The position numbers and the translations under genes were made by a program. DNA of 64,000 nt from the NCBI GenBank assembly GCA_030432235.1, contig JAUIHT010000008.1, positions 124,001 through 188,000 on the forward strand, read 5' to 3'. The notes beneath the pieces are model-generated. The model did not search any database. It saw only the letters and a program-made list of their open reading frames with translations, and was not told the origin of the DNA. This DNA comes from Verrucomicrobiia bacterium (lineage in GTDB: Bacteria > Verrucomicrobiota > Verrucomicrobiia > Opitutales > Cerasicoccaceae). Shown piece by piece: positions 1 through 64,000 of this stretch. Position 1 is the stretch's first letter. The number at the start of each line of letters is the position of its first letter.

Positions 1-60
1 CTCAGCGTCGAGAGTCGACCGGGCAAGGGGGCGACCTTCACCGTGCAGTTGAAAAGATAG
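1..60 (+). CDS. C-terminal end of a sensor histidine kinase (partial)
   Basis: Only the last 19 codons and the TAG stop are in the window; the gene starts further left. The visible tail reads LSVESRPGKGATFTVQLKR, which matches the G2 box and final strand of the HATPase domain of two-component sensor kinases (S-x-x-G-x-G-T/A-x-F-x-V-x-L). This domain binds the ATP used for histidine autophosphorylation. Nothing can be said about its sensor part or response regulator. The next gene is on the opposite strand and converges with it. Confidence 0.7.
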   Translation, partial: LSVESRPGKGATFTVQLKR

Positions 61-75
61 GGCGCGAAGCGGGCT

Positions 76-1077
76 CTAGTTACCGGAGCCGAGGCTGGCC
101 TTTGCTTCTGCCAGCTTGCGCTCGTAATAGGCGCGTATGACCGGGTCGACATCTTCGCGGGAGAGCTGCTTGACGTAAAAGGGAATCATGCGCGCGTCCG
201 GTGCGCTGACCGGGTAGGGCCTGGCTGTTACGGTGGATGCCTGTTCCGCGGCGGGTTTTTCTGCTGGTTCGGGTTTAGCGGCAGCGACAGGTTTTGCCGT
301 AGTGGCTGGCTTCGCCGCGACAGTGGGCCGGGGCGTTGGCCTGGTTGCCGGGGCTTCCGCCTGGGCTACGCTTGCGGGCTCTTTAACGGGTAGCGCGATG
401 GTCGTGCGCGCAGGAGTCGGTGCTGGCTTTGGAGCAGGAGCGGGTGGCTTCGCGGCTATGCTTGCGGGGGCCGCTTCGATGGGCTCTGGTTCGGCTTCCA
501 CTGCGGCCTCTTCCTTCGGTTTCCAGCCCACGGCTTTGGCGGCGGCCAGGAGGCGCGGATCGGTCAATTCATCGCGCTGACCGGTTGGCTGGGGTGTCGT
601 GATGCCCTCTTCCTCGGTGTGCGGAATCGCTCCCACGGCCCGGGCCGCTGCGAGCATGCGGGGATCCGTCAAATCGTCACGTGGTTGTGGAGTGCCGGTA
701 GTGGCGCCATCGGAGTCTGCTGGAATGGCCCCTACGACGCGCGCGGCAGCCAGCATACGCGGGTCGGTGAGGTCGTCACGAGGCGTGCCCATGGGCACGG
801 TCGGCAGCTCGGAATCTTCCGTTGCTGTTTCTTTCGCTTCTGGTTCTGCCTTGGGTTTCGACGAGGCCGTGACGGTGATCTTTTCATCCTCTTCGGGCTC
901 CTCGGTGATGGCTTCCTCGCGTTGCGGCGTGGCTTCAGCCGCCGGAGGTGTTTTGGCCACGGTCGTCGGCTTGGGCTTGGCAGCGGGGTCGCTCATCTCT
1001 TCGTACACGCCGCAGCCCGCCAGCAGCCCGAGCGCGAGCAGGCACATGATACCCGGTAGTAGAATGCGTCCAGTCAT
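76..1077 (-). CDS. Proline/alanine-rich lipoprotein with three 20-residue repeats
   Basis: Predicted secreted lipoprotein. I chose the ATG at 1077 because it is followed directly by a hydrophobic stretch ending in the lipobox LLAGC; an upstream ATG at 1122 would add 15 residues without improving the signal. After the acylated Cys the protein is rich in Pro, Ala, Lys and Glu, like a cell-wall-spanning or periplasmic linker. Three near-identical repeats (RDDLTDPRMLAAARVVGAIP and variants, third unit RDELTDPRLLAAAKAVGWKP) lie in the middle, at about residues 115-134, 148-167 and 183-202 counted from the upstream ATG. The C-terminal 45 residues are less biased (RMIPFYVKQLSREDVDPVIR) and may be a small domain. 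No known family recognised. It is probably anchored in the inner or outer membrane; function unknown. Confidence 0.75.
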   Translation of the reverse strand: MTGRILLPGIMCLLALGLLAGCGVYEEMSDPAAKPKPTTVAKTPPAAEATPQREEAITEEPEEDEKITVTASSKPKAEPEAKETATEDSELPTVPMGTPRDDLTDPRMLAAARVVGAIPADSDGATTGTPQPRDDLTDPRMLAAARAVGAIPHTEEEGITTPQPTGQRDELTDPRLLAAAKAVGWKPKEEAAVEAEPEPIEAAPASIAAKPPAPAPKPAPTPARTTIALPVKEPASVAQAEAPATRPTPRPTVAAKPATTAKPVAAAKPEPAEKPAAEQASTVTARPYPVSAPDARMIPFYVKQLSREDVDPVIRAYYERKLAEAKASLGSGN

Positions 1078-1194
1078 TTGCCAGACTGTCATGAGGCAAA
1101 GCGCGCCGGGGTTCAACCGCAATCCGAGCAGGCTTCCATTAATCGATTGTTAATGAAGCCTATGCTAAAAGTATGACCCTACTTATTTAGAATT

Positions 1195-1800
1195 GTGATG
1201 ATGGATACTTTGCGATTAACCAATTGGTCAATGACTGCTCGCATGCTTGGTTTGACTTTGTGCGTGTTACTGCCGGTCCTCCCGGTCCAGGCCACACTCG
1301 TCTACGAGGTCGACAGCTTCAACGACACCATCACTCTCAACGGCAGTGGCTTCGGTGGACCCACGCAGATCGCGGAAGACCTGAATGTCATCTCCTGGGC
1401 GGAGCAAGTCGCGTCAGGGCCCGGCACGTTGGATTCCTTCCTTAGCTTCGTAAGCGGCTCGGTCGACCTCAGCGACGATGTCGTCCTCTATGAAACGACC
1501 ATGATGCTTTCCTCGCAAAGCGGCTTTACGACGATGGGCGTCGTCATGGAAGTCGACGTTGCCATCGACTTTACCATCACTTTCAGCGACTACACCTGGA
1601 GCTATGCCGGGGCCAGTGCCGACCAAAAAACCGCCCTCGAGGATAACATCTTTGGCGCGGACCTACCTCTCGGCAACGTCCTCGGCGACTTCAGCGATTT
1701 TGAACCCGTTCCCGAGCCAGGCGCCGTCGCCACCGGCCTGGGCGCGCTCGCTCTCGGCGTCGCCGGACTGCGTCGCTGGCGCAAGCACGCGACGATTTAG
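1195..1800 (+). CDS. PEP-CTERM sorting-domain secreted protein
   Basis: About 200 residues. Three in-frame starts (GTG 1195, ATG 1198, ATG 1201) are possible. A signal peptide (hydrophobic core LGLTLCVLLPVLPVQA) is followed by an acidic, beta-rich domain without recognisable catalytic motifs. The C-terminus carries a typical PEP-CTERM sorting signal: VPEPGAVATGLGALALGVAG, then a basic RRWRK tail. Such tails are recognised by exosortase systems, which are common in exopolysaccharide-producing Gram-negative bacteria, including Verrucomicrobiota. The protein is therefore predicted to be exported and processed near the cell surface. The passenger domain is not assignable. Confidence 0.85.
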   Translation: MMMDTLRLTNWSMTARMLGLTLCVLLPVLPVQATLVYEVDSFNDTITLNGSGFGGPTQIAEDLNVISWAEQVASGPGTLDSFLSFVSGSVDLSDDVVLYETTMMLSSQSGFTTMGVVMEVDVAIDFTITFSDYTWSYAGASADQKTALEDNIFGADLPLGNVLGDFSDFEPVPEPGAVATGLGALALGVAGLRRWRKHATI

Positions 1801-1824
1801 CCTCGATTTTGAAGCGCCCAGAGC

Positions 1825-3162
1825 TTGCTCCGCATGAGGCAGGCGGGGCAAAGTGACCTAGCCGTGAGCCAAAGCCTGACATCGTCCGCCCAGGTTTATC
1901 GAAAGATCGCCCGCCACCTGCTCCCGATATTGGTTACGGCTTACTTTTTCGGTTTTCTCGATAGGGTCAACGTCGGCTTCGCCAACACCGACATGAGCAA
2001 GACCCTCGGCATGAGCGCGGAGGTGTTCGGGCTCGGTGCGGGGCTGTTTTTCATCGGCTATTGCCTGTTGGAAGTGCCCAGCAACCTTGCGCTGTATCGC
2101 TTCGGGGCGCGCACCTGGATTACCCGCATCGTTGTTTCGTGGGGGCTCATTGTCACGCTGCTGGCCTTCATCCAGGCGGAGTGGCAGTTCCTTGCTCTGC
2201 GCTTTCTGTTGGGGCTGGCCGAGGCGGGCTTTTTCCCGGGGATCATTTATTATCTGTCGCAGTGGTACCCGGCCCATCTGCGCGGCAGTATCCTCTCGGG
2301 CTTTCTCATCACGGTGCCGCTGGCGGGCATCATCGGCGGGCCACTTTCCGGTGGCATCATGCAGGGCATGGAGGGCGTCCTGGGGCTCGAGGGCTGGCGC
2401 TGGCTATTCCTGGTCGAGGGCGCGCCGTGCTTCGTCATCGCGGTATGGCTCTACATCGGCCTGCGAGACAAGCTCGAAGATGTTGCCTGGCTGACGCCGG
2501 AGGAGAAAGCCGCCGTCCGTGCCGAGTTGGACGGCGAGGAGGCCATCCGGAAGGCCGACCACGCAGCCCACAATGTGCTGGAGATGCTCAAGCAGCGCGT
2601 CGTCTGGCTGGTGGGCGCCATCTATTTTTTCACTGCACTTGGGCTCTACAGCATTACTTTCTGGCTGCCCAATTCCATCGAGCACCTGGGAGTGAAAAAC
2701 AATTTTTACGTCGGCGTGCTGACGGCCATTCCCTGGCTGGTCTCGATAATGATGATGATGGCCTTTAGCGTACACTCGGACAGGACCGGGGAACGTCGCA
2801 AACACCTTCTCGTTGCCGCCCTGCTGGCCGCCACCGGCTTCCTGCTGGCGGCCTTCGTGGGGAATCTGTGGCTGCTCGTGATGAGCTTTTCCCTGGCCAC
2901 AGGCGGTACCATGACCGTGCTCACCGTCAGTTGGACGCTGCCCGCCTCTCTGCTCAGCGGGCAAGCCGCAGCCGGCGGCATCGCGTTGATAAACTCTATC
3001 GGCGCCCTGGGTGGTTTCGTCGGGCCCTACCTCATCGGTCTCATCACCGGGCGCACGGGCAACAGCGCTCACGGCATGCTGGTGGCCGCCGTCGCCCTGG
3101 CCCTCGCCGCTGTCATCCTGGCGGTGTTTAAAAGCCTCCAGCCGGCAAAGCCCGCAGGGTAG
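1825..3162 (+). CDS. MFS transporter, anion:cation symporter-type
   Basis: 445-residue polytopic inner-membrane protein with the twelve-helix layout of the major facilitator superfamily. N-terminal features fit the ACS (anion:cation symporter; tartrate/phthalate/hexuronate-like) family: FGFLDRVNVGFA in helix 1, then GYCLLEVPSNLAL, and a central hydrophilic loop after ILYIGLRDKLEDVAWLTPEE-like sequence (the phrase LTPEEKAAV is typical of the family). It would import an organic acid or sugar acid with protons or sodium; the substrate cannot be read from sequence. The first ATG (1825) gives a hydrophilic 25-residue leader; a start at the second Met is also possible. It is followed directly by the 21-bp repeat array, with no obvious operon partner. 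Confidence 0.85.
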   Translation: MLRMRQAGQSDLAVSQSLTSSAQVYRKIARHLLPILVTAYFFGFLDRVNVGFANTDMSKTLGMSAEVFGLGAGLFFIGYCLLEVPSNLALYRFGARTWITRIVVSWGLIVTLLAFIQAEWQFLALRFLLGLAEAGFFPGIIYYLSQWYPAHLRGSILSGFLITVPLAGIIGGPLSGGIMQGMEGVLGLEGWRWLFLVEGAPCFVIAVWLYIGLRDKLEDVAWLTPEEKAAVRAELDGEEAIRKADHAAHNVLEMLKQRVVWLVGAIYFFTALGLYSITFWLPNSIEHLGVKNNFYVGVLTAIPWLVSIMMMMAFSVHSDRTGERRKHLLVAALLAATGFLLAAFVGNLWLLVMSFSLATGGTMTVLTVSWTLPASLLSGQAAAGGIALINSIGALGGFVGPYLIGLITGRTGNSAHGMLVAAVALALAAVILAVFKSLQPAKPAG

Positions 3163-3167
3163 GGAAA

Positions 3168-3503
3168 CGGTTTCTCTTCTTAGCGGACGAAATCCGCCCA
3201 TTAGCACACCGACTGGGCTCATCGGCAGAATGTTTGAACTCGCTGGCATATTCATTCCGCTCGCTAGCGCACCCAATCCGTAAGATGGCGGATTAAGTTT
3301 GCCGACTCGCGGAATCTTTCCGCTCGTCGGCGGAACCAATCTCCTGATGAGCGGAACAACTCCGCTAACCGGTGCAATCGTTCCCCTGGCTGGAGGAATG
3401 ACTGCGCTCATTAGCGCAACCATTCCGCTCATTAGCGCATCCGTTCCGCTGACAGGCGCATTCATTCTCCACCCCAGCGGACTCGTTCCCGAGGTCTCGG
3501 TAA
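3168..3503. repeat. Degenerate 21-bp tandem repeat array, about 16 units
   Basis: Immediately after the MFS stop the sequence falls into a strict 21-bp register for about 16 units (for example 3399-3419, 3420-3440, 3441-3461). The core of each unit resembles TTCCGCTCATTAGCGCA. The best units are near-palindromes with arms TGCGCT and AGCGCA around a 4-base centre. Units have diverged in sequence but no indel has shifted the register, which argues that spacing is under constraint or the array formed recently. Because 21 is a multiple of three, both strands stay open and encode heptapeptide-like strings (such as ATIPLIS); I read these as by-products, not proteins. Function unknown. Confidence 0.8.
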
Positions 3504-3560
3504 TAGACCCCGAAGTGGAGGGATGCATTTAACGGAATCCTGAGATTGCCGCAAAATCTA

Positions 3561-3582
3561 TGCAAACCCCAGCGGGGTTGCA
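3561..3582. repeat. REP-like palindrome beside the RAYT gene (downstream side)
   Basis: An imperfect palindrome, ACCCC-AGC-GGGGT extended by TGCAA/TTGCA arms, lies just past the stop codon of the transposase gene at 3587-4042. It belongs to the same family as the palindromes on the other side (4108-4346), which share the core AACCCC-N3-GGGGTT. RAYT transposases are known to bind and process such REP hairpins. Confidence 0.7.
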
Positions 3583-3586
3583 TCCA

Positions 3587-4042
3587 TCAATCCCAAACGT
3601 AACGCTCGTCGTATTCGACACCGTATTTTGTCAAAAACGCGCGATACTCCTCTTGAAACGTTCGCGTGCTATGATGCTCCTCTTGGCTGTGGATGTATTT
3701 CAACACCGTTTCGATCTCCGTCTGGCCCACGGAAAACGCACCGTAGCCCTTTTGCCAGGCGAAGCCGTCGAGCCCCGGTTCGCGTTCATTCATCCAGTGA
3801 GACGAGGCCCGTTTTAGGTCCCGGACAAGGTCGGCGATAGGCATGGTTTTCGGTAACACCAGTAGCATATGCACGTGGTCGGCCACGCCGCCGACGCTGA
3901 GGGATTGTCCGCCGTGTTGGTTGACGCAGCCGCCGAGATAGTGGTGCATTTCATCGCGGAGGGCGTCGGCGCGCAGGAAGGGTTCACGGCCCGCCGTCGA
4001 GAAAATGAGATGCACCAGCAGCCGGGTCAGCGATTGAGGCAT
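3587..4042 (-). CDS. RAYT: REP-associated Y1 transposase (IS200/IS605-like)
   Basis: 151-residue single-strand DNA transposase of the HUH/Y1 type. The HUH pair is at H56-V-H58 (context VADHVHMLL), and the catalytic tyrosine is probably Y116 in the motif KYIHSQEEHH, followed by Q120. Family members nick single-stranded DNA at REP hairpins and are usually domesticated single-copy genes rather than mobile IS copies. In agreement, no IS terminal repeats or second copy are visible. Instead, REP-like palindromes lie on both sides (3561-3582 and 4108-4346). Length and motifs look complete, so it may be active. Confidence 0.88.
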   Translation of the reverse strand: MPQSLTRLLVHLIFSTAGREPFLRADALRDEMHHYLGGCVNQHGGQSLSVGGVADHVHMLLVLPKTMPIADLVRDLKRASSHWMNEREPGLDGFAWQKGYGAFSVGQTEIETVLKYIHSQEEHHSTRTFQEEYRAFLTKYGVEYDERYVWD

Positions 4043-4107
4043 GATGGAGTTTAATTAGCAGTGATTTTAGTTGGTGCAATTACGAATGCCCAGACGGATT
4101 CATGATG

Positions 4108-4346
4108 CAACCCCGTTGGGGTTGAAAATATGGAATGTTGGGAATGGAGGTTACCCAGGGTTCAAGAACCCTTCGCTATTAGATGGAACGGCGTTGCCGT
4201 TCGAATTATGTAGTAACCCCCTGTTTGGGGTTCGGATAGGCGCATTCGGGAAACACGATAAACCCCGAAGGGGTTTCATCGCATAGCCCAGGGATGAATA
4301 TCCCTGGGGTATCGTGATCTCCGAATCAACAACCCCAACGGGGTTG
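4108..4346. repeat. Cluster of REP-like palindromes upstream of the RAYT gene
   Basis: At least six short perfect or near-perfect hairpins are packed into about 240 bp. They are CAACCCC-GTT-GGGGTTG (4108-4124), AACGGC-GTT-GCCGTT (4187-4201), AACCCC-N6-GGGGTT (4215-4232), AAACCCC-GAA-GGGGTTT (4260-4276), CCCAGGGA-N6-TCCCTGGG (4287-4308) and CAACCCC-AAC-GGGGTTG (4330-4346). GGGTTC-AA-GAACCC (4158-4171) is a further one. Several are followed by GCATC/GAAA-like tails, as in REP units. This stretch between the RAYT and smc genes holds no ORF. It is a plausible substrate array for the neighbouring transposase and may also terminate smc transcripts. Confidence 0.75.
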
Positions 4347-4395
4347 CATCAAAATTCGCCGTATCAATTCGCGTGCTTCGCGGTTAAACCATACC

Positions 4396-7300
4396 TCAAA
4401 TCCCGGCACCGGCTTCTTCGAGTTCTTCGGCGTCGCCTTTTTCCTTGTTGAACTTCATGGAGACGAGCTTGGTCACGCCGCGTTCCTGCATGGTGACGCC
4501 GTAGATGGAGTTGGCGGCGGCGACGGTGCGCTTGTTGTGCGTGATGATGAGGAACTGCGAGTAGCGTACGAACTGCGTGACCATGTCGGTGAAGCGGCCG
4601 ATGTTGGCGTCGTCCAGCGGCGCGTCGAGCTCGTCGAGCACGGCGAAGGGGCTGGGCTTGACCATGTAGATGGCGAAGAGCAGCGCGACGGCGGTCATGG
4701 TGCGCTGGCCGCCGGAGAGCAGCGAGAGTGTTTGCAACTTCGTACCGGGAGGGCGGGCGATGATTTCGATGCCGCTGTCCAGCACGTCTTCGGCCTCGAT
4801 GAGTTTGAGGTCGGCGGTGCCGCCGGCGAAAAGCTTTTCAAAGGTGAAGATGAAGTTCTTGCGGACCTGTTCGAAGGTGTCCTGGAACATCGTTTGCGAG
4901 GTCGCGTTGATCTCGTCGATGGCGGTCATGAGCTCCTCCTTGGAGCGCCAGAGGTCGTCGCTCTGCGTCTTGAGGAAGTCGTAGCGCTCCTTCAGCTCCG
5001 CATACTCTTCGATGGCAACGAGGTTGACTGCGCCGAGGCTGCTGATGCGCTCGCGCAGGTACTTGACCTCGCGGGAGACCTCGCTCCAGTCGGTCTGGTC
5101 CATGGCGGCGAGGTCCTCGTCGGTGGGGTCGCCGCGGTCTTTTTTGACCTTGGGGCCAGCCACGTCTTCGTCCTCCTCCAGGTCGTCGAGCTTGACCTTG
5201 GTTTCGAACTCCTCGTCGGCCAGCCAGAGCTGCTTTTTCCAGTCGATGTCGGTGACCTCCATCTCGTACTCGGTGCGGACCTTGTCCATGATGAAGCTGG
5301 CCTGCGAACGCTGCTCGGCGAGTTTGACCTCGCGCTGGTTGAGCTGCCGTTCGCGCTCGTGGTGGGAGCTGCGAAGCTCGTCCAGGGCCTGCTCGTTCTC
5401 GGAGATGCGTTGCTCCAAGCCGTTGAGCAGGGCCTGGGTTTCCTTTAAGTTCGCCGTGGTCGTCTCTAAAGTTTTCTCCAGCTCGGCGGCGCGTTCGCGG
5501 GACTGCTGGGCCTCGGTCGTGAGCTGTCCGATTTGCTCGCTGAGGGTGTCGGCTTCCTGGCTGCGGCGCAGGGCGCGCTCCTCCAGCTCGCGGCGCTGCA
5601 CCTCGGCTTCGTTCAGGCCGCGGTCGAGCAGCTCGAGCCGCTGGCGCTTCTCGGCCAGGTCGAGGCGCACTTCGGCGAGGCCATCGCGGTGGCTGTCGGC
5701 TTCGGTGCGGAGGTTGTTGATCTCCTCCTCGGTGGCGGCGACCTTGGCGCGGCCGTCGGTTACGGCCTGCTCGGCGGTCTGCAAATCGTTGCGCGCCTTC
5801 TCCAGGCGGCTTTCCAAATCGCTGCGGGAGTTCTCCAGGTCGTCGATCTGGCGTTGCTGGCGCTCGGCGGCGGACTGGTTTTCGCTCAGGGCCTGCTCGG
5901 CGCTGCGGTATTCACTCTTGAGGCTGGAAAGCTCCTGGCCGATTTCGACCTGGCGGGCGCGCTTCTCCTCGATGGTGGCAGCGGCGGTATCGATATCCGC
6001 CTGGAGTTGCAGGGCCTTTTCGTTGAGGGTGGTGAGGGCTTCGTTCTTCTCGGCGATGCTTTTGCGGAGTTTCTTAATATCCGCTTCGCGCTGGATGAAG
6101 CTGCCGCCCTGCTTGCCCTTTTTGCCGCGTCCGGCGTAGACCAGCCCGCGCCCGTCGACCAGTTCGCCGTTGGGCGTGGCAGCGTAGGCAAAGGTGAAGC
6201 CGGGGTTGGAGACCCAGTGGTTAAAAAGCGTCTCGAGGTCGTTGACGAAGTAACAGCCGGCGAGCAGGCGGGACACGGCGGCCCCGTGTTCCTCCTTGCG
6301 TGCGGCCACGACCGAGCTGGCGGGGACGATGCCGTCGGCTGGGCTTTCACTCGCCGCCGGGGCGTCGCCAACCAGGGGAAACTGCAGGCAGGCGCGGCCG
6401 AGGGCCTCGCTGTCGAGGGCGTCGATGATGGGCCCGATCTTGTCCACGGCGTCGAGCGCGATGGCCTCCCCGGCGGCGCCGAGGAGCGTCTCGATGGCGG
6501 AGGTCCACTGCTCGTCCTTGACCTCGATGAGGGTGGTGAAGGGCTTGGCCTTGTTGGCCGGGAGGACATCGCCGAGCTTGCCCTGCAGGATGGCGCGGGC
6601 GCCTTCGGAGAAGCCCTCGAAGCGGGCCTGCAAGTCCTCCAGGGTGGCGAGGCGGGCGGCTTCGCGGGCGAGGTCGCGGTCGGCCTCGGAAATTTCCTTT
6701 TGGAGGTCGCGGAATTGCCCGTTGAGCGCGTCGGCGGCTTCCTTGGCCTCGCGGACGGCGGTCTCGGCGGCCTCGTTGTCGCGCTCGCGGTTCTTGCGGG
6801 TCTCCTCGATGTCGGCGAACTTCTGCTCCAGCGCGGCGCGGGCCTCCTTGATCTCGTGGAGGGTGTCGCCGAGAGCGGCGTGTTTGACCTCGAAGGACTT
6901 CAGGTCGACCTCGAAGCTGGTGCACTGCGAGCGCAGGCGGGAGATACCGCCCTCCTTGACGAGGGCGTCCTGCCGGTCCTTTTGCAGGCGGCGCTCGGCG
7001 TCGGCCAGGCGTGCCACGACGCTCTGGTAGGCCTCGTTTTTCTCGCGGAAAGCGGCGTCGGAGGACTCCACCAGCCCGGCGGCTTCGGCCTTGGCCTTGG
7101 TGCTGTCTTCAAACTTCGCGTGGACTTCGCCCTTCTGGGTGTGGAGCTGCTCGACCTCGCCGCGGAGGGCCTCGACGCGCTTGGTCAGGTCCTCGATGCG
7201 GACCCCGGCGAACTCCGCCTGGGACTCGGCGTTTTCCTTTTCCGAGCGCAGGTCGAACACCGTCTGTTGGGCCTCCTGCATGCGGGTGGTGGTCTCCTGG

Positions 7301-8127
7301 CGGCTGGCGCGCAGCTCGGCCACCTTGGCTTCTTTCTCCTTCAGGGAGCCTCCGCCGGACTCGACCTGCTCGCGCAGGGCCTTGGCCTCGATTTCGATGC
7401 TGGCGATGGACCCGCCCCGGTGGCTGTAGTCGTGGGCCAGGTGAGCGAGGTCCAGGTGGGTCAGGCGATGCCTAAAGCGCTGGTAGCGAAGGGCCTTGCT
7501 GGCCTGGCGCTTGAGCGAGCCGATCTGCCGCCCGACCTCCTCGATGACGTCCGTCACGCGGGAGAGGTTCTGGTCCACCAGAGTCAGCTTGTTTAACGCC
7601 TCCCTGCGCTGGGCCTTGTACTTGGTGATGCCGGCGGCTTCCTCGAAAATCGCGCGGCGCTCCTGCGGGTTGCTGGACAGAATCTGGTCGATTTGCCCCT
7701 GCATCATGAAGGAGTAGCTGGCGCGGCCCACGCCGGTGTCCATGAAGAGGCGCTGAATGTCCTTGAGGCGGCAGCGTTTGCCGTTGAGGAAGTAGTCGCC
7801 GCCGCCCTCGCGGTCGACGCGGCGGGTGATTTCGACTTCGTTGAACTGCGTGCCCAGCTCCTTCTCGCAGTCGGTGAAGACCAGCGAGACCTCGCAGGAG
7901 GGCAGGGGCTTACGGCGGTCCGTTCCCTGGAAGATGACGTCGTGCATCTTGCTGCCACGCAGGGCTTTAGCAGACTGCTCCCCCAGCACCCAGCGGATGG
8001 CGTCGACGATGTTGCTCTTGCCGCAGCCGTTGGGCCCGACGATACAGGTCACGCCGGGGTCCAACCGCACGGGGGTGCGGTCAGCAAAGCTCTTGAATCC
8101 ATTGATGACGACTTCGCGCAGATGCAT
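4396..8127 (-). CDS. smc: Chromosome segregation ATPase SMC
   Basis: 1243-residue structural maintenance of chromosomes protein. The N-terminal ATPase half has the Walker A motif GPNGCGKSN at residues 31-39. Long coiled-coil arms (rich in Glu, Arg, Ala, Leu) surround a globular hinge near the middle (around the stretch containing LPANKAKPFTTLIEV and GRGLVYAG). The C-terminal half has the ABC signature LSGGQ at 1137-1141 and Walker B/D-loop VLDELDAPLDD from residue 1163. SMC dimers with ScpA/ScpB compact and segregate the chromosome. No scp genes are adjacent. A positively charged and acidic insertion (EEDEDVAGPKVKKDRGD) precedes the C-terminal head. The length is typical of bacterial SMC and the gene looks intact. 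Confidence 0.97.
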   Translation of the reverse strand: MHLREVVINGFKSFADRTPVRLDPGVTCIVGPNGCGKSNIVDAIRWVLGEQSAKALRGSKMHDVIFQGTDRRKPLPSCEVSLVFTDCEKELGTQFNEVEITRRVDREGGGDYFLNGKRCRLKDIQRLFMDTGVGRASYSFMMQGQIDQILSSNPQERRAIFEEAAGITKYKAQRREALNKLTLVDQNLSRVTDVIEEVGRQIGSLKRQASKALRYQRFRHRLTHLDLAHLAHDYSHRGGSIASIEIEAKALREQVESGGGSLKEKEAKVAELRASRQETTTRMQEAQQTVFDLRSEKENAESQAEFAGVRIEDLTKRVEALRGEVEQLHTQKGEVHAKFEDSTKAKAEAAGLVESSDAAFREKNEAYQSVVARLADAERRLQKDRQDALVKEGGISRLRSQCTSFEVDLKSFEVKHAALGDTLHEIKEARAALEQKFADIEETRKNRERDNEAAETAVREAKEAADALNGQFRDLQKEISEADRDLAREAARLATLEDLQARFEGFSEGARAILQGKLGDVLPANKAKPFTTLIEVKDEQWTSAIETLLGAAGEAIALDAVDKIGPIIDALDSEALGRACLQFPLVGDAPAASESPADGIVPASSVVAARKEEHGAAVSRLLAGCYFVNDLETLFNHWVSNPGFTFAYAATPNGELVDGRGLVYAGRGKKGKQGGSFIQREADIKKLRKSIAEKNEALTTLNEKALQLQADIDTAAATIEEKRARQVEIGQELSSLKSEYRSAEQALSENQSAAERQQRQIDDLENSRSDLESRLEKARNDLQTAEQAVTDGRAKVAATEEEINNLRTEADSHRDGLAEVRLDLAEKRQRLELLDRGLNEAEVQRRELEERALRRSQEADTLSEQIGQLTTEAQQSRERAAELEKTLETTTANLKETQALLNGLEQRISENEQALDELRSSHHERERQLNQREVKLAEQRSQASFIMDKVRTEYEMEVTDIDWKKQLWLADEEFETKVKLDDLEEDEDVAGPKVKKDRGDPTDEDLAAMDQTDWSEVSREVKYLRERISSLGAVNLVAIEEYAELKERYDFLKTQSDDLWRSKEELMTAIDEINATSQTMFQDTFEQVRKNFIFTFEKLFAGGTADLKLIEAEDVLDSGIEIIARPPGTKLQTLSLLSGGQRTMTAVALLFAIYMVKPSPFAVLDELDAPLDDANIGRFTDMVTQFVRYSQFLIITHNKRTVAAANSIYGVTMQERGVTKLVSMKFNKEKGDAEELEEAGAGI

Positions 8128-8222
8128 AGTTTACGGTACGACTAGGGGCAAAGCGCGCGATCCAAGCCGCCTAAGGCCCTCTCGGCAAGGTTTTTGGCGG
8201 CCCTGTGAATAACTCTTGGGGG

Positions 8223-8954
8223 CTATTCGAAAAGCTCTTCCAAGCTGTTTCCTTCCATTGGCTTTGCTTCCGGCTTTGGTTTCGAGCTCTCACGGACCCA
8301 ATGAAGCCCCTGCTGAACGAAGCGTTTCTGATTTAGCCCACAGCCGCCGTAGAAAAGAACGGTCGCTGAATACATTTTTTCGTCGAAATGAATGTAATAG
8401 GCACCGGGAAATGCAGCCGCAATTCCTCCTCCAATGTCCGCTCGGAAAACAAGCGCATTTTTTAGGAAATGTTGCCGTTCCCTTGCCGCTACGTATGGGT
8501 TACGTTCGTCATCGGCTTGAAAATTCTTATCCTCGGATTTAAACGGCGCTTCAATAAACGCGGACGCAGCATGTAGAAACTTATCATCTTCGAATAATAT
8601 GTTGAGGGATGGAGGTAATCCAGGAGGCGCATATCCTATTAGTTCCCACTTTTGATTTGGTGTCCGTGAAACCCTAATCGTTTTCTGAAGTACGATGTAT
8701 TCCCCATCAGGGTTTGCTTCATCTTGGAGCAACATGAGGTAAATTTCCGCAATTGCCGCCATCATCTCCAGATCCTCTATCAACACTGGTTCAATTGGTT
8801 CTGCTGTTCGTTCCCATCTTCTGAAAAAACTATCCACCACACTAGGGTTCTTTAGGCGATAGGCTTCTTCCAACAAAGGGTACCAGTCTGTCTCGCCCGG
8901 ACAATAGGGGGCGGCCAGTATGAGGTATGTAAATATCAAGCAATACAACCTCAC
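8223..8954 (-). CDS. Hypothetical secreted protein
   Basis: 243 residues with a probable signal peptide (MRLYCLIFTYLILAAPYCPG), so it is exported. The remainder is soluble and of mixed composition, with no catalytic motif that I recognise. The repeated phrases VDSFFRRWERT and LQDEANPDGEYIVLQKTI suggest a helical N-terminal part and a beta-rich centre. Base composition is more AT-rich than in the adjacent smc. It is transcribed leftwards, 95 bp from the smc start and 35 bp from the stop of the cupin gene, so it may be co-transcribed with the latter. Function unknown. Confidence 0.6.
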   Translation of the reverse strand: MRLYCLIFTYLILAAPYCPGETDWYPLLEEAYRLKNPSVVDSFFRRWERTAEPIEPVLIEDLEMMAAIAEIYLMLLQDEANPDGEYIVLQKTIRVSRTPNQKWELIGYAPPGLPPSLNILFEDDKFLHAASAFIEAPFKSEDKNFQADDERNPYVAARERQHFLKNALVFRADIGGGIAAAFPGAYYIHFDEKMYSATVLFYGGCGLNQKRFVQQGLHWVRESSKPKPEAKPMEGNSLEELFE

Positions 8955-8988
8955 AATGTATATATGATATCAGTTCCCTGTCGCCTTC

Positions 8989-9468
8989 TCATTCTTCTTT
9001 CGCAGGCGGCCATTGCGTGCCCTCCAGTTCCTTCGGAAGTTGGGTGGGGTCTTCGGGGTAGAATTTAGACAAGTCAAAGGGGACGCCGTCGGGGAATTCC
9101 TGGTCGGGCGCGCCGACGATGAGCCAGGTCGTTTCCTCGTCGGTGTCGTTGAAGACCTGGCGTAGCTCGCCAGGGCCGACGAGTAGCCCGCCGTGCTTGG
9201 GGATGGTCATGGACTGTTCGCCGACGCGGATGCGGCCCGTGCCTTCGAGGACGAAGTAGAACTCCTCCGCCGTGATGTGCTTGTGCCAGGTGCCGGCGCT
9301 ACCGGGCGGATACTTCCAGAGCCGTGCCCCGAGGAGTTTTGATCCTGTGCGCTCGAGGAAGTCGGCGTTCGGGATGAACATCTTGTTCGACTTCCGCCAC
9401 TCCAGGTCGGACGGAAGAATGAGCTGATAACCTTCGATGGGGTCCATGGATTGCATTTTCCCTACCAT
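8989..9468 (-). CDS. Cupin-domain protein
   Basis: 159-residue single-domain cupin. The two conserved motifs are visible: motif 1 around GTWHKHITAEEFYFVLEGTG (metal ligands H, H, E) and motif 2 around GPGELRQVFNDTDEE, in which the usual His is replaced. This is a small soluble beta-barrel that typically binds a metal and a small ligand, or acts as a sugar or polyketide-modifying enzyme; the specific substrate cannot be inferred. Alternative starts at the second or third Met (MQSMDP) are possible. Neighbours give no pathway context. Confidence 0.8.
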   Translation of the reverse strand: MVGKMQSMDPIEGYQLILPSDLEWRKSNKMFIPNADFLERTGSKLLGARLWKYPPGSAGTWHKHITAEEFYFVLEGTGRIRVGEQSMTIPKHGGLLVGPGELRQVFNDTDEETTWLIVGAPDQEFPDGVPFDLSKFYPEDPTQLPKELEGTQWPPAKEE

Positions 9469-9547
9469 GGATCCGTGTGAGGGCGTTGGCTATACCAATA
9501 TCCATCTGGAAATGACGACGGATATCGGTCTATTGTGCAAGGGCGGC

Positions 9548-10042
9548 TTAACTACCGTTGCTCGCTTGATAGGAGAGGAACCAGTACTGGTTGTCATTTT
9601 GCCGTTGGGCGAGACCGGTGCTGGTGTTGCCGTCATCGATGATTTTGTCGATCTCTACCAGCATATCATCGTCCAGCGGGGCGCCGAGTCGGGTCATGAT
9701 GGCTTTACCTTCCCCGGGAGCGGAGAAAGCCGAACCGAAGTCATAGGAAAAGGCAAAGCTGTCACCGAGCGGATGTTCCATGACGACCTTCACGTCGTCC
9801 GCGTCAAATCCGCCGGGGACGCTACCGTTGTTACTTTCGTTGTAGATGCCGGTCGGAATCACTCCGCGCTCAAGCAAGATGACGTTAAATTCATCGCCAA
9901 TTTTCTTCAGGTGATTGGCGGCGACACTCGCCTGGCTCCTGTTTCTCGCCATGATAAAAGCTGGAACTGCCATCGCGCCGAGCAGTCCGACAATGACGAC
10001 GACGATCATAATCTCAACAAGGGTGAACCCATTTTTTTTCAT
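9548..10042 (-). CDS. Type IV pilin-like / pseudopilin protein
   Basis: 164 residues from the ATG at 10042, chosen because it is followed at once by the type III signal sequence MKKNG-FTLVEIMIVVVIVG. Cleavage by prepilin peptidase is expected after Gly5, with Glu10 at the conserved +5 position. The hydrophobic N-terminal helix (ending AMAVPAF) is followed by a globular domain of about 130 residues of the Opitutae/Verrucomicrobia prepilin-like type. Such proteins are often present as many single genes and belong to type II secretion or type IV pilus machinery. No assembly genes are adjacent. An upstream in-frame ATG at 10084 would mask the signal. Confidence 0.85.
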   Translation of the reverse strand: MKKNGFTLVEIMIVVVIVGLLGAMAVPAFIMARNRSQASVAANHLKKIGDEFNVILLERGVIPTGIYNESNNGSVPGGFDADDVKVVMEHPLGDSFAFSYDFGSAFSAPGEGKAIMTRLGAPLDDDMLVEIDKIIDDGNTSTGLAQRQNDNQYWFLSYQASNGS

Positions 10043-10084
10043 GACAGCAGTCTGTTGACGTATCACTAGCTGGTCTAGTGCCAA

Positions 10085-10267
10085 TATCCCCTGTGGCTGG
10101 GTTATTAACCCTAGTTATTGCCGGAGTATCCATCTATCAATATATTTTATTGGATGGGGTCGTGAGTTGTAGCGAGGGGGTGGTGAAACTGTATTTAATA
10201 AGGACTATCGACCCTGGTCGTGCACTGTGGCCCTTTGTCGTTGTGCCTTGGTCCTGCTCTGCTTTTT
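10085..10267. other. Intergenic stretch without recognised feature
   Basis: About 180 bp between the prepilin-like gene and the antiporter gene, both transcribed leftwards. It should contain the promoter of the prepilin-like gene. I see no tRNA, strong hairpin or small ORF with a ribosome-binding site. Confidence 0.4.
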
Positions 10268-11878
10268 TTATCCCTTCCGCTTCATGCGGTTGTTGATGAG
10301 GTTGCGCAGGCGCTGCTCTTCGATGTCCATTTCGTAAATGAGAGTGCGGCGGCCTTCCTCGGCGATTTGCCCCTTGATGTAGAGTTCATCCAGCCGCTGG
10401 CGGACCTCTCGATAGAGCCGGGGTAGGAGCGTGCGGATGGTGCCCCAGTTGGGCTCAATGTCCTCGCTGGTGTTGAGCTCGTGCAGGCGCTCGAGGCGGT
10501 CGACGAATTGCTTCTGCCAGATTTCCAGGGCGCGCCGTTGGGACTCGTCCTCGGTTTTTTCGATGGTTTCGTCGATGCGGGTGATGACCAGTTCGAGGAG
10601 ATTATCGCGGGCCTTGTTGACGGCTTCGTTGTCGGACTCGGATTCCTCCAGCTTGAGCCGGCGCACCAGCGGAGGAAGGGTCAGGCCCTGGAAGACCAGC
10701 GTGATGAAAATCACGATGAAGGTGACGAGCTGGATGGTGCGGCGGAAGGGGAAGCCCTCGCCGGTATCCATGGAGAGGGGCAGGGCCATGGCGGTGGCCA
10801 GCGAGACCACGCCGCGCATGCCGGCCCAGGAGGCTACAACCAGCCCGGGGGTGGTCAGTGCGGCCTCCGGCTCGGCGTGCTTGCGCCGGATATGGCGCTC
10901 CAGCCAGGCCATCGGGACCATCCAGATGAAGCGCACCACCACGATGATGGCCGAGAGGGTGACGCCCAGGAGCAGCACCAGCGGCAGGTCAATCTCCTTG
11001 GCCAGGTGTGCGAATTCCGGGAACTGCAAGCCGATGAGGATGAAGACCAGGCCGTTGAGGATGTATTCGATGAAGCGCCAGATGATATCCCGGTGGATGC
11101 GGCTTTCGGAGCCCATCACGGCCCAGGAGCGATTACCGATGTAGAGCCCGGCGGCCACCACCGCCAGCACGCCGGAGGCCTCTATTTTTTCCGCCAGCAG
11201 GTAGACCACGTAGGGTGTGATGATGGTCAGGGTATTGTCGATGGAGGGCTCCCTCAAAATCTGGTGCACCCGTACGATGATCCACCCCAGAATCAGCCCG
11301 ATGCCGACGCCCGCGAAGGACATCCAAAGGAAATCCAGCCCGGCTTTGCCCCAGGAGAACGTGCCCGTCACCACCGCCAGCACGGCGAAGTGGTAGGCCA
11401 CCAGGCCGCTGGCATCGTTGACCAGGCTCTCGCCCTCGAGGATGGTCACGAGGCGCTTGGGCACGCGTAGATTTTTCAATACCGCCATGGCGGCCACGGC
11501 GTCGGGCGGAGAGATGATGGCCCCGAGCACGCAACCCGCTGCGAGCGTCATGCCCGGCACGATCCAGTACGTGGCGAAGCCCACCGCCGCGATGGTCATG
11601 AAGACCAGTCCGACGGCCATGCCGAATATCGGCATGAGGTTGGTGCGGAAGTGGTCCCAGGGAAAGTTCCAGGCGGCGGAGAACAGCAGCGGCGGCAGGA
11701 AGACGAGGAAGACGACGTCGGGGTTGAGGTGTACCGTCGGCAGGCCCGGCGCCACTCCGATGACCAGACCCGCGATGACCAGCACGATGGGAAAGGGCAG
11801 GCGCAGCTTGTTGGCCAGAACCGCAAACAGACTTACGACACCCAGCAGCAGGAGCATCGTCTCGACTTTATCAACCAT
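10268..11878 (-). CDS. Na+/H+ antiporter, CPA1 (NhaP-type) family
   Basis: 536-residue inner-membrane cation:proton antiporter. The N-terminal 400 residues hold about twelve transmembrane helices with CPA1 hallmarks: FLPPLLFSAAW, then ISPPDAVAAMAVL, then the ion-binding stretch EGESLVNDASGLV containing the Asn-Asp pair. After the last helix (TFIVIFITLVFQGLTLPPLV) comes a charged cytoplasmic tail of about 130 residues with helical, acidic segments (ELVITRIDETIEKTEDES), which may regulate activity as in other CPA1 members. Likely role: pH and sodium homeostasis, consistent with a marine or saline habitat. Single gene; intact. Confidence 0.92.
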   Translation of the reverse strand: MVDKVETMLLLLGVVSLFAVLANKLRLPFPIVLVIAGLVIGVAPGLPTVHLNPDVVFLVFLPPLLFSAAWNFPWDHFRTNLMPIFGMAVGLVFMTIAAVGFATYWIVPGMTLAAGCVLGAIISPPDAVAAMAVLKNLRVPKRLVTILEGESLVNDASGLVAYHFAVLAVVTGTFSWGKAGLDFLWMSFAGVGIGLILGWIIVRVHQILREPSIDNTLTIITPYVVYLLAEKIEASGVLAVVAAGLYIGNRSWAVMGSESRIHRDIIWRFIEYILNGLVFILIGLQFPEFAHLAKEIDLPLVLLLGVTLSAIIVVVRFIWMVPMAWLERHIRRKHAEPEAALTTPGLVVASWAGMRGVVSLATAMALPLSMDTGEGFPFRRTIQLVTFIVIFITLVFQGLTLPPLVRRLKLEESESDNEAVNKARDNLLELVITRIDETIEKTEDESQRRALEIWQKQFVDRLERLHELNTSEDIEPNWGTIRTLLPRLYREVRQRLDELYIKGQIAEEGRRTLIYEMDIEEQRLRNLINNRMKRKG

Positions 11879-11939
11879 GCTAGGTATTTAGGACATCCTG
11901 AGACGAGCCCCTGTCAACTGCATTAGAGTGTTTCCAGAT

Positions 11940-13610
11940 CTACAATCCCCATACCTGCATGTCCTTGGGGTAGGTGACGGTAAACTCGTAGGGCGTCTTG
12001 ACCTCCTGGCCGGGCTTGAGCTGGTAGAGCCACTCGACGTACTTCTGCGCGTTCATCTTGAAGGTGTCCGTGTCTTCGGTGTACTTGGGCTTCTCCAGCT
12101 CCACCTTGATGTCGTCGTTCTGCGAAATCGGCAGTTGGTCCCAGACGACTAGCTCAATGGCGTCCTGCTTGTTGTTCTTGATTTCGAACTCGTAACGGTA
12201 GGTCACGCTCTTCTTGCCGCCGAAGAGGCCGACGTCGCCCTCCTTGCGGTCGACGATCTTGCGCTCCACTGTCACGCCCTGGTCGATGCCGAGCCAGGTC
12301 CAGAACTCCTTGCCGGGTGGGACGAGGTCCACCGGGGCCTTGCCGACGAAGCTGCCGTCCAGGTAGATGTTGCTGGGGCCGGGCAGGAAGGCGTACTCGC
12401 TGGTGTTCGTCACCTTGGTCTTCAGGTAGACGTGCGGTGAGAGCTTGGGCACGGCGGAGTAGCGGAAATGCCCCGGGAAGGTTTGCTCGGTGATGGAGAC
12501 GCGCACCGGCTGGTTGTTGCTCTGGATGCTGGCACTGGTGGGTATCTGATAGACCACGGCGGTGGCACCGCTTTGGACGGAAGCCTGCAATACCGCCATG
12601 GCTTCGGCGGGAGGAGATGCTTCGAATTCCACCCCATCGACTTCCATCAACTGGCTCATCATGTTGTTTGCTAGTGCTCCTTTGGCTCTTGCTCCAAAGA
12701 AACTTGTATTCGATGGCGTGAGCCGGTTCTGATTCTCTTGAATGAACCAGGGGTGTAGCGTGGGCTCGCGTCCGCTGACCTGTGGCTGGGCGGTGGAGAG
12801 ATTTAGTTGGACGTCATTCCAGTCTTCGCCCGTGTTTTGGGTGATGCTGCCGTAGCTGGCGATGGTCACCTGCTTGCCGGTGGTGTTGGCGCGGATGTCG
12901 TAGCTGGGTGTCCAGCTCGGGCCGTAGACGATGGACGTCAGGTTGATCGTGATGGTCGACGGCTTGCCCAGCGCGACCACCACCTTGGCGGTGTTGCTGA
13001 CCTTGCGGGCCCGGCTGTTGAGCTGGTCGATCTCGCGCTTCAGGCGGGCCTGCTCTTCTCTGACTTCCTTGAGCGTGGCTTCGTTCTCCAACGTTGCCTG
13101 GTCGAGCTTTTCCAGTTGGGTGTTGTAAAATGACAGCAGCTCATTCCATTGCCCGGCGTTGACCACTGAGCCTGAGCTTTCCGTGGGCGGCGTCGTTTCG
13201 CGCTTGAGAATGGCGTCGACGGCCGCGCGCTGGTCCTTCAGGCGGGTGGTGGTCATGCCGAGGGCTTTTGCCTGCGTGCTGTACTTTTCCAGTTCGTCCG
13301 TGAGCTCCTTGAGTTTGCCTTCGGGCAGATGGGTGAGTTGGCGCGTTTCAAAGCGTACGTCCTGCAGGGTAAAGCCGCCGGTGCCGTCGACCTGCAGGCT
13401 GTTTTGATCCACATTGCTCGGAAGGTTGGCAAAGAGCAGGGAATGCGTGCCTGCATCTAAATCGAGCGTGGCCTCGCGGACGACCTCGGCGCGGTCGGCA
13501 AAGACGGTGACTTCTGATATCCTCGAATCGAGGACAGTGCTCTCGGCGGCGTTGAGGCTGAAAGCAAACGTGAATACAACGAGGGTGGTGAGTAAGGCTT
13601 TTAAGGTCAT
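11940..13610 (-). CDS. MuiA-type protein (DUF4140/DUF4139)
   Basis: 556 residues with a signal peptide (VVFTFAFSLNAAES). The N-terminal DUF4140-like segment contains ISEVTVFADRAEVVREATL and ends in a heptad-rich coiled coil (about residues 90-200, RLKREIDQLNSR). The C-terminal DUF4139 domain contains SIVYGPSWTPSYDIRA and later GSFVGKAPVDLVPPG and FGGKKSVTYRYEFEIKN. This matches the mucoidy-inhibitor A family, predicted envelope proteins of unclear biochemistry. It ends with a beta-rich domain and the sequence TYPKDMQVWGL. It is an isolated gene in the same orientation as its neighbours. Confidence 0.85.
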   Translation of the reverse strand: MTLKALLTTLVVFTFAFSLNAAESTVLDSRISEVTVFADRAEVVREATLDLDAGTHSLLFANLPSNVDQNSLQVDGTGGFTLQDVRFETRQLTHLPEGKLKELTDELEKYSTQAKALGMTTTRLKDQRAAVDAILKRETTPPTESSGSVVNAGQWNELLSFYNTQLEKLDQATLENEATLKEVREEQARLKREIDQLNSRARKVSNTAKVVVALGKPSTITINLTSIVYGPSWTPSYDIRANTTGKQVTIASYGSITQNTGEDWNDVQLNLSTAQPQVSGREPTLHPWFIQENQNRLTPSNTSFFGARAKGALANNMMSQLMEVDGVEFEASPPAEAMAVLQASVQSGATAVVYQIPTSASIQSNNQPVRVSITEQTFPGHFRYSAVPKLSPHVYLKTKVTNTSEYAFLPGPSNIYLDGSFVGKAPVDLVPPGKEFWTWLGIDQGVTVERKIVDRKEGDVGLFGGKKSVTYRYEFEIKNNKQDAIELVVWDQLPISQNDDIKVELEKPKYTEDTDTFKMNAQKYVEWLYQLKPGQEVKTPYEFTVTYPKDMQVWGL

Positions 13611-13685
13611 GGCTAAACTTTTTGTGTTACTATGTTAATAACACACAGCCAGCGATTTCCTTAGAACTTTTGTGTAAAAGAAATG

Positions 13686-14099
13686 TCATGCGTCCGGCTT
13701 GCGGCGCATGGCTTTGGTCTGGCCTCGTTGCTTCTTGGCCTCGACACGGCGCTTTTGGGAGGCGCGTGTGGGCTTGGTCGCGCGGCGTTTGCGTTGCACG
13801 ACGGTGGCGGCGAGGATGATCTCTTTGAGTCGCTCCAGGGCGACGGCGCGGTTGGTGTCCTGTGAGCGTGAGTCCTGAACCTTGATGATGATGAGCCCGG
13901 ACTCGGTGATGCGGTGGTCGCGGTGCTTCATCAGCCGCTCTTTGTAGAAGGGAGGCAGGCTGGAGCTGGGGATGTCGAAAAAGAGCTGCACCGCCGTGGC
14001 CGTCTTATTGACGTGCTGCCCGCCCGGCCCCTGCGCTCGGATGGCCTCGAAGACCAGTTCGTGGTCCGGTATGACAGCATGGTTGGAGAGCCGCAGCAT
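13686..14099 (-). CDS. arfB: Alternative ribosome-rescue factor / peptidyl-tRNA hydrolase ArfB
   Basis: 137 residues from the ATG at 14099, the start that gives the canonical N-terminus of the family. The catalytic GGQ motif is at residues 26-28 in the context RAQGPGGQHVNKTATAV. The C-terminal tail is very basic (KRRATKPTRASQKRR, KKQRGQTKAMRRK), as needed to enter the empty mRNA channel of stalled ribosomes. ArfB hydrolyses peptidyl-tRNA on ribosomes that lack a stop codon, as a backup to tmRNA. An upstream extension to 14222 has no homologous character and would overlap the next gene. Confidence 0.93.
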   Translation of the reverse strand: MLRLSNHAVIPDHELVFEAIRAQGPGGQHVNKTATAVQLFFDIPSSSLPPFYKERLMKHRDHRITESGLIIIKVQDSRSQDTNRAVALERLKEIILAATVVQRKRRATKPTRASQKRRVEAKKQRGQTKAMRRKPDA

Positions 14100-14194
14100 G
14101 GGAGGACATTGCCACAGTTTCTCTCGTGAAGCCACGCAAAGTTTAGCGAAGTAGAGAGGAGCGGATTTTTGGCAAATCTTCGTGAGAACGGTCT

Positions 14195-15508
14195 TTAAAG
14201 ATGAAAGTGCATCGAAACCCACACCTGGGTGACGTTGGCTCCGTAGAGGATGCTCGCTCCGTCTTGACCGTCGTAATAGGCAAACTCTAGCAGGGCACTG
14301 AGATTCTCAGAGAAGTGCCGGCTCAAGCCGATGTCGATTTCCTTGCCGAAGGTCGTGCCGTCCTGGGCATTAGTGAAGTAGTGCAGGCCGCCGAAGCATT
14401 CAAAAGCGTAGGGGAGGGGTGCATTCCATTGCAGGTAATAGTCGCGCAGGCCGCCCGGTGGGGTGACGCTGAAAACTCCGGCCCAGCCGTCGAATTTGTG
14501 CTTGGCCCCGATGGGGATTTGCAGGCCGCGGGTGCCGTTGCCGCCGAGGTTTTCGAAGCCGAGCTGAAGCAGGTACTTCCGGTACTTCGCGCCCGCGGTC
14601 ACATGCCAGTAGTTTTCCCAGAAGTTGCCGTACTGCGCGCCGGAAGCGCTGTTGTCCACCTGGAAAGCATACTCGACACGCACGGGCACGGACCAGTGAT
14701 TGTCGACGGCCAACTCGCCTTCGTAGAAGAGGCCGCTGGTGGTGGCGCTTCCGAGTTGGCCGGAGGCGTTGCCCCCGAGGTCCAAATAGTAAAAGTAGGC
14801 CCCGAGCTGACCGACGGGCAGGCCTTCGTAGTGGACGTTGACGAAGTGGTTACGGCTGATCAGGCGAGAGAGGAATACGGGCTCGGCGTAGACGCCGGAC
14901 GGAGTGTTGACCTGCCAGTTATATACGTAGGAGAGCCAGAGGTCCTTCACCGCCTCTGTATTGACCCATACCGCGTCGAGGGTGCGGTCGTTCTGGCGCC
15001 AGTAGGTCGGGCTGACGAAGCGGTGGTTGTCGAAGGCGATGGTTTGCCGCCCGCCCTTGAACTCGCTGTTGTACCCGCTGTAGCCGAGGAAGAGACGGTT
15101 GAGCTGGTTGTTGCGTGGATCGCGGATGACCTTGCGGCCGTTGGCCGGGGGATTGGACTGATAATCGCTCAGGTTCATCGCCCAGGTATTTTCAAACTCA
15201 CCCAGGCCGTAAAAGCCGTAGTAACGAGGTGTTTCGTAGCCGACACGTGTGCGCCAGGTGAAGGCCTGGTCGGCCTGCAGGCCTTGCTGGGCTGAGTGCT
15301 GGTAGCGGATGCGCGAATCCAGCAGAATGCGCCCCTGGTCCAGCGGAATCGGTTCATTGGAAAAATAGTTCAGCGCCTCCTGGCCCAGGGCAGTGCCTTG
15401 CGGAGCGGCGTCCCATTCTGCCGGGGCCTGGCCCAGAACGATAATGTCCACAGCGCGCAGGCTGCACAGGGCCAGCGTCAAGTATAGCCATAGTACACGT
15501 TTTGACAT
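14195..15508 (-). CDS. Alginate-export-like outer-membrane beta-barrel
   Basis: 437 residues. A short signal peptide (LWLYLTLALCSLRAVD) is followed by many alternating hydrophobic/aromatic strands typical of a large outer-membrane barrel. Segments such as GRILLDSRIRYQHS, NQLNRLFLGYSGYNSEFKGG and the strand ending in the aromatic C-terminus (QVWVSMHFHL) resemble the Alginate_exp (AlgE-like) family. These are anion or polymer exporters or general porins in Verrucomicrobiota and Bacteroidota. No alginate biosynthesis genes are nearby, so the transported molecule is unknown. Its stop lies 95 bp upstream of the arfB start; the two could share a transcript. Confidence 0.75.
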   Translation of the reverse strand: MSKRVLWLYLTLALCSLRAVDIIVLGQAPAEWDAAPQGTALGQEALNYFSNEPIPLDQGRILLDSRIRYQHSAQQGLQADQAFTWRTRVGYETPRYYGFYGLGEFENTWAMNLSDYQSNPPANGRKVIRDPRNNQLNRLFLGYSGYNSEFKGGRQTIAFDNHRFVSPTYWRQNDRTLDAVWVNTEAVKDLWLSYVYNWQVNTPSGVYAEPVFLSRLISRNHFVNVHYEGLPVGQLGAYFYYLDLGGNASGQLGSATTSGLFYEGELAVDNHWSVPVRVEYAFQVDNSASGAQYGNFWENYWHVTAGAKYRKYLLQLGFENLGGNGTRGLQIPIGAKHKFDGWAGVFSVTPPGGLRDYYLQWNAPLPYAFECFGGLHYFTNAQDGTTFGKEIDIGLSRHFSENLSALLEFAYYDGQDGASILYGANVTQVWVSMHFHL

Positions 15509-15572
15509 GCTTTTGGCACAAGCATGTAACCTGCCTGCCCACTTTGGGCGATACTTTAACAGAACAACTTAT

Positions 15573-16481
15573 CTAGGCCATTGCGGTAGCTTCCTCGTCG
15601 TCGAGAACCCAGAGCACACGAGGCTGGGCCTTGCGGTTGAAGGTGGCTGGCTCTGGCTCGTCTTCCTCTTTCTCGATGGCGTGGATCTGTGCCCGCCCGG
15701 CGGCGTGCTCAAGGGAGATTTTCTCAATCTGGGCGCAGAAGTCCTTGTAGGTGATGACCTCGAACGTGCCGTCCAGGTGCTCAACGATGGCGGAGAGCGA
15801 CTCGACCCAGTCACCGGAGTTCAGGTAGCGGACGTCGCCGATCATTTTGTCCTCGGGTGTGTGGATGTGGCCGCAAATGATGCCGGAGCAACCGCGCTTG
15901 GCAGCCAGCGCCTGCAGGTGATCTTCAAAGCTGCTGATGTGGCTGACGGCGGTTTTGACGCGCGCCTTGATGGCCTTGGAGAGTGAGTAGTACTCTTTGC
16001 CCCAGAGGGAGCGCCACTTGTTGTAGATGCGGTTGAGCCGCAGGAGCTGCTGGTAGCCGATGTCCCCCGCGATGGCGATGAACTTCGAATGCGTCGTAAC
16101 GGCGTCGAAGCAGTCCCCGTGGACGACCAGGTAGTCGCCCTTCTCGGAGTGGTGGATGTGCTCCTCGACCACGTGCAGCCGGTCGAAGGAGAGCGGCAGG
16201 TAGTGGGCGAGAAAGTCGTCGTGGTTGCCGCGCAAGTAAAAGACGTCCACGCCCTTTTGCGCGAGTTTGAGAATGCGGCGTACTACCTTGGTGTGGCTTT
16301 TGGGCCAGAGGTTGCGTCGTTTCAGGCTCCAGCCGTCGATGACGTCCCCGTTGAGGATGAGCTTGTCGCAACGACTGTGCTTGAGGAAGAAGTTGATCTC
16401 CTCGGCCTTACAATCGTTGGTGCCCAGGTGCAGGTCGGACAGGATAATGGTCCGATAGCGTATTGCCGGTTTTTTTGCCAT
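15573..16481 (-). CDS. LpxH-like metallophosphoesterase (UDP-2,3-diacylglucosamine diphosphatase family)
   Basis: 302-residue calcineurin-like phosphoesterase with all metal-binding motifs: D16-L-H18 (SDLHLG), N44-G-D46 (NGDVIDG), G85-N-H-D88, H121-G-D (VVHGD) and G204-H-I-H207. The long insertion between the last two motifs (IYNKWRSLWGKEYYSLSKAIKAR) is characteristic of the LpxH2/YbbF-like clade, which hydrolyses UDP-2,3-diacylglucosamine in lipid A synthesis or acts on related substrates. The C-terminal 45 residues (EKEEDEPEPATFNRKAQ) are an extra, charged tail. Other lpx genes are not adjacent, so the exact substrate stays open. Confidence 0.85.
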   Translation of the reverse strand: MAKKPAIRYRTIILSDLHLGTNDCKAEEINFFLKHSRCDKLILNGDVIDGWSLKRRNLWPKSHTKVVRRILKLAQKGVDVFYLRGNHDDFLAHYLPLSFDRLHVVEEHIHHSEKGDYLVVHGDCFDAVTTHSKFIAIAGDIGYQQLLRLNRIYNKWRSLWGKEYYSLSKAIKARVKTAVSHISSFEDHLQALAAKRGCSGIICGHIHTPEDKMIGDVRYLNSGDWVESLSAIVEHLDGTFEVITYKDFCAQIEKISLEHAAGRAQIHAIEKEEDEPEPATFNRKAQPRVLWVLDDEEATAMA

Positions 16482-16712
16482 AGCGTCTAGTTGAGTCGAT
16501 CAGTCAGTTTGGGTTTGCTATGGAACTTTAATGTAACGTGTTGGCGAGCACTCAACAACGCCACAATTGTGGATAACTTGTGAATTAACGCCGGCGTGAC
16601 GCGGGCGTGACACGATCGGCACATTGAAAACGCTAAAAGGGGGGAAAGACTGAAAACCTGAAAGCTTTGCGGCATTTCTTTCAGTCGTTCAGCCTTTCCA
16701 TTTTCCTCCCTT
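16482..16712. other. Intergenic stretch with an imperfect hairpin past the OprD-like gene
   Basis: About 230 bp. At 16635-16714 a long imperfect inverted repeat is visible (outer arms AAAAGGG/CCCTTTT, inner arms CTGAAAG at 16658-16664 and CTTTCAG at 16678-16684) immediately after the stop of the leftward OprD-like gene. It could be its transcription terminator. The rest should hold the promoter of the phosphoesterase gene; nothing else recognised. Confidence 0.4.
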
Positions 16713-18113
16713 TTACAGCAGCGGAATGTCGTAATTAACGATGATGCGGTAGTCGTTGATGGAGTTGTAATAGGGGCCGCCAGCGGGGTCGTCGAAGCCG
16801 ACCCAGGCGCCGCGGAGTCGAATCCAGAGGTTTTTCAAAAGGCCTTCCTTGAACCGGTAGTCGATGGTGATGTCGAACTCGTCACTGCGCGGAGGCACGC
16901 CGGTGATGGACGTGTGGTCGGCGAAGGCATAGCCGTAATTGGTAAAAGCGCTGAGGCCGTGCAGGCCGATTTCGCCAAAGTCGTAGGAGAGGCCGATGAC
17001 GAAGGAGGTCTGCCGGGCGCGGTTGAAGTCCTCGATAATCAGACTAGTGAAGCCGGGGTAACTGCCATAGGGCGAGAGCAGCCCGTCGTTGGTCAGGAGG
17101 CTGGAGCAGCTCAGGCTGAGCACCGCCCCGGAGTAACCGACACTGGTGGTTGCGCCTACCTGCTGGGAGGAAGTGTCACCGAGGAGCTCTTCTCCGATGC
17201 TGCGCTGATCGGAAAACTGAAAGCCCAGACTGAGCGACCAGGGGTCGCCCAGGGGTACGTCGGCGTCGATTTCGGCGTAGTAGACATTGGCGATGTCCCA
17301 GACATAGTAGTTGATCATGCCGCCGATGACGTGCTCGCTGATGTTGGCGCGGAAGCCGCCCATGGTGATGCCGTTGGTGTCGTTGTTGATCACGCCCAGG
17401 CCCTCGGCCACGGTGATGAAGTGGTTGAAGTCCTTCGGCTTCACCTTGGTGACCTGGCCCGCGATGAACTGCACGGGCTCGAGTTCCTGGGAACCGATGA
17501 TGTAGGCCTCGAAGGTATTCGGGATCATGCGATTGTCGTGTTGATTCAGGTAGGGGGTGTCGATGATCTGCCGGTAAAAGCGACCGTTGACCTTTTTCAC
17601 CTTTATCTCGGCATAGGCGGTGCCCAGCACGCTGAAGCCGCTCTGGCCGGGGCCGAGTAACTTGGTACCGTCGCCCCAAGAGGGCGCGTAGACTGGTTGC
17701 GTGGTATAGCCGGCTGCCCCGATGGCGAGGATGTCCTTCCAGTAGCCGCTCTTGTAGACCAGGCCGCCGCCCGCTGCCCAGGCTTCGCGCTCGGTGCCGG
17801 GGATGCCGCCATCGGCGTTCAGGAAATAGGTGCGGAAATTGATATCCAGGCGCGTGTCGCGAATGAAGGGGTCCTGCTCCAGGGACCATGCGGCCACCTT
17901 GGGAAAGACCGAGGGCTCCTGTGCGACCTGGTCTTCGACGCTATTGTAGCGCTGGGCAGAGGTGATCGGCGTGTTCTCGATGTTGGCGGTCTTCGGCGCG
18001 GTCGTGTTTTCGAAGATGTAACTCGGCGTGGTCGCACCCTGCAAAAAAGCATGCGCCAGAACCAGTAGTCCGGACACAGTACAGGCTAGCAGTCGGTCAT
18101 GGCGGTGACCCAT
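16713..18113 (-). CDS. OprD-family outer-membrane porin
   Basis: 466 residues with a signal peptide (TVSGLLVLAHAFLQGA). The mature part begins with a hydrophilic stretch and then the OprD pattern: DTRLDINFRTYFLNAD, an AWAAGGGLVYKSGYWKDILA segment, the phrase IKVKKVNGRFYRQIIDTPYL-like, and RMIPNTFEAYIIGSQEL (OprD proteins have R-L-L-P-x-T-F-E-G here). The C-terminus YRIIVNYDIPLL fits an outer-membrane barrel end. OprD porins import small nutrients such as amino acids or organic acids. An imperfect hairpin follows the stop codon. It lies 34 bp after hisC but is probably a separate unit. Confidence 0.85.
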   Translation of the reverse strand: MGHRHDRLLACTVSGLLVLAHAFLQGATTPSYIFENTTAPKTANIENTPITSAQRYNSVEDQVAQEPSVFPKVAAWSLEQDPFIRDTRLDINFRTYFLNADGGIPGTEREAWAAGGGLVYKSGYWKDILAIGAAGYTTQPVYAPSWGDGTKLLGPGQSGFSVLGTAYAEIKVKKVNGRFYRQIIDTPYLNQHDNRMIPNTFEAYIIGSQELEPVQFIAGQVTKVKPKDFNHFITVAEGLGVINNDTNGITMGGFRANISEHVIGGMINYYVWDIANVYYAEIDADVPLGDPWSLSLGFQFSDQRSIGEELLGDTSSQQVGATTSVGYSGAVLSLSCSSLLTNDGLLSPYGSYPGFTSLIIEDFNRARQTSFVIGLSYDFGEIGLHGLSAFTNYGYAFADHTSITGVPPRSDEFDITIDYRFKEGLLKNLWIRLRGAWVGFDDPAGGPYYNSINDYRIIVNYDIPLL

Positions 18114-18147
18114 TGGCCGGAAAGCTAGACCGGCGCCAGTCCCGGCG

Positions 18148-19245
18148 TCAAGCAGCCACCCAATCGCGGATGACTTTTTGGAGCGTTTCCATCTCGGTTT
18201 CGCTGCCCAGGCTGATGCGCAGAAAACTCTCGGTCAACGCATGCTTGGGGAAGGCGCGCACGAGGACTTTTTGTTCCCGCAAAAACTCGTAGAGCGAAGT
18301 GGCGACTGCCAGGCCCCTTTCACCACGACGCGAGACCGGCTCGACGAAGTGGTAATTGGCCACGCTCGGGTAGACGAACCAGCCCAGCGACTCATACCAG
18401 GACGCCATCTTGTCGCGCATGACAACGGTGTCGGCAATGACGTTGGCGTAGTAGTCGGTATCCCCAAGGGCCGCCAGGGCGCCAGCCTGGGCCAGGCGGT
18501 CGACGTTGTAGCTGTCGCGCACGCGGTCGAGCAGGCCGATGATTTCCTGCGAGGCCAGGGCGTAGCCGACGCGCAGCCCGGCTAGGGCGAAGGCCTTCGA
18601 GAAGCTGCGTACGATGACCAAATTCGGGTGCTCCTTGAGCAGTCCGACGCAATCCTGCCCGGAGAAAGGCGCATAGGTCTCGTCCACGGCGAGGATACCC
18701 TCGAAGCTTTTGGCGATGTCACCGATGTCCTTGGGGGAAAACCCGACGCCGGTAGGGGCGTTGGGGCTGGTCAGGAGAAAAAGCTTGGCCGGGCACTGCG
18801 CAATGGCGTCGCCAGGCAGAGCCATGGAGCGGTCGAAGGTGACCTCCAGCATGGGCGCGTTCTGCGCGTTGGCCAGCACAGCGTAGAGCGAGTAGCTCGG
18901 GACAGTCATCGCGGCCGGCTTGTCCGGCCCGCAGAAGGTGCGCAGGAGCAGGTTGAGCACGTCGTCGGCGCCATTGCCGATGAGCACGTTGTCCGCCGCC
19001 AGCCCATGATGCGCGGCTACCGCGGCCCGCAGCGGCGCGCTGTTGGGATTCGGGTAGAGGCGCAGGCGTTTGCCGCCCTCGGCCAGCTCGGACTGAATGG
19101 CCTCGACGACGCGTGGGCTCGGCGGCACGGGGAGCTCGTTGGTGTTAAGCTTCACCCAGCCGGGCTCGGTTGGTTGCAGGCCGGGCGTGTAGGCCGACAT
19201 CGCCGCCACATGAGTGTTGGCCAGTTGTTTTGAGGAAGAGGTCAT
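18148..19245 (-). CDS. hisC: Histidinol-phosphate aminotransferase
   Basis: 365-residue fold-type I PLP enzyme that transaminates imidazole acetol-phosphate to histidinol-phosphate in histidine synthesis. The Schiff-base lysine is K217 in RSFSKAFALAGLRVGYAL. The cofactor-binding N161 (SPNAPTG), D188 and Y191 (AVDETYAPF) and the N-terminal LNTNELPVPPSP motif are present. Its ATG overlaps the TGA of the PIN toxin gene (19242-19245, ATGA), so translation is probably coupled to the toxin-antitoxin pair upstream. hisD lies just beyond that pair. Length and motifs are typical. Confidence 0.93.
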   Translation of the reverse strand: MTSSSKQLANTHVAAMSAYTPGLQPTEPGWVKLNTNELPVPPSPRVVEAIQSELAEGGKRLRLYPNPNSAPLRAAVAAHHGLAADNVLIGNGADDVLNLLLRTFCGPDKPAAMTVPSYSLYAVLANAQNAPMLEVTFDRSMALPGDAIAQCPAKLFLLTSPNAPTGVGFSPKDIGDIAKSFEGILAVDETYAPFSGQDCVGLLKEHPNLVIVRSFSKAFALAGLRVGYALASQEIIGLLDRVRDSYNVDRLAQAGALAALGDTDYYANVIADTVVMRDKMASWYESLGWFVYPSVANYHFVEPVSRRGERGLAVATSLYEFLREQKVLVRAFPKHALTESFLRISLGSETEMETLQKVIRDWVAA

Positions 19246-19655
19246 TGCTGAATGTGTTTTATAAATTCAGCAGGAGGCATCACTGGCAAGGTCGATTGAC
19301 GAAAGTCGCTCACATTTCGGGTGACAATGACGTCGGCGTCAAATGCTTTGGCGGCGGCGAAAACCAGAGCGTCGTCCACATCACTGAAGTCGGATGCAAG
19401 AGCCATTTGAGCCTGTTCCCGTCCAGTGCGTGGGACTTCGAGAAAGCGCAGGCAGTCGGCCAGGTAACGCCGGGCCTCGGGGCCGCCGATTTGCTTTCTC
19501 AGAAGGTAAATAGCATTGGCTATACAGTGCCAGGCGACGGCCGCACTGAAGGGGTGCCCTTGAGCCCACCGCAGAGTAGATTCGCTGGCATCGTAAAACG
19601 GCTCACGCCCAAAAGCAACATCCAGTAGGACATCCGTGTCCAGAACGACTCTCAT
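19242..19655 (-). CDS. PIN-domain toxin (VapC-like)
   Basis: 137 residues. The PIN nuclease acidic residues are seen at D6/D8 (VVLDTDVLLDVAF), D92/D94/D95 (SDVDDALVFAAA) and D117 (TRNVSDF). Family members are Mg2+-dependent ribonucleases that cut tRNA or rRNA when freed from their antitoxin. I do not see the usual middle glutamate; its expected region reads WHCIANAIYLL, so the active site may be variant or weakened. It overlaps the antitoxin gene by ATGA (19652-19655) and overlaps hisC by ATGA on the other side. The tight overlap with hisC is unusual. Confidence 0.82.
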   Translation of the reverse strand: MRVVLDTDVLLDVAFGREPFYDASESTLRWAQGHPFSAAVAWHCIANAIYLLRKQIGGPEARRYLADCLRFLEVPRTGREQAQMALASDFSDVDDALVFAAAKAFDADVIVTRNVSDFRQSTLPVMPPAEFIKHIQQ

Positions 19656-19891
19656 TTCGCGTTTAAATAGCGCTTGGCTAAGTGGTCATAGCGCTCGTCA
19701 CCGGTATCCATTCGCGGCAGTTGCTTGGCGATTCCCGCCCAGCGTTTAATGAAATCGTCGAATGAATCGTCGGGCATCGAAGACAGACGCTCCTCGACGA
19801 GTTGCGATAGCGAGCGACCCTGGCGCTGAGCGAATGCTTTGCCTTTGGCAATCGCTTCCTCGTCGATGGTCAATGTCAGCTTACGCTTCAT
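19652..19891 (-). CDS. Antitoxin, DUF6364/VapB-like
   Basis: 79 residues. The N-terminal MKRKLTLTIDEEAIAKGKAF with a following helix (GRSLSQLVEERLSSM) is the ribbon-helix-helix pattern of small DNA-binding antitoxins. The C-terminal part (RMDTGDERYDHLAKRYLNAK) would wrap the toxin. The start codon lies inside a perfect 9-bp inverted repeat (19891-19899 and 19911-19919) that is the likely autoregulatory operator. It is inserted between hisD (51 bp upstream) and hisC. Confidence 0.8.
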   Translation of the reverse strand: MKRKLTLTIDEEAIAKGKAFAQRQGRSLSQLVEERLSSMPDDSFDDFIKRWAGIAKQLPRMDTGDERYDHLAKRYLNAK

Positions 19892-19919
19892 ATACGTATC
19901 TTTTCAAAAAATACGTATA
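19891..19919 (-). promoter_or_regulatory. Probable VapB operator (inverted repeat)
   Basis: TATACGTAT (19891-19899) and ATACGTATA (19911-19919) are exact reverse complements separated by 11 bp. The repeat lies in the 51-bp gap after hisD and includes the first base of the antitoxin start codon. A ribbon-helix-helix dimer pair could bind here and repress the toxin-antitoxin-hisC transcript. Confidence 0.65.
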
Positions 19920-19942
19920 GTGTCAAGCGGCATGCCGTAGGT

Positions 19943-21238
19943 TCAGTCCTCCACGCGCATTTGCAGGCTGCGGCCGTGGGCGTCGAGTTGCTCCATTTCG
20001 CTGAAGGCCCTGACCGTGGGCCAGGCCTTGGCAGCGGAGCGCTTGTCGTACTGCACGACGCTGCTGCGCCGCATGAAGTCGATGACCTGGAGGCCGGAGA
20101 AGAAGCGCCCGGTGCGGTCGGTCGGCAAGGTGTGGCTGGGCCCGGCGGTGAAGTCGCCTAGCACCGTGGGAGTCTCTGGCCCGATCAGGATGGCCCCGGC
20201 GGTCGTGAGTTGCTTGACCAACGGCTTGCGCAGGGCGGGGGCCACGTGCAACTCCAGGTGTTCCGGCGCGATATAGTTGGCTGCGGCCACGGCGTCGTCC
20301 ATGGTCTTGGCCACGACGGCGAGGGATTTTTTCAAAACAGCCAGGGCTGCCTTGGCATGGCTGAGGGTTTCAGCCTGCGCCTTGATCTCTGCCTCGACCG
20401 CCTCGACGAGTGGCTCGTGGGTGGTGACAAAGTAAACCTTTTCCTTGCCCGAGCCGTGTTCGGCCTGGGCTAGCAGATCCGCTGCGATGTAGTCGGCCCG
20501 TGCGGTCTTGTCCGCCAGAACGAGTACCTCGCTGGGGCCGGGCAGCAGGTCGACACCCACCACGCCGAAGAGCTGGCGCTTGGCCTCGGTCACGTAGGCG
20601 TTGCCGGGGCCGAAGACTTTGTCCACCGCCGGAATATTCTTCGTGCCGAAAGCCATGGCGGCGACGGCCTGGATGCCGCCGGCACGGTAGACCTCCGTCG
20701 CACCACACTTGTGCAGGGCGGCGAGGAGGCCGGGGTCGATGGAGCCGTCGGCCTGCGGTGGGGTGCAGACGCAAATCTCGGGGCAACCCGCGAGCTTGGC
20801 CAGGGCCACCGACATGATGACGGTGGAGACCAGCGGTACCTGGCCACCGGGTACGTAGAGGCCTACGCGCTGAATTGGGTAAAACTCTTCGCCGACGGTA
20901 GCGCCGTGCGGGTTCTTTGCGCGCCAGGACTTTGGCAGGGTCTTCTTGTGAAAGTCGCGCACGCAGCTCAGCGAGGCGTTCAGGGCCTTGCGCTGGGCGG
21001 CCGAAAGCGATTTGGAGGCGCGCTGGATTTCCTCCGGGGAAACCTTCAGTTGCGCGGGCTTGAGCTTGGCCTTGTCAAACTGCTCGGTGAAACGCAGAAC
21101 AGCGGCGTCACCTTCCTTCTGGACGGCGGCGATGACTGCGGCCACCGCACCGGCGGTGTTTTTGCCGGAGGCCGCGTCACGGCAATAGCGAGAGAGCCGG
21201 GAGGCAAACCCGGTCGATGGCGTGCGCAGAAGCTTCAT
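19943..21238 (-). CDS. hisD: Histidinol dehydrogenase
   Basis: 431-residue zinc enzyme that oxidises L-histidinol to L-histidine using two NAD+. Typical signatures are visible: VGLYVPGGQVPLVSTVIMSV, VDKVFGPGNAYVTEAKRQLF, LLPGPSEVLVLAD, DLLAQAEHGSGKEKVYFVT and NYIAPEHLELH, with the Glu-His catalytic pair, then PSHTLPTDRTGRFFSGLQV. Its start overlaps the stop of the LolA-like gene (ATGA, 21235-21238). The order LolA-like, hisD, antitoxin, toxin, hisC suggests one leftward operon interrupted by a toxin-antitoxin insertion. Confidence 0.95.
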   Translation of the reverse strand: MKLLRTPSTGFASRLSRYCRDAASGKNTAGAVAAVIAAVQKEGDAAVLRFTEQFDKAKLKPAQLKVSPEEIQRASKSLSAAQRKALNASLSCVRDFHKKTLPKSWRAKNPHGATVGEEFYPIQRVGLYVPGGQVPLVSTVIMSVALAKLAGCPEICVCTPPQADGSIDPGLLAALHKCGATEVYRAGGIQAVAAMAFGTKNIPAVDKVFGPGNAYVTEAKRQLFGVVGVDLLPGPSEVLVLADKTARADYIAADLLAQAEHGSGKEKVYFVTTHEPLVEAVEAEIKAQAETLSHAKAALAVLKKSLAVVAKTMDDAVAAANYIAPEHLELHVAPALRKPLVKQLTTAGAILIGPETPTVLGDFTAGPSHTLPTDRTGRFFSGLQVIDFMRRSSVVQYDKRSAAKAWPTVRAFSEMEQLDAHGRSLQMRVED

Positions 21239-21969
21239 TGCTTGGTGCCGGTCGGAATGCCGGGGAAGTCGAACAGGCTGTCCTCCACCGGCAGATTCAC
21301 TTCGATTTTATTAAAGACAACGGTGCGTACCAATTTACCGTCCTTGTAGGTTTCCACCTTCTTGGGGAATTTGATGCCGCCACTGGTGAGGCTTTCCTTT
21401 TCAACCATTTCCAGATCGTTACTGGAGGTAATGGTTGCCACCAGCTTGCCGGTGCCTTTCTCGAAATAGCGCGTATAATGCAATCCGCTGGGATAGGCGA
21501 AGTTGACCACCCAGCAGGTCTTGCCGTCTTTGGTGTCCTCTCCATTCAGGGTGACGGAGCCTCCGCTTATTTGCTCGGGGCCGTCGAAGAAGTACAGGTT
21601 TTCCAGCGCATTGGAGATGAGATACTTGGTCTGGTCGGGTTGCAGCACAAGGACGCCGCTGCGTCGAGGGTCCTCTTTATTGAACAATTCACGCCAGCCT
21701 TCGAAGCCGTTGACTCCGGTCTTTTCCGTAAGGCCCTCAGTGTCGATTTCCAGGTACTGCTTGTAGGGCTTTTTGAAAACCAGGATGAGCTTGCCGGCGG
21801 GGCCGTCGACACTCTCGACGGTGCCTTCATAGCGCAGTGTCTTGACCGCATCGAGGGTCTTGTTCGGTCCGAGCTGGGAGCGGGCCTTGCTGATAACCTG
21901 TTCGACTGTTTCGGCTTGGAGCGTCAGGCCGAGTAAGGCGGATAAGAGGACTAGGCTGGTTTTGTTCAT
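21235..21969 (-). CDS. LolA-like periplasmic lipoprotein-carrier protein
   Basis: About 244 residues from the ATG at 21969 (MNKTSLVLL), preferred over 21984 because the signal peptide starts there (SLVLLSALLGLTLQAE). The mature protein has the beta-rich half-barrel pattern of the LolA/outer-membrane lipoprotein-sorting superfamily (repeated Y-x-G-T-V, KLILVFKKPYKQYLEI, KCWVVNFAYP-like strands, KFPKKVETYKDGKLVRTVVF). Verrucomicrobiota have many such proteins of unknown substrate. It is the first gene of the hisD-hisC unit through an ATGA overlap, but no direct link to histidine synthesis is evident. Confidence 0.65.
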   Translation of the reverse strand: MNKTSLVLLSALLGLTLQAETVEQVISKARSQLGPNKTLDAVKTLRYEGTVESVDGPAGKLILVFKKPYKQYLEIDTEGLTEKTGVNGFEGWRELFNKEDPRRSGVLVLQPDQTKYLISNALENLYFFDGPEQISGGSVTLNGEDTKDGKTCWVVNFAYPSGLHYTRYFEKGTGKLVATITSSNDLEMVEKESLTSGGIKFPKKVETYKDGKLVRTVVFNKIEVNLPVEDSLFDFPGIPTGTKQ

Positions 21970-22019
21970 GAATCGATGGGACAAGCTTTCAATGAATCGA
22001 GAGATGCGTCAGGCAGGGC

Positions 22020-22640
22020 TTACTGTACATCCACTTCGGTGGAAAAGGTCTTGGCAGGGGGCACGTCTTTTTCCCACGGGCGTTCGTAGGTGAGAGTGAT
22101 GGTCGAGGAGCCGGGGGCAAGGGCTTTAAACTGGAAAGAGAACGTGCCGCCGCTGCCCATACGGTCGCTGGTGTCGGCGGTATAGTCGTGCACTTCCAAG
22201 GACAGGATGCTGGTGTCGTAGCTCTTGACGCTCCAGGTGTACCCGGTGGTCGGGTTACCAGGAAGCTGCACAATGACAGTCGTGTTGGCATCGACGGCGG
22301 TGCTGCCGCCGTTGTCGGCTTCCGTCAGTACAGTGGCGTCCTCTGGAACGGAGGGCGCTGCCTGCACATTGACGCCGGATTCGTAGAAGCCGCCATTGGT
22401 GCTGTTGGAGGCATTGCTGGAGGTCGGCGTGACGGCCTCCTGGTAGGTTGCGGAAGCGGATGCCGATTCCGTCTCGGCTTGCTGCTTGGCGGTTTGCGCC
22501 GCCGAGCCGGTGTGGGAGGATTCCTCCGGTACGGCCATGGGCGTGCGGACGGTGTCGCCCTCGAGCTGTTCGGTACGGCAGCCGGAGAAGACCCCCGCGA
22601 TGATCAGAAGCGTGAAGAGACAATACAGTTGGGAACGCAT
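22020..22640 (-). CDS. Lipoprotein with chagasin-like (I42) cysteine-protease inhibitor domain
   Basis: 206 residues from the ATG at 22640. Signal peptide with lipobox FSGC (Cys21), then a low-complexity Ser/Thr/Ala linker of about 70 residues. The C-terminal domain contains LPGNPTTGYTWSV (NPTTGY at 129-134), the conserved loop of chagasin-family inhibitors. It also has GGTFSFQFKALAPGSS and LTYERPWEKD, matching the other conserved loops. Such proteins block papain-like cysteine proteases. Being a lipoprotein it would act at the outer membrane or periplasm, perhaps protecting the cell from its own or foreign proteases. Single gene next to another small lipoprotein in the same orientation. Confidence 0.8.
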   Translation of the reverse strand: MRSQLYCLFTLLIIAGVFSGCRTEQLEGDTVRTPMAVPEESSHTGSAAQTAKQQAETESASASATYQEAVTPTSSNASNSTNGGFYESGVNVQAAPSVPEDATVLTEADNGGSTAVDANTTVIVQLPGNPTTGYTWSVKSYDTSILSLEVHDYTADTSDRMGSGGTFSFQFKALAPGSSTITLTYERPWEKDVPPAKTFSTEVDVQ

Positions 22641-22690
22641 GATCCGGGATTCTCGGATCATCGCGGCATCCGAGTCAACCTCCAGATGCG

Positions 22691-22951
22691 TTACTTGGCC
22701 TGGCCCGGTTGCTGGAAATTATCCTCGAATTTCTCTTGGGCGTCTACGTTGGATTGCTTGTCCGTTGTTATCATGGGCGTTTGGTTTTCCATTTCAGCCT
22801 GCTGCTTGGCAGTCATTGTCTGCCTGGTCTCCGGAGACAATTCGGCAGGTTCTGGGGGGCTGGGCTCACCGCTGGAGTCAGTGGTATTACAGGCGGTGAG
22901 GCCAAAAGTGGTTAAAGCCAGAATGAGAGAGATGGTTAGTTTAGTTTGCAT
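22691..22951 (-). CDS. Small lipoprotein
   Basis: 86 residues. Signal peptide MQTKLTISLILALTTFGLTAC with lipobox LTAC (Cys21). The mature part is short, hydrophilic and acidic (SPPEPAELSPETRQTM), with the phrase TAKQQAE that also appears in the neighbouring chagasin-like lipoprotein, hinting at a shared origin of the linker. No known family; probably a membrane-anchored periplasmic peptide. Confidence 0.65.
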   Translation of the reverse strand: MQTKLTISLILALTTFGLTACNTTDSSGEPSPPEPAELSPETRQTMTAKQQAEMENQTPMITTDKQSNVDAQEKFEDNFQQPGQAK

Positions 22952-22988
22952 GTGTTTATTATAGGCATCATTAGTGATTATGCAACAG

Positions 22989-23690
22989 CTACTTACGTTT
23001 TCTGTGGTGGTTCCACTCCGTTGAGGCGAAGCGTTGGACGGTTTCCTGGTAGGGCTTCGTTCTCAATACGGGCATGGCGATTTTTTCAGTGGAGGAGTGC
23101 AGCCATCGTGCCAGAATGGCGGCGAAATCTATCTCCAGGCGATCCCAGTCAATGCCGGGGAGGGTGGGGCGGTCCACGTAACCCTGGGCGAGGATGCCGG
23201 CGCGGGTGCGGCGTTGAGCGGCCCCGGCTACCTTGCGCCCGTCGGCCAGCACGACGTCATCGCGCTCGGCACGGGTAAAGCATTGGCGAAAAGCTCTCGG
23301 TGTGAGTGGTGCAGGTGCGGTACTTTGTAATAGCACCGGTGCGTCCTGGGACACCAGGGCCTCATGCAGGGCCCGATGCAGGCCGCTGTAAAGGCAGGTC
23401 AGCCCCGCTTCGGCCGCAGGGTGTTCCAGCGGCAGGACGAGGGTCCAGGTCCAGTCGCGATTGTGGTCGACCAGGCCGCCGCCGGTTTCGCGTCGGATGA
23501 CCGCATGGTTTTGCGCCAGCGCCTCCAGCTCCGGTCCCCAGGCTTGGGCAAAGCCAAACGTGTAGGCCGGTTCCGTCCAACCGTAGTGCCGAAAGCGCGG
23601 CACGCCCGGTTCGGGGTAGCTTTCCAGCAACCACTGGTCCGTGGCCATGTTGGCAGCGGCGTTGTCGGCGGTGTATTCCAGGTGATGCAT
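22989..23690 (-). CDS. Lipoate-protein ligase-like protein (BPL/LplA/LipB fold)
   Basis: 233 residues from the ATG at 23690 (MHHLEYTADN), the start that gives the canonical N-terminus. Family motifs are RRETGGGLVDH, binding the lipoyl-AMP/acyl moiety, and GRKVAGAAQRRTRAGILAQG, containing the catalytic Lys in the R-K-V-x-G-x-x-Q pattern. It could attach lipoate or octanoate to dehydrogenase E2 or GcvH proteins. The upstream part of the ORF up to 23921 covers an inverted repeat and is unlikely to be translated. Confidence 0.82.
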   Translation of the reverse strand: MHHLEYTADNAAANMATDQWLLESYPEPGVPRFRHYGWTEPAYTFGFAQAWGPELEALAQNHAVIRRETGGGLVDHNRDWTWTLVLPLEHPAAEAGLTCLYSGLHRALHEALVSQDAPVLLQSTAPAPLTPRAFRQCFTRAERDDVVLADGRKVAGAAQRRTRAGILAQGYVDRPTLPGIDWDRLEIDFAAILARWLHSSTEKIAMPVLRTKPYQETVQRFASTEWNHHRKRK

Positions 23691-23695
23691 GGGAG

Positions 23696-23812
23696 AGTGT
23701 TCTGGTGCCTGGTGCTTAGTGCTTGGTTCTAAAAGAGTGTGCGGAAGGACAACGCATCTTTCGCTAAAATTCTTCTGAAAACCAGGTACCAAGCACCAGG
23801 CACCAGAACACT
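23696..23812. repeat. Perfect 22-nt inverted repeat between the lipoate ligase-like gene and pdxJ
   Basis: The arms at 23696-23717 and 23791-23812 are exact reverse complements, built from the motif GGTGCCTGGTGCTT / AAGCACCAGGCACC. They are separated by 73 bp, and further imperfect pairing continues inwards (GCTTGGT against ACCAGGTACC). It lies in the divergent region between two operons. It could be an interspersed repeat family, a bidirectional regulatory element or a long hairpin. Confidence 0.75.
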
Positions 23813-23874
23813 TCCAAAATTTCCGTCGTTGCAGTGGTGGTGCAAGCGTGTTTTGTTCAGGGGTTTTCGAGAAA

Positions 23875-24627
23875 ATGAAAAGCCCTATTCTACTCGGTGT
23901 GAACATCGACCATAGCGCCACGGTGCGCCAGGCGCGTTATCGCGGACAGCCTTCCGCGCGCGGCGGCATGGTCGAGCCCGACCCCGTGGCGGTTGCCCTG
24001 GAGGCCCAGCGCTCCGGCGCCGATGCCATTACCATGCACTTGCGCGAAGACCGCCGGCACATCGTCGACAGCGATGTGTACCGTATGAAGGAGTTTATCC
24101 AGGTGCCGCTGAACCTCGAGATGGCGGCCACCGAGGAGATGACCAAAATCGCTGCCGAGGTGCGCCCCGCGACCGTTCTGCTCGTGCCCGAAGGCCGCAC
24201 GGAGGTCACTACCGAGGGTGGACTGGACGTCGTTGCCCACCGCGCCCGCGTCGCGGATGTCATCGCCGCGATGAAGGAGGCCGGTATCGCGGTCAGCCTG
24301 TTCATCGACGCACAGTCCGAGCAGATCGATGCCTCCGCCGAGCTCGGTGCACAGTACGTTGAGCTGCACACCGGTAATTTCGCCCACGCCTGGGACAGCC
24401 CGGAACTGGAGGCCGAGTTGAACGTCCTCAAGGAGGGCGCGGTGCGTGCTCACGAGGCCGGGCTTAAGGTCAACGCTGGACACGGCATCAACTACACCAA
24501 CATCCGTCGCGCGCGTGAAATCCCCTGGCTGCACGAGATGAACATCGGCCACAGCATCATCTCACGGGCTCTCTTTACCGGTATCGGCGCGGCTGTCCGC
24601 GAGATGAAAGCACTCATGAATCCCTAG
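23875..24627 (+). CDS. pdxJ: Pyridoxine 5'-phosphate synthase
   Basis: 250-residue TIM-barrel enzyme from the ATG at 23875. It condenses 1-deoxy-D-xylulose 5-phosphate with 3-amino-2-oxopropyl phosphate in DXP-dependent vitamin B6 synthesis. Characteristic segments: LLGVNIDHSATVRQARYRGQ, DAITMHLREDRRHIVDSDV, PLNLEMAATEEMTKIA, VSLFIDAQSEQI and the phosphate-binding AGHGINYTNI, then LHEMNIGHSIISRALF. It is followed 10 bp later by acpS, the usual gene order in many bacteria. Confidence 0.96.
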   Translation: MKSPILLGVNIDHSATVRQARYRGQPSARGGMVEPDPVAVALEAQRSGADAITMHLREDRRHIVDSDVYRMKEFIQVPLNLEMAATEEMTKIAAEVRPATVLLVPEGRTEVTTEGGLDVVAHRARVADVIAAMKEAGIAVSLFIDAQSEQIDASAELGAQYVELHTGNFAHAWDSPELEAELNVLKEGAVRAHEAGLKVNAGHGINYTNIRRAREIPWLHEMNIGHSIISRALFTGIGAAVREMKALMNP

Positions 24628-24637
24628 GACCGCCCTG

Positions 24638-25045
24638 ATGGAAATGTCATCGCAAATCGCCGCCATCGCCCTCGGGCTTGGCACCGACATCGTCGACATC
24701 GAGCGCATCCGGCGCGTCCATGAGCGCCACGGCGAACGCTTTCTCAAGCGCGTCTTCACCCAGGAGGAGCAGGACTACTGCCTGGGCATGAAGGACCCTT
24801 ACCCGCACCTCGCCGCCCGCTTCGCGGCCAAGGAAGCCGTCTCGAAATGCTTCGGTACCGGCATCGGCAGCGAGTTCGGCTGGACCTCTGTCAGTATCTA
24901 CAAAGGCAGCCGCCAGGAGCCCTACGCACGCCTCGACGAGAAAGCCCAGGCCCTCCTCGAAAAGATGGGGGGCTCCGAAGTCCTCGTCTCCCTCTCGCAT
25001 ACCTCCACCCTCGGCCACGCGGTCGCACTCATCGTCAAACGCTAG
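24638..25045 (+). CDS. acpS: Holo-[acyl-carrier-protein] synthase
   Basis: 135-residue AcpS-type phosphopantetheinyl transferase that loads the CoA-derived arm onto acyl carrier protein. The Mg2+-binding Asp lies in LGTDIVDIERIRRV and the catalytic Glu in RFAAKEAVSKCFGTG. The C-terminal VSLSHTSTLGHAVALIV is the usual end. It lies just after pdxJ; the pdxJ-acpS pair is common. The first ATG gives a short extra N-terminus (MEMSSQIAAIA). Confidence 0.95.
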   Translation: MEMSSQIAAIALGLGTDIVDIERIRRVHERHGERFLKRVFTQEEQDYCLGMKDPYPHLAARFAAKEAVSKCFGTGIGSEFGWTSVSIYKGSRQEPYARLDEKAQALLEKMGGSEVLVSLSHTSTLGHAVALIVKR

Positions 25046-25122
25046 GGCATTAATGGAGGATTTTTTCGGACGGGTGATTCTGTGTCGAAAGCTCCAGTCC
25101 TGATGGCTGTATCAACAGCTGG

Positions 25123-28100
25123 CTATTGTGTTACTACGACCCGGATGAATTTGGGTTCATCGCCGATGGGCACCATGGCCGTGCGTCGGTCATCAGTATT
25201 GAGTATCGATAGCGGAACTTCATCTTCAACCCAGTTGGTGAGGTCGGTGGATGTTTCCACACGATAGGCCACATCCGGGCGTCCGGCGTAGAAATCAATC
25301 TGAAGCGCAGACTCCGTGACTAGCGGATTCAAAAAGTGGTCCGTTAGCCGTTCATTGGGATCCAGATCGAACGCATAAGCCATCAGCAGGCTTTTGCCGT
25401 CGCCATTCAAGTCGCTGTCCATGGACTTATCATAGTGGATACCATGTGTAACCAGCCAGGCCGCCTGCGGATAGAGGTTCGTGTCCATCATCTCCGTCCG
25501 GAATCCTTTCCAGGAAGGTGAGGTAAATCCTGTTGCCGTATCCAGATAGTAAAGACGAGCAAAGGGGAAGAACGTACCTATGCCCAATGAGCTAAATAAA
25601 TCGGGACTTTCTCCTAGGTAATATATGCTTCTCAAGAAGAAACAATGTTCAAACGCTTCATCACCGATATCATTGACGTTCTCAGTAATCGTTAGATGTA
25701 ACAGATTCTTGCACTCGTAAAAAGCACGAGCCCCGATACGGGTAACGCTGTTTGGGATTGTATAGGCTCCGCTGCGGCCTCCGGGATACTGGATTAAGGT
25801 TGTTCGATCAGCGGTGAAGAGTGCTGCTTTATCGCTACTGTAGTATATATTTCCAGGGGCCACTTCTATTTTTAACAAGCCATCACAATTCGAAAATGCA
25901 TAGTCGCCAATGCTTGTGACGCTTGCGGGTATCGATACCTCTGTCAGCAAGTCACAATAGCGAAATGCGCCCTCCTCGATAGTGAGTACGCCCTCCGGGA
26001 TTACATGAGTGCCGATTAAGGACCTTGGACTGGAAATTAGACTTGTGTTGCCACCGGTATATAACACACCGCCATGACTGCTGTAGTAGCTATTGTCCGG
26101 ATTCACATTGTAGCTTTGTAGATTGTTGCAATCCTTGAATGCCGAGCTTGCGATGCTGGTTACGCCGTTGCCAATGGTGACACTGGTTAAGCTTTCACAA
26201 TAGCGAAATGCTTCGTTGCCAATACTCGTTACGCTGTCGGGTATATTAATGTGAGCCAAGCTGACGCACTCGTAAAAGCTTTGATTTCCTATGCTGGTAA
26301 GGCTTTGTCCGATCGATATCTCCGTCAGTTTTTCACAATAGGCAAACGCCTTCTCTCCCAAATGGGTGAGTGAATTGCCCAGGGTGATAACAGCCAGGTT
26401 GGGGCATTGCGCAAATGCTTGGTCTCCAATGTCGAGAACACTGTCCGGGATCAAAAGTTTGGATAAGCTTTTGCAGTACTTGAATGCATTATTCCCTATA
26501 TTTTTTACCCCGCTGTTTATTGTCAGATTTATTAGGCTGATACATCCATTAAAGGCACTGTCTCCGATGTTCATAACGCTAACGGGTATTTCAATGTCAG
26601 TTAGGCTATGACAATTGTAGAATGCATATTGATCGATTATGGAAACCGTATTGGGGATCACTAGACTGACCAGGTTTGTGCATTCAGAAAACGTATAGCT
26701 TCCGATGCTGGTAATGCTATTGCCTAAAGTGACATTTGACAAGTTAGAGCAGTTTGAAAAAGTTGAAGACTTTAACTCGGTAATTCCATTGCCGATGATT
26801 ACGTTGGCCAGTTTGTTGCACGAATAAAACGCATGGCTCCCTATCGTAATAACATTGTCCGGGATCATAATGTTAGCTAAACTGTTACACATGTAAAATG
26901 CCGAGTTTCCAATGCTCTTAACCCCAGTGCCAATATTGGTATCCGTAAGATTTACACATAAATAAAAAGCCTTATTGCCAATATCAGTTATGCTGTTGGG
27001 TATGGTCACGCTTGTCAGGTTGCTACATCCAGAAAAAGCTTCCTCCCCTATGTAGATAACGCTATCACTGATGGCCACGCTTGATAAGCTGCCGCACGAT
27101 GAAAATGTACTGGGTTTGATGTGTGTAATGCCATTGCCCAAAGTGACGGTAGTCAGGCTGCCACATTTATAGAATGCGCGTTCACCAATTTCTTCTACGT
27201 TGTCGGGAATGGACAGTGATGTTAGGTAATAACAATTGTAAAAGGCCCCATACCCTATGCTCCTCACCGCATTTCCAATTTCTAGGCTAGTCAGACCCCA
27301 GCACTTGTGAAACGCCCAAGCTCCAATGTTGGTAACACCGTTTCCTAAGGTAATATTGGATAAATTTTGACATTCACTAAACGCGTAGTCGCCAATGTTG
27401 ATAACACTGTCTGGCAGGGCCACGCCTGTCAGTTTGTCGTGATTTTCAAACACACCTTCGCCGATGTTCTCGGTGCCGTCAGGGATGGCATAGGGGCCAC
27501 TCAAGCCATCGGGATAAGCGACCAATGTATTCTGCTCGGATGAGAATAGCACCCCGCCAATACTGTAATAGGTAGCGTTGGCCGGAGCCACATTAATACT
27601 TGTCAAACTATCGCACCCGTCAAATGCCCAGACGCCAATGCTTGTGACGCTACTACTAACCCACACGGTTATCAGATTACTGCAGTCACTAAAAGCCCCA
27701 TGTCCGATACTGGTGATACCGTTGCCAATGGTTACGCTTTTCAGGCTAGTGCAGCGTGAAAACGCGTAAGGCCCAATGTTATTTATATGATTTGGGAAAG
27801 TCACTCCTGCCAAGCTGCGACAACCGCTAAACGCATCTAAGCCAATGTCCGTTACACTGTCGGAAAACGTCACGCTAGTGAGGTTTTCGCAGTACGAAAA
27901 TGCCCCCGTTTCAATATGAGTGATATTGCCACCGATGGTTACGCTTGTCAGATGACAACCTCTAAAGGCGTAGTTGTAGATGCTGGTTACGGGTAATCCT
28001 ACGATTTCCTCCGGTATGACAACATGGCCTGTGTAGTCGTAGGGGAAATCGGTGATGGCAACCTCTGTGCCTTCGCTGTTGATCCGGTAAGTTAAGTCAC

Positions 28101-28224
28101 CAAATTTGTCACCATATGCCACCGACACGATTGAGATAGCGGCAAGCCCCGCGCTCGCCTGAGCAAACCGTGTAATCAGCGATTTTTGTTTCAAAAATAT
28201 CATCAGAGATGGCTGTCTTGCCAT
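25123..28224 (-). CDS. BspA-type leucine-rich repeat surface protein
   Basis: Up to 1033 residues. An ATG seven codons in may be the true start. A signal peptide (SAGLAAISIVSVAYG) precedes roughly thirty LRR_5 (BspA-like) repeats of about 23 residues with the pattern S-V-x-x-I-G-x-x-A-F-x-x-C-x-x-L-x-x-V-x-I-P. Two or three interruptions of the type FSSEQNTLVAYPDG split the solenoid. The C-terminal 120 residues form a distinct domain (LLMAYAFDLDPNE; YRVETSTDLTNWVEDE) typical of Opitutae secreted proteins. Likely an exported binding or adhesion protein. Its composition is more AT-rich than the surrounding core genes. It ends next to the element boundary but lies outside it. Confidence 0.85.
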   Translation of the reverse strand: MARQPSLMIFLKQKSLITRFAQASAGLAAISIVSVAYGDKFGDLTYRINSEGTEVAITDFPYDYTGHVVIPEEIVGLPVTSIYNYAFRGCHLTSVTIGGNITHIETGAFSYCENLTSVTFSDSVTDIGLDAFSGCRSLAGVTFPNHINNIGPYAFSRCTSLKSVTIGNGITSIGHGAFSDCSNLITVWVSSSVTSIGVWAFDGCDSLTSINVAPANATYYSIGGVLFSSEQNTLVAYPDGLSGPYAIPDGTENIGEGVFENHDKLTGVALPDSVINIGDYAFSECQNLSNITLGNGVTNIGAWAFHKCWGLTSLEIGNAVRSIGYGAFYNCYYLTSLSIPDNVEEIGERAFYKCGSLTTVTLGNGITHIKPSTFSSCGSLSSVAISDSVIYIGEEAFSGCSNLTSVTIPNSITDIGNKAFYLCVNLTDTNIGTGVKSIGNSAFYMCNSLANIMIPDNVITIGSHAFYSCNKLANVIIGNGITELKSSTFSNCSNLSNVTLGNSITSIGSYTFSECTNLVSLVIPNTVSIIDQYAFYNCHSLTDIEIPVSVMNIGDSAFNGCISLINLTINSGVKNIGNNAFKYCKSLSKLLIPDSVLDIGDQAFAQCPNLAVITLGNSLTHLGEKAFAYCEKLTEISIGQSLTSIGNQSFYECVSLAHINIPDSVTSIGNEAFRYCESLTSVTIGNGVTSIASSAFKDCNNLQSYNVNPDNSYYSSHGGVLYTGGNTSLISSPRSLIGTHVIPEGVLTIEEGAFRYCDLLTEVSIPASVTSIGDYAFSNCDGLLKIEVAPGNIYYSSDKAALFTADRTTLIQYPGGRSGAYTIPNSVTRIGARAFYECKNLLHLTITENVNDIGDEAFEHCFFLRSIYYLGESPDLFSSLGIGTFFPFARLYYLDTATGFTSPSWKGFRTEMMDTNLYPQAAWLVTHGIHYDKSMDSDLNGDGKSLLMAYAFDLDPNERLTDHFLNPLVTESALQIDFYAGRPDVAYRVETSTDLTNWVEDEVPLSILNTDDRRTAMVPIGDEPKFIRVVVTQ

Positions 28225-28468
28225 GCTTCATAGACAGATGTTTATAACATGCTAGCTGTTTTAAATATCAATTAAAGTCCATTTATGAAGAGTAGTAAAA
28301 TTAATAAGCCTAAGCAAGGCAGCCATCGAGCGTGATTTGCTTGATTTCACTATCCATTAGTGGATGCGATGATGTCGCAAAGTATTGCTTAGATGTGGAT
28401 GCTCCAGCCCTGTTGAGTTCGGACTTGCCGTCATGGCCTTGAGTGGCATCCTGAAGTGTTTTCCTTCC
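28225..28468. other. Intergenic stretch upstream of the split tRNA gene
   Basis: About 240 AT-rich bp between the start of the leucine-rich repeat gene and the interrupted tRNA. It should hold the promoter for that tRNA (and, through read-through, for the complete copy at 28572). I see no other gene. Confidence 0.4.
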
Positions 28469-28509
<41 letters not shown>

Positions 28510-28571
28510 TCCAGTCTAAAATCGCTTGCAGCCCGAAAAATGTTCTTCTATAGTTGTTTTAAATTTCATAA

Positions 28572-28648
28572 GGGCCTGTAGCTCAATTGGTTAGAGCAGA
28601 GGACTCATAATCCTTTGGTTCGGGGTTCAAGTCCCCGCGGGCCCACCA
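28572..28648 (+). tRNA. Complete tRNA with anticodon CAT (Ile2 or elongator Met), element-borne
   Basis: All arms can be drawn. Acceptor GGGCCTG pairs with CGGGCCC, followed by discriminator A and encoded CCA (28646-28648). The D arm is GCTC/GAGC, the anticodon stem GAGGA/TCCTT with loop CTCATAA, and the T arm CGGGG-TTCAAGT-CCCCG. It is not an initiator, because the first base pair is G-C. It lies 62 bp inside attL in the same direction as the broken tRNA and differs from it at several positions, so it is not a simple duplication. It probably replaces the function lost by insertion. A CAT tRNA of this shape often reads AUA as tRNA-Ile2. Confidence 0.93.
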
Positions 28649-28652
28649 TTTT

Positions 28653-28677
28653 GAATTTAATACGACTTTTAATACGA
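28653..28677. repeat. Left copy of a 25-nt direct repeat (probable integrase arm site)
   Basis: Exact match to 61436-61460. Each copy holds two tandem TTTAATACGA units. In the circular form the two copies would flank attP at roughly 140 and 90 bp from the crossover, as arm-type integrase sites do in lambda-like elements. Confidence 0.65.
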
Positions 28678-28896
28678 GTTCGTGCATTCAGTTTTGCACT
28701 TTGGGGTGGTCTTTCTGGCCCGATTTTTACGAGTTTTAGGCTGAGCTGTTGAGTTTTGCTCGTTCTCTTCTTTTACCATGTACATTCGCGTAATGCCCCT
28801 GGCTAGAATTGCTCCAATTTCCTGGATGATTTCTTCCTCTTTTGGATTCATGGTGCGTAAAGGGTATAGCTTAGTGCTGATTTCTATCGCCTTCAT
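28669..28896 (-). CDS. Hypothetical small basic protein in the AbiE-like operon
   Basis: 75 residues, overlapping the AbiEii-like gene by ATGA (28893-28896), so it is probably translated as the third gene of that operon. The N-terminal half could form one amphipathic helix (NPKEEEIIQEIGAILARGIT). The C-terminal half is basic and Lys/Arg/Thr-rich (KTRKNRARKTTPKCK), compatible with nucleic-acid binding. Its end reaches into the 25-nt repeat, so it lies at the very edge of the element. No family recognised; it may be a degenerate passenger. Confidence 0.45.
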   Translation of the reverse strand: MKAIEISTKLYPLRTMNPKEEEIIQEIGAILARGITRMYMVKEENEQNSTAQPKTRKNRARKTTPKCKTECTNSY

Positions 28897-29741
28897 ACCC
28901 CGGCAACCTTTTCCAGAAAAGTATTAACAAGCTGGTATGCACGTTGTGCCTGAATGTCTCTTTCCTCCTGGTTGCTGGAGTTATAGAATGCTACTACCTG
29001 TTGCGGGCCGTAGGCATCCACGCTTTTGAACTTCTCACGCAGGTATGCTGTGGCGAGCTGAACATCTTTTTGGTTTGAGGATAAGCGCTTTTTCCAAGCT
29101 TCAGCGAGTTCAGGGATGCCGCCTTGGAAATTTTGGAGGCAGTAACAAATGTCATAGGCATCCTTTGGCTTGTCTCTCCTCTTTAGGGCCACTGCTTTCA
29201 TGATCAGGAAGTCCGGGATTGAAGCGACTTGGATGCTCACCGTATTGCTAGCTCCACTGGCCATATGACCTTCTACCTTGTGGCTGGTAGGTTCATAAAA
29301 CGCAGCTGCACAGCCGTCAGCCTTCAGTAGGCGGAACCCTTGCAGAAGCTTGGGCTTGTTCTTCTCGGTTTCTGCATCTGCGGCGGCGAGAAAGTCGATA
29401 TCCACGACGATTGGTGCGGCTCCATCCTGCAAATCTATCGTTGTTTGTAACTGGAATTCTTTTTCGCCCCTTTTGTAGCGGCGAGTTTCGAGAAGTTGTT
29501 GAAACATCTCGGCATATCGGCCTTCCATCAGTTTATTGGTGTCCAGCGCCAGGTCGACATCGATGCTACCGATATGGGGCACCTCGGCATCGTGGATGAG
29601 TAGTTCCGGTACCCATCCACCAACGAGCACGAGGCAATGTTCGTAGGATGCCAGAACTTGCATAACGTCGACTAGGGCGCGTTTGGCGGCTTCGACTTTA
29701 CGGTCTGTGTATTCTTCTACAAATCTTGGTTCCATCACCAT
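28893..29741 (-). CDS. AbiEii-type nucleotidyltransferase toxin
   Basis: 282 residues with the minimal nucleotidyltransferase signature: GGW at 41-43 (LVLVGGWVPELLI) and the catalytic pair D61-V-D63 (IGSIDVDLALD), then VVDIDFLAA with a further acidic residue. AbiEii/AbiGii-family toxins transfer nucleotides onto tRNA acceptor ends and cause growth arrest or abortive infection. The partner antitoxin gene lies directly upstream and overlaps by 7 bp. It is part of the defence cargo of the element. Confidence 0.82.
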   Translation of the reverse strand: MVMEPRFVEEYTDRKVEAAKRALVDVMQVLASYEHCLVLVGGWVPELLIHDAEVPHIGSIDVDLALDTNKLMEGRYAEMFQQLLETRRYKRGEKEFQLQTTIDLQDGAAPIVVDIDFLAAADAETEKNKPKLLQGFRLLKADGCAAAFYEPTSHKVEGHMASGASNTVSIQVASIPDFLIMKAVALKRRDKPKDAYDICYCLQNFQGGIPELAEAWKKRLSSNQKDVQLATAYLREKFKSVDAYGPQQVVAFYNSSNQEERDIQAQRAYQLVNTFLEKVAGV

Positions 29742-30850
29742 AGAAGGTTAGCGGCCTTCCACACGGGTTTGATCTTCTGCTCAAGGAGTGCTTCTGCGCC
29801 CTCCTGGCCTCGTCCTCCGGCCTGAATGAGGTCGACATAAGTCTGCACGGGGTGGGTCATTGGCATGTTATCGTGCGCCACCCTTTGCTCCCCGGTAAAA
29901 ACGCCTAGATCCTGCGGAACCAGAACGATCACATCCGCTCCCGAGTCCACCTTTTTTAATTCTGTGATTTTCTCGAAATTGCGACGAAAGGTGTCATCCA
30001 TGTAAAGCCAGAGCTTTAGCTCGCCTCTCACATGGGCTGCCTGTTCCGTGGCGGCGGAAAATACTGCGAGGGCACAGTGTGCCTCCTTTTCATTCAAATA
30101 ACTCACTAGTTTCTCGCGTAGTTTGGAGGGCCTTTCGAGCGAGAAGTACTCATGCCGGATATGGTCTTTGAATTGGTAGCTTTGGCTCCATTCACGAAGC
30201 ATCCCCAGCGGGTCATGCAACTTGAAGCCTGTACCACTTTCATCATCGGTAAGGTAAGCCTGGTCTTTTAGGTGGCGGACTACCTTATTGACCAGCCCCA
30301 GGCTGACACCGGGGGAGCATGCATCTCTTAAGCCTCTTTGAGTCCACTTCTGGACTAGGTCCTTATTGGTTAAAAGACTTCGGATAACACGGCCAGCCTC
30401 GGCAGTTCCGAGATTAACTTCAGTGGGGCCGTCTATTTTGACAGGAGCGTATCCTTGTCGTTCTATGTGGAAGAGGTTGGGGACGCTAATTTTACAATTA
30501 CCGGCGAGATCGAACCATCCCCAGCCATGCTCTTCGCATAGTTCGGCCATCCGGGGTGAAATGCGGGCGGCTGCAAGAACGGGAACTTGGGTGCTACGTT
30601 GATTGCCCTCATTGCGAAACTGGCTGAATTGGCTGACATAGGGAAACTGGGATGGGCGTGGGAATGCCTTACAGTCTATTTGCAGGATAGCCTCGCTGCC
30701 GTTGCTGGTCCTTACCCGTGCTTCCAGGTCATACCCTGGGTCATAAGCGCCATCGAATGGTTCGATTTGCACATCGCCAAGCCAGGGGATGCTTTTCAGC
30801 AAACTCTCAATTTGCTCTATGGACTCTGATACTAGTTCTTGCGCGTTCAT
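29735..30850 (-). CDS. AbiEi-type antitoxin/transcriptional regulator
   Basis: 371 residues. The centre and C-terminus fit the AbiEi family of type IV antitoxins: a winged-helix-like stretch (LVQKWTQRGLRDACSPGVSL, LVNKVVRHLKDQAYLTDDE) and the characteristic tail PVQTYVDLIQAGGRGQEGAE followed by ALLEQKIKPVW. The N-terminal 120 residues resemble a restriction-endonuclease-like fold (YDLEARVRTSNGSEAILQIDC). AbiEi proteins both neutralise the toxin and repress their own promoter by binding inverted repeats. Two such palindromes lie just upstream (30862-30881, 30927-30946). Confidence 0.78.
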   Translation of the reverse strand: MNAQELVSESIEQIESLLKSIPWLGDVQIEPFDGAYDPGYDLEARVRTSNGSEAILQIDCKAFPRPSQFPYVSQFSQFRNEGNQRSTQVPVLAAARISPRMAELCEEHGWGWFDLAGNCKISVPNLFHIERQGYAPVKIDGPTEVNLGTAEAGRVIRSLLTNKDLVQKWTQRGLRDACSPGVSLGLVNKVVRHLKDQAYLTDDESGTGFKLHDPLGMLREWSQSYQFKDHIRHEYFSLERPSKLREKLVSYLNEKEAHCALAVFSAATEQAAHVRGELKLWLYMDDTFRRNFEKITELKKVDSGADVIVLVPQDLGVFTGEQRVAHDNMPMTHPVQTYVDLIQAGGRGQEGAEALLEQKIKPVWKAANLLW

Positions 30851-30861
30851 AGATTAAGTAT

Positions 30862-30946
30862 TGTTCATGATTGCGTGAACATCGCATAAATCGTGAACAA
30901 TGTCAAGTCGTTCATGGTTGGACTATTGTTCATGACGTCGTGAACA
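30862..30946 (-). promoter_or_regulatory. Palindromic operators upstream of the AbiE-like operon
   Basis: Two 20-bp palindromes, TGTTCATGATTGCGTGAACA (30862-30881) and TGTTCATGACGTCGTGAACA (30927-30946), share arms TGTTCA/TGAACA. Half sites CGTGAACA (30892-30899) and CGTTCATG (30909-30916) lie between them. The layout fits cooperative binding by the AbiEi-like protein and autoregulation, as known for streptococcal AbiEi. Confidence 0.7.
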
Positions 30947-31117
30947 TGCCAATTTTTATGAATAATCAGGGCTGTTTATCCTTGTTTCGAATTCTAGATG
31001 AGAGCCATGAGCTAACAGCTTGTCGCTGAAGCCGTATTTCTGGAGGGAGTTGTACCGTCAATGCGAGGCCCTGGTATTTTACCGCTTTCACCCCGTCATG
31101 TCCTCCAGGAATTCACG

Positions 31118-32209
31118 CTACCTTTCATCCCATTTAGGGAAACACTCTTTGAGGCGCTCGATGGTTTGTCGCCACTTAGGAGCTGTGGGCTTACAAACTG
31201 AGTTTTGGTTCCCAAAGAAGCCTACCTCATGGAAGGCCTGATTCTGTTTTACAGTTTCAAGCCAGCGGACTTTTACGAAGTATTCGGCTTTTTCAGGGTC
31301 GTCAGCTGATTCCCGGTGGTAATCGGCTTTGAGAACCTCCAGGCATGGCTTTGAATCGCTTTCGGTTTCCACCTGGAATTCTGAAGCTTGAACGGCGGAG
31401 GCTTCAACAATGCCTACCCCGACGAAGCCTTGGCCTGGGATTCTAACCCATATGCGGTCTTTGGGGTTAAGCATTTTGAGGCTTTGACTGTACCAGCTTC
31501 CGCCACCTGCGGAGATAAAACCGTATTTGCGTGCTTCTTCCCAGCTACGGCTTGGGCCGTCACCGAATGAAGCGTAAAATTCGCCATTCCAAGGCTCTTT
31601 GGGGCCAGCCGATTTTGTGGTATTGGCTACGTTTTCTTGAGTTTCCTGTGGGTCGATGAGCCAGGTACGGCTCAAGAGCTGTTCTTCGCCATGCTGGAAT
31701 ACCTGGAAGAAAAAAACGTTTATTGGGATGTCTTTATCGTTAAGGTAGGCTACGATGCGCTCGGTCGATGGGTCTAGTTCTGAGGCACACAGAATGATTT
31801 GGTGGGAACTATTGAGTTGGTCCTCGTCTATCTCGAATCCGAATCGGTTCTTGAACGCATCTTCGAGTTTCTGGCCTGAACTGTAGTTGCGATATATTTG
31901 GGCGATCCTTTCTGAGGTAAGTTGCTCGACCCAGGTTGCGTAGTCCAAGGCTTGTGCCACGATTTCACGGGGTGTTTTGCCCCGTTTGAGTTCGATTAAA
32001 ACGAGGGAAGAGTCAGGTGCGATTGCCAGTAAGTCGATACGACCACCGTTAGGCGTGATTTCCTGCCGTCCGATGAGCATCCATTCACTGGATAGAATCC
32101 GTGGGTCGGCCACGATCATGTCTTCCAGTAACTGCTCGGATACCAGCTTTGATTTGCTCAGAGGCGCAGGGCTTGTCCCGACCTTCCAGATGGCGTGTTG
32201 AATTGGCAT
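31118..32209 (-). CDS. NucS/DUF91-like nuclease-domain protein
   Basis: 363 residues. The N-terminal domain has the PD-(D/E)XK active-site pattern of NucS/DUF91 nucleases: D59 in NGGRIDLLAIAPD, then E73-L-K75 in LVLIELKRGKTPREIVAQAL, and later a QALDYATWV helix. These enzymes cut branched or mismatched DNA. The C-terminal 170 residues are different (RIWVRIPGQGFVGVGIVEAS; WGFISAGGGSWYSQ-like) and resemble EVE/PUA-like modules that recognise modified bases. A modification-dependent restriction role is possible but inferred. It is next to the 962-residue gene, 3 bp apart, and in the same direction as hsdR. Confidence 0.72.
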   Translation of the reverse strand: MPIQHAIWKVGTSPAPLSKSKLVSEQLLEDMIVADPRILSSEWMLIGRQEITPNGGRIDLLAIAPDSSLVLIELKRGKTPREIVAQALDYATWVEQLTSERIAQIYRNYSSGQKLEDAFKNRFGFEIDEDQLNSSHQIILCASELDPSTERIVAYLNDKDIPINVFFFQVFQHGEEQLLSRTWLIDPQETQENVANTTKSAGPKEPWNGEFYASFGDGPSRSWEEARKYGFISAGGGSWYSQSLKMLNPKDRIWVRIPGQGFVGVGIVEASAVQASEFQVETESDSKPCLEVLKADYHRESADDPEKAEYFVKVRWLETVKQNQAFHEVGFFGNQNSVCKPTAPKWRQTIERLKECFPKWDER

Positions 32210-32212
32210 GCT

Positions 32213-35101
32213 CTAAATTTTTAAGTATTCAAAATGTCCAAGTCTGAGGAGCTTTTCTTGGGCTCTTTGTGCGTGTTCCCTTGTTGTTTCATTGTTGCTA
32301 CTAAGACCGACTTTGAGAATAGGCTTTACCTCATCTTCTTTAAAATAGGTGTTTCTTGTGGCCTCCAAGCTGCTGGTTATCATCTCGAAACACTCCAAAA
32401 CGTCATTGGGGTATTTTTCCAGTAGTTCATTTAACGTTTTGACCTCGAATGAAACACCATATCTTTTCGGGGTGCCAAATTTAAGTATTTGTTTATATTT
32501 TTCTAATCTCCATTGAGGACTCAGGCATTCTGCCTTCAGCCAAAATGTGAATTCACGTAACTCGTCAGCGTATCCTACCTTCATTCTCCATTCAAAAAAC
32601 GCCTTTATGCGTTCGAGTATAGATTCAGAGATTTTGGGTCCACTATCCTCTAATGTATGACCGACATAACTGAATAAATTAGACCAGCGCTCTCTGTCTT
32701 CGGAAGTATTTTTGTAGAAATCCTCTAGCAGGCTTTTTTTTCCCGTTAGGTCAAAGCATTCCCACAGATAATAAAGAAATAGATGTTGCCCTAGGGTGTC
32801 CACTACATCACGGCTTCTGTCATCGATTTCATGTAGCTCTTTAAGATGTTGCAGAGCAAATTGGTAGTGGGATTTGAAAATACTATAAGTGTCTGAGAAA
32901 TTTCTCCCATAGCGTAATACTGTAGCGAAGGCATGCTTCCATACGTTGATATTCTCCATGGGAATAATCTCATCTACATGTGCCTTCATCCATTCTTTAT
33001 CTAATCCATAAATGCGATGTATATGGACGGCTAACAGAGCATGCTCAGGTAAAGAGAGCATAGGAGACTGTGTTAAGCGGCTTTCTAGGATGGAGAACAC
33101 TTCCGTGAGGCTATCGTTTTCTTCATGTTTTCGCACCCAGTATCCATATTCTATTAAACTTTCTAGGGCTCGACCTCTCGTTTGGTTGATAGCAGTGCCA
33201 AGTGCGTCGTTAAAGACTTCGTGATCATTGTCTAAGTAATAGTCTCCTTGCTGGCATAGCTGTTTAAGCACCTGGAATACTGGGAATCTTAGCGTAAAAG
33301 GCAAATCGACTTCTTTCTTTAATAGGTGTTCCATGAAGTCGCCTACTGCACGCCTTGGGTAGCTCCATGAAGGTCGTTTCCAGTTTGCGGCACCTTGAAA
33401 CTCGTCTGTGCCTTCAACATTATCATGGTGGGCTAAAACCCCATTACAAAACTCAAGCCACTGCTCGACATTCCCCAAGCCCCTCTCTTTGGCTAGGTTC
33501 TGCATCGCTTGGATTATGCTCGCGACATATAAGGGAAGTTTTATCTCGTCTAGGTGCTCATGCCAAAATTCAAAGCGCTCAGAGCTTTTTAATATTACTT
33601 CTTCGCATACACCTTTAAAGGCATGCATCAGGCCGTTGTGATTGAATTCTTTATGGAAGTCGGCCCGATCATGGTGAACATCGTCCCAGCTATTCAAGAA
33701 ATCGAGCAGCTCTTGATCGTTAAAATTTGAAAGTTCATCTGTGCTTTTAGGGCTTACTTCCGAGACGAATCCTCCTCGAATCCTACTTGACGGTTCCGCT
33801 AGAGGCTCGGGGTCTGGCGTTCCAAGTTTTCCCTTTATACTCTCGAGAATACCTATATGTTTTTCGTCTAAAATTGGCTCAAAAGTCCATAATTGATTCC
33901 TTTGAAAGCTTAGCCTTCTTGCCTCGTAATTTTCTTCGGTAAAGTACTCGCCCATCCATTCTTTTACTTGCTCTCTTGGTGGGCCTTCCAGGATGGCTTC
34001 TATGATTGAATTAAGTTTACTTTTAGACAGTAGCTTATTTCCCAATGCCTGGCAGGCATTACGAATCATAAACTGGAATTCGTAGTTCAAATCGTAACGC
34101 CCATATTCTTTGTGCAGTAAGATTTCATCGCGTATCCAGTCTATATCCGCCGCAGAAGGATAAAGTCCGTAGAGGTAGTGGCGTATCCTTTTGAATACGG
34201 TCCATTTTTGCTTTCTCAAAAGAGAGTCTAAATTCTGAATACTACCTTGGTCATTTTCATACACCTGTTTGCAGGTGAATACTAAGGTTTGAACGGCACG
34301 TTCTTTAGCATATAGCGCAGTACCTTCCGATAGTTCGAGATTTCTACACCAAATTTCAGAATAGTCCTGAGTTTTGCCCTGCTTTATCTCCTCGTCGTTC
34401 TTTGATAGAAAAATCAGGTCAGTTACAGTTCGAGTAAGCAGTTTCGCTGTACTGAAAGGAGCTTTTTTTGCGAGAGGCTGAATCCCTTTTTTTAGTAATT
34501 CTTCGTATTCCCATTGGTCAAACTTAGTAGTTGGTTCCAGATGGCTATAAATAGCACCAATTCCTTCATCGTCTTTATTTTTTTCTTTCTCACTTTTCCT
34601 TGGGTCTTGCTGGAAGGAAATCAATGGAAGTGCTAATTTTAAAGCATCATCACATTCGCCACCATCAACCCAATGGTTTATCAGGTCTCCAAAATGGTGT
34701 GACGAAAAGCGCACGCTTAAGTCTACATGCTCAAGTAATTTTGGCAGCAATTCTACCGACTGTGAAGGTTTTAAATTTAAGGCTATAGTTAGTATGTAGC
34801 CGTAAACGACGGGGTTATCTGTCTTTGGTAATGTGGTAATGATTCTTATTACACTGCATGGGGCTTCCTCGGCTACATTACATAAATAGGATAATTCCGG
34901 CCACTGAGGAAACTGTTGGTAGCCGTCAGGTAACTTAACTGTAGATGGAGGGCGTTTGAATAGCCCCCGTTCTTCAAGAGGCTTAATCCACATTGGATTT
35001 TTTAGCCGTGAAAAAAAGTACCTGCGGTCGACTTCCTTGTGGGTCGAAGCAAGTGCTTGTTCCACTACTTCATCCGTTGGTGTCTTCCAGGATTTCATCA
35101 A
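32213..35101 (-). CDS. Large helical-repeat protein of unknown function linked to hsdR
   Basis: 962 residues, almost entirely amphipathic helices with many Leu, Trp and acidic residues, suggesting an alpha-solenoid. I see no Walker A, helicase, nuclease or transmembrane motif. The start overlaps the preceding gene by 32 bp and the stop is 3 bp from the NucS-like gene, so the four genes hsdR, 234-residue protein, this gene and the NucS-like gene form one leftward unit. AT-rich composition unlike the host backbone indicates transfer. By position it may be a sensor, scaffold or regulator of the restriction system, or part of a separate defence system. I do not recognise the family. Confidence 0.7.
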   Translation of the reverse strand: MMKSWKTPTDEVVEQALASTHKEVDRRYFFSRLKNPMWIKPLEERGLFKRPPSTVKLPDGYQQFPQWPELSYLCNVAEEAPCSVIRIITTLPKTDNPVVYGYILTIALNLKPSQSVELLPKLLEHVDLSVRFSSHHFGDLINHWVDGGECDDALKLALPLISFQQDPRKSEKEKNKDDEGIGAIYSHLEPTTKFDQWEYEELLKKGIQPLAKKAPFSTAKLLTRTVTDLIFLSKNDEEIKQGKTQDYSEIWCRNLELSEGTALYAKERAVQTLVFTCKQVYENDQGSIQNLDSLLRKQKWTVFKRIRHYLYGLYPSAADIDWIRDEILLHKEYGRYDLNYEFQFMIRNACQALGNKLLSKSKLNSIIEAILEGPPREQVKEWMGEYFTEENYEARRLSFQRNQLWTFEPILDEKHIGILESIKGKLGTPDPEPLAEPSSRIRGGFVSEVSPKSTDELSNFNDQELLDFLNSWDDVHHDRADFHKEFNHNGLMHAFKGVCEEVILKSSERFEFWHEHLDEIKLPLYVASIIQAMQNLAKERGLGNVEQWLEFCNGVLAHHDNVEGTDEFQGAANWKRPSWSYPRRAVGDFMEHLLKKEVDLPFTLRFPVFQVLKQLCQQGDYYLDNDHEVFNDALGTAINQTRGRALESLIEYGYWVRKHEENDSLTEVFSILESRLTQSPMLSLPEHALLAVHIHRIYGLDKEWMKAHVDEIIPMENINVWKHAFATVLRYGRNFSDTYSIFKSHYQFALQHLKELHEIDDRSRDVVDTLGQHLFLYYLWECFDLTGKKSLLEDFYKNTSEDRERWSNLFSYVGHTLEDSGPKISESILERIKAFFEWRMKVGYADELREFTFWLKAECLSPQWRLEKYKQILKFGTPKRYGVSFEVKTLNELLEKYPNDVLECFEMITSSLEATRNTYFKEDEVKPILKVGLSSNNETTREHAQRAQEKLLRLGHFEYLKI

Positions 35102-35774
35102 GCTTTCCTATCCGTTCTATGTGGCTGCTCGCTGCAGTGTGAAATAATGCTTCTAGTATACGGAAATGATGCCTGAGCTGCCTTGTAGTTTCTTCATTAA
35201 AAGGTTTTTCTCTCAGGTGTGCATGCTTGTTGAACCATTTCTTTGCTTCTTTCCAATCATGCTGTAGGTTTCCAGGTATCTTTTCGCGATCCTTGTAATC
35301 CAGATACGTTGCGAAAAACATTTCGCTAGCACTTTCGCTCCTCCTTCTGCCTTCGGAGTGTTCTCTGAGCAGTTCCTTTATTTTATCGCATACCAAAAAT
35401 GGAATAGCATGGAAGCTAGTTTCAGGGTTTTCGGTGACTGCTGGTGTTGTATTCCAAGATGCCTGCCAAACTTCCTGAACCCGATCAACTAAATCTGGAT
35501 ATTGGACGCGTTCTCCTGAAATGTTATTCTCATCCTGCGCTAACCTATTCATTAGGTCCCTTCCAGCATGAGAAACAAAGGTGATGTAGCCTGGCGGACA
35601 AGAATCCATCATTTTCGCAGCACCATAGTAAGCCTCAGCGTATATTGGCTGATTCAGATCGTCCTTGAGCCATTTGTGGATTTTCTGCCTTTGTTGTTCA
35701 GGAAGAGACATTTTCTTTATCAAGAAAAGGCTAATGAAGCGCCGTATGCTACTAATGATCTTTGATTGAAGCAT
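35070..35774 (-). CDS. Hypothetical protein between hsdR and the 962-residue gene
   Basis: 234 residues if started at 35774, where the ATG touches the hsdR stop codon; a second ATG at 35711 (MSLPEQQRQK) gives 213. The protein is mostly helical and soluble, with many charged residues (EAKKWFNKHAHLREKPF, RQLRHHFRILEALFHTAA), reminiscent of HEPN-like or helical-bundle proteins, but no R-x4-6-H ribonuclease motif is certain. Tight linkage to hsdR and the solenoid gene implies joint function. Family not recognised. Confidence 0.65.
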   Translation of the reverse strand: MLQSKIISSIRRFISLFLIKKMSLPEQQRQKIHKWLKDDLNQPIYAEAYYGAAKMMDSCPPGYITFVSHAGRDLMNRLAQDENNISGERVQYPDLVDRVQEVWQASWNTTPAVTENPETSFHAIPFLVCDKIKELLREHSEGRRRSESASEMFFATYLDYKDREKIPGNLQHDWKEAKKWFNKHAHLREKPFNEETTRQLRHHFRILEALFHTAASSHIERIGKLDEILEDTNG

Positions 35775-38700
35775 TTACATCTCACTGAGTTTCTCATTCA
35801 GTTCGGAGATTTTCGTGAAGATGGTTTCCACAACTGTGTCGTTGCCTTGGAAAATTTGGTCCGGGCCAGCGTGGTCGATATCGGTAAAGGGCGGCTCATA
35901 GAGCATGGAGGGCTCAATGGTGCCGTGTTTGGTCAGTTGCTGGATGATTAGCTCGATGAACTGGATTTGGCGGCGGTTAAGGCTATGGCTACCGAGTAAG
36001 TCCGAAAATTCCTTTTTGGCTGCCTGTTCGTCCATGCCGACGAGTTTGCGGACGAAGTAGGCGATATTTGGGGCGTCGGAACGGTCCAGCAGGCCCTTGA
36101 GTAACTTTTCGCCGTCCTCCTCTCCGAGTTCGATGAGTATCCTTTGAAGTTCAGTCAGGTCTGTAGGCGTAAGGGACACATTTTGACGGACCTTCTGGAT
36201 GGCGATGTGGTCCATATGGGTGCGCAGGTACTCGGATACCTTTTTCTCGTACTGAGCCCCGGTCATCTTGGGGATGAAGAGCGGTTCTTCTACTCGAATG
36301 CCTTTCACCTCGTCCTCAAACTGCGTGTAAACGACTTTGCGTTTGGTTTTATCGAGGAACTGGACCAGCCCGCGCAGGCGCAGGCGCAGCTCCTCCAGCA
36401 TGTCGAGGTTGATGTCCTGCCAGAAGTCAGCCTCCTGGATGGCGGCAAGGTACCCTAGTTGTGCCTTAACGAGTGGGATGTTGGCTTTTTCCTCCAGCCC
36501 GGAAGCTATTTCGACGATTTTACTGCGGTCCGATTCAAAGCTGCGGTGGTCACCTTCGATATGGCTGATTTGCATACGTAGGGCGGAGGCATCAAAAAGG
36601 CGTGCTTCGAGTTCGTCCGTATCTAGCTCACTGGGAAGCGTTGCGATCTCAGACCGCAGAAGCTCCGTGTCGCCGTCGGACAAGTCTACCCACCTGTCAG
36701 CATCTTGAAATCGTTCGACGGCTTCGAGGTGCATGCGGACGATGAAGTTATCCGTGTTCATGGCCGAGACTTCCGTATGCAGGTGCTTGGCCAGTGAGTC
36801 CCGCAGGCTGACGAACTCCCTGTACTTATCCTTGCATTGCAGGTGGTTGAGCAGGTCCACGCGGGCACGGAAGAGCCGGGTTGCCAGGGAAACGCCAGCG
36901 GTGGAGTCGATGCCGTCCGGGTTTTCCTTAAAGAAATCGAAGTTGAAGCAGAAGTCGAAGATACGGAAGTCCGCCTTGTCCTGCCCATCGGTAAACAAGT
37001 CAGGGCACAGGCGTGTGCCTCGGCCAATCATTTGCCAGAATTTTATCTTTGAGTAAACCGGCTTGAAGAAAACGAGGTTCAGCACCTCGGGCACGTCGAT
37101 TCCTGTATCGAGCATATCCACGGAAATCGCGATATGCGGGGCCTTATCCTTTTGGGAAAAGTCGTCGATGAGGCTCTGCGGGTACTTGGCTTGGTTGTCG
37201 ATGATGCGGGCGAAGTGGCCGGCGTACTGCGGGTAGTGGTGGTTAAAACGTTTCTCGATAAAATCCGCGTGGTCGTGGTTGCGGGCGAAGATGATGGTTT
37301 TGCCCAGGCGGTCACCGCCTTCGACCTTGTGACCATGCTCCATGAGGTGCTTGAGCACTTTGTCGGCGGTGTCCTCATTGAAGAGCCACTTGTTAATGGC
37401 CCCGGCGTTGACCCGAGTGGGCAGAGGGCCGCCATCGGCGTCATCGCCCCAGTCCAGAGCCTCCCACTCGGCCTTCTCCTCATCAGAAAGTTTGTCGTAG
37501 TCGATGCCTTCACGTGGGAATTTTAGGTCGATTTGCTGTACCTTGGGCGGAACGAGGAAGCCATCGCTGACGGCCTGTTCGAGTTCATAGGCATCTGTGG
37601 GGACTCCGTTCTCGAGGTCAAACAGCTCGTAGGTGTTTTTGTCGATTTGTTGGCGGGGGGTGGCGGTCAGGCCAACCAGGAGCGAGTCAAAGTATTGGAA
37701 GATGGCCTTGTACTTCTGAAATACAGACCGGTGAGCCTCGTCGATGATGACCAAGTCAAAGTGCCCCACGCCGAAACGGGCTTCCCCCTCCTTCGTCTCG
37801 TCGATGAGGTTCAGCATGGTCGGGTACGTGCAAACGTAGACGCGGCCTTCCTTTTCCTTCTCCGTGACCAAGTTTACGGGGCTGGAGTCCGGAAGGTTCT
37901 TCTTGAAGGCGTTCGCGGCCTGATTGACCAGCGATACGCGGTCGGCGAGGAAGAGGACCCGCTTGGCCCAGTTGCAGCGCTGGAGTAGGTCCACAAGGGC
38001 GATGGCCGTTCGGGTCTTTCCCGTGCCCGTGGCCATGACCAGAAGCGTCTTGCGTTGCTTTTCGGCGAAACTGGCGCAGATGGTACCGATGGCCCGCTTT
38101 TGGTAGTAACGCCCGGCGATTTCGTCTTTGATGCGCTTTGGATCGAGGGGTTTGAGAGAGTCGCGGCGTAGTATGAGACGTTGCAGCTCATCCCTCTTGT
38201 AAAAGCCCGCCACTTGGCGAGGCGGGTAAGCCCCGTCGTCCCAGAACCACGTTTTGTAGCCGTTTGAGTAAAAAATCAGCGGGCGCTGCCCATGCATCTT
38301 TTCCAGGCAGTCTGTGTAGAGCTTGGCCTGTTGTCTGCCGACATCGGGCTCGACCGTGCTCTTCTTGGCCTCAACAACGGCCAGCGGTTTGCCATCTTCT
38401 CCCCAGAGCACGTAGTCCACATAGCCGACTCCTTCTGTGTTCGGCATACCCATAACCTTGTATTCGCGGTCACGAGGTTGTTCGAGCGGCCATCCGGCGC
38501 GGCGCAGGTCGATGTCGATGAGGTAGCGGCGGGTCTCATCCTCGGAATAGTCGTGTGGGTCCGGCTGGTCCGCGTTGGCGGTCTTGACCATGGCCAACTG
38601 CTCTTTCAGGGCAGTCAACTCGGCATCGGCCTCATCCAAGCGTTTTTGGCGTTCCAAGGCCTCCTTGCTATGGGCTTCTAGTTGAGCCTCCAGCTCCTCA

Positions 38701-39164
38701 AGCTGCTTCTGGGTTTTGGTGGATTCATCGGTAGCGGCTGAGGGCACCCGGGCGTCATCCCAGGCGAAGCCGGATAAGTCAGTACCCGGAGGCGAGTACG
38801 TCCGGGCCAGCCAGTAGAAGACATGATGCAGCTCCTTGACCGCCTGCAGAGCATCGTACTGGCGAATGGGGCGCTGGCTGTGGACGGCCTGGTTACCGAT
38901 TTTCTGGATGGCCCGTGTTTTTTGAAATACGGCCTGCGGCAGAAGGGTTTTGAAGGTCGGCTCGTGTAGGAGGGAGCCCAGCGACGTATCGTAAGGCTCC
39001 CTCAGGCTCTTATCGTGGCGGTACAGCCAGTGCACCGCCGTCTCCAAGGCAAAACGGGCATGAAAGCAGGCTACCCGGGCATCGCCATGTATATAACGCT
39101 CCGCGTGCTCAGCCGCCTCAGCGAGGTCCGGCAGTATACGAGCTAGGGTGGCGAAGTTAGACAC
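35775..39164 (-). CDS. hsdR: Type I restriction enzyme HsdR (motor and nuclease subunit)
   Basis: 1129 residues. In order: an N-terminal DUF4145-like helical domain (1-130), a coiled coil (about 150-195), a PD-(D/E)XK nuclease with D250 and E265-A-K267 (YVDYVLWGEDGKPLAVVEAK), and a superfamily 2 helicase with Walker A ATGTGKT at 378-384. DEAH-type Walker B (LVIIDEAHRS), motif III VGLTATPRQ and motif VI MIGRGTRLCPDLF follow. The C-terminal EcoEI-like helical region binds the methylase. It translocates DNA and cuts at a distance when HsdS finds unmodified sites. hsdS and hsdM lie 4 kb away, beyond unrelated cargo genes. Intact. Confidence 0.95.
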   Translation of the reverse strand: MSNFATLARILPDLAEAAEHAERYIHGDARVACFHARFALETAVHWLYRHDKSLREPYDTSLGSLLHEPTFKTLLPQAVFQKTRAIQKIGNQAVHSQRPIRQYDALQAVKELHHVFYWLARTYSPPGTDLSGFAWDDARVPSAATDESTKTQKQLEELEAQLEAHSKEALERQKRLDEADAELTALKEQLAMVKTANADQPDPHDYSEDETRRYLIDIDLRRAGWPLEQPRDREYKVMGMPNTEGVGYVDYVLWGEDGKPLAVVEAKKSTVEPDVGRQQAKLYTDCLEKMHGQRPLIFYSNGYKTWFWDDGAYPPRQVAGFYKRDELQRLILRRDSLKPLDPKRIKDEIAGRYYQKRAIGTICASFAEKQRKTLLVMATGTGKTRTAIALVDLLQRCNWAKRVLFLADRVSLVNQAANAFKKNLPDSSPVNLVTEKEKEGRVYVCTYPTMLNLIDETKEGEARFGVGHFDLVIIDEAHRSVFQKYKAIFQYFDSLLVGLTATPRQQIDKNTYELFDLENGVPTDAYELEQAVSDGFLVPPKVQQIDLKFPREGIDYDKLSDEEKAEWEALDWGDDADGGPLPTRVNAGAINKWLFNEDTADKVLKHLMEHGHKVEGGDRLGKTIIFARNHDHADFIEKRFNHHYPQYAGHFARIIDNQAKYPQSLIDDFSQKDKAPHIAISVDMLDTGIDVPEVLNLVFFKPVYSKIKFWQMIGRGTRLCPDLFTDGQDKADFRIFDFCFNFDFFKENPDGIDSTAGVSLATRLFRARVDLLNHLQCKDKYREFVSLRDSLAKHLHTEVSAMNTDNFIVRMHLEAVERFQDADRWVDLSDGDTELLRSEIATLPSELDTDELEARLFDASALRMQISHIEGDHRSFESDRSKIVEIASGLEEKANIPLVKAQLGYLAAIQEADFWQDINLDMLEELRLRLRGLVQFLDKTKRKVVYTQFEDEVKGIRVEEPLFIPKMTGAQYEKKVSEYLRTHMDHIAIQKVRQNVSLTPTDLTELQRILIELGEEDGEKLLKGLLDRSDAPNIAYFVRKLVGMDEQAAKKEFSDLLGSHSLNRRQIQFIELIIQQLTKHGTIEPSMLYEPPFTDIDHAGPDQIFQGNDTVVETIFTKISELNEKLSEM

Positions 39165-39227
39165 GGCAGCAATGGGATTGTATTAATTTCAATGTGATTG
39201 CCGCCTCTGGATCAAGCCTTTACGGGC

Positions 39228-39794
39228 CTACTTCAGCGACCAGCCTTGTTCCTCGGCGACGACTTCAGCGAAGCGTGGGATTGTGGCGTTGAGCTTTCGC
39301 AGGCGTTGCTCGGGGGTTTGTTCTAACTTGTTGGCGATGTCGTAGAGCTTGGCGATGACCAGCTCGGGGCGCATCTCGTACATTGTGATGAGGTAATCCT
39401 GTGGATGGCTGGCCTGAATATCCCAAGGGGCGAGGTCCTCCTTATTGAAATGCTTCAGGTTGAAGGTCAGGATGAGCTGGGCTTCTCCCTTGATGGCGGC
39501 GGCAAGCACGTGACGGTCCTTTTCATCGTTGGTCAGGGCCGGGATGAACGGTTCATAGCCTTCGACTAAGGATTCGGGGAATGTGCGTGTGATTTCCCCG
39601 TCAAAATGCTCAGCCAACTCTTCCGGCCAGCCAAGTTTATCCACATGGGTGCGGTGGGTCTCCGCCAGGATGTCTTTGGAAAACACAGGGGTGTAGAGCC
39701 TGCGTTCCTCGGCTAGCCGGAGGAGCAGGTCACAGACGCTGTGGCTGGCCAGCACACAGGCGTCGAGACACACCCTGAAGTTCGCATCAATCAT
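39228..39794 (-). CDS. PIN-domain toxin of an HTH/PIN toxin-antitoxin pair
   Basis: 188 residues. The N-terminal FRVCLDACVLASHSVCDLLL has the first PIN Asp, an ILAETHRTHV segment supplies the Glu, and TNDEKDRHVLAAAIKGEAQL with LILTFNLKHF supplies the later acidic and Asn positions. This matches long PIN proteins that pair with excisionase-like antitoxins. It overlaps the antitoxin gene by ATGA (39791-39794). Predicted ribonuclease. It lies between hsdR and the rest of the cargo, a common place for addiction modules in restriction islands. Confidence 0.8.
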   Translation of the reverse strand: MIDANFRVCLDACVLASHSVCDLLLRLAEERRLYTPVFSKDILAETHRTHVDKLGWPEELAEHFDGEITRTFPESLVEGYEPFIPALTNDEKDRHVLAAAIKGEAQLILTFNLKHFNKEDLAPWDIQASHPQDYLITMYEMRPELVIAKLYDIANKLEQTPEQRLRKLNATIPRFAEVVAEEQGWSLK

Positions 39795-40252
39795 TCCTCA
39801 CCTTTATAGTCTGAGTCGTAGAGGCCGGCGGCGATGACCCGTTCGTTGAGTTTGTCGAGGGCTTCCCGGCGCTGCTTGGCACGGAGGGCCTCGAACATTT
39901 GTAAATCCCGCAGGTAGACACGACGGTGCGTGCCCACGAAGTGGAACGGAATCTTCTTGTCCTCCAGAAGCTTGACCAGGTGTGGGCGGGACATGCCCAG
40001 GAAGTTGGCGGCGGCCTGGGTGGTAAACTCCTCGTTGGCGGACGTAATGGTGATCGACTGACCGCTGGCGAGCAGGCGCACTGCCTTGGTCAGGATGTGA
40101 AAGAGTGGTTCGGGGACCTCGACGTTGGCGCCTTCGCGGCCAATCATGAGCGGGCCCTCATGCCCATCGATGACCTTTTGGACATGCGCCAGCAGGTCGC
40201 GGTCACCCGGAGATGCCGCGTTTTCGGTGGTGGTGTTCGTGTTCATTTTCAT
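39791..40252 (-). CDS. Excisionase-like helix-turn-helix antitoxin
   Basis: 153 residues with a MerR/excisionase-type DNA-binding segment: TTQAAANFLGMSRPHLVKLL followed by IPFHFVGTHRRVYLRDLQ. The N-terminus is helical and may mediate dimerisation; the C-terminus (RREALDKLNERVIAAGLYDS) likely binds the PIN toxin. Direct repeats AAACGAAA (40312-40319 and 40321-40328) lie about 60 bp upstream and could be its operator. It is translated together with the toxin through a four-base overlap. Confidence 0.8.
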   Translation of the reverse strand: MKMNTNTTTENAASPGDRDLLAHVQKVIDGHEGPLMIGREGANVEVPEPLFHILTKAVRLLASGQSITITSANEEFTTQAAANFLGMSRPHLVKLLEDKKIPFHFVGTHRRVYLRDLQMFEALRAKQRREALDKLNERVIAAGLYDSDYKGEE

Positions 40253-40557
40253 TCCCTTGCGTTCGTTGCCTTGTGGTGGCTAATGGCCGAAAGCCATCAA
40301 CCGCCCCTAATAAACGAAATAAACGAAACGCCCGCAAGTGAAATAATCGAAAATAGTGGCGTATGGCCTATGGGATTCGAACCCTCGGTAGGCATGTTTT
40401 GGTCCCTGTGATTTAGGGAAAGCCCCGGAAAACCTCGATTTTCGGAAACTTTTTTCGGATCGTCCGCCAGCCCTTTATTTATGCGGGATATATTTTGTGA
40501 GAAATTTTCTCCAGGACCTCTGAAAACTGTAAATAGTTATAGAAAGGAGGTAATCCC
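40253..40557. other. Intergenic stretch with a tRNA 3'-end-like remnant
   Basis: About 300 bp. On the minus strand 40387-40364 reads CGAGGGTTCGAATCCCATAG followed by GCCA, which looks like a tRNA T loop (TTCGAAT) plus the acceptor end, with an imperfect T stem. No complete tRNA surrounds it. It may be an old attachment-site scar of a nested element. Near it lie direct repeats AAACGAAA (40312-40328) and a GC-rich imperfect hairpin (about 40430-40460). No ORF is convincing here. Confidence 0.5.
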
Positions 40558-40671
40558 ATGAAATTTAAGAAAAAGCATATGAAGTTAATCGAACAGTTTT
40601 TTGCACTGTCTACTGCGGATAAGGCTATTACATTGGCCCTGGTTGTTGTGATTGTGGTCGTCATCCTGTAG
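40558..40671 (+). CDS. 37-residue single-span membrane peptide
   Basis: ATG at 40558 is preceded by AAAGGAGGTAATCCC, a near-perfect extended Shine-Dalgarno match, which is rare in this window. The peptide begins with a basic, amphipathic part (MKFKKKHMKLIEQFFALS) and ends in a strongly hydrophobic helix of about 15 residues (ITLALVVVIVVVIL) at the TAG stop. It could be a small membrane toxin, a type I toxin-like peptide, or a regulator of the neighbouring membrane genes. No antisense RNA is obvious. It is too short for family assignment. Confidence 0.6.
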   Translation: MKFKKKHMKLIEQFFALSTADKAITLALVVVIVVVIL

Positions 40672-40844
40672 TCGTTACACTCGGACTCCAAATCATTGAA
40701 ATCTTAGGGATAGGCTTTGCTCAATTAGAACATGCCTAAACTGGCTGAGTAAGCGAGTTATAGTAAGGGCGCGTGCTCCTAATAATTGCTCGATTTGATG
40801 CTTTATCATCGACATGGCATTTATTGGTACGTATCATTATTCAC

Positions 40845-41567
40845 ATGTGGACAGTTACGCGAAATTCCGAAGACGAGTACGCCGAAGCCATTGCTGGCGA
40901 GGGTGACTCAATACAAACGTTGGCAGAACAAATAGGCTTATCTGTTGCCCAAGCTCAATATTGGCTATCTGTTCAGGAATTACCGCCAGTTGACGAAGTA
41001 GTTCCTAAGGGTACATCATGGAAAGTGCCAAATACGATAATCGCCTATTGGGGTGGTGATCTTGGGGCTGCCGGGCAATTATGGGTAGATTGGAATGGTG
41101 ATATCGATAGTCTAAAGGATAAGGGCTTTCTCGTCGAAGAACTTCATTTTAAGCCCAATTTCATATACCGTTCTGATTCGAGTGGACCTTCTTCAAAGAA
41201 GCCAACTAAACGTTTTGAATGGAAACCGGTAAAGGGTGGCTCTGACGAGTTTGAGCTAATGCACGCTGTTATGAGGTACACCTTGTCTAAAAAGCTACAT
41301 GGATTATTCTATTGGGGGCATGGTAGTCCCCACGGCTTGATTGTCAAAGATGGGCCAACTGGAAGCTGGCAGCTTCTTTACGACCACGCTCGTCCGCTTT
41401 ATGGGCTGGCCTGGGTTAAACTATGCGGCTGTTTTTCAGACAAAGGAAAACCATGCCTTTGTTCTAATACTCTTGGCCATACTTGGGAAGGCTTTGACGG
41501 CATGCTCATCCCCTTGGGGCCTATTGCAGGAAATATTGATTCTGCTGACTGGAAAATGCTGGCCTGA
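40845..41567 (+). CDS. Caspase-like/C14-type candidate protein with LysM-like N-terminus
   Basis: 240 residues from the ATG at 40845 (MWTVTRNSED). An upstream in-frame ATG at 40773 gives a hydrophobic extension that may be spurious or a signal anchor. The N-terminal 65 residues (GEGDSIQTLAEQIGLSVAQA; VPKGTSWKVPN) look like a LysM-type or RHS-associated module. The second half has a possible His-Cys dyad: H159 in LFYWGHGSPHG and C194/C196 in WVKLCGCFSD, spaced as in caspase-like peptidases. Such proteases act as effectors in bacterial defence and with polymorphic toxins. It is convergent with the membrane module at 41579-43209. The assignment is tentative. Confidence 0.5.
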   Translation: MWTVTRNSEDEYAEAIAGEGDSIQTLAEQIGLSVAQAQYWLSVQELPPVDEVVPKGTSWKVPNTIIAYWGGDLGAAGQLWVDWNGDIDSLKDKGFLVEELHFKPNFIYRSDSSGPSSKKPTKRFEWKPVKGGSDEFELMHAVMRYTLSKKLHGLFYWGHGSPHGLIVKDGPTGSWQLLYDHARPLYGLAWVKLCGCFSDKGKPCLCSNTLGHTWEGFDGMLIPLGPIAGNIDSADWKMLA

Positions 41568-41578
41568 TTTAACAGGGA

Positions 41579-42190
41579 CTATTTTTCATGATCTTCATGG
41601 AATGCCCAGCGTATGATCGTCATGACTCCGTGGTGAACATTATAGATGAACATCATAAGTTGGACGATTAACATGAAAAGACCTGATACTACGGTAACCC
41701 ATGCGGTCCTAATCAGGAAAGAGCGTAAGAATTCTGGATTATCAGACAGCTGAATTAGATGGGAAGCCAGCCCATTAGTGCTGCCGAATGCCATGATTAT
41801 TAGGCAAGTGAAAAGAAAAACGAGGAAGTAAATAAAGGCCTGTAGGTAAACAAAAAGGTAATATTTTAAGTACGTCAGCCCTGAGTCGTGTGTATGATCA
41901 TGCAATTCTACATACATGGAAGGTCGCCCAGTTGCAGTAATTATAGAGTAGCCTGCTATTAAGAATCCCAGTGTTGCAAGTGCGAAGCCAAAACCAAATT
42001 GAGCGAGTTCACGGACCTCTACTATTAGCTTTGTGTCGTCGCCCCAGAAGAACGCTTGAAAAGTTGCTAGTCCGACAAACAGTATGGTTGAAATCACGCT
42101 TGTACGGCTGGGCTGGATTTTTCTAGCCCTAAGGTAGATAGCGAAAAGACTCTTTTCATCCAGCAGACTGTCTGGGTCTTGATTACTCAT
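41579..42190 (-). CDS. Four-helix membrane protein of a two-gene module
   Basis: 203 residues. Four transmembrane helices are apparent: SVISTILFVGLATFQAFFW; FGFGFALATLGFLIAGYSII; LFVYLQAFIYFLVFLFTCLI; and WVTVVSGLFMLIVQLMMFIY. Both termini appear to be on the same side, with a hydrophilic N-terminus (MSNQDPDSLLDEKSLFAIYL) and a short charged C-terminal tail. Its start overlaps the preceding 340-residue gene by ATGA (42187-42190), so the two are co-translated. No family recognised. Membrane proteins of this shape are frequent effectors in two-gene defence systems, but that is inference. Confidence 0.7.
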   Translation of the reverse strand: MSNQDPDSLLDEKSLFAIYLRARKIQPSRTSVISTILFVGLATFQAFFWGDDTKLIVEVRELAQFGFGFALATLGFLIAGYSIITATGRPSMYVELHDHTHDSGLTYLKYYLFVYLQAFIYFLVFLFTCLIIMAFGSTNGLASHLIQLSDNPEFLRSFLIRTAWVTVVSGLFMLIVQLMMFIYNVHHGVMTIIRWAFHEDHEK

Positions 42191-43209
42191 GGATTGTGCT
42201 TTTCAATTAGGGCCTTAATCTTCTTTGATACATCTATGGATGCTTTAGGTAGCGAAATGATACCTTTTTCAAGAAAACCAACGAAAAGACTAACCATGCG
42301 AGTACCCGTTCTGACGACATCGCGGCTAGGCTTTTCTAAAGTAGATTTAACCTGAAAATCTTGGTTGTTTCCGTTAAGTTTATCTCCATCGGAATCATAT
42401 CCCTGTAGCTTGATTTCTACATTGGCCTCAGCTACTTGCTGGTCCAGTTGATTGATAGTCTCTTTCTTGTCTAATCCTTTTGGATTGCTATGAGTGAGCA
42501 CTGTAGATGTGCTACCTAAATCTGTTTTACTTGAGCGCATTTTTTTGAAAAACCCGCTCATGTCCATCTCATGATTCGAGTCGACAATTCGAATAGATAT
42601 CTTCCGTAATTGCTCGTATTGGTTTACGAATTCGCTGAAGGATTGCTTCGATGTCATAGGAACCAATTTGATAGTAGGAACTGGATACGCAGCATTAAGC
42701 TCCTTTTTAGTTACTGTTAGGCCATCGTTTTCATCTCTTATTGCTTGAGCAGCCTCGTACAATTCATCGATGTATTCACTGCGGCGCTTTTTCACAAGGT
42801 ATTGAAATGTTCCTCTGAATTCCGACATTGAGGGCGCAAAGCGAGTTTCCTTCAGAAAAATCAGCCGATGATTATTAAGTATTAACGTAAATATCGAAGA
42901 TGGGGATGATTGTAGCGAACTATGATCTTCTTGGAGTTTACCATCTTTGTAAACTTGATCTCTCTCTAAGGTGGTGTCTTTGATTAAGCGTCCACTCAAA
43001 GCTAGGAGTGGCGTATCGCCATTGCTTTGCTCGATTTTATGTAATCTGACGTTTTGAAAAATGAACGATGTCCTGTCGTATGTTCTGACGCTTCCATTGG
43101 TGAAGGCTGGCCATATTACATGTGAGAATAAGTCCAGAAGAACATACTGCTCTCCGAAGCGGCATATTAGGTTACCAAATTCTACAGGTCTTTCATCTTT
43201 TTCTGCCAT
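42187..43209 (-). CDS. Cytosolic partner protein of the membrane module
   Basis: 340 residues, soluble, with a beta-rich N-terminal half (NLICRFGEQYVLLDLFSHVI; SIFTLILNNHRLIFLKETRF) and a helical charged middle. The layout (N-terminal beta domain, phrase about output of a number, RKISIRIVDSN motif, then a long charged tail) is loosely like DUF4747-type proteins, but I am not sure. It sits between hsdS and the 203-residue membrane protein gene, with which it overlaps by four bases. Composition is AT-rich compared with hsdM. Possibly a sensor for the membrane effector; function unknown. Confidence 0.65.
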   Translation of the reverse strand: MAEKDERPVEFGNLICRFGEQYVLLDLFSHVIWPAFTNGSVRTYDRTSFIFQNVRLHKIEQSNGDTPLLALSGRLIKDTTLERDQVYKDGKLQEDHSSLQSSPSSIFTLILNNHRLIFLKETRFAPSMSEFRGTFQYLVKKRRSEYIDELYEAAQAIRDENDGLTVTKKELNAAYPVPTIKLVPMTSKQSFSEFVNQYEQLRKISIRIVDSNHEMDMSGFFKKMRSSKTDLGSTSTVLTHSNPKGLDKKETINQLDQQVAEANVEIKLQGYDSDGDKLNGNNQDFQVKSTLEKPSRDVVRTGTRMVSLFVGFLEKGIISLPKASIDVSKKIKALIEKHNP

Positions 43210-43266
43210 AATACAAAAAAGTTATAGTGGTTATAGCAATTTGAAAGCTTTTTTTGGAGTAGTCAT

Positions 43267-44439
43267 TCACAGTTCCCCGTTGAAGGCGCGTTGTTGGAGG
43301 GAGGCGAAGAGGGTGTCCAGCTCGGTGAGTTGGGAGCGCATGCGGGCCTTTTGGGCCTCCACCCGGGTCACGATGTCGGCGAAGCGTTGCTGGAGGTCGA
43401 GCGGGGGCTTTGGGATCGGGATGCCCTGAAACTCTTTGGCGTTGATGTTGGCCATGCCCACGATGTTTTTGCACATATTCTGAAGGTGCTGCTTTATTTG
43501 GGGCGTATTCATGAAGGCTCCGATGTACTCAGGGTCATTCTGTGAGTTAACGATGCCCCGCACCAGGTAACCTGCGAAAGCCATGGGCGTATCCTCTCGA
43601 TACACGGCGGTTTTGCCAACGAGTTCTTTGCTATTCGTACGGTTGAAAAGAATCTGCCCTTTGTGAACTAGGTACTTAGCTGCTTCCTTGCCCGTAAGCT
43701 CAATGTATTTCATAGATTTGAAGTCCCATCCTCCTGAATATGTGATGTTGTTCATACGCAACATAGGGTAACCCTTTTCTTCCAGAATGGCCTTAGTGCT
43801 AGTTCCATAATTCACGGATTCCATCAGGTCTCCAATTTGCACCACCTCCCAGCCTTTGGGATTGGTGACGGGGTCGCCGAAGAGGTCGAGGAAGGTGGAC
43901 TGGAGGAAGGTGTCGAGTTCGGTGAGGGCCTGGCGGCGCTTCTGTCGGAGGGTGTCCGCCGCATCCAGTATCCCCGCTATCCGCTTCTGCTCCTCCAACG
44001 GTGGCAGCGGGATTTCGAAATCCTTCACAATCTTCTGACTAATGTTTGGCTGACCTCCACCGACTCGTTTGGCCAGTAGTTTGTCTTTAGCACCTTTAAG
44101 AACCCTATATAGATAATCCGAGTCGCAGATTTTTGAGTTTGGATAGATGTGGCATACAGCCTGATTTGTGGCAGCTTCTATTGCGAGGCGAGAAACCTGC
44201 CCCACTGTAGCACCATACATAGCAATCAATATAGCTCCTGGCTTTAAGAGTTTTGCCGATGATTCTGTAAGACCCTTAGCGGTGATAAATTCCTCTGCAT
44301 GGTTTACAATGCTTTGAGCTAGTTCTCCAGATTTTATCCATGGTATTGTGCCATTCTTATAATACTCGTTTGCCTTTGAGCGATTTGGAGTTCCCCCGCT
44401 TCCCGTCTCACAAAACTCGCCAATAGATAAAATCCTCAT
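43267..44439 (-). CDS. hsdS: Type I restriction-modification specificity subunit HsdS
   Basis: 390 residues with the two-target-domain layout. The first recognition domain spans about residues 1-150, followed by the conserved helical spacer (IPLPPLEEQKRIAGILDAAD, LRQKRRQALTELDTF). The second domain starts at GDPVTNPKGWEVVQIGDLME and closes with another spacer (IPKPPLDLQQRFADIVTRVE). It determines the bipartite DNA site for methylation and cleavage. It overlaps hsdM by ATGA (44436-44439), ensuring stoichiometric synthesis. Recognition sequence cannot be predicted. Confidence 0.94.
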   Translation of the reverse strand: MRILSIGEFCETGSGGTPNRSKANEYYKNGTIPWIKSGELAQSIVNHAEEFITAKGLTESSAKLLKPGAILIAMYGATVGQVSRLAIEAATNQAVCHIYPNSKICDSDYLYRVLKGAKDKLLAKRVGGGQPNISQKIVKDFEIPLPPLEEQKRIAGILDAADTLRQKRRQALTELDTFLQSTFLDLFGDPVTNPKGWEVVQIGDLMESVNYGTSTKAILEEKGYPMLRMNNITYSGGWDFKSMKYIELTGKEAAKYLVHKGQILFNRTNSKELVGKTAVYREDTPMAFAGYLVRGIVNSQNDPEYIGAFMNTPQIKQHLQNMCKNIVGMANINAKEFQGIPIPKPPLDLQQRFADIVTRVEAQKARMRSQLTELDTLFASLQQRAFNGEL

Positions 44440-45953
44440 CGCAGCAGTTCCTCCAGTTCCTTGCGGCCTTGGGCGATTTCGGTGTCGAGCCGTTCGATGC
44501 GGGCGAGGATCGTTTTGGGCGGGTCATAGTCTACGGCCTCATAGGCGACTTCCTTGTAGCGGTTGATGGAGAGGTCGTAGTCGTTGGCGGCGATGTCTGC
44601 CTTGGGCACGAGGAAGCTCTGGTCGGTGCGGGCGCGAGTGGACTCGCCATCGAGGTTTTGCCAGCGCTTGAGAATGTCTGGCAGGTCGGACTTGTCCTGC
44701 GGGGTGCGCTTGTCATCAAGGGAGAAGCCGTCGGCCTGCATGTCGTAGAACCAGACTTGGTCGGTGCCGCCGGAGTCCGTCTTGGTAAAGATGAGGATGG
44801 CAGTGGAGACCCCGGCGTAGGGCTTGAAGACACCGCTGGGCATGCTGACGATGGCGTCGAGCTTCTGGTCCTCGACCAGCATCTGGCGGAGGGACTTGTG
44901 GGCCTTGGAGGAGCCGAAGAGCACGCCGTCGGGCACGATGACGGCGGCCCGCCCGCCCTTTTTCAGCATCCGCAGGAAGAGTGCGATGAAGAGCAGCTCG
45001 GTCTTTTTGGTTTTGACGATCTGCAGGAGGTCCTTGGCGGTGGTCTCGTAGTCCAGGCTGCCGGCGAAGGGGGGATTTGCTAGGATGAGGGAGAAGCGCT
45101 CGGCGTCGTCCTCGTCGGCCTGGGCGAGGCTGTCCTTATAGCGGATGTCGGGGTTTTCGACGCCGTGCAGGAGCATGTTCATGGAGCCGATGCGCAGCAT
45201 GGTGCTGTCGAAGTCGTAGCCGTGGAAGGTCTGGGCGTTGAAGCGGCGGCGGCTCTCGGGGCTTTTGTAAATCTCGTCCTCGTGGTGCTGGCGCAGGTAC
45301 TCGGAGGCGGCGATGAGGAAGCCCGCGGTGCCGCAAGCGGGGTCGCAAATGGTGTCCTTGGCCGAGGGCGCAGTGAGGTCGACCATGAGCTGGATGATGT
45401 GCCGGGGGGTGCGGAACTGACCGTTCTGCCCGGAGCTGGCGATTTTGCCCAGCATGTACTCGTAAAGGTCGCCCTTGGTGTCCCGGTCGGCCATGTCGAT
45501 ACCGTCGAGCTGGTCGACGACGTTGGCCAGTACGCGGGGCGTGGGCATCATGAAGATGGCATCCTTCATGTGGTGGGTGTAGGTGCTGTCACCCTCGGCC
45601 TGCCCGTCGGCCCCGCCGGAGAGTTGCAGGCTCTTGATAAAGGGGAAGACCTCGTCCTTGACCGTGGTAAAGAGGTCCTCGGGCGAGCTGTCCCGGAAGC
45701 GGCTCCAGCGGAGTTGCTGGGCAGGGAAGTCGGATTTCGTGGCAGGGTTGCTGCCCTTGGGGAAGATGGGCTCCTCGATGGGGGTCTTCAGGCGGGCGGC
45801 TTTTTTCTCCCGCAGCGTGTGAATCTCGTCCAGCCGCTTGATGAACAGCAAATACGTGAGCTGCTCGATGACGGACAGGGGGTTTGAGATGCCGCCGGAC
45901 CACATGGTGTCCCAGATACGGTCGACTCGGGATTTGATTTCGCCGGTAATCAT
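44436..45953 (-). CDS. hsdM: Type I restriction-modification methyltransferase HsdM
   Basis: 505 residues from the ATG at 45953 (MITGEIKSRVDRIW), the family-typical start. An in-frame ATG at 46058 would add 35 residues of unrelated composition. N-terminal HsdM helical domain (ISNPLSVIEQLTYLLFIKRL) precedes the N6-adenine methylase core: SAM-binding motif DPACGTAGFLIAASEYL and catalytic motif LANPPFAGSLDY (NPPF). The C-terminal helical tail binds HsdS. It protects host DNA and forms the restriction complex with HsdS and the distant HsdR. Confidence 0.95.
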   Translation of the reverse strand: MITGEIKSRVDRIWDTMWSGGISNPLSVIEQLTYLLFIKRLDEIHTLREKKAARLKTPIEEPIFPKGSNPATKSDFPAQQLRWSRFRDSSPEDLFTTVKDEVFPFIKSLQLSGGADGQAEGDSTYTHHMKDAIFMMPTPRVLANVVDQLDGIDMADRDTKGDLYEYMLGKIASSGQNGQFRTPRHIIQLMVDLTAPSAKDTICDPACGTAGFLIAASEYLRQHHEDEIYKSPESRRRFNAQTFHGYDFDSTMLRIGSMNMLLHGVENPDIRYKDSLAQADEDDAERFSLILANPPFAGSLDYETTAKDLLQIVKTKKTELLFIALFLRMLKKGGRAAVIVPDGVLFGSSKAHKSLRQMLVEDQKLDAIVSMPSGVFKPYAGVSTAILIFTKTDSGGTDQVWFYDMQADGFSLDDKRTPQDKSDLPDILKRWQNLDGESTRARTDQSFLVPKADIAANDYDLSINRYKEVAYEAVDYDPPKTILARIERLDTEIAQGRKELEELLR

Positions 45954-46153
45954 GAGGGTGTGGTGTAGTTTTGTGCGGCACGGGGGGTTGGGCAATTCTA
46001 TCTTATGGGATGCCTCCTTTTCCAGAAATATGGAGGCGATTTGCCCGAAATGGCCCATTTCGGGGGATGCCTAGGTATGGCTTGGGTTCTGAAAACGCGT
46101 CCTACGGGATTCTGGACGGTCGGTTTTTCGATCTGACAGCCTTTTTACGGACA

Positions 46154-47128
46154 TTACAGTAGAATTGCTCCTTTATTAGTTTGCTGGCTCCACCATTGTC
46201 GGCTCTCCGCGGTGACGTATTGCAAGAACCGCAATTTACCGGCTGGGATGAGTTGCGTATGCGCGAGGAATGTCGCCCTTGCGTAGTCTTCCCACACTTG
46301 ACGATTGGAGGTAGCAGCGAGTTGACAGGCACAATCATGGTATCCTGCTTGCTGCAATGCCGTGACGGTGCGCGTCATGGACTGGCCTCGAACATTGATG
46401 ACCTCGCACCAAACATGCTCACAACGTTCTATGCGGAGTGCCTGACACATTTTCTTTGAAAAGGCGACATAGTCGGGTTGAGGCAACGACGGGCAAATCA
46501 TCCCGAAAGTCCGGTAGCCTTCATCCTGCATTTGGTGAAGAGATTCGATTCGTTTGGAAACTTTGGAGGTGCCCGCTTCGATGGCAGCGGCAATGCCGTC
46601 GTCGGGTGTACCCGTGGACACGCCGTAGATCATGCGGTTGCGGTAGTCGTTCAGCTCCCGGGCGATGAAGGGCAGCAGGGTGCTCTTGCTGAGCAAACGA
46701 ATTTGCCAGTGGGTGCTTCGAAGAATTATCCGACACAGCTCAATGGTTTCGCGGGCTAGTTCCAAATTCGCGCCGACGTCGACGAGCGGCGAGGCATACA
46801 CGACACGGGTGTCGCGTGGATCGGCGTAACGTGGTCGCCCGTCGGCGTAGTGTAGCTGCTGATGGAGGATTTCGGGGGCGTTGACCCGACGAATGACGGA
46901 GCCCTCGAAGCTGGCTTTGTTGTCTGCAAGTACTCGTGTATGTGGGTTGCGTGACATCATGGCAGGAACATAACAGTAGCAGCAGGAATAGGCGCAGGCG
47001 CTTCCCGCACTGAAAGTTGGGCCGTCACTTAAGCCCTTTTCTTTGAATTTAGAATCCAGGTTTAGGATACTTTTTGCAGGCACGGTAAAAACCGGCTTCT
47101 TGTTCATAGTTTTGCGTTCGTTTTGCAT
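46154..47128 (-). CDS. SPL-like radical SAM protein
   Basis: 324 residues (or 317 from a second ATG at 47107). The [4Fe-4S] cluster motif C-x3-C-x2-C is visible in SACAYSCCYCYVPAMM, typical of the spore-photoproduct-lyase-like/DNA-repair-photolyase radical SAM group (C-x3-C-x2-C followed by aromatic residues). Later segments (VSTGTPDDGIAAAIEAGTSK, RTFGMICPSLPQPDY) fit the barrel. True SPL repairs spore thymine dimers; element-borne relatives have unknown substrates. It is the last of seven leftward genes (46.2-50.5 kb). No partner for electron supply is nearby. Confidence 0.78.
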   Translation of the reverse strand: MQNERKTMNKKPVFTVPAKSILNLDSKFKEKGLSDGPTFSAGSACAYSCCYCYVPAMMSRNPHTRVLADNKASFEGSVIRRVNAPEILHQQLHYADGRPRYADPRDTRVVYASPLVDVGANLELARETIELCRIILRSTHWQIRLLSKSTLLPFIARELNDYRNRMIYGVSTGTPDDGIAAAIEAGTSKVSKRIESLHQMQDEGYRTFGMICPSLPQPDYVAFSKKMCQALRIERCEHVWCEVINVRGQSMTRTVTALQQAGYHDCACQLAATSNRQVWEDYARATFLAHTQLIPAGKLRFLQYVTAESRQWWSQQTNKGAILL

Positions 47129-47201
47129 GGGATAAATTGGGTTGGCAGTGAGTAATGAAAGGGAGGTGACGACGACAATGAGGTGGTCGGCACAGTGGGG
47201 G

Positions 47202-47660
47202 TTAGTGAACCTCTAAAGGCGCGTCTTGATACTGTCCTCTTTGGGCGTCAACGACGCTAACGACGCCAAAGCTACATCGTGCTGGATGAGGCTTAAATTC
47301 GGTCGCGGGGTACCCGCGGCGAAGAATCTGCGTGGGTGTTACTACGGTAAATTTGCCGTAGAGGGCCAGAAATGCCTGCGCTACTGAAGCCGGGACATCG
47401 TAGTTGATAAAGGTCATTCCACCTCCGAGTGGCATGTGGAAAGTCACGGTCTCGATGCCGTCGTGGTTCTGATAGCGGATGGAATCTACTTTGCCTAGCA
47501 GAGTTTCGCTAATTAAATGCGAGTGAGTACCATCGGAAATGACGATGATATTTTCGTTGCCGATTAGGTAGATGCTTCCGTGTTGGGCGGTGGCGTAGAT
47601 GAGCCATTCACCGATCTCGGCGAGGAGGTGGTCGTTTTTTGTGTCTATAAGGATGGTCAT
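47202..47660 (-). CDS. Hypothetical protein in the 46-50 kb cluster
   Basis: 152 residues, soluble, with alternating strands (MTILIDTKNDHLLAEIGEWL, ENIIVISDGTHSHLISETLL, TVTFHMPLGGGMTFINYDV) suggesting a small beta-sandwich. No catalytic or DNA-binding motif is evident. The ending (YQDAPLEVH) follows a low-complexity stretch. It is transcribed after a terminator (47687-47714), so it may have its own promoter. Function unknown. Confidence 0.6.
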   Translation of the reverse strand: MTILIDTKNDHLLAEIGEWLIYATAQHGSIYLIGNENIIVISDGTHSHLISETLLGKVDSIRYQNHDGIETVTFHMPLGGGMTFINYDVPASVAQAFLALYGKFTVVTPTQILRRGYPATEFKPHPARCSFGVVSVVDAQRGQYQDAPLEVH

Positions 47661-47686
47661 GGTTTTTCGATTTAGGATTAAAAAGA

Positions 47687-47714
47687 AAGCCGGACCCCAT
47701 GTGAGGTCCGGCTT
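47687..47714 (-). terminator. Intrinsic terminator after the 48150-47734 gene
   Basis: Read on the minus strand, AAGCCGGACC-N8-GGTCCGGCTT forms a 10-bp perfect stem followed by TTCTTTTTAAT. It lies 20 bp past the stop at 47734. Confidence 0.8.
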
Positions 47715-47733
47715 CGTGTTGGTTTGTTAGTGG

Positions 47734-48150
47734 TTAGTGTTGTGGTGGGTTGCTCCAGTTCGTCCAGAGCAAGTGATCCCAGGTTTCCCCTGGGGTGTAG
47801 CGTAGGTGCAGACTTCCGGGGCTGACGATGATTCGAGTGTAGGGCATCCAGGCGATGGGTGGAATGCCACCTGGCTCAAACTCGGCGATGAGTATGGCGC
47901 CTTTGCCCAGCCAGAATCCTATGGCGTCACCTATGTGAGAACGGTACACGCCAAGACAGGTGGAGGGCCAACGGGTCATCATGAGGCCGAGTCCCAGAGC
48001 GTAGCTGTCTGAGTTGAGGCGGAAGATGTGCTCGCGCCTATGATCAACGAGACCGATGACTCCGTCGAATTCACGCACTAGGCTGGCCTCTGGGCAGGAA
48101 GCGATTGTTTGCGCACCGGGGTATGGCAGGTACAGGTCAGGTTGAATCAT
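47734..48150 (-). CDS. Hypothetical protein, paralogue of the next upstream gene
   Basis: 138 residues. The middle segment HIFRLNSDSYALGLGLMMTR and GDAIGFWLGKGAILIAEFE clearly resemble HLFQLRPFSYNCGLQLLGQY and RDAIGFAVGRGAALLGLF in the neighbouring 152-residue protein, so the two arose by duplication. Trp-rich C-terminus (GETWDHLLWTNWSNPPQH). No known domain. It lies 8 bp from its paralogue and is closed by a strong terminator. Confidence 0.6.
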   Translation of the reverse strand: MIQPDLYLPYPGAQTIASCPEASLVREFDGVIGLVDHRREHIFRLNSDSYALGLGLMMTRWPSTCLGVYRSHIGDAIGFWLGKGAILIAEFEPGGIPPIAWMPYTRIIVSPGSLHLRYTPGETWDHLLWTNWSNPPQH

Positions 48151-48158
48151 GGTGATGG

Positions 48159-48617
48159 TTAGCTCGAACGCCTCGAATTTACACGTAGATGCGGATGCCA
48201 GAGTACAGTCGTCCAGTCATCGTTGCGGGGATCGCGCTGATGCAGGCCTTGTGGAGTGGCGAGCCATTGTGTGGTTAGTGGAATGATTGGGCGATACCTT
48301 GGTTCCGTGGAAAATAGCCCTAACAATGCGGCACCTCGGCCTACCGCGAAACCGATAGCATCGCGGTCGGGGCCTCGGATGACGCGTAGCGTGTCACGGT
48401 GATACTGTCCCAATAGCTGCAGCCCGCAGTTATAGCTGAAGGGTCGGAGCTGGAATAGGTGACGGTTGGCTTTGTCAATGAAGCTGAGCCGTCCGTCACC
48501 ATCGCGCAGGATGAACGCCTCTCGTCCCCATGCCAGGCAGAATGAGGATTGGGAGTCGGGAGGATAGTTAAGACGCTTCGTTGGCTTCATGGAGCGATTG
48601 GATTTTGTGCTGAGCAC
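48159..48617 (-). CDS. Hypothetical protein, paralogue of the downstream gene
   Basis: 152 residues, or 143 from the ATG at 48590 (MKPTKRLNYPP). It shares a central motif with the gene at 47734-48150 (F-x-L-x-x-x-S-Y-x-x-G-L, then D-A-I-G-F-x-x-G-x-G-A). It overlaps the 184-residue gene by 50 bp. The C-terminus again contains an aromatic WTTVLWHPHL motif, matching WDHLLWTNW in the paralogue. The predicted fold is a small beta-rich domain; function unknown. Confidence 0.6.
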   Translation of the reverse strand: MLSTKSNRSMKPTKRLNYPPDSQSSFCLAWGREAFILRDGDGRLSFIDKANRHLFQLRPFSYNCGLQLLGQYHRDTLRVIRGPDRDAIGFAVGRGAALLGLFSTEPRYRPIIPLTTQWLATPQGLHQRDPRNDDWTTVLWHPHLRVNSRRSS

Positions 48618-49122
48618 GTTGGTTGCGGTTGCTGAGCCAGGTTTTGAGCGGTTCGCTGGCGTTCGGAGTGGCTGAGATTAATTCAGTTTCGATTGCGTAG
48701 AGTTCAAGTAGCGCCTGTGCTTCTGTCGCTGTCAGGTGATACAGTTCTTCAAGGAAGAAATCGTGGTTAGCTTCCAGGAGCGCGTGAACGATGTGAACGG
48801 CCTCGGCACGCTGAGCCTGGTAAAGCTGATGCAGGGCCTCGTGGGCTCGGGCCTCTGCGAGGAACTGGATCCAGTCGATGGAAGCAGTTGGGGTCTGACC
48901 GAGCTGTGCAATATGAATGAGGTCGCTGATGCGCTGGCACCGGTTATCCAAGTAATAGCATTCGGTAGTATAGCTCCGGTGGAGTGTTTCCGTGGCTCGG
49001 AAGGTGTTGCCTGAGCGGAGGTGATTATAGGCAGTCCAGAATGGCCCAGCTTTGATGATCTTGGGGCCACATTGAAGTGCAGCGATGAGGTCATTGGGTG
49101 AATTTAGATGTTGGTTTTTCAT
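48568..49122 (-). CDS. Hypothetical helical protein
   Basis: 184 residues, almost wholly helical and soluble (LIAALQCGPKIIKAGPFWTA; EALHQLYQAQRAEAVHIVHA; LYHLTATEAQALLELYAIE). Its end overlaps the start of the 152-residue paralogue gene by 50 bp. No known domain. It begins the three-gene block that ends at the terminator 47687-47714. Confidence 0.6.
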   Translation of the reverse strand: MKNQHLNSPNDLIAALQCGPKIIKAGPFWTAYNHLRSGNTFRATETLHRSYTTECYYLDNRCQRISDLIHIAQLGQTPTASIDWIQFLAEARAHEALHQLYQAQRAEAVHIVHALLEANHDFFLEELYHLTATEAQALLELYAIETELISATPNASEPLKTWLSNRNQRAQHKIQSLHEANEAS

Positions 49123-49147
49123 AGTTGAGTTGAATGGGTAAAAGAAA

Positions 49148-49175
49148 GGCGGAGCCCCGGACTTGGGACTCCGCC
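49148..49175 (-). terminator. Intrinsic terminator after the 172-residue gene
   Basis: On the minus strand GGCGGAG-TCCC-N6-GGGG-CTCCGCC pairs over about 10 bp and is followed by TTTCTTTT. It lies about 20 bp past the stop at 49195. Confidence 0.78.
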
Positions 49176-49194
49176 ATTGGTTTGTGTTTTCGAA

Positions 49195-49713
49195 TTAGGC
49201 CGCGAACTTGGGGCGCGGTACGCTGATGACGTCGGTCTCTTGCCATGGGGTATCCAGGGCGATGAGTTTGTCGGTTAGGGCCTTGATGCCCTCGGCTTCG
49301 GGCCATTGCTCGAATATTTTTCGGGCACTGGCGCGGGCGCCTTTGATGCGGCTGCCCTCGAGTTCTTCACTGAGGAGGGCGTCGAGGTCAGCCAGCGCGA
49401 TGTCCAGTCCGTCGGCCACTTTTTCAGGTGGTACGGTCGGTGGGACGGCAGCGATAATGCGTCGCCAGGCGGCACTCGTGGCTCGTTGTCCGTCTTTGGT
49501 CAGGGGCGCGTCTGCGCCGAGTCCGACGCTGCGGTCGCGAACGAAGGTGAAGGCGGCGACCTTGAGCTTTTCCTTGAAGGCAAAGCCACCGGTGACGTCG
49601 ACGATGACTTCGAAAAACCCATCTGGGGCCAGACGGGCGATGATCTGCACAATGGCAGGGATTTTCTTTTTTTGTATGATTTCTTGTTGCATGGTTGTTT
49701 TGGTGGTTAACAA
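49195..49713 (-). CDS. Hypothetical protein with terminators on both sides
   Basis: 172 residues, or 165 from the second Met. The N-terminal half is beta-rich (IPAIVQIIARLAPDGFFEVI, VDVTGGFAFKEKLKVAAFTF), and the second half is helical (VADGLDIALADLDALLSEEL; ARASARKIFEQWPEAEGI). The overall look is of a small single-strand-binding or plasmid-maintenance protein, but I do not recognise a family. It is framed by two intrinsic terminators (49715-49741 upstream, 49148-49175 downstream), implying its own promoter in the short gap. Confidence 0.62.
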   Translation of the reverse strand: MLTTKTTMQQEIIQKKKIPAIVQIIARLAPDGFFEVIVDVTGGFAFKEKLKVAAFTFVRDRSVGLGADAPLTKDGQRATSAAWRRIIAAVPPTVPPEKVADGLDIALADLDALLSEELEGSRIKGARASARKIFEQWPEAEGIKALTDKLIALDTPWQETDVISVPRPKFAA

Positions 49714-49714
49714 A

Positions 49715-49741
49715 AAGAGCGAACCGTTGTGGCTCGCTCTT
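49715..49741 (-). terminator. Intrinsic terminator after the acidic protein gene
   Basis: On the minus strand AAGAGCGAGCC-N5-GGTTCGCTCTT forms an 11-bp stem followed by TTTTGTT. It lies 28 bp past the stop at 49770. Confidence 0.8.
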
Positions 49742-49769
49742 GGGGCTTAGGCATGTATGCCTAAAGGTG

Positions 49770-50483
49770 TTAGGGCTGTAGCTTGAAGTTTAGTGACTTG
49801 CCTTTGTGTGTTCCCAAAAGGCAAAGAGGCGTGGCATGGATGCAGTCGTCAGTTGTTTTCAGCGTTTGGGTGTGCGGATGCACCAAATGGAAGCACAGGT
49901 GCAGGGCTTTCTGGTGTAGGTGAATGCAGGCCTGACGCGGATCCGAGGCGTCGGTCTGAATTTTGACGTCGGTCTCTTTTTCCAGCAGTGAAAAGGCGAT
50001 GCGGAAGGGAAGTGCATCGCAAATGACACAGTGTTCGCGGTATAAGAAGTAGGGCACGCCAGATGAGGTGGCCATGCCGATGATGTCCTCTCCAGATCCG
50101 ATCACGCGGTCCTTGCGGGGTCGCAGGCTGAGGTAGTCCCCATTGTTTTGGGCAGGCTCCTCTTCATCGTCTTCGTCGCTTTCGATGGAGTATTCATCGT
50201 CATCGAGGTCGTCGACCTCTTCAGCTTCCTGGGTCGACTCTTCCTCAGCAATGGATTCCTGGTCTATTTCGACTGTATGGGAGCTGGCAATTTTCCTGAA
50301 ATTTTGGATCAGGTCCTCGTGCAGAGGCAGGAGGTACTCCGTCTCATGTGGTGTGGCACATCCGAGATAGACCCACCCGTCGGGGGACTCGTATAGTGAC
50401 CATCCGCCGGGGCTTTGCCCAAGGCGACGATCTTGCTTAAGGGATAATATAGGAACAAGTGATGACAAGGATAGTGTATTCAT
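49770..50483 (-). CDS. Hypothetical protein with acidic insert
   Basis: About 237 residues from the ATG at 50483 (MNTLSLSSLVPILSLK). The longer frame to 50597 enters the structured non-coding stretch and is less likely. A very acidic segment in the middle (EEVDDLDDDEYSIESDEDDE) joins two globular parts: an N-terminal one with GGWSLYESPDGWVYLG and a C-terminal one with YREHCVICDALPFRIAFSLL and ACIHLHQKALHLCFHLVHPH, rich in Cys/His and possibly metal-binding. First gene of the seven-gene leftward cluster. Function unknown. Confidence 0.6.
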   Translation of the reverse strand: MNTLSLSSLVPILSLKQDRRLGQSPGGWSLYESPDGWVYLGCATPHETEYLLPLHEDLIQNFRKIASSHTVEIDQESIAEEESTQEAEEVDDLDDDEYSIESDEDDEEEPAQNNGDYLSLRPRKDRVIGSGEDIIGMATSSGVPYFLYREHCVICDALPFRIAFSLLEKETDVKIQTDASDPRQACIHLHQKALHLCFHLVHPHTQTLKTTDDCIHATPLCLLGTHKGKSLNFKLQP

Positions 50484-50807
50484 AGGTCGGAGACCAGAAT
50501 TGTCCTGGCAGACTCCGCGAAGCATGGCGGGGTCGAAGCACCCCGCTGAGTCGGCTTCTGTAAGACCGGCCGCAGCGTGGCCCCTTAAGACGGGCACAGC
50601 CCCTCTAGATTCTTGTCATCACAAGTTCCCAGTAGCGGTTTCTACACTATCTCGAGCGCAGTTATCTCATCTTTTGTCAGCGCAAGCAGGGTGGTATTAC
50701 CCCTATGCCGACCAAGCCTTGGCAGGGTCGGATATAGCCCGCCATGGCGGGCGCATAAGTAGGCCTAACCTGTTCGCAAGCCTACCTGTGGAAACGGTAG
50801 TCTGACC
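50484..50807. other. Non-coding stretch with several strong hairpins; possible structured RNA
   Basis: About 320 bp between two leftward genes. Hairpins include GCGGGGT-N6-ACCCCGC (50527-50546), GCCCGC-CATG-GCGGGC (50737-50752) and GTAGGC-N15-GCCTAC (50759-50785). The last competes with CTACC-N9-GGTAG (50782-50800), so it could switch between two forms. ORFs here have unlikely composition and no ribosome site. Candidate regulatory RNA or leader of the downstream cluster; strand not certain. Confidence 0.45.
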
Positions 50808-51158
50808 TTAGTCCGATTTCCGTTTCTTCGTAGCCTTCTTAGCGGCCTTCCGGGTAGTCTTTTTCACGGCCGTCTTGGGCTTTTTACGGATTTTTCGATA
50901 GCCTGGTGGCGGTGGCTTTTCGTAAAGGTCCGGCCTCGTCGTCAGTTTGTCGATCTCGGTGGCCAGTTCTGCCGCCGTCCAGCGTAAGCCCTTGGCGAGG
51001 AGCCAGAATGTCGCCAGTGAAGGCGGATATTTCCCTTGCTCGATCCGGGACACCGTCATCGGGTCCAACCCGCATAAATAAGCTAATTCCCGTTGTGGGA
51101 GCCCACTTTTGAGGCGACGACGACGTATGACTTTGGCCACGGCTTCTGCGAATTCCAT
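50808..51158 (-). CDS. XRE-family transcriptional regulator with Lys-rich tail
   Basis: 116 residues. The helix-turn-helix segment is clear: SGLPQRELAYLCGLDPMTVS then RIEQGKYPPSLATFWLLAKG. The C-terminal 35 residues are extremely basic (TAVKKTTRKAAKKATKKRK), resembling histone-H1-like tails, which may add non-specific DNA binding. It may bind ATAGA-N7-TCTAT at 51194-51210, just upstream of its start, and could regulate the divergent protease gene at 51299. Not linked to a toxin. Confidence 0.82.
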   Translation of the reverse strand: MEFAEAVAKVIRRRRLKSGLPQRELAYLCGLDPMTVSRIEQGKYPPSLATFWLLAKGLRWTAAELATEIDKLTTRPDLYEKPPPPGYRKIRKKPKTAVKKTTRKAAKKATKKRKSD

Positions 51159-51193
51159 GCCTGTAATTCTACAGACTTTGCATCGCCTTTTTT

Positions 51194-51210
51194 ATAGACA
51201 AAGTATCTAT
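51194..51210. promoter_or_regulatory. Possible operator in the XRE/protease divergent region
   Basis: ATAGA (51194-51198) and TCTAT (51206-51210) form a small inverted repeat 35 bp upstream of the XRE start codon and about 90 bp upstream of the protease start. Position suggests an operator. Evidence is limited to symmetry. Confidence 0.35.
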
Positions 51211-51298
51211 GGAATAATAGGACATAGCGCCTACTCTTAAGTGAGCGGTATGACTTGCCTGATGACCGATTTCCAGCGAGTCCGTCCTTTAATCTACC

Positions 51299-53335
51299 AT
51301 GATCCTTAATTTTAGAAAAACCGGGTACCAAACCCTCACGGCACTCGTAACCCTGACCGCCCTCGTGGCGCTCCCGGGCACGCTCATGGGCGCCACCAGC
51401 AACCAATATGCGGGTCAAGTGGGCAAGCAGGAAAGCAACGCCCTCATGGGTCTGGACGGGAGTAACCCCCGCGCTATCAACCCCGTCGTGGATCCCGCCA
51501 GCCTCCCGGTCGAACCCCTCGAGCTGCAGCTAGACCGCGTTCACGCCCTAACCCAAGGGGAAGGCACCGTGGTCGCGCTCATCGACGCAGGCCTGTCGCC
51601 TTACAGCGAAATCCGCAGTCACCTCGACAGCCGCAGCCGCTCCTTCACCGAGGACAACCCCGATGACTTCTGGGTAGCCTGGACCGGTCACGGAGGCCTG
51701 ACGGGCGACCTCATCGGAGGCCGCGCCCGCAACGTCGGCGGCTACCGCTTCGGCTCGGGCATCGCCCCGAAAGCCAAAGTTCTGATGCTCGGGGTGAACT
51801 TCCCCGGCAGCGGCGTCACCATCGAGCCCAACGCGCTCTACGAAGCCATGGACTACGCCATGTCCCAAAATGCCGACGTCATAAACATCTCCACCGGGAT
51901 GCCTGAAACCGGAGGAAACGCCGTCGACAACGACCTCTTCCGCAGACTCGAGGCCAAAAACCGCTCCCTCATGATTGTGGCTGCCGGTAACAACGGCGAC
52001 AACAACGACTACCGCGGCGAATGGTCATTCGTCGACGAGAAAAACGCCACGGTAGCCCAGCGCCAAGCCTGGGGCATCAACCAGACCGACAGTCTGATGG
52101 TAATCGCCGATGCCAACCTGAGCAGCGGTGATGACAACCTCGGTGAAGTCTACCGAACCTTCAACTTTGGACCCCGCACTGTCGATCTCGCCGCCCCCAC
52201 CATCCTCAAAGGTCTGGACTACGGCATCCTCAAGGATCCCACCCAGACCTACGGCGTGCCGGTCACCGAACTGATGACGAGCGCCCAAATAAACGAGTGG
52301 GAAAACCGCTGGGATGAGCTACCGGCGACCTACAACATGGCGGACCTGCGTAACGGCAACATCCGTGCCACCGCCTGGGTCAACAGCACCGGAGGGGGAA
52401 CCTCCGGCGCCACCGCCATCGTCTCCGGCGCCGCTGCCCTCATCAAGAGCCTGCAGCCCACCTGGACGCCCGCCCAAATCAAGGCCGTGCTCATGAATAC
52501 CAGCACCAGCCAAGACATACTCCGCGGCACCAACGTCAGCGGCGGCATGCTTAACCTCCTCGCCGCCGTCCAGGCCGCCAAAGCCGGCACCAACGCGGAA
52601 ACCCGCGATTGGCCCTTCATCTGGCCCGTCGCCCCCGAATTCTGGTGGCAGACCAGCCAGTCCACCCTCGAGGACTACGACCTCACGAACCCCGGATACA
52701 CCTGGATGTTCGAACTCGGTATCCCCGGAGGCTCCGGTCAGAAAGTAGCCCTCTACAACGAGGAATACAACTCCACCTACGGGATCGACGTCCCAGCCGG
52801 CTGGGAAATCTCCAAATGGTTCGGATGGACCTACACCGGTAGCTTCCTCCAAGGCGCCGGAGGCTGGTTCTGGAAAGACGATATGGGATGGCTCTGGGCC
52901 AACCCCCGCCTCAAAGAAGCAGGGTTTTGGGCCTATCACCTCGGTAACACCGGAGCCAAACCCCTCGGTTGGGTTTTCATCTCCCGCGATATGATGAATA
53001 CGCGGCAGAGCGAACGCGCCTACAACACCGTCAAAACCAACCTCACCATCGACGAACGCAAAAAGTGGGAAAAGGACGCCAGCTACGGCCACGAAACCGT
53101 GTCCTTCAACCAGTGGGTCGAACGCGAAGCACAAACTGCCCGCATCACCAGAGGACTCGGCATCCAAGATGATGACTACCGCTATCCGAATGCGACCAAA
53201 GGCTCCACCGCGATGCCCGAATTCGCCGATACCCCCTCCGGCTGGCTATTCTCCAGCCAATACGGGGTCTGGGTATTCAAAACCCAGAACGGCATCATCA
53301 CCCCCAACGGCGGATGGTTCCCCCTCACCGACTAA
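51299..53335 (+). CDS. Secreted S8 (subtilisin-like) serine protease
   Basis: 678 residues. Signal peptide to about residue 31 (LTLTALVALPGTLMGA region). Catalytic triad: D96 (VVALIDAGLS), H131 (WTGHGGLTGDLIGG), S369 (GGGTSGATAIVSGAAALI), with oxyanion N231 (VAAGNNGD). Between signal and Asp there are only about 65 residues with no I9-type propeptide. The separate gene at 53617 looks like one. The region after residue 440 is a Trp-rich C-terminal domain with repeated GW motifs (GWFWKDDMGWLW, GWLFSSQYGVWVF) found in secreted Opitutae proteins. C-rich third positions differ from the flanking element genes. Confidence 0.9.
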   Translation: MILNFRKTGYQTLTALVTLTALVALPGTLMGATSNQYAGQVGKQESNALMGLDGSNPRAINPVVDPASLPVEPLELQLDRVHALTQGEGTVVALIDAGLSPYSEIRSHLDSRSRSFTEDNPDDFWVAWTGHGGLTGDLIGGRARNVGGYRFGSGIAPKAKVLMLGVNFPGSGVTIEPNALYEAMDYAMSQNADVINISTGMPETGGNAVDNDLFRRLEAKNRSLMIVAAGNNGDNNDYRGEWSFVDEKNATVAQRQAWGINQTDSLMVIADANLSSGDDNLGEVYRTFNFGPRTVDLAAPTILKGLDYGILKDPTQTYGVPVTELMTSAQINEWENRWDELPATYNMADLRNGNIRATAWVNSTGGGTSGATAIVSGAAALIKSLQPTWTPAQIKAVLMNTSTSQDILRGTNVSGGMLNLLAAVQAAKAGTNAETRDWPFIWPVAPEFWWQTSQSTLEDYDLTNPGYTWMFELGIPGGSGQKVALYNEEYNSTYGIDVPAGWEISKWFGWTYTGSFLQGAGGWFWKDDMGWLWANPRLKEAGFWAYHLGNTGAKPLGWVFISRDMMNTRQSERAYNTVKTNLTIDERKKWEKDASYGHETVSFNQWVEREAQTARITRGLGIQDDDYRYPNATKGSTAMPEFADTPSGWLFSSQYGVWVFKTQNGIITPNGGWFPLTD

Positions 53336-53449
53336 ACCATCGCCGAACAACCCGGTAAAACCCTTCAACCCTTTCAAGGTACCATCCCGGCGGGAAAGCC
53401 TCATCCCTATGTACACGCTAACGCCTCGTTCCACGACGAACTCCGTAAG

Positions 53450-53467
53450 ACAACCCCCGGTTGTTTT
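53450..53467 (+). terminator. Short intrinsic terminator-like hairpin after the S8 protease gene
   Basis: ACAACC-CCC-GGTTGT followed by TTT forms a 6-bp stem with a short T run, 115 bp past the protease stop. It may partly separate the protease from the next gene. Confidence 0.5.
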
Positions 53468-53491
53468 ATGGTGTTTAGCGTTGCACCCGCA

Positions 53492-53511
53492 GGGGAGGGA
53501 GGGAGGGAGGG
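53492..53511 (+). other. G-quadruplex-forming motif upstream of the propeptide-like gene
   Basis: Five runs of at least three G separated by single A bases lie in 20 nt. One-base loops give especially stable parallel quadruplexes. It lies 105 bp before the TTG start at 53617, between the protease and its probable partner. Confidence 0.6.
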
Positions 53512-53616
53512 CCACGCAGACTTTTTCCCTTGATTTCATCCCGCCTCAACGCCATCATAAACGGGAGGGTTGCGAGTTAAACTACGAGGCTTAGCCCTGA
53601 AACTGAGGAGAGCATT

Positions 53617-54300
53617 TTGACTACTCGTCGAACATGGTTTTGGTGCATCGTTCTTGTAGCGATTGCGGTTGGTTGCCTCCTTGGGATACACCTTTTTCAG
53701 CGTGCGCAAGTTCATGCGCCCGACCTAGTGGCTCCGCCCCAGGTTGAGCCCGAAGCTGTAGCCATCACGGCTATCCAAGACACGCCCAAGGCGGAAAAAG
53801 AACCCGAAGCCCAGGTCCCCACAGACCTCATGCCTACGGCCATTATCCCCGATGAACTCGCCCCCCTGGTCGAAACCATCGGAAACCCGCAAGGCGACAG
53901 CCGAATCATCGACTTTCACCTGTTCGAACGAGACCACGAAGGTCTCCTCGAATTCCACTACGTCGAAGACCGCGGACCCAACGTCCCCGGCCGCTACCGT
54001 TACCTGCGTCAGGAAGTCCTGACCCAGAACGTCGACGGAACGGAAGTAGAAGTCGGTCGACTCATCCAAGTCTCGGACCGCATCATCGTAGACAGCGCCC
54101 TCAACGAGAACACGCTGAACGCGTTCCTGGCCCCTTACGGCGCCAAGGTGAGCTACGCCTTCACCCAAATCCCAGGTCACTACAGCGTCAAGCTGGATAA
54201 CCCCACCCTGGCGGCACAAGACGCCCTGTTCACCGCGCTCGAAAACGACGCCAACACCATCAAGGTCGAGTATTCCGAGTTGCAGAAGACGGACCCTTGA
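53617..54300 (+). CDS. Membrane-anchored protein with S8-propeptide-like C-terminus
   Basis: 227 residues starting at TTG (53617), supported by GAGGAG at 53605-53610 six bases upstream; no ATG is near. N-terminal signal anchor (FWCIVLVAIAVGCLLGIHLF), Pro/Glu-rich linker, then a domain of about 130 residues. Its last part (RIIVDSALNENTLNAFLAPY; HYSVKLDNPTLAAQDALFTA; LENDANTIKVEYSE) matches the shape of subtilisin prodomains, which fold the protease and inhibit it until cleaved. The upstream S8 protease lacks such a domain. Likely role: foldase/inhibitor in trans, tethered to the inner membrane. Inference from position and pattern. Confidence 0.65.
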   Translation: MTTRRTWFWCIVLVAIAVGCLLGIHLFQRAQVHAPDLVAPPQVEPEAVAITAIQDTPKAEKEPEAQVPTDLMPTAIIPDELAPLVETIGNPQGDSRIIDFHLFERDHEGLLEFHYVEDRGPNVPGRYRYLRQEVLTQNVDGTEVEVGRLIQVSDRIIVDSALNENTLNAFLAPYGAKVSYAFTQIPGHYSVKLDNPTLAAQDALFTALENDANTIKVEYSELQKTDP

Positions 54301-54349
54301 TCTCCACAGGGCCGAGACATGGGCTAAAACCGCGATATTCAGACGATCA

Positions 54350-54625
54350 TTATGGCTCGATGTCTTCCACACCCACAGCCGTTGCTTGAAGAAACTTCCG
54401 GGTAGATAAGGGGAGGCTAGGTAGGTCACCGTCCTCAAACCAGCAGAGCCTCCGCAGCAGTATGTAATAGTTTGTGTGCCTGCAGTGAGCCCTGAGATCA
54501 AGGAGCCCCTGAAAAAGGGTACCCCGTGGGTCGTTACTGCCAGCAAGTATTTCAGCAATGGCGGCAAAGTCCCGGGCCTCCACGCGTCCATGCAGTTTAT
54601 TGAGAAGTGCAGCAAGTGTGGTCAT
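54350..54625 (-). CDS. Hypothetical small protein of a three-gene unit
   Basis: 91 residues, helical and soluble (LAALLNKLHGRVEARDFAAI; FLQATAVGVEDIEP end). It overlaps the DUF6922-like gene by ATGA (54622-54625), so it is co-translated as the last of three genes. No motif recognised. It may be an antitoxin-like or accessory protein of the module. Confidence 0.6.
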   Translation of the reverse strand: MTTLAALLNKLHGRVEARDFAAIAEILAGSNDPRGTLFQGLLDLRAHCRHTNYYILLRRLCWFEDGDLPSLPLSTRKFLQATAVGVEDIEP

Positions 54626-54918
54626 GACGGTTTTCGTGTGGCAAAACGATCCGGATACGGAATTTGAACATCAAGGCGTAAGCACCAAAAGTTAAACGTC
54701 ATTGGGGATATGGAGCCGTAAGGTGCGTTTTCCAGTGTTTCGATGATTGTCTCTTTGGAAAAGGTCCTCTCCATAGCCCGAACATGCTCCCAAGTGCCCA
54801 ACTCCATGATACGCAGTCGCAGACGCGGACTGTCGAGAGGCGGTGGGTTTTGCCGCTCATCCCAGAAGAGGGTGTGTTGCGCACCGCGGAGTATTTTCTC
54901 TAATTCCAAGTGAGTCAT
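54622..54918 (-). CDS. DUF6922-like protein
   Basis: 98 residues. The sequence LFWDERQNPP with LGTWEHVRAMERTFSKETII and YGSISPMTFNFWCLRL resembles DUF6922, a small domain found in toxin-antitoxin-like loci next to other short genes. It probably folds as a helical DNA- or protein-binding unit. It lies between the HTH gene (11 bp upstream) and the 91-residue gene (four-base overlap). Confidence 0.6.
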   Translation of the reverse strand: MTHLELEKILRGAQHTLFWDERQNPPPLDSPRLRLRIMELGTWEHVRAMERTFSKETIIETLENAPYGSISPMTFNFWCLRLDVQIPYPDRFATRKPS

Positions 54919-54929
54919 TGGGCTAATCT

Positions 54930-55208
54930 TTACCGTAGCTTAACTTTGAACTTTTGCTTGGGTTTGACCCGTTCGAGTTGCTCTTGCAGGAAAGCTTCGA
55001 GCACGCTGCGCTCCTCGTCTTTTGTGAGAGAATCGAGTTGAAGCAGTTGCTCAACGAAACCGATGCCGGGATGATGCTTATCGCTAATGACCGCATAGTA
55101 GCCGGACCGATCGGACTGAATCGAACGGGCGAAGTCAGCTCGGCTCATCTTGTGGCGTTCACGTATAGCTTCGAGAGCTTCGCCGAATGAATTTTGGACT
55201 GTGACCAT
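54930..55208 (-). CDS. XRE-like helix-turn-helix regulator
   Basis: 92 residues. The stretch ALEAIRERHKMSRADFARSI followed by QSDRSGYYAVISDKHHPGIG is a lambda-repressor-like HTH. The C-terminus is helical and ends in a basic tail (QEQLERVKPKQKFKVKL). It is the first gene of the leftward unit and faces the rightward nuclease gene. Two palindromes TTGTGGA-N7-TCCACAA lie between them (55234-55289) and are its probable operators. Confidence 0.78.
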   Translation of the reverse strand: MVTVQNSFGEALEAIRERHKMSRADFARSIQSDRSGYYAVISDKHHPGIGFVEQLLQLDSLTKDEERSVLEAFLQEQLERVKPKQKFKVKLR

Positions 55209-55233
55209 ATCGTTTGCCTTTAGTTCATAGCGA

Positions 55234-55289
55234 TTGTGGATTTATTTTCCACAAAAAAGCTTGCCTATTTGTGGAATAATTATCTACAA
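55234..55289. promoter_or_regulatory. Twin operators between divergent genes
   Basis: TTGTGGA-TTTATTT-TCCACAA (55234-55254) and TTGTGGA-ATAATTA-TCTACAA (55269-55289) share arms and spacer length. They sit between the HTH gene start (55208) and the nuclease start (55300). A dimer on each would repress both directions. Confidence 0.75.
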
Positions 55290-55299
55290 TGGTGGAGTC

Positions 55300-55848
55300 A
55301 TGAACTCCGTTAAAAGTATAGCTCAAAATTCTCATTACACCATTTATCCGCTCGCTTCCAAGGTGCGTGATATTGGCTTTTCACGCAGGCAATTTTTCCG
55401 CCCCGCACGGAAAACCTGGGCGGGCAACTCCCTCCACGACGCCCTTCAATTTGATGTGCACGACGTTGGCATAGATCCCATGCTAGAACGCTTCCGTATG
55501 AACATTGGCCCCATCGCCCAAGACCACATTTCTGACCAAAAGGTTTTCGTTCCAGGAATATTTGAGGGTCGTTTGGATTGGGTGCGTTTTACCAAGCGCA
55601 GCATGCACTTCATCGACTTTAAGTGGATGATTGACGGTCTGCCTAAGCAGCCCCGTGATGTAGATGTACGACAGGTTGCCCTTTACGCCTACGCCCTCCA
55701 CAGTGCGTTCCCCTCCAAGTGGGTTTACTCAGAACTGGCCTACTTCTTTGGTGGTAATCGATCCAACCCAGCCGGTATCCGCATCTTCTCTTTTCGCTAC
55801 GAACGTGAGTTAATCGGTATCGCCAACGGTATACTCCAACGCAACTGA
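55300..55848 (+). CDS. Standalone RecB/Cas4-like PD-(D/E)XK nuclease
   Basis: 182 residues from the ATG at 55300, preceded by GGTGGA. All conserved positions of the Cas4/RecB/AddB nuclease clan are visible in order: H46 (AGNSLHDALQ), D93 (EGRLDWVRF), D106-F-K108 (MHFIDFKWM), then Q125 and Y129 in the QxxxY motif (VRQVALYAYALH). I see no Fe-S cysteines. Members cut or process DNA ends. It is paired with a 277-residue gene 2 bp downstream, and controlled by a divergent XRE regulator. No CRISPR array or cas gene is in the window, so it is not a CRISPR Cas4. Likely defence-type role. Confidence 0.8.
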   Translation: MNSVKSIAQNSHYTIYPLASKVRDIGFSRRQFFRPARKTWAGNSLHDALQFDVHDVGIDPMLERFRMNIGPIAQDHISDQKVFVPGIFEGRLDWVRFTKRSMHFIDFKWMIDGLPKQPRDVDVRQVALYAYALHSAFPSKWVYSELAYFFGGNRSNPAGIRIFSFRYERELIGIANGILQRN

Positions 55849-55850
55849 CT

Positions 55851-56684
55851 ATGGACGATATAGAAAATTGGAGCTTTGCCCGTGGCTTCCAGTCTGCTCG
55901 AGACTATGGATTCACCGAGGACGAATTGGAACAACTCCGGGAACGCTGGGAACGAGAAAGCGACGAAGAACTGGTGCGCCGTCTTAAGGGAGTTCCGTCC
56001 ACGATCCTTAATCGTATCCTTTGGGATGGCGCCATTTCGCATATGGTGTTTCCGCATTTGCCGGATGTCAGACCGAGCCTCGGGTATTTCTTATTGCCTA
56101 TCGCTGACACAGTAGAGGCTGAGGAACGGAATACGCTCGTCATTCCACCGCACCCAATACAAGCGGTGGAAATCCGATGGCCGTGGTCTTCCTATTTTTG
56201 CCAGATGTTGCAGGCACCCGGTGGAAGGGGCGTTGACTGGCTCACGATGATGACTGAGGAGTTTGGTTTGCTACCTGAGCAGGAGGGGGCATGGGTGAGC
56301 CCAAATCGTGGCAGTAGTGCCTGGGATGTAAAGAGGTACGCTTCATTTTGGAGGGAGCTGGAGATGGCACGCCAGATAGAGGCCGAACACCGCCTTGCTG
56401 CCATGACCAATTGGTTGGAAGCTCGCGGCATGGATGGGGTGGTCACGTTGACTGACTGCATCGTCGTCATCCCGCGTGTGGGAGACCACAATCCCGAGCG
56501 TGCAACGTACATTTTTCGCGTGGAGTTAAAACGGGATACATACTGCCTGATCTCCCGTCCGTTTTGGTCAGAGCCCGTTTTTCTGGCAGCTCCTTTTTCT
56601 GGAGCGAAAGATTTTTTCCAAACCCAGGACGTCGAGCAGCAGAACGAATGGCTACGTCAACTGCGTGATGGCCATTTCGATTAG
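55851..56684 (+). CDS. Hypothetical partner of the RecB-like nuclease
   Basis: 277 residues, soluble. The N-terminal 60 residues are helical and charged (TEDELEQLRERWERESDEEL; VRRLKGVPSTILNRILWDGA). The central part (YFLLPIADTVEAEERNTLVI; WPWSSYFCQMLQAPGGRGVD) and the end (ERATYIFRVELKRDTYCLIS) look globular. It starts 2 bp after the nuclease stop, so they are co-translated. No family recognised. It could be a sensor, specificity factor or regulator. Confidence 0.65.
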   Translation: MDDIENWSFARGFQSARDYGFTEDELEQLRERWERESDEELVRRLKGVPSTILNRILWDGAISHMVFPHLPDVRPSLGYFLLPIADTVEAEERNTLVIPPHPIQAVEIRWPWSSYFCQMLQAPGGRGVDWLTMMTEEFGLLPEQEGAWVSPNRGSSAWDVKRYASFWRELEMARQIEAEHRLAAMTNWLEARGMDGVVTLTDCIVVIPRVGDHNPERATYIFRVELKRDTYCLISRPFWSEPVFLAAPFSGAKDFFQTQDVEQQNEWLRQLRDGHFD

Positions 56685-56729
56685 GTTTGTGTGATTGTAC
56701 ACGAAGTAGGCTGTTGTCGTGGTTTTGGA

Positions 56730-57236
56730 CTACAGTAATTCAGCTTCTAGCTTTCCGTATTTATCATGGTAATGGGGGAATTCTTGGATGCTTGAGGCGA
56801 TAATTGAATTAAAAATCTGGGTCCAGGGAATTACTTTCTTCTCTTGCGCCTCTGTCTTCGCGGCTGAAATTCGTATCTTTTTTATTTCGTCTGCGACGCC
56901 AAAAATAATCGTTATCCCGGTCATGTCCGATTGAGCGTAAGAGATCGACTTCGTATTCAACAATAGCTTTTGCTTTGACTCTAAATCGAATTCTACCCAG
57001 CGACTTCTGTAGGCTTTTTCTAAGTTTTCGAATACGACCTCGCAGTCCTGAATCAGGTCCGTCACGTTCTGTTTCATTTCTGCTAGGTCGCTGCTTTGCT
57101 CCACGAATATGTTGTAAAGATTGGCGAGTTCGTTGAAGCGCTTTCTGAAGTCTTGAGTATAAGTTTTCAAGCCCACCTCGATCAGGCTCATTATTTCGTT
57201 TTTCGTCATCAATTTTTCGCTTTTCTTCTCGTTCAT
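56730..57236 (-). CDS. Nested mobilisation-type protein overlapping the relaxase gene
   Basis: 168 residues in another frame within the 3' part of the relaxase gene: 56809-57236 is shared, and it runs 79 bp beyond the relaxase stop. A perfect AAGGAGG (57243-57249) lies six bases before its ATG, which is strong support for translation. The protein is helical with likely coiled coils (MSLIEVGLKTYTQDFRKRF, LFVEQSSDLAEMKQ-like), like MobB-type relaxosome helpers. In ColE1 plasmids mobB lies nested inside mobA in the same way. The relaxase frame in this region is biased and low in complexity, as expected for overprinting. Confidence 0.72.
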   Translation of the reverse strand: MNEKKSEKLMTKNEIMSLIEVGLKTYTQDFRKRFNELANLYNIFVEQSSDLAEMKQNVTDLIQDCEVVFENLEKAYRSRWVEFDLESKQKLLLNTKSISYAQSDMTGITIIFGVADEIKKIRISAAKTEAQEKKVIPWTQIFNSIIASSIQEFPHYHDKYGKLEAELL

Positions 57237-58110
57237 AGTTTGCCTCCTTGTCGGGTTTTAGGTCCATGGGTTCAAATTTGACTTCTGTAGTGCGTGGGTG
57301 CTTTTGGATATTTCGAAGTGCCCTTTCCAAAATTTCGCGGTTAAAAATGGTTTGATATTCATCTTCGGATTTCCACGTCCCTGTGAAATCCGGGGCAGGT
57401 TGGAGCATTTCAGGAATATCGGTATCAGGGTTGTATTTTCGGCCATTAAGGCGAATGCGTTTTCCCCCTGCACCTTTTTTGCGAACGCCGAGATACCCCT
57501 TGTTTTCACCCACTTCAAAGCCTTCGTTTTCAAGGAAGGAGATTATGTCTGCTCGGGTTTTGACACGACCTTGTAGAATTTCCCGGCAGACGGAGTCATC
57601 GATTTTGTAATAATCGATCTTGTTTTGGGGAGAGTAGTTGTTTGGCGGGCGGTCACGTAGTCGTGCGCGCCTAGGGTCGTGGGGGGACGAAAGGCCATAC
57701 TTGTAGTTGACCAATTCCTGCCATGAATCGAAAAGATGAAAATCTAAGCCCTTCCAGTAGTGCTTGTAGTTTTTCATCGAGGACAGGTGCATATTTACCA
57801 CCACTCCATGCAGCTCCGTTCGATGGTTTTCCGAATGTCGAACCCATAGAATGGCGATGTCGGTCGCATCGAGACCCGCGAATGCGGTGGCTTCGTAAGA
57901 ATCGATTATTTCATTTTGAATGTCCTCAGGGATCGACTCCTCAAACGATAATACCCATGAGGTGTAACGTCGAGAGAAGGGACAGGCCAAATTGGCTTTC
58001 GACCACAATTTCGGGTCCCCCCGAACCACCTCCGCAGGTGGATCGCGCTCCTTGAGAAGGTATGAGACTGGGTCTCCTTTTGCTCCATGCGAAAAGATTC
58101 GGTGGATCAT
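56809..58110 (-). CDS. MobA-type relaxase (HEN-motif family)
   Basis: 433 residues. The N-terminal relaxase domain has the signature region WVRHSENHRTELHGVVVNMH and later YGLSSPHDPRRARLRDRPPN, typical of HEN-type mobilisation nucleases. The usual H-E-N triad reads H92, E99, H101 here: the Asn after ELx is replaced by His. The C-terminal half is a charged, Arg/Glu-rich tail overprinted by the nested gene. It nicks at oriT and pilots DNA; oriT is probably in the nearby non-coding DNA (58700-58770 is a candidate region by position only). The start overlaps mobC by ATGA (58107-58110). Confidence 0.78.
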   Translation of the reverse strand: MIHRIFSHGAKGDPVSYLLKERDPPAEVVRGDPKLWSKANLACPFSRRYTSWVLSFEESIPEDIQNEIIDSYEATAFAGLDATDIAILWVRHSENHRTELHGVVVNMHLSSMKNYKHYWKGLDFHLFDSWQELVNYKYGLSSPHDPRRARLRDRPPNNYSPQNKIDYYKIDDSVCREILQGRVKTRADIISFLENEGFEVGENKGYLGVRKKGAGGKRIRLNGRKYNPDTDIPEMLQPAPDFTGTWKSEDEYQTIFNREILERALRNIQKHPRTTEVKFEPMDLKPDKEANYEREEKRKIDDEKRNNEPDRGGLENLYSRLQKALQRTRQSLQHIRGAKQRPSRNETERDGPDSGLRGRIRKLRKSLQKSLGRIRFRVKAKAIVEYEVDLLRSIGHDRDNDYFWRRRRNKKDTNFSREDRGAREESNSLDPDF

Positions 58111-58706
58111 TCGCCCGAAGGCTTATCAAGAAGCTGCTGTATGTTACAGCGAATTTCGTCTAAAGTTGCACGCACTTTTAGGAGGTCGACTTCATCGCCT
58201 ACTAAATTCGCCGTGTTCAGCGCTCGGGCAATTTGGTTCAGATTATTGCCATACCGATTGATGGCAGCGACTAATGCAGGGTCATGCTTCGGAACGGGCT
58301 GTCTGAGGGCGAGATGCCTCATCCATTTTGAAAACGTCCAACCCTCGGGTAGACGCGAATCAATCCCGGCACTTTCTCTCGGGTTGACGCGAAATTTCCT
58401 GAAGAATTCTTTCTTCTTTTCGTTTGGAATCCCCGAGGTGACAACGGATTTCGGCTTATCTTTAGAAGGGTCATTTTGACCCGCCCGTGGAGATTTGTCG
58501 ACATCAGCAGTTTGCTGCGCACAGGGGGAGGAGCATGAGGAGGGGGCAGCGCCCCCACTCTCGTCCAGTCCGCAGTGTGGCATTTTTGTGGCCACACTGC
58601 GTATACTGGCTTCTTTCTTTTCCTCTTTAATTGAAAAGCCCTGTTCGGGCTTGATGGTACCCTCCGTATTGGCGGCCGTATTTTTATGAGTGGATGGTTT
58701 TTTCAC
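58107..58706 (-). CDS. MobC-type relaxosome accessory protein
   Basis: 199 residues. The N-terminal 100 residues are Ser/Pro/Lys-rich and probably flexible. The second half holds the MobC signature: FFRKFRVNPRESAGID, then FSKWMRHLALRQP, and AAINRYGNNLNQIARALN. MobC binds near oriT and helps the relaxase open the strands. It is first in the leftward mob operon, overlapping the relaxase by four bases. Supports that the element can be transferred with the help of a conjugative system; no type IV secretion genes are present. Confidence 0.82.
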   Translation of the reverse strand: MKKPSTHKNTAANTEGTIKPEQGFSIKEEKKEASIRSVATKMPHCGLDESGGAAPSSCSSPCAQQTADVDKSPRAGQNDPSKDKPKSVVTSGIPNEKKKEFFRKFRVNPRESAGIDSRLPEGWTFSKWMRHLALRQPVPKHDPALVAAINRYGNNLNQIARALNTANLVGDEVDLLKVRATLDEIRCNIQQLLDKPSGE

Positions 58707-58773
58707 CCATAGCCTTATGCGCCACTAGCTACCAGATTCTAGTTGTTTTAAAAACATACCCATTCTCTCGAAA

Positions 58774-59559
58774 ATGGACATAACTAAGGGTATGAACGCG
58801 AATCTTCATAACTATCTGAAGAGCGACTCCTTACGGGAGGCTAGTGATCAGCCATCTACTTCACAAGGAATAGGTACGAGGAAATATGCCCTCGTTTCTA
58901 ATGCCCTAGATGAAGACTTGGATAGGGCTGCAAAACTTCATCAAGAACTACTCCATTACGATCCCAAGCGGCCGCATATCACGGTCGGTAAGTGTGCTGA
59001 GGTAGGGCGAATAATCTCCACTCTGATGAAAAGCTTCCGCACTGAGGGAGTGAAGCGATACAGTGATAGACTTGGTTTTGGCCTGACCCAGGCCTATGAG
59101 TACAAGCGTGTTTACGAGGCGAAGGATGACCTACATGCACTTATTCCACTGGCTGGCGTGGCTACGAAGTCCTTCGTCTTCAGTGAAGCCAAGCGGATAC
59201 TGAATGAAAGGGATGGCGCGGTACCTTCTGCCGATGCAGATTCGGTGTCGCCTACGGGCGGCCCGGATGGCTTTGCGGATGGCGCAAAGCAGCCCGGAGG
59301 GGTGGATACTGGGCCTACGCAGGATGTGGAGTGCTTTGCGGAAGGCGCAAAGCGTGTTGATGGCTCAAATTCTGAACCTCCGGTGCCCAGAAACTTCGAG
59401 GGCGTGCCGATATCGCATCGCCTCCGGAGCATACTGGCATGGTTCGCCGAGCATCAGCCCAGCTCTGATGTGGGTGCCAGCTTATCCGCGCTGGAGGAGG
59501 CTATGCCTGCTGGGTACTATGAGTTCGCTCACAAGCGGAACGCGAAAGACCGGCACTAG
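58774..59559 (+). CDS. Hypothetical protein opposite the mob operon
   Basis: 261 residues; a second ATG at 58792 (MNANLHNYLK) is also likely. The N-terminal half is helical with a possible DNA-binding part (HITVGKCAEVGRIISTLMKS; YSDRLGFGLTQAYEYKRVYE). The middle is a Gly/Pro/Ala-rich linker in which GGPDGFADGAKQPGG and ECFAEGAKRVDG are approximate repeats. The end is again helical (SHRLRSILAWFAEHQ). It may be a replication- or partition-related protein of the element. No family recognised. Confidence 0.58.
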   Translation: MDITKGMNANLHNYLKSDSLREASDQPSTSQGIGTRKYALVSNALDEDLDRAAKLHQELLHYDPKRPHITVGKCAEVGRIISTLMKSFRTEGVKRYSDRLGFGLTQAYEYKRVYEAKDDLHALIPLAGVATKSFVFSEAKRILNERDGAVPSADADSVSPTGGPDGFADGAKQPGGVDTGPTQDVECFAEGAKRVDGSNSEPPVPRNFEGVPISHRLRSILAWFAEHQPSSDVGASLSALEEAMPAGYYEFAHKRNAKDRH

Positions 59560-59563
59560 ATTT

Positions 59564-59902
59564 TCAATCCAGCTCCATTCCGTCGACATAGACGGTGACA
59601 CCGGGCTCTAGGCCAATATCCAATTCAGCGAGCACAGTGAGGAGGTATTCTTGGATGAGCTGCTGTTTTAAATCATTAATTACAGGGAGCTTTTTAATGG
59701 CATTATTAACCAGCTTTTTGCCAGGCTTTTGTCTGGCGTTCAGAACTTTGGATAGCTCAGCTCGTGTAACGTCCAAGGTATCCGCAAATTCGGTTACGCT
59801 TTGGTTTAACGATTCTCTCAGCTTCTCCAGTAAGTTGGCGAAATCTCGATTTGCCATGTTGATGCGCTCTTCTCCAGTGAGATATTTTTCCTTACTTTCC
59901 AT
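59564..59902 (-). CDS. Helix-turn-helix regulator of the element
   Basis: 112 residues from the ATG at 59902, or 97 from 59857 (MANRDFANLL), which is preceded by GGAGAAGAG. The HTH is in FADTLDVTRAELSKVLNARQ preceded by LRESLNQSVTEFA. The C-terminus (LAELDIGLEPGVTVYVDGM) is beta-rich. Upstream up to five copies of TGTGTG-N7-CATACA-like palindromes (59915-60060) suggest it controls its own and perhaps int expression. A longer frame to 60013 would cover these operators. Confidence 0.75.
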   Translation of the reverse strand: MESKEKYLTGEERINMANRDFANLLEKLRESLNQSVTEFADTLDVTRAELSKVLNARQKPGKKLVNNAIKKLPVINDLKQQLIQEYLLTVLAELDIGLEPGVTVYVDGMELD

Positions 59903-59914
59903 GTCAGTTTGAAT

Positions 59915-60060
59915 TGTGTGATATTTCCATACACGGCGGTGTGCTTTTTGCAAACACCTATGTGTGGTTTTTCCATACAAGGAACATATATGGTTTGTAT
60001 GTTTTTTGCGCACATCTTTGATAATAGTGAAAGGGGTATGGTGTGTGGTTTTTCCTCACA
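59915..60060. promoter_or_regulatory. Operator cluster upstream of the HTH regulator
   Basis: TGTGTGATATTTCCATACA (59915-59933), TGTGTGGTTTTTCCATACA (59961-59979) and TGTGTGGTTTTTCCTCACA (60042-60060) are near-palindromic copies. Weaker copies lie at 59938-59956 and 59993-60013. The cluster separates the HTH gene from the end of the integrase gene, so it probably controls the regulator. Confidence 0.72.
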
Positions 60061-60104
60061 ATTAGAATAGGAGCTCTGCCTGACATAATGGATGTCGCCT
60101 GCTA

Positions 60105-60971
60105 CTAGGAGGCTATACCAGATGCCTCGATTTCTGGGAGGGAATTAACCTCCGGAGTTTCTAAAATATCGACGTAAATTTTTTCCGTCGTGTCGGTGCT
60201 TTCGTGACCAAGATACTTTTTAGCGAGAGCCAATCCTCTCGGATGCTTGGTTAGCACTACGGCACCAAAAAGCTTTCGCAAATAGTGACAGGGATGGGTT
60301 GTCAGGTCTTTGGTAACTCCGTGTTGACGGAGCCAGGCATTAAGCTTTTTGATCGCTTTATCGCAGCGTGATTTGGTTTTTTTGGGACGGCCGGAGCCAG
60401 TCGTTCTGTCCCTGAGGACTGGCACGACGAAGTCATCCGGCGATGCATCAGAGGGCATTTTTCCGAGAAGACGCATTTTAAGGGAATCTCCGGCGGGTAC
60501 TAAGCGCGGTAAGCCGCTTTTGGTGCGGTGAACTTCGTCTGAGCGAACGTATATACCTCCGGCCTGTATGTGTTTCCAACTGACGTGTGTTGCTTCCTGC
60601 ACTCTGAGTCCTGCACCCAGGCATATTAAGAATATGGGGTAGATCTGAGGCTCATGCGAAAGCTCATTTTGAGCGGCCTCAAAGAGTTCCTTGATAAAAT
60701 CAAGGCCTCCAGGAGGGACGATGAATTTCTCGAAGTCTGCTTTTGGAACCTCACCTGCTAGTGGATTCTCAATATGGTAGCCGTTGCGTTTGTAAAATTT
60801 CAGGGCTTGTTTGGAAAAAATCCCCGCCGTACCTCTAAGGGATGAGGCGTAGCCCCCTTTGCTAAGCGGCGGCTCGCCTGCCATTTTTCTGCGGGCGTTC
60901 TCCTTTTTGAGCGAATAGTCCAGGAATGCTTCTTTCAGCTCATTGACGGTAGTTGCATCCAGAATTCTCAT
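60105..60971 (-). CDS. int: Tyrosine integrase, catalytic part (frame-shifted from N-terminal part)
   Basis: 288 residues with all catalytic residues: R123 (LGAGLRVQEATHVSW), K151, H229-x-x-R232 (HPCHYLRKLFG), H256 (KKYLGHESTD) and Y266 (TTEKIYVDIL). The start overlaps the N-terminal ORF by 32 bp in another frame, and the upstream frame has a TGA 12 bp before the ATG. Together the two ORFs make a typical integrase of about 415 residues. It is the enzyme expected to have cut the CAT tRNA; it lies about 185 bp (counting its N-terminal part) from attR. Activity is doubtful unless the frameshift is programmed or a sequencing error. Confidence 0.85.
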   Translation of the reverse strand: MRILDATTVNELKEAFLDYSLKKENARRKMAGEPPLSKGGYASSLRGTAGIFSKQALKFYKRNGYHIENPLAGEVPKADFEKFIVPPGGLDFIKELFEAAQNELSHEPQIYPIFLICLGAGLRVQEATHVSWKHIQAGGIYVRSDEVHRTKSGLPRLVPAGDSLKMRLLGKMPSDASPDDFVVPVLRDRTTGSGRPKKTKSRCDKAIKKLNAWLRQHGVTKDLTTHPCHYLRKLFGAVVLTKHPRGLALAKKYLGHESTDTTEKIYVDILETPEVNSLPEIEASGIAS

Positions 60972-61362
60972 CCATTGCCATCATCTGATGGATGTATTTC
61001 AGGCCTGTGTCATGTCTGGGGGCTTTATCTGATTCATTTAGAAAGCGATGGTAGAGCTTGATGACTTCTTTGAGCTTCCGGTCTTTGCATTCTGCGGCAG
61101 AAGTCGGTTTGCCTTGGCTATGGTTTAGAATGTAATCACGTCGTATTTTCTTGGCTATTACATAGGCCTGCCGCCGATCCTTGGTTTTGCAGGAACGATT
61201 GACGGCAATCCTATCCCATACAAACCGGACATAGTAGTTCCCGTTGGGGTGTTTGTGAACCTCCACGTCCTTATCAGCTTTGAGGAGTATAGCGGTAGCC
61301 AGCGAAGTCGCATTCAAAGCGGCTTCGTAGCTCTCCCTCGAAATCTGAACAGAGTCGTCCAC
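60940..61362 (-). CDS. Tyrosine integrase, N-terminal arm-binding part (separate frame)
   Basis: 140 residues. The segment VHKHPNGNYYVRFVWDRIAV followed by KTKDRRQAYVIAKKIRRDYI is the arm-type DNA-binding (AP2-like) domain of phage and island integrases. The next part (LKEVIKLYHRFLNESDK, YIHQMMAMDEN) begins the core-binding domain. It stops at 60940, after the catalytic ORF has already started at 60971 in another frame. The gene looks broken by one frameshift or uses translational coupling. Confidence 0.75.
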   Translation of the reverse strand: MDDSVQISRESYEAALNATSLATAILLKADKDVEVHKHPNGNYYVRFVWDRIAVNRSCKTKDRRQAYVIAKKIRRDYILNHSQGKPTSAAECKDRKLKEVIKLYHRFLNESDKAPRHDTGLKYIHQMMAMDENSGCNYRQ

Positions 61363-61435
61363 ATTTCCTCTTATGCGACGACTTGCCGATTTGGATAGGG
61401 GTGATCTTTAAATTTTTTAGAAAAATTCGCCCCGC

Positions 61436-61460
61436 GAATTTAATACGACTTTTAATACGA
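61436..61460. repeat. Right copy of the 25-nt direct repeat (probable integrase arm site)
   Basis: Exact match to 28653-28677, with two tandem TTTAATACGA units. It lies between the integrase start and attR. Together with the left copy it would flank attP in the circular element. Confidence 0.65.
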
Positions 61461-61525
61461 CTTTCTGCATCCAGAAATGCATTTGCTTGACCTCTAGGCC
61501 GCTTTCTAAGTAGCATGTTCATGAG

Positions 61526-61545
61526 GATCGTGATTTACCACGATC
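61526..61545. repeat. Inverted repeat adjacent to the attR core
   Basis: GATCGTG (61526-61532) and CACGATC (61539-61545) are a perfect 7-bp inverted repeat ending one base before the core at 61547. It may be a core-type integrase binding site or a hairpin. Confidence 0.5.
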
Positions 61546-61546
61546 A

Positions 61547-61592
61547 ACTCATAATCCCTTGGTCCTCGGTTCGAATCCGAGTGGGCCCACCA
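61547..61592 (+). pseudogene. 3' half of the interrupted tRNA gene with attR core
   Basis: It begins with ACTCATAATCC (61547-61557, attR core), continues with the 3' anticodon stem, the T arm CTCGG-TTCGAAT-CCGAG, acceptor TGGGCCC, discriminator A and CCA (61590-61592). The 5' half is at 28469-28509 and the stems match perfectly, so this is the displaced host end, not an independent tRNA. The element's own sequence lies to its left. Confidence 0.87.
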
Positions 61593-61632
61593 TATTCCGG
61601 CGGAGGTTTTTGTAAGTCCACTGTTTGGCTGG

Positions 61633-63768
61633 TCAGGCGCGCAGGAGGAAGCCCAGTAGGGAATCGTCGCCGGTATGCTCTAGTCGCAGAGTGCCTTCTG
61701 TCGTGTGGAAATCACTCGCGGGCTGGTCGTTTTCGGATTGCATGGTGACGGTGGTCACGCGCGACCAGGTGCCTGCGGGAATTTCTAGGAAGCCGCCGTC
61801 GATAGGGATGCAGGCCAGCTCCGTGCTTTCGAACAGACTGCGGTCATCCTGGGCAATGAGCGCCCAGCGTTCCTTCCAGCGCAAGGCGTTCAACTGGGGA
61901 AAGGCTTCGCATTCCAGCGGGCAGCCGTCACGCAGCGCGAGTGCGGTCAGGGCGTCCTGACCCTGGCGTGGTTCCAGGCGACCCCAGCAGTTCAGCGCGA
62001 TATCCCATTTCAGGCTACCCGGATGACTGTTGAGCCAGAGGGGGCTCCATTGGGCTGGGCGGCGGTGCCAGCGGTGGCAGGCTTTTCTCCGGGCGATGTC
62101 GCGCATCTCCCAGCCGGTATCCAGCCGGGTGCACGAACCCGGCGCTCCCAGGATGATGGAATTGAGCAGCACTTCAGCGTCTGCGGACCAATAGTAGCCC
62201 GAGGAGCCGTTCAGTGGCATGGCGCGGGGTCCCAGCAGGGAGGCCCAAAGGCTCCACTGGGCGTGCCCGGCTGCCTCATGCGGGCCGCAGTCGCCGAGGT
62301 CGTCGAGGCAAACGTAGTCCACGCGCTCATGGAACAGCGGGTGCAGGGTGAAGCTGTAGACGCGCGTCGCGGGGTTCTCCTCGTTGACGGCTTGCGCGGC
62401 GAGGTTGAGAAGGTGCCAGGCGTAACGCTCTCCGCGCAGGGCGTGGTCGCGCGGGACGGCCTGGTCCGGCCCCGGCAGCCCGTAGGTGAAGTCGAACTTC
62501 ATCATGGAGGGGTTGAGCCGACTGACCGTCATGCGGGTGCGTTGCCTGACGTACTCGCGCGCTTTGGGCGATGAGATATCCGGGCAGAAGTGGCGTTGTC
62601 CCGGTGTACGCGGATTGATGGCCCAGTCGACCTGTATCGGGGTGCCGTCACCGGAGACAAAGACGTCCTCGGAGCCGAGCCCGGCAGCGTCCATATCGTC
62701 GATCCAGCCGAGGCTTTGCCAGAGGCCGAGCTCGGAGCCGGCCTGGCGGATGGCTTCGAAGTCCGCTTCCAGATTGGGGAAACGCTTGATGTTGGGGATG
62801 CCGCTGCTGACAAAGGTTTCCCAGCCGTCGTCAATCAGGATGACCGAGGGCTCGATGAGCTTCATGGCGTTTTGCGTAAACTCCGCGATGTCGTATTTGC
62901 CCTCTTTGAACTCTCCCCAGGTGCCCCAGAGGTCGAAGTTCTCTTTCGGCCTGGAGCTTTGCGTGGTTGGAAAGCGGCGGAAGTAGCGCTCGTAGCTTTC
63001 GTAGGCGGTGGCCGCGAGGCAGATTTCCAGAGGGGCTTCCCAGCGGCGTGTTTGTCCTTCGGGGGCGCCCCAGCGGTCCTCGCGGTAGCGCCACTCCAGG
63101 CAGCCGTTCGAGGCCTCGACCTTCAGGCTCATGGCGGCGTCGGGCACCTCGCCCGCGCCGAAGCACACCCAGGCGTGGTCGTTGCCCAGCGCGGCGGAGA
63201 GGATCGGGCGCGGGTAGGCGGCGGCGTAGGGAGTGCCCATGGCCGGGCCGAAGCTGCCCAGCGGAATAGTGCAATGGCCCAGGTCGAAGCAGCGAAAAAA
63301 GCTCTGGGCCGGTGCTGTGCGCGCCCCGGGCACGAAGTAACCCCAGGCCTGCCAGTCGGGGAAAAACTCCCGGTCGGTGTAGCCCGAGCTGGAGCGCCGG
63401 TCGGCTGGTAATTCGGTGGCACCCAGGTAGAGCGAGTGCAGGCGCAGGGGCGTTCCACTCCAGGTCAGCTCAAAGTTGCGCAGCGAAAGCCCGTCCTCGC
63501 GCGTGTGTATTTCCAACGTGGCCGTGGCTGTGGTGTGCTCCAGCTCCAGGCGATGCAGAGTGGGGGACTCGGTCTGGACTCGTACTCCCCGGAACCGGAT
63601 GAACTGTAGCGGGTCCGTGCCGTTGCCGGCCAGAAGCGTGGGCAACAAGGTGCCCTGCCAGACGGGCTCTCCGTCGCGTGAGGCTTTGGCAAGGCCGGAA
63701 GCGAGGTCCCACTGGAGGGAAAGGCCGTCTTGGAATTTCCAGTCGAGGTATAATGGGGGCGTGCTCAT
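61633..63768 (-). CDS. GH36-like alpha-galactosidase
   Basis: 711 residues. N-terminal beta-sandwich (about 1-270), then a TIM-barrel with LIDDGWETF (312-319) and the nucleophile motif M-K424-F-D426-F (SMMKFDFTYG). The probable acid/base lies in VDYVCLDDLGDCGP (D489/D490). The C-terminal beta domain ends at LLGFLLRA. This fits clan GH-D, family GH36-like enzymes, which release alpha-galactosides (for example from raffinose-type or algal oligosaccharides). There is no signal peptide, so it is cytoplasmic and needs imported sugars. It lies just outside the element, in host DNA. Confidence 0.82.
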   Translation of the reverse strand: MSTPPLYLDWKFQDGLSLQWDLASGLAKASRDGEPVWQGTLLPTLLAGNGTDPLQFIRFRGVRVQTESPTLHRLELEHTTATATLEIHTREDGLSLRNFELTWSGTPLRLHSLYLGATELPADRRSSSGYTDREFFPDWQAWGYFVPGARTAPAQSFFRCFDLGHCTIPLGSFGPAMGTPYAAAYPRPILSAALGNDHAWVCFGAGEVPDAAMSLKVEASNGCLEWRYREDRWGAPEGQTRRWEAPLEICLAATAYESYERYFRRFPTTQSSRPKENFDLWGTWGEFKEGKYDIAEFTQNAMKLIEPSVILIDDGWETFVSSGIPNIKRFPNLEADFEAIRQAGSELGLWQSLGWIDDMDAAGLGSEDVFVSGDGTPIQVDWAINPRTPGQRHFCPDISSPKAREYVRQRTRMTVSRLNPSMMKFDFTYGLPGPDQAVPRDHALRGERYAWHLLNLAAQAVNEENPATRVYSFTLHPLFHERVDYVCLDDLGDCGPHEAAGHAQWSLWASLLGPRAMPLNGSSGYYWSADAEVLLNSIILGAPGSCTRLDTGWEMRDIARRKACHRWHRRPAQWSPLWLNSHPGSLKWDIALNCWGRLEPRQGQDALTALALRDGCPLECEAFPQLNALRWKERWALIAQDDRSLFESTELACIPIDGGFLEIPAGTWSRVTTVTMQSENDQPASDFHTTEGTLRLEHTGDDSLLGFLLRA

Positions 63769-64000
63769 GGTGGCTTACATGGCACGTTTGACGGGGACTC
63801 TGCAATCGAATAAATCGTTATAGCAGTTGCAGGGATTTAATCGAATAACGGTCGTTGCCAATACCGTGGTGACCCGGGCTTCGGAGTCCTGATTAGTACC
63901 CACTTATTGTCGTGAACTTGCCCGGTCACGTGTAGTTTTACGACTTTTTGAAGCTAAATTGGTCTGAAAAGGACAAAGAATAGGTCGGTTCATGACTATC
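63769..64000. other. Intergenic end of the window
   Basis: About 230 bp upstream of the galactosidase gene. It contains two copies of AATCGAATAA (near 63807 and 63839), which may be regulator half-sites. An ATG at 63992 opens a frame that leaves the window but has no ribosome site; I cannot support a gene. Confidence 0.35.

Follow-up and report, generated by a model that had tools for sequence, protein, structure and literature searches.

In the passages of the literature on which we draw, DSR1 is a single gene with an N-terminal SIR2 domain and is reported to act against phage without killing the cell (PMC10952713). DSR2 has its effector at the N-terminus and senses phage proteins with its C-terminal domain, which binds a tail tube protein (PMC10981675); the two proteins are described as having limited homology in their C-terminal regions (PMC10973363). 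PrrC, in turn, is kept silent by a linked type I restriction enzyme until an anti-restriction factor of the phage activates it (PMC2610378). Here we describe a bacterial locus that, on paper, is a variant of the DSR/Avs plan with a free-standing candidate effector in place of the sirtuin. We give a probability of roughly 0.6 to the reading that it holds a two-gene anti-phage module, in which an infection-triggered candidate effector would stand under a phage-protein sensor, and that this pair and a neighboring nuclease are separate passengers in a type I restriction locus.

The locus lies in a window of 64,000 nucleotides (the whole stretch of DNA that was analyzed) from a Verrucomicrobiia bacterium. 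An initial annotation had read four minus-strand ORFs, encoding a NucS-like nuclease, a 962-residue solenoid, a 234-residue protein and HsdR, as one unit joined by overlaps or gaps of at most three bases. All four ORFs are present where it placed them (Table 1), and its assignment of hsdR is borne out by the Pfam domains of the product and by a match to the PADLOC REase_I model (E 6e-191). Since hsdR, hsdM and hsdS all lie within one locus, the system is of type I. The short joins hold for the longest ORFs, but not for the likely gene starts. In an alignment of 12 loci, the window included, the large gene starts at the ATG rather than at the upstream TTG, and overlaps the preceding small gene by exactly 29 nt. 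The small protein probably starts at ATG 35711, close to the starts of its relatives, in which case the gap to hsdR is 63 nt instead of 0.

Table 1. Features of the restriction locus and its surroundings (positions count from the first nucleotide of the window)
Feature	Position	Strand	Details
tRNA-Met	28572-28648		borders left repeat
Left 25-bp direct repeat	28653..28677	+	exact repeat, 4 bp past tRNA-Met
AbiEi/AbiEii-type pair	28893..30850	-	Pfam AbiEi_2 E 1e-7, AbiEii E 9e-12
NucS-like nuclease	31118..32209	-	363 aa; PADLOC PDC-S11, PDLC04916 E 3e-159
DSR1-like helical-repeat sensor	32213..35098	-	961 aa; PADLOC Dsr1 E 2e-29; ATG start 35098
Sensor gene, longest ORF	32213-35101	-	962 aa from TTG 35101
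Coding overlap, small gene/sensor gene	35070..35098	-	29 nt
Small partner, proposed effector	35070..35711	-	213 aa, likely start; longest ORF 35070-35774, 234 aa
hsdR, type I restriction subunit	35775..39164	-	1129 aa; Pfam ResIII, EcoEI_R_C, HSDR_N
HTH + PIN pair, between hsdS and hsdR	39228..40252	-	HTH_17 E 4e-7, PIN_3 E 1e-7; PIN matches NCBIfam RSP_2648 PIN family, E 2e-26, below model cut-off
Two overlapping genes (203 + 340 aa), between hsdS and hsdR	41579..43209	-	ORFs; no convincing family in Pfam, NCBIfam or PADLOC; GC 0.40-0.43
hsdS	43267..44439	-	NCBIfam type I S subunit E 5e-38, below cut-off
hsdM	44436..46058	-	NCBIfam MAD2 methyltransferase E 2e-32, hsdM E 1e-22, both below cut-off
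ORF, relaxase by position only	56809-58110		follows MobC/NikA gene; no Pfam match
MobC/NikA mobilization protein	58107..58706	-	NikA-like E 2e-8, MobC E 6e-6
Tyrosine integrase	60105-60971	-	Phage_integrase E 4e-10
140-aa ORF in another frame, overlapping the upstream end of the integrase	with integrase 60105..61362	-	no Pfam match
Right 25-bp direct repeat	61436..61460	+	exact repeat

The large protein had been described as a solenoid with no recognizable domain, and only the first half of that description survives. Its residues 196-931 match positions 506-1192 of the 1227-position PADLOC Dsr1 model PDLC04166, the sensor half of DSR1 (E 2e-29), and the same model is matched by 27 of 31 aligned solenoids; the NCBIfam Dsr1 model reaches E 7.5e-6, far below its cut-off. 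In the reverse direction, the solenoid profile recovers at E 2e-25 residues 313-1085 of L066, a full-length Dsr1 encoded within the window's own phylum (1409 bits over model positions 1-1225). Pfam searches at E <= 1 found neither SIR2 nor AAA/NACHT (STAND NTPase) domains in the solenoid or the small protein. These sequence comparisons make the large protein a helical-repeat homologue of the long C-terminal region of DSR1, its sensor half, with no SIR2 attached. Whereas DSR1 has its SIR2 in the same protein, the window has no SIR2 and a separate partner gene of another family, and we do not file the pair as DSR1 because the N-terminal SIR2 is missing.

A predicted structure agrees with the solenoid description: the AlphaFold2 model of the 961-aa sensor (mean pLDDT 85.7, pTM 0.56) is nearly all helical, and its Foldseek matches, with TM-scores of about 0.1-0.26, are mostly generic HEAT proteins such as importin-beta and CAND1. 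VIA-align superposes residues 107-961 of the model on residues 691-1582 of portal-bound Avs4 (Z 11.0, 572 residues, rmsd 7.7 Å), a score tied with those of generic HEAT proteins and of a size that, by the fold tool's own caveat, helical repeats attain without kinship. Avs4 ranks 18th, and no other of the 50 matches listed extends as far at an rmsd below 10 Å. PDB sequence searches with the sensor gave no match of weight and none to Avs4. The likeness may serve as a lead toward binding of a phage structural protein, not as proof. DSR2 is absent among the structural matches listed, which says nothing either way; its plan of effector plus phage-protein sensor resembles that of the proposed pair, with no sequence match found here. 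Avs/STAND proteins have a central NTPase, whereas the window pair has no NTPase domain, and for lack of a STAND ATPase we do not count it as an Avs member.

To place the sensor in context, we used 33 sensor loci from many phyla, collected from the species genomes of GTDB by a scan with two peptide patterns and an alignment of five solenoids; as the product of one such scan, the list is incomplete. An intact small gene lies directly upstream of the sensor gene in 10 of the 33 loci and a broken one in an eleventh (L038), a finding that is biased because the loci were found through the sensor and the peptide patterns. In all 12 loci with the small gene (the window plus 11 relatives, L038 included) the two coding sequences overlap by an identical 29 nt. 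A small-protein profile run against 24 genomes, from 24 of the 33 loci, matched in 11 of them, once each and always at the sensor, a check that covers only genomes already found through the sensor. We conclude that the 234-aa gene and the solenoid gene form a pair. A frameshift fusion, suggested by the constant overlap, was considered and set aside: in the 11 relatives the second frame begins at that place with an ATG of its own, and in the window the ATG stands one codon past the TTG, an arrangement that fits reinitiation or coupling. Pattern scans of viral contigs revealed no relative of either protein, and plasmids yielded six distant sensors and no small protein. Neither the gene pair nor the exchange of its partner, described below, is described among the titles and abstract beginnings listed by searches of an open-licence library.

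Across the 33 loci, the slot next to the sensor is filled by the small gene in 11 (one broken), by a PIN domain in nine, by a pP_pnuc_1-like domain in seven and by a SIR2 gene in two; the remaining four (L033, L036, L037, L041) are cut or have no partner assignment. The PIN_12-type domain is N-terminal on the sensor, or ahead of it where the gene is in pieces, and Pfam confirmed a PIN domain on L002 and L003 from a same-phylum search. The pP_pnuc_1-like domain is likewise N-terminal; Pfam detects it, over 32-39 residues only, in L016, L021, L028, L031, L034 and L035, with L028 and L031 passing the PF18165 cut-off, over 33-39 residues, and a profile detects it in L042 (E 1e-36). L008 adds a further such domain beyond the 33 loci. 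The SIR2 genes are separate and directly upstream of the sensor (L026, L043), and the same-phylum search added two more (L004, L005; Pfam SIR2_2). Finally, in a haloarchaeal plasmid protein (L009; Dsr1 E 6e-40) this sensor is fused to an AAA_16 ATPase, a point of contact with Avs4.

Sensors that are 68-79% identical bear different partners. For example, the sensor L011, whose partner is a small gene, shares 79% identity with the pP_pnuc_1-like sensor L035 (891 residues aligned) and 72% with the PIN sensor L023 (961 residues). On a tree of 28 sensors (LG+G4 without mixture, leaving out the three longest-branched rows L005, L042 and L043), the four partner types need 7 changes (minimum 3), with the caveat that two long branches, L024 and L025, meet on this tree. 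Forcing the 12 small-gene rows into one clade lowers the log-likelihood by 1007 units (AU p 4e-58). An earlier tree of 31 rows under a mixture model gave 11 changes for five labels, L042 being labelled unknown at that stage. Partner types are nonetheless clustered on the tree (0/200 shuffles as low). Both sensor trees are weak at their deep forks, and the window sensor is itself a long branch (best identity 41%). Tree artefact as the source of the mixing was addressed by the second tree and by the direct identities between sensors. The sensors with small genes are not one clade; the AU result is also compatible with a small-gene partner that may have been ancestral and replaced more than once.

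We consider it an even bet that one DSR1-related, possibly Avs4-related, phage-protein sensor has been repeatedly joined to unrelated effectors, namely SIR2, PIN and pP_pnuc_1-like proteins, fused or free-standing, and in haloarchaea to an AAA ATPase. The family would then be a bacterial counterpart of modular, NLR-like immunity, mostly without an NTPase, and often placed inside restriction-modification loci as a backup for cases in which restriction is overcome. Provided that the exchange is functional, experiments should be able to separate sensor from effector, and the sensors that are 72-79% identical with three partners constitute ready domain-swap pairs for studying DSR1-type recognition and signaling. 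If true, this would provide a further case of immune modules carried within restriction loci.

Another reading of the two genes is an ordinary toxin-antitoxin pair, with one protein neutralizing its partner and phage sensing no more than incidental. The overlap of the genes and the small size of the first product would suit such a pair, as would the carriage of other toxin-antitoxin-like genes by the probable mobile element described below. A 961-aa antitoxin would be unusual, however, and the solenoid is a relative of the DSR1 sensor that elsewhere is fused to PIN or pP_pnuc_1-like domains or stands behind SIR2 genes, such that we hold this explanation to be very unlikely.

The small protein itself is harder to classify. 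In the window it has no convincing match in Pfam, NCBIfam or PADLOC (best DUF6565, E 0.01), and 11 relatives searched against Pfam at E <= 1 have no family in common, PF18165 (pP_pnuc_1) being absent. A search for PF18165 across 10 genomes gave no hit, nor did its controls. Matches to LexA_DNA_bind in 2 of the 11 relatives (best E 0.005) were judged to be chance, and a HEPN assignment, considered for the helical character and the conserved R and H, is not claimed. A PDB profile search gave nothing under E 0.6. The AlphaFold2 model is poor (pLDDT 50) and found no PDB structure at E <= 0.001, and no catalytic fold is thus shown.

A more specific signal came from the domains fused to other sensors. 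When a profile of eight fused pP_pnuc_1-like domains was run against 2450 ORFs, the top ten non-members were all small-gene products (E 3e-6 to 0.06), one of them the piece from L038, with a best decoy E of 0.3 among 2450 reversed and 600 shuffled sequences; the product from L027 came twelfth, behind one unrelated ORF. The window protein does not reach significance against this profile (E 20), and is tied to the fused domain only via its relatives (41-47% identity). In the opposite direction, the small-protein profile finds L028 within its fused domain (E 4e-4). Against the relation stands hhalign of the small protein with the fused domain, at Prob 14% and E 0.0019. Across 17 sequences (10 small proteins and 7 fused domains) the columns Y49, G51, A52, R72, L78, W107 and H186, numbered on the 234-aa form, are invariant. 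By these comparisons the small protein is a distant homologue of the pP_pnuc_1-like domain, and a nuclease activity is what we infer from that distant homology. Because of this and of its position in the slot, the small protein is probably the effector; if so, an effector family would be added where only a 'predicted nuclease' label exists.

Alternatively, the small protein could be an adaptor or a second sensor, with the solenoid working through a host or neighboring effector. Its poor structure model and the absence of an identified catalytic fold leave room for such a role, against which it fills the slot held elsewhere by PIN and SIR2, and has Y49, R72, W107 and H186 in common with the fused domain; we regard this alternative as quite unlikely.

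Returning to the two-gene module, we propose the following sequence of events. The solenoid would act as the sensor, most likely binding a phage protein made during infection, and would keep the small protein inactive until that binding frees it. The freed small protein would then attack nucleic acids of the phage or of the cell. It is a distant relative of a domain, named 'predicted pPIWI-associating nuclease' in Pfam, that is fused to the N-terminus of other sensors. The matching passages of PMC3702460, the supposed source of this label, do not describe the domain. The 29-nt overlap presumably couples translation of the two genes and keeps them together. Phage-protein sensing, effector role, nuclease activity and the outcome for the cell are thus what we infer for the pair rather than what has been shown, and an abortive outcome in particular cannot be assumed, because DSR1 is reported to act without cell death.

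The restriction genes next to the pair had been taken to mean either an accessory layer on type I restriction or a separate defence system. In fetched flanks of up to 8 kb, hsd genes were detected by phmmer with seeds from the window in at least 8 of the 33 sensor loci, a lower bound since several contigs offer little flank and hsd families other than those of the seeds escape notice. In L012 a remnant of the HsdR N-terminus lies 5 bp upstream of the pair, bringing loci with type I genes to at least 9 of 33, and the 24/33 in which no type I gene was found are an upper figure for the same reasons. Other restriction genes recur as well: L027 and L033 have a type III res gene directly downstream, and the close neighbors in L015 and L021 include genes of type IIG or Eco57I type. 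Type I genes near the sensor are therefore recurrent, not obligatory. The accessory-layer proposal remains apt as a description of location, but not as a rule, whereas a separate defence system fits best for the 234-aa protein and the solenoid, though not for the nuclease and HsdR.

The recurrence of restriction neighbors, together with the precedent of PrrC, raises the possibility of a guard, in which the restriction-modification complex silences the pair and the pair fires once a phage disables restriction. PrrC/RloC, as far as the sources drawn on go, is likewise a toxic effector riding with hsd genes, as proposed here, but no homology to the pair was noted, and the pair is mostly found without hsd genes. 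Among the 24 loci without a detected type I gene, a scan of selected neighbors found another restriction gene in only 4, and obligate linkage to type I is contradicted by several loci where 7-8 kb on each side hold none. Moreover, closely similar sensors occur both with hsd genes (L016, L022, L035) and without them within about 7-8 kb on each side (L017, L018, L023, L029, L038), so that type I restriction is not the general trigger. We consider a guard of this kind unlikely. The 5.7-Mb genome to which the window belongs has two hsdM-like genes (E <= 1e-10), which puts the chance that a random 19-kb stretch carries such a gene at about 1%, a rough estimate from one genome; clustering in defence islands alone may explain the excess of restriction genes near the sensors.

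The nuclease behaves differently from the pair. It is a full-length member of the PDC-S11 candidate nucleases (residues 1-358 of 363), and not part of the pair. The initial annotation's NucS-like label is accurate for the PD-(D/E)XK core, which is NucS_C-like, with D-E-K aligned to those of 2vld; we take these residues to be catalytic in NucS, and D59, E73 and K75 are invariant in 12 of 12 nuclease sequences. The label does not extend to the whole protein, which scores 23.3 bits against NucS_C (cut-off 24) and 26 of 216 bits against NCBIfam NucS. The EVE/PUA-like C-terminus has slight backing, as Pfam EVE was detected in one of 12 relatives (E 0.014) and not in the window protein, and a modification-sensing EVE reading of the nuclease is possible but weak. 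PIN-GNAT-EVE proteins are reported near type I systems in a passage of PMC7641849.

No nuclease was found by phmmer (E <= 1e-3) in any of the 33 sensor loci, which extend at least 2.9 kb past the sensor in 29 of 33 cases and at least 6.7 kb in 8 of the 10 intact small-gene loci. Its relatives occur in 69 plasmid records and in 4 of 240 genomes of the phylum, the window's own included. The 14 contexts examined came from 3 genomes and from 11 of the 69 plasmid records. In six of them (L044, L045, L052, L053, L082, L088) type I genes lie close by, and the type I locus of L088 also holds an annotated anticodon nuclease; L087 has a BREX set, and in L083 an N-6 methylase gene stands at a distance of 1.9 kb. 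The other six showed no recognizable type I gene. Some nuclease relatives (L046, L086) have no restriction gene nearby. The nuclease is therefore an independent passenger, separate from the small gene/sensor pair.

These distributions also speak against the four genes acting as one unit, in which the nuclease would be the effector of the solenoid or a layer on HsdR. The 3-nt gaps or overlaps of the longest ORFs and the hsd genes in 6 of the 14 nuclease contexts speak for such a unit. Against it stand the 0/33 co-occurrence, which includes the eight intact small-gene loci with long downstream flanks, the nuclease relatives without restriction genes, and the unlike GC contents of nuclease (0.505), solenoid (0.418) and hsdR (0.566), making this the least probable of the readings weighed. 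With no type I gene found in 24 of the 33 loci and the nuclease in none, the four genes are not one conserved unit. The initial annotation had itself named, as evidence against its idea, that the three genes be found mostly without hsdR or match a known system; on that test the four-gene idea fails, and the two-gene idea is strengthened.

The direct repeats, the integrase and the MobC/NikA protein form the layout expected of an integrative mobilizable element, which would probably span about 32.8 kb. Its right repeat lies 73 bp past the ORF that stands upstream of the integrase; the 25-bp repeat is AT-rich and partly self-repetitive. The repeat-bounded stretch takes in the restriction genes as well as the pair, the nuclease and the AbiE-type genes. 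Among this cargo, the GC content of the small gene (0.439) and of hsdM (0.616) adds to the range given above for the sensor gene, nuclease and hsdR, and these differences fit separate arrivals.

A perfect 25-bp direct repeat encloses the stretch running from tRNA-Met to the integrase, and its two copies likely mark where an integrative mobilizable element of 32.8 kb begins and ends. The integrase region itself reads in two frames that overlap, one of 288 aa and the other of 140 aa, and is perhaps broken or mis-sequenced. Just beyond the likely element boundary lies the gene of a BspA-type protein. Within the type I locus, no convincing family match was found for the 203-aa and 340-aa genes, a pair that is possibly another hsd passenger; judged by eye, the 203-aa product is membrane-like.

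Features of the window and of loci with related sensors (L-handles, own coordinates)
Feature	Coordinates	Remarks
25-bp repeat	28653-28677; 61436-61460
Integrase region	60105-61362
Two overlapping low-GC genes, 203 and 340 aa	41579-43209	between hsdS and hsdR
HTH/excisionase-like and PIN (RSP_2648-like) gene pair	39228-40252	inside type I locus
AbiEi/AbiEii-type pair	28893-30850	immediately downstream of NucS-like nuclease
BspA-type leucine-rich-repeat protein, 1033 aa	25123-28224	LRR_5, E 4e-198 (Pfam)
626-629-aa gene	L016 5368-7248; L022 5336-7225; L035 5372-7252	between hsdS and fused effector-sensor
HNH-nuclease-related genes	L024 10833-11984; L025 10835-12094	within hsd loci

The 626-629-aa gene holds this intervening position in 3/3 loci, and its L016 copy, the one covered by the scan, is AAA_15/AAA_21 (Pfam). 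The HNH-nuclease-related genes, so labelled by kinship to a copy matching Pfam HNH in L003 (a PIN-sensor locus from the same-phylum search), directly follow the PIN-sensor genes.
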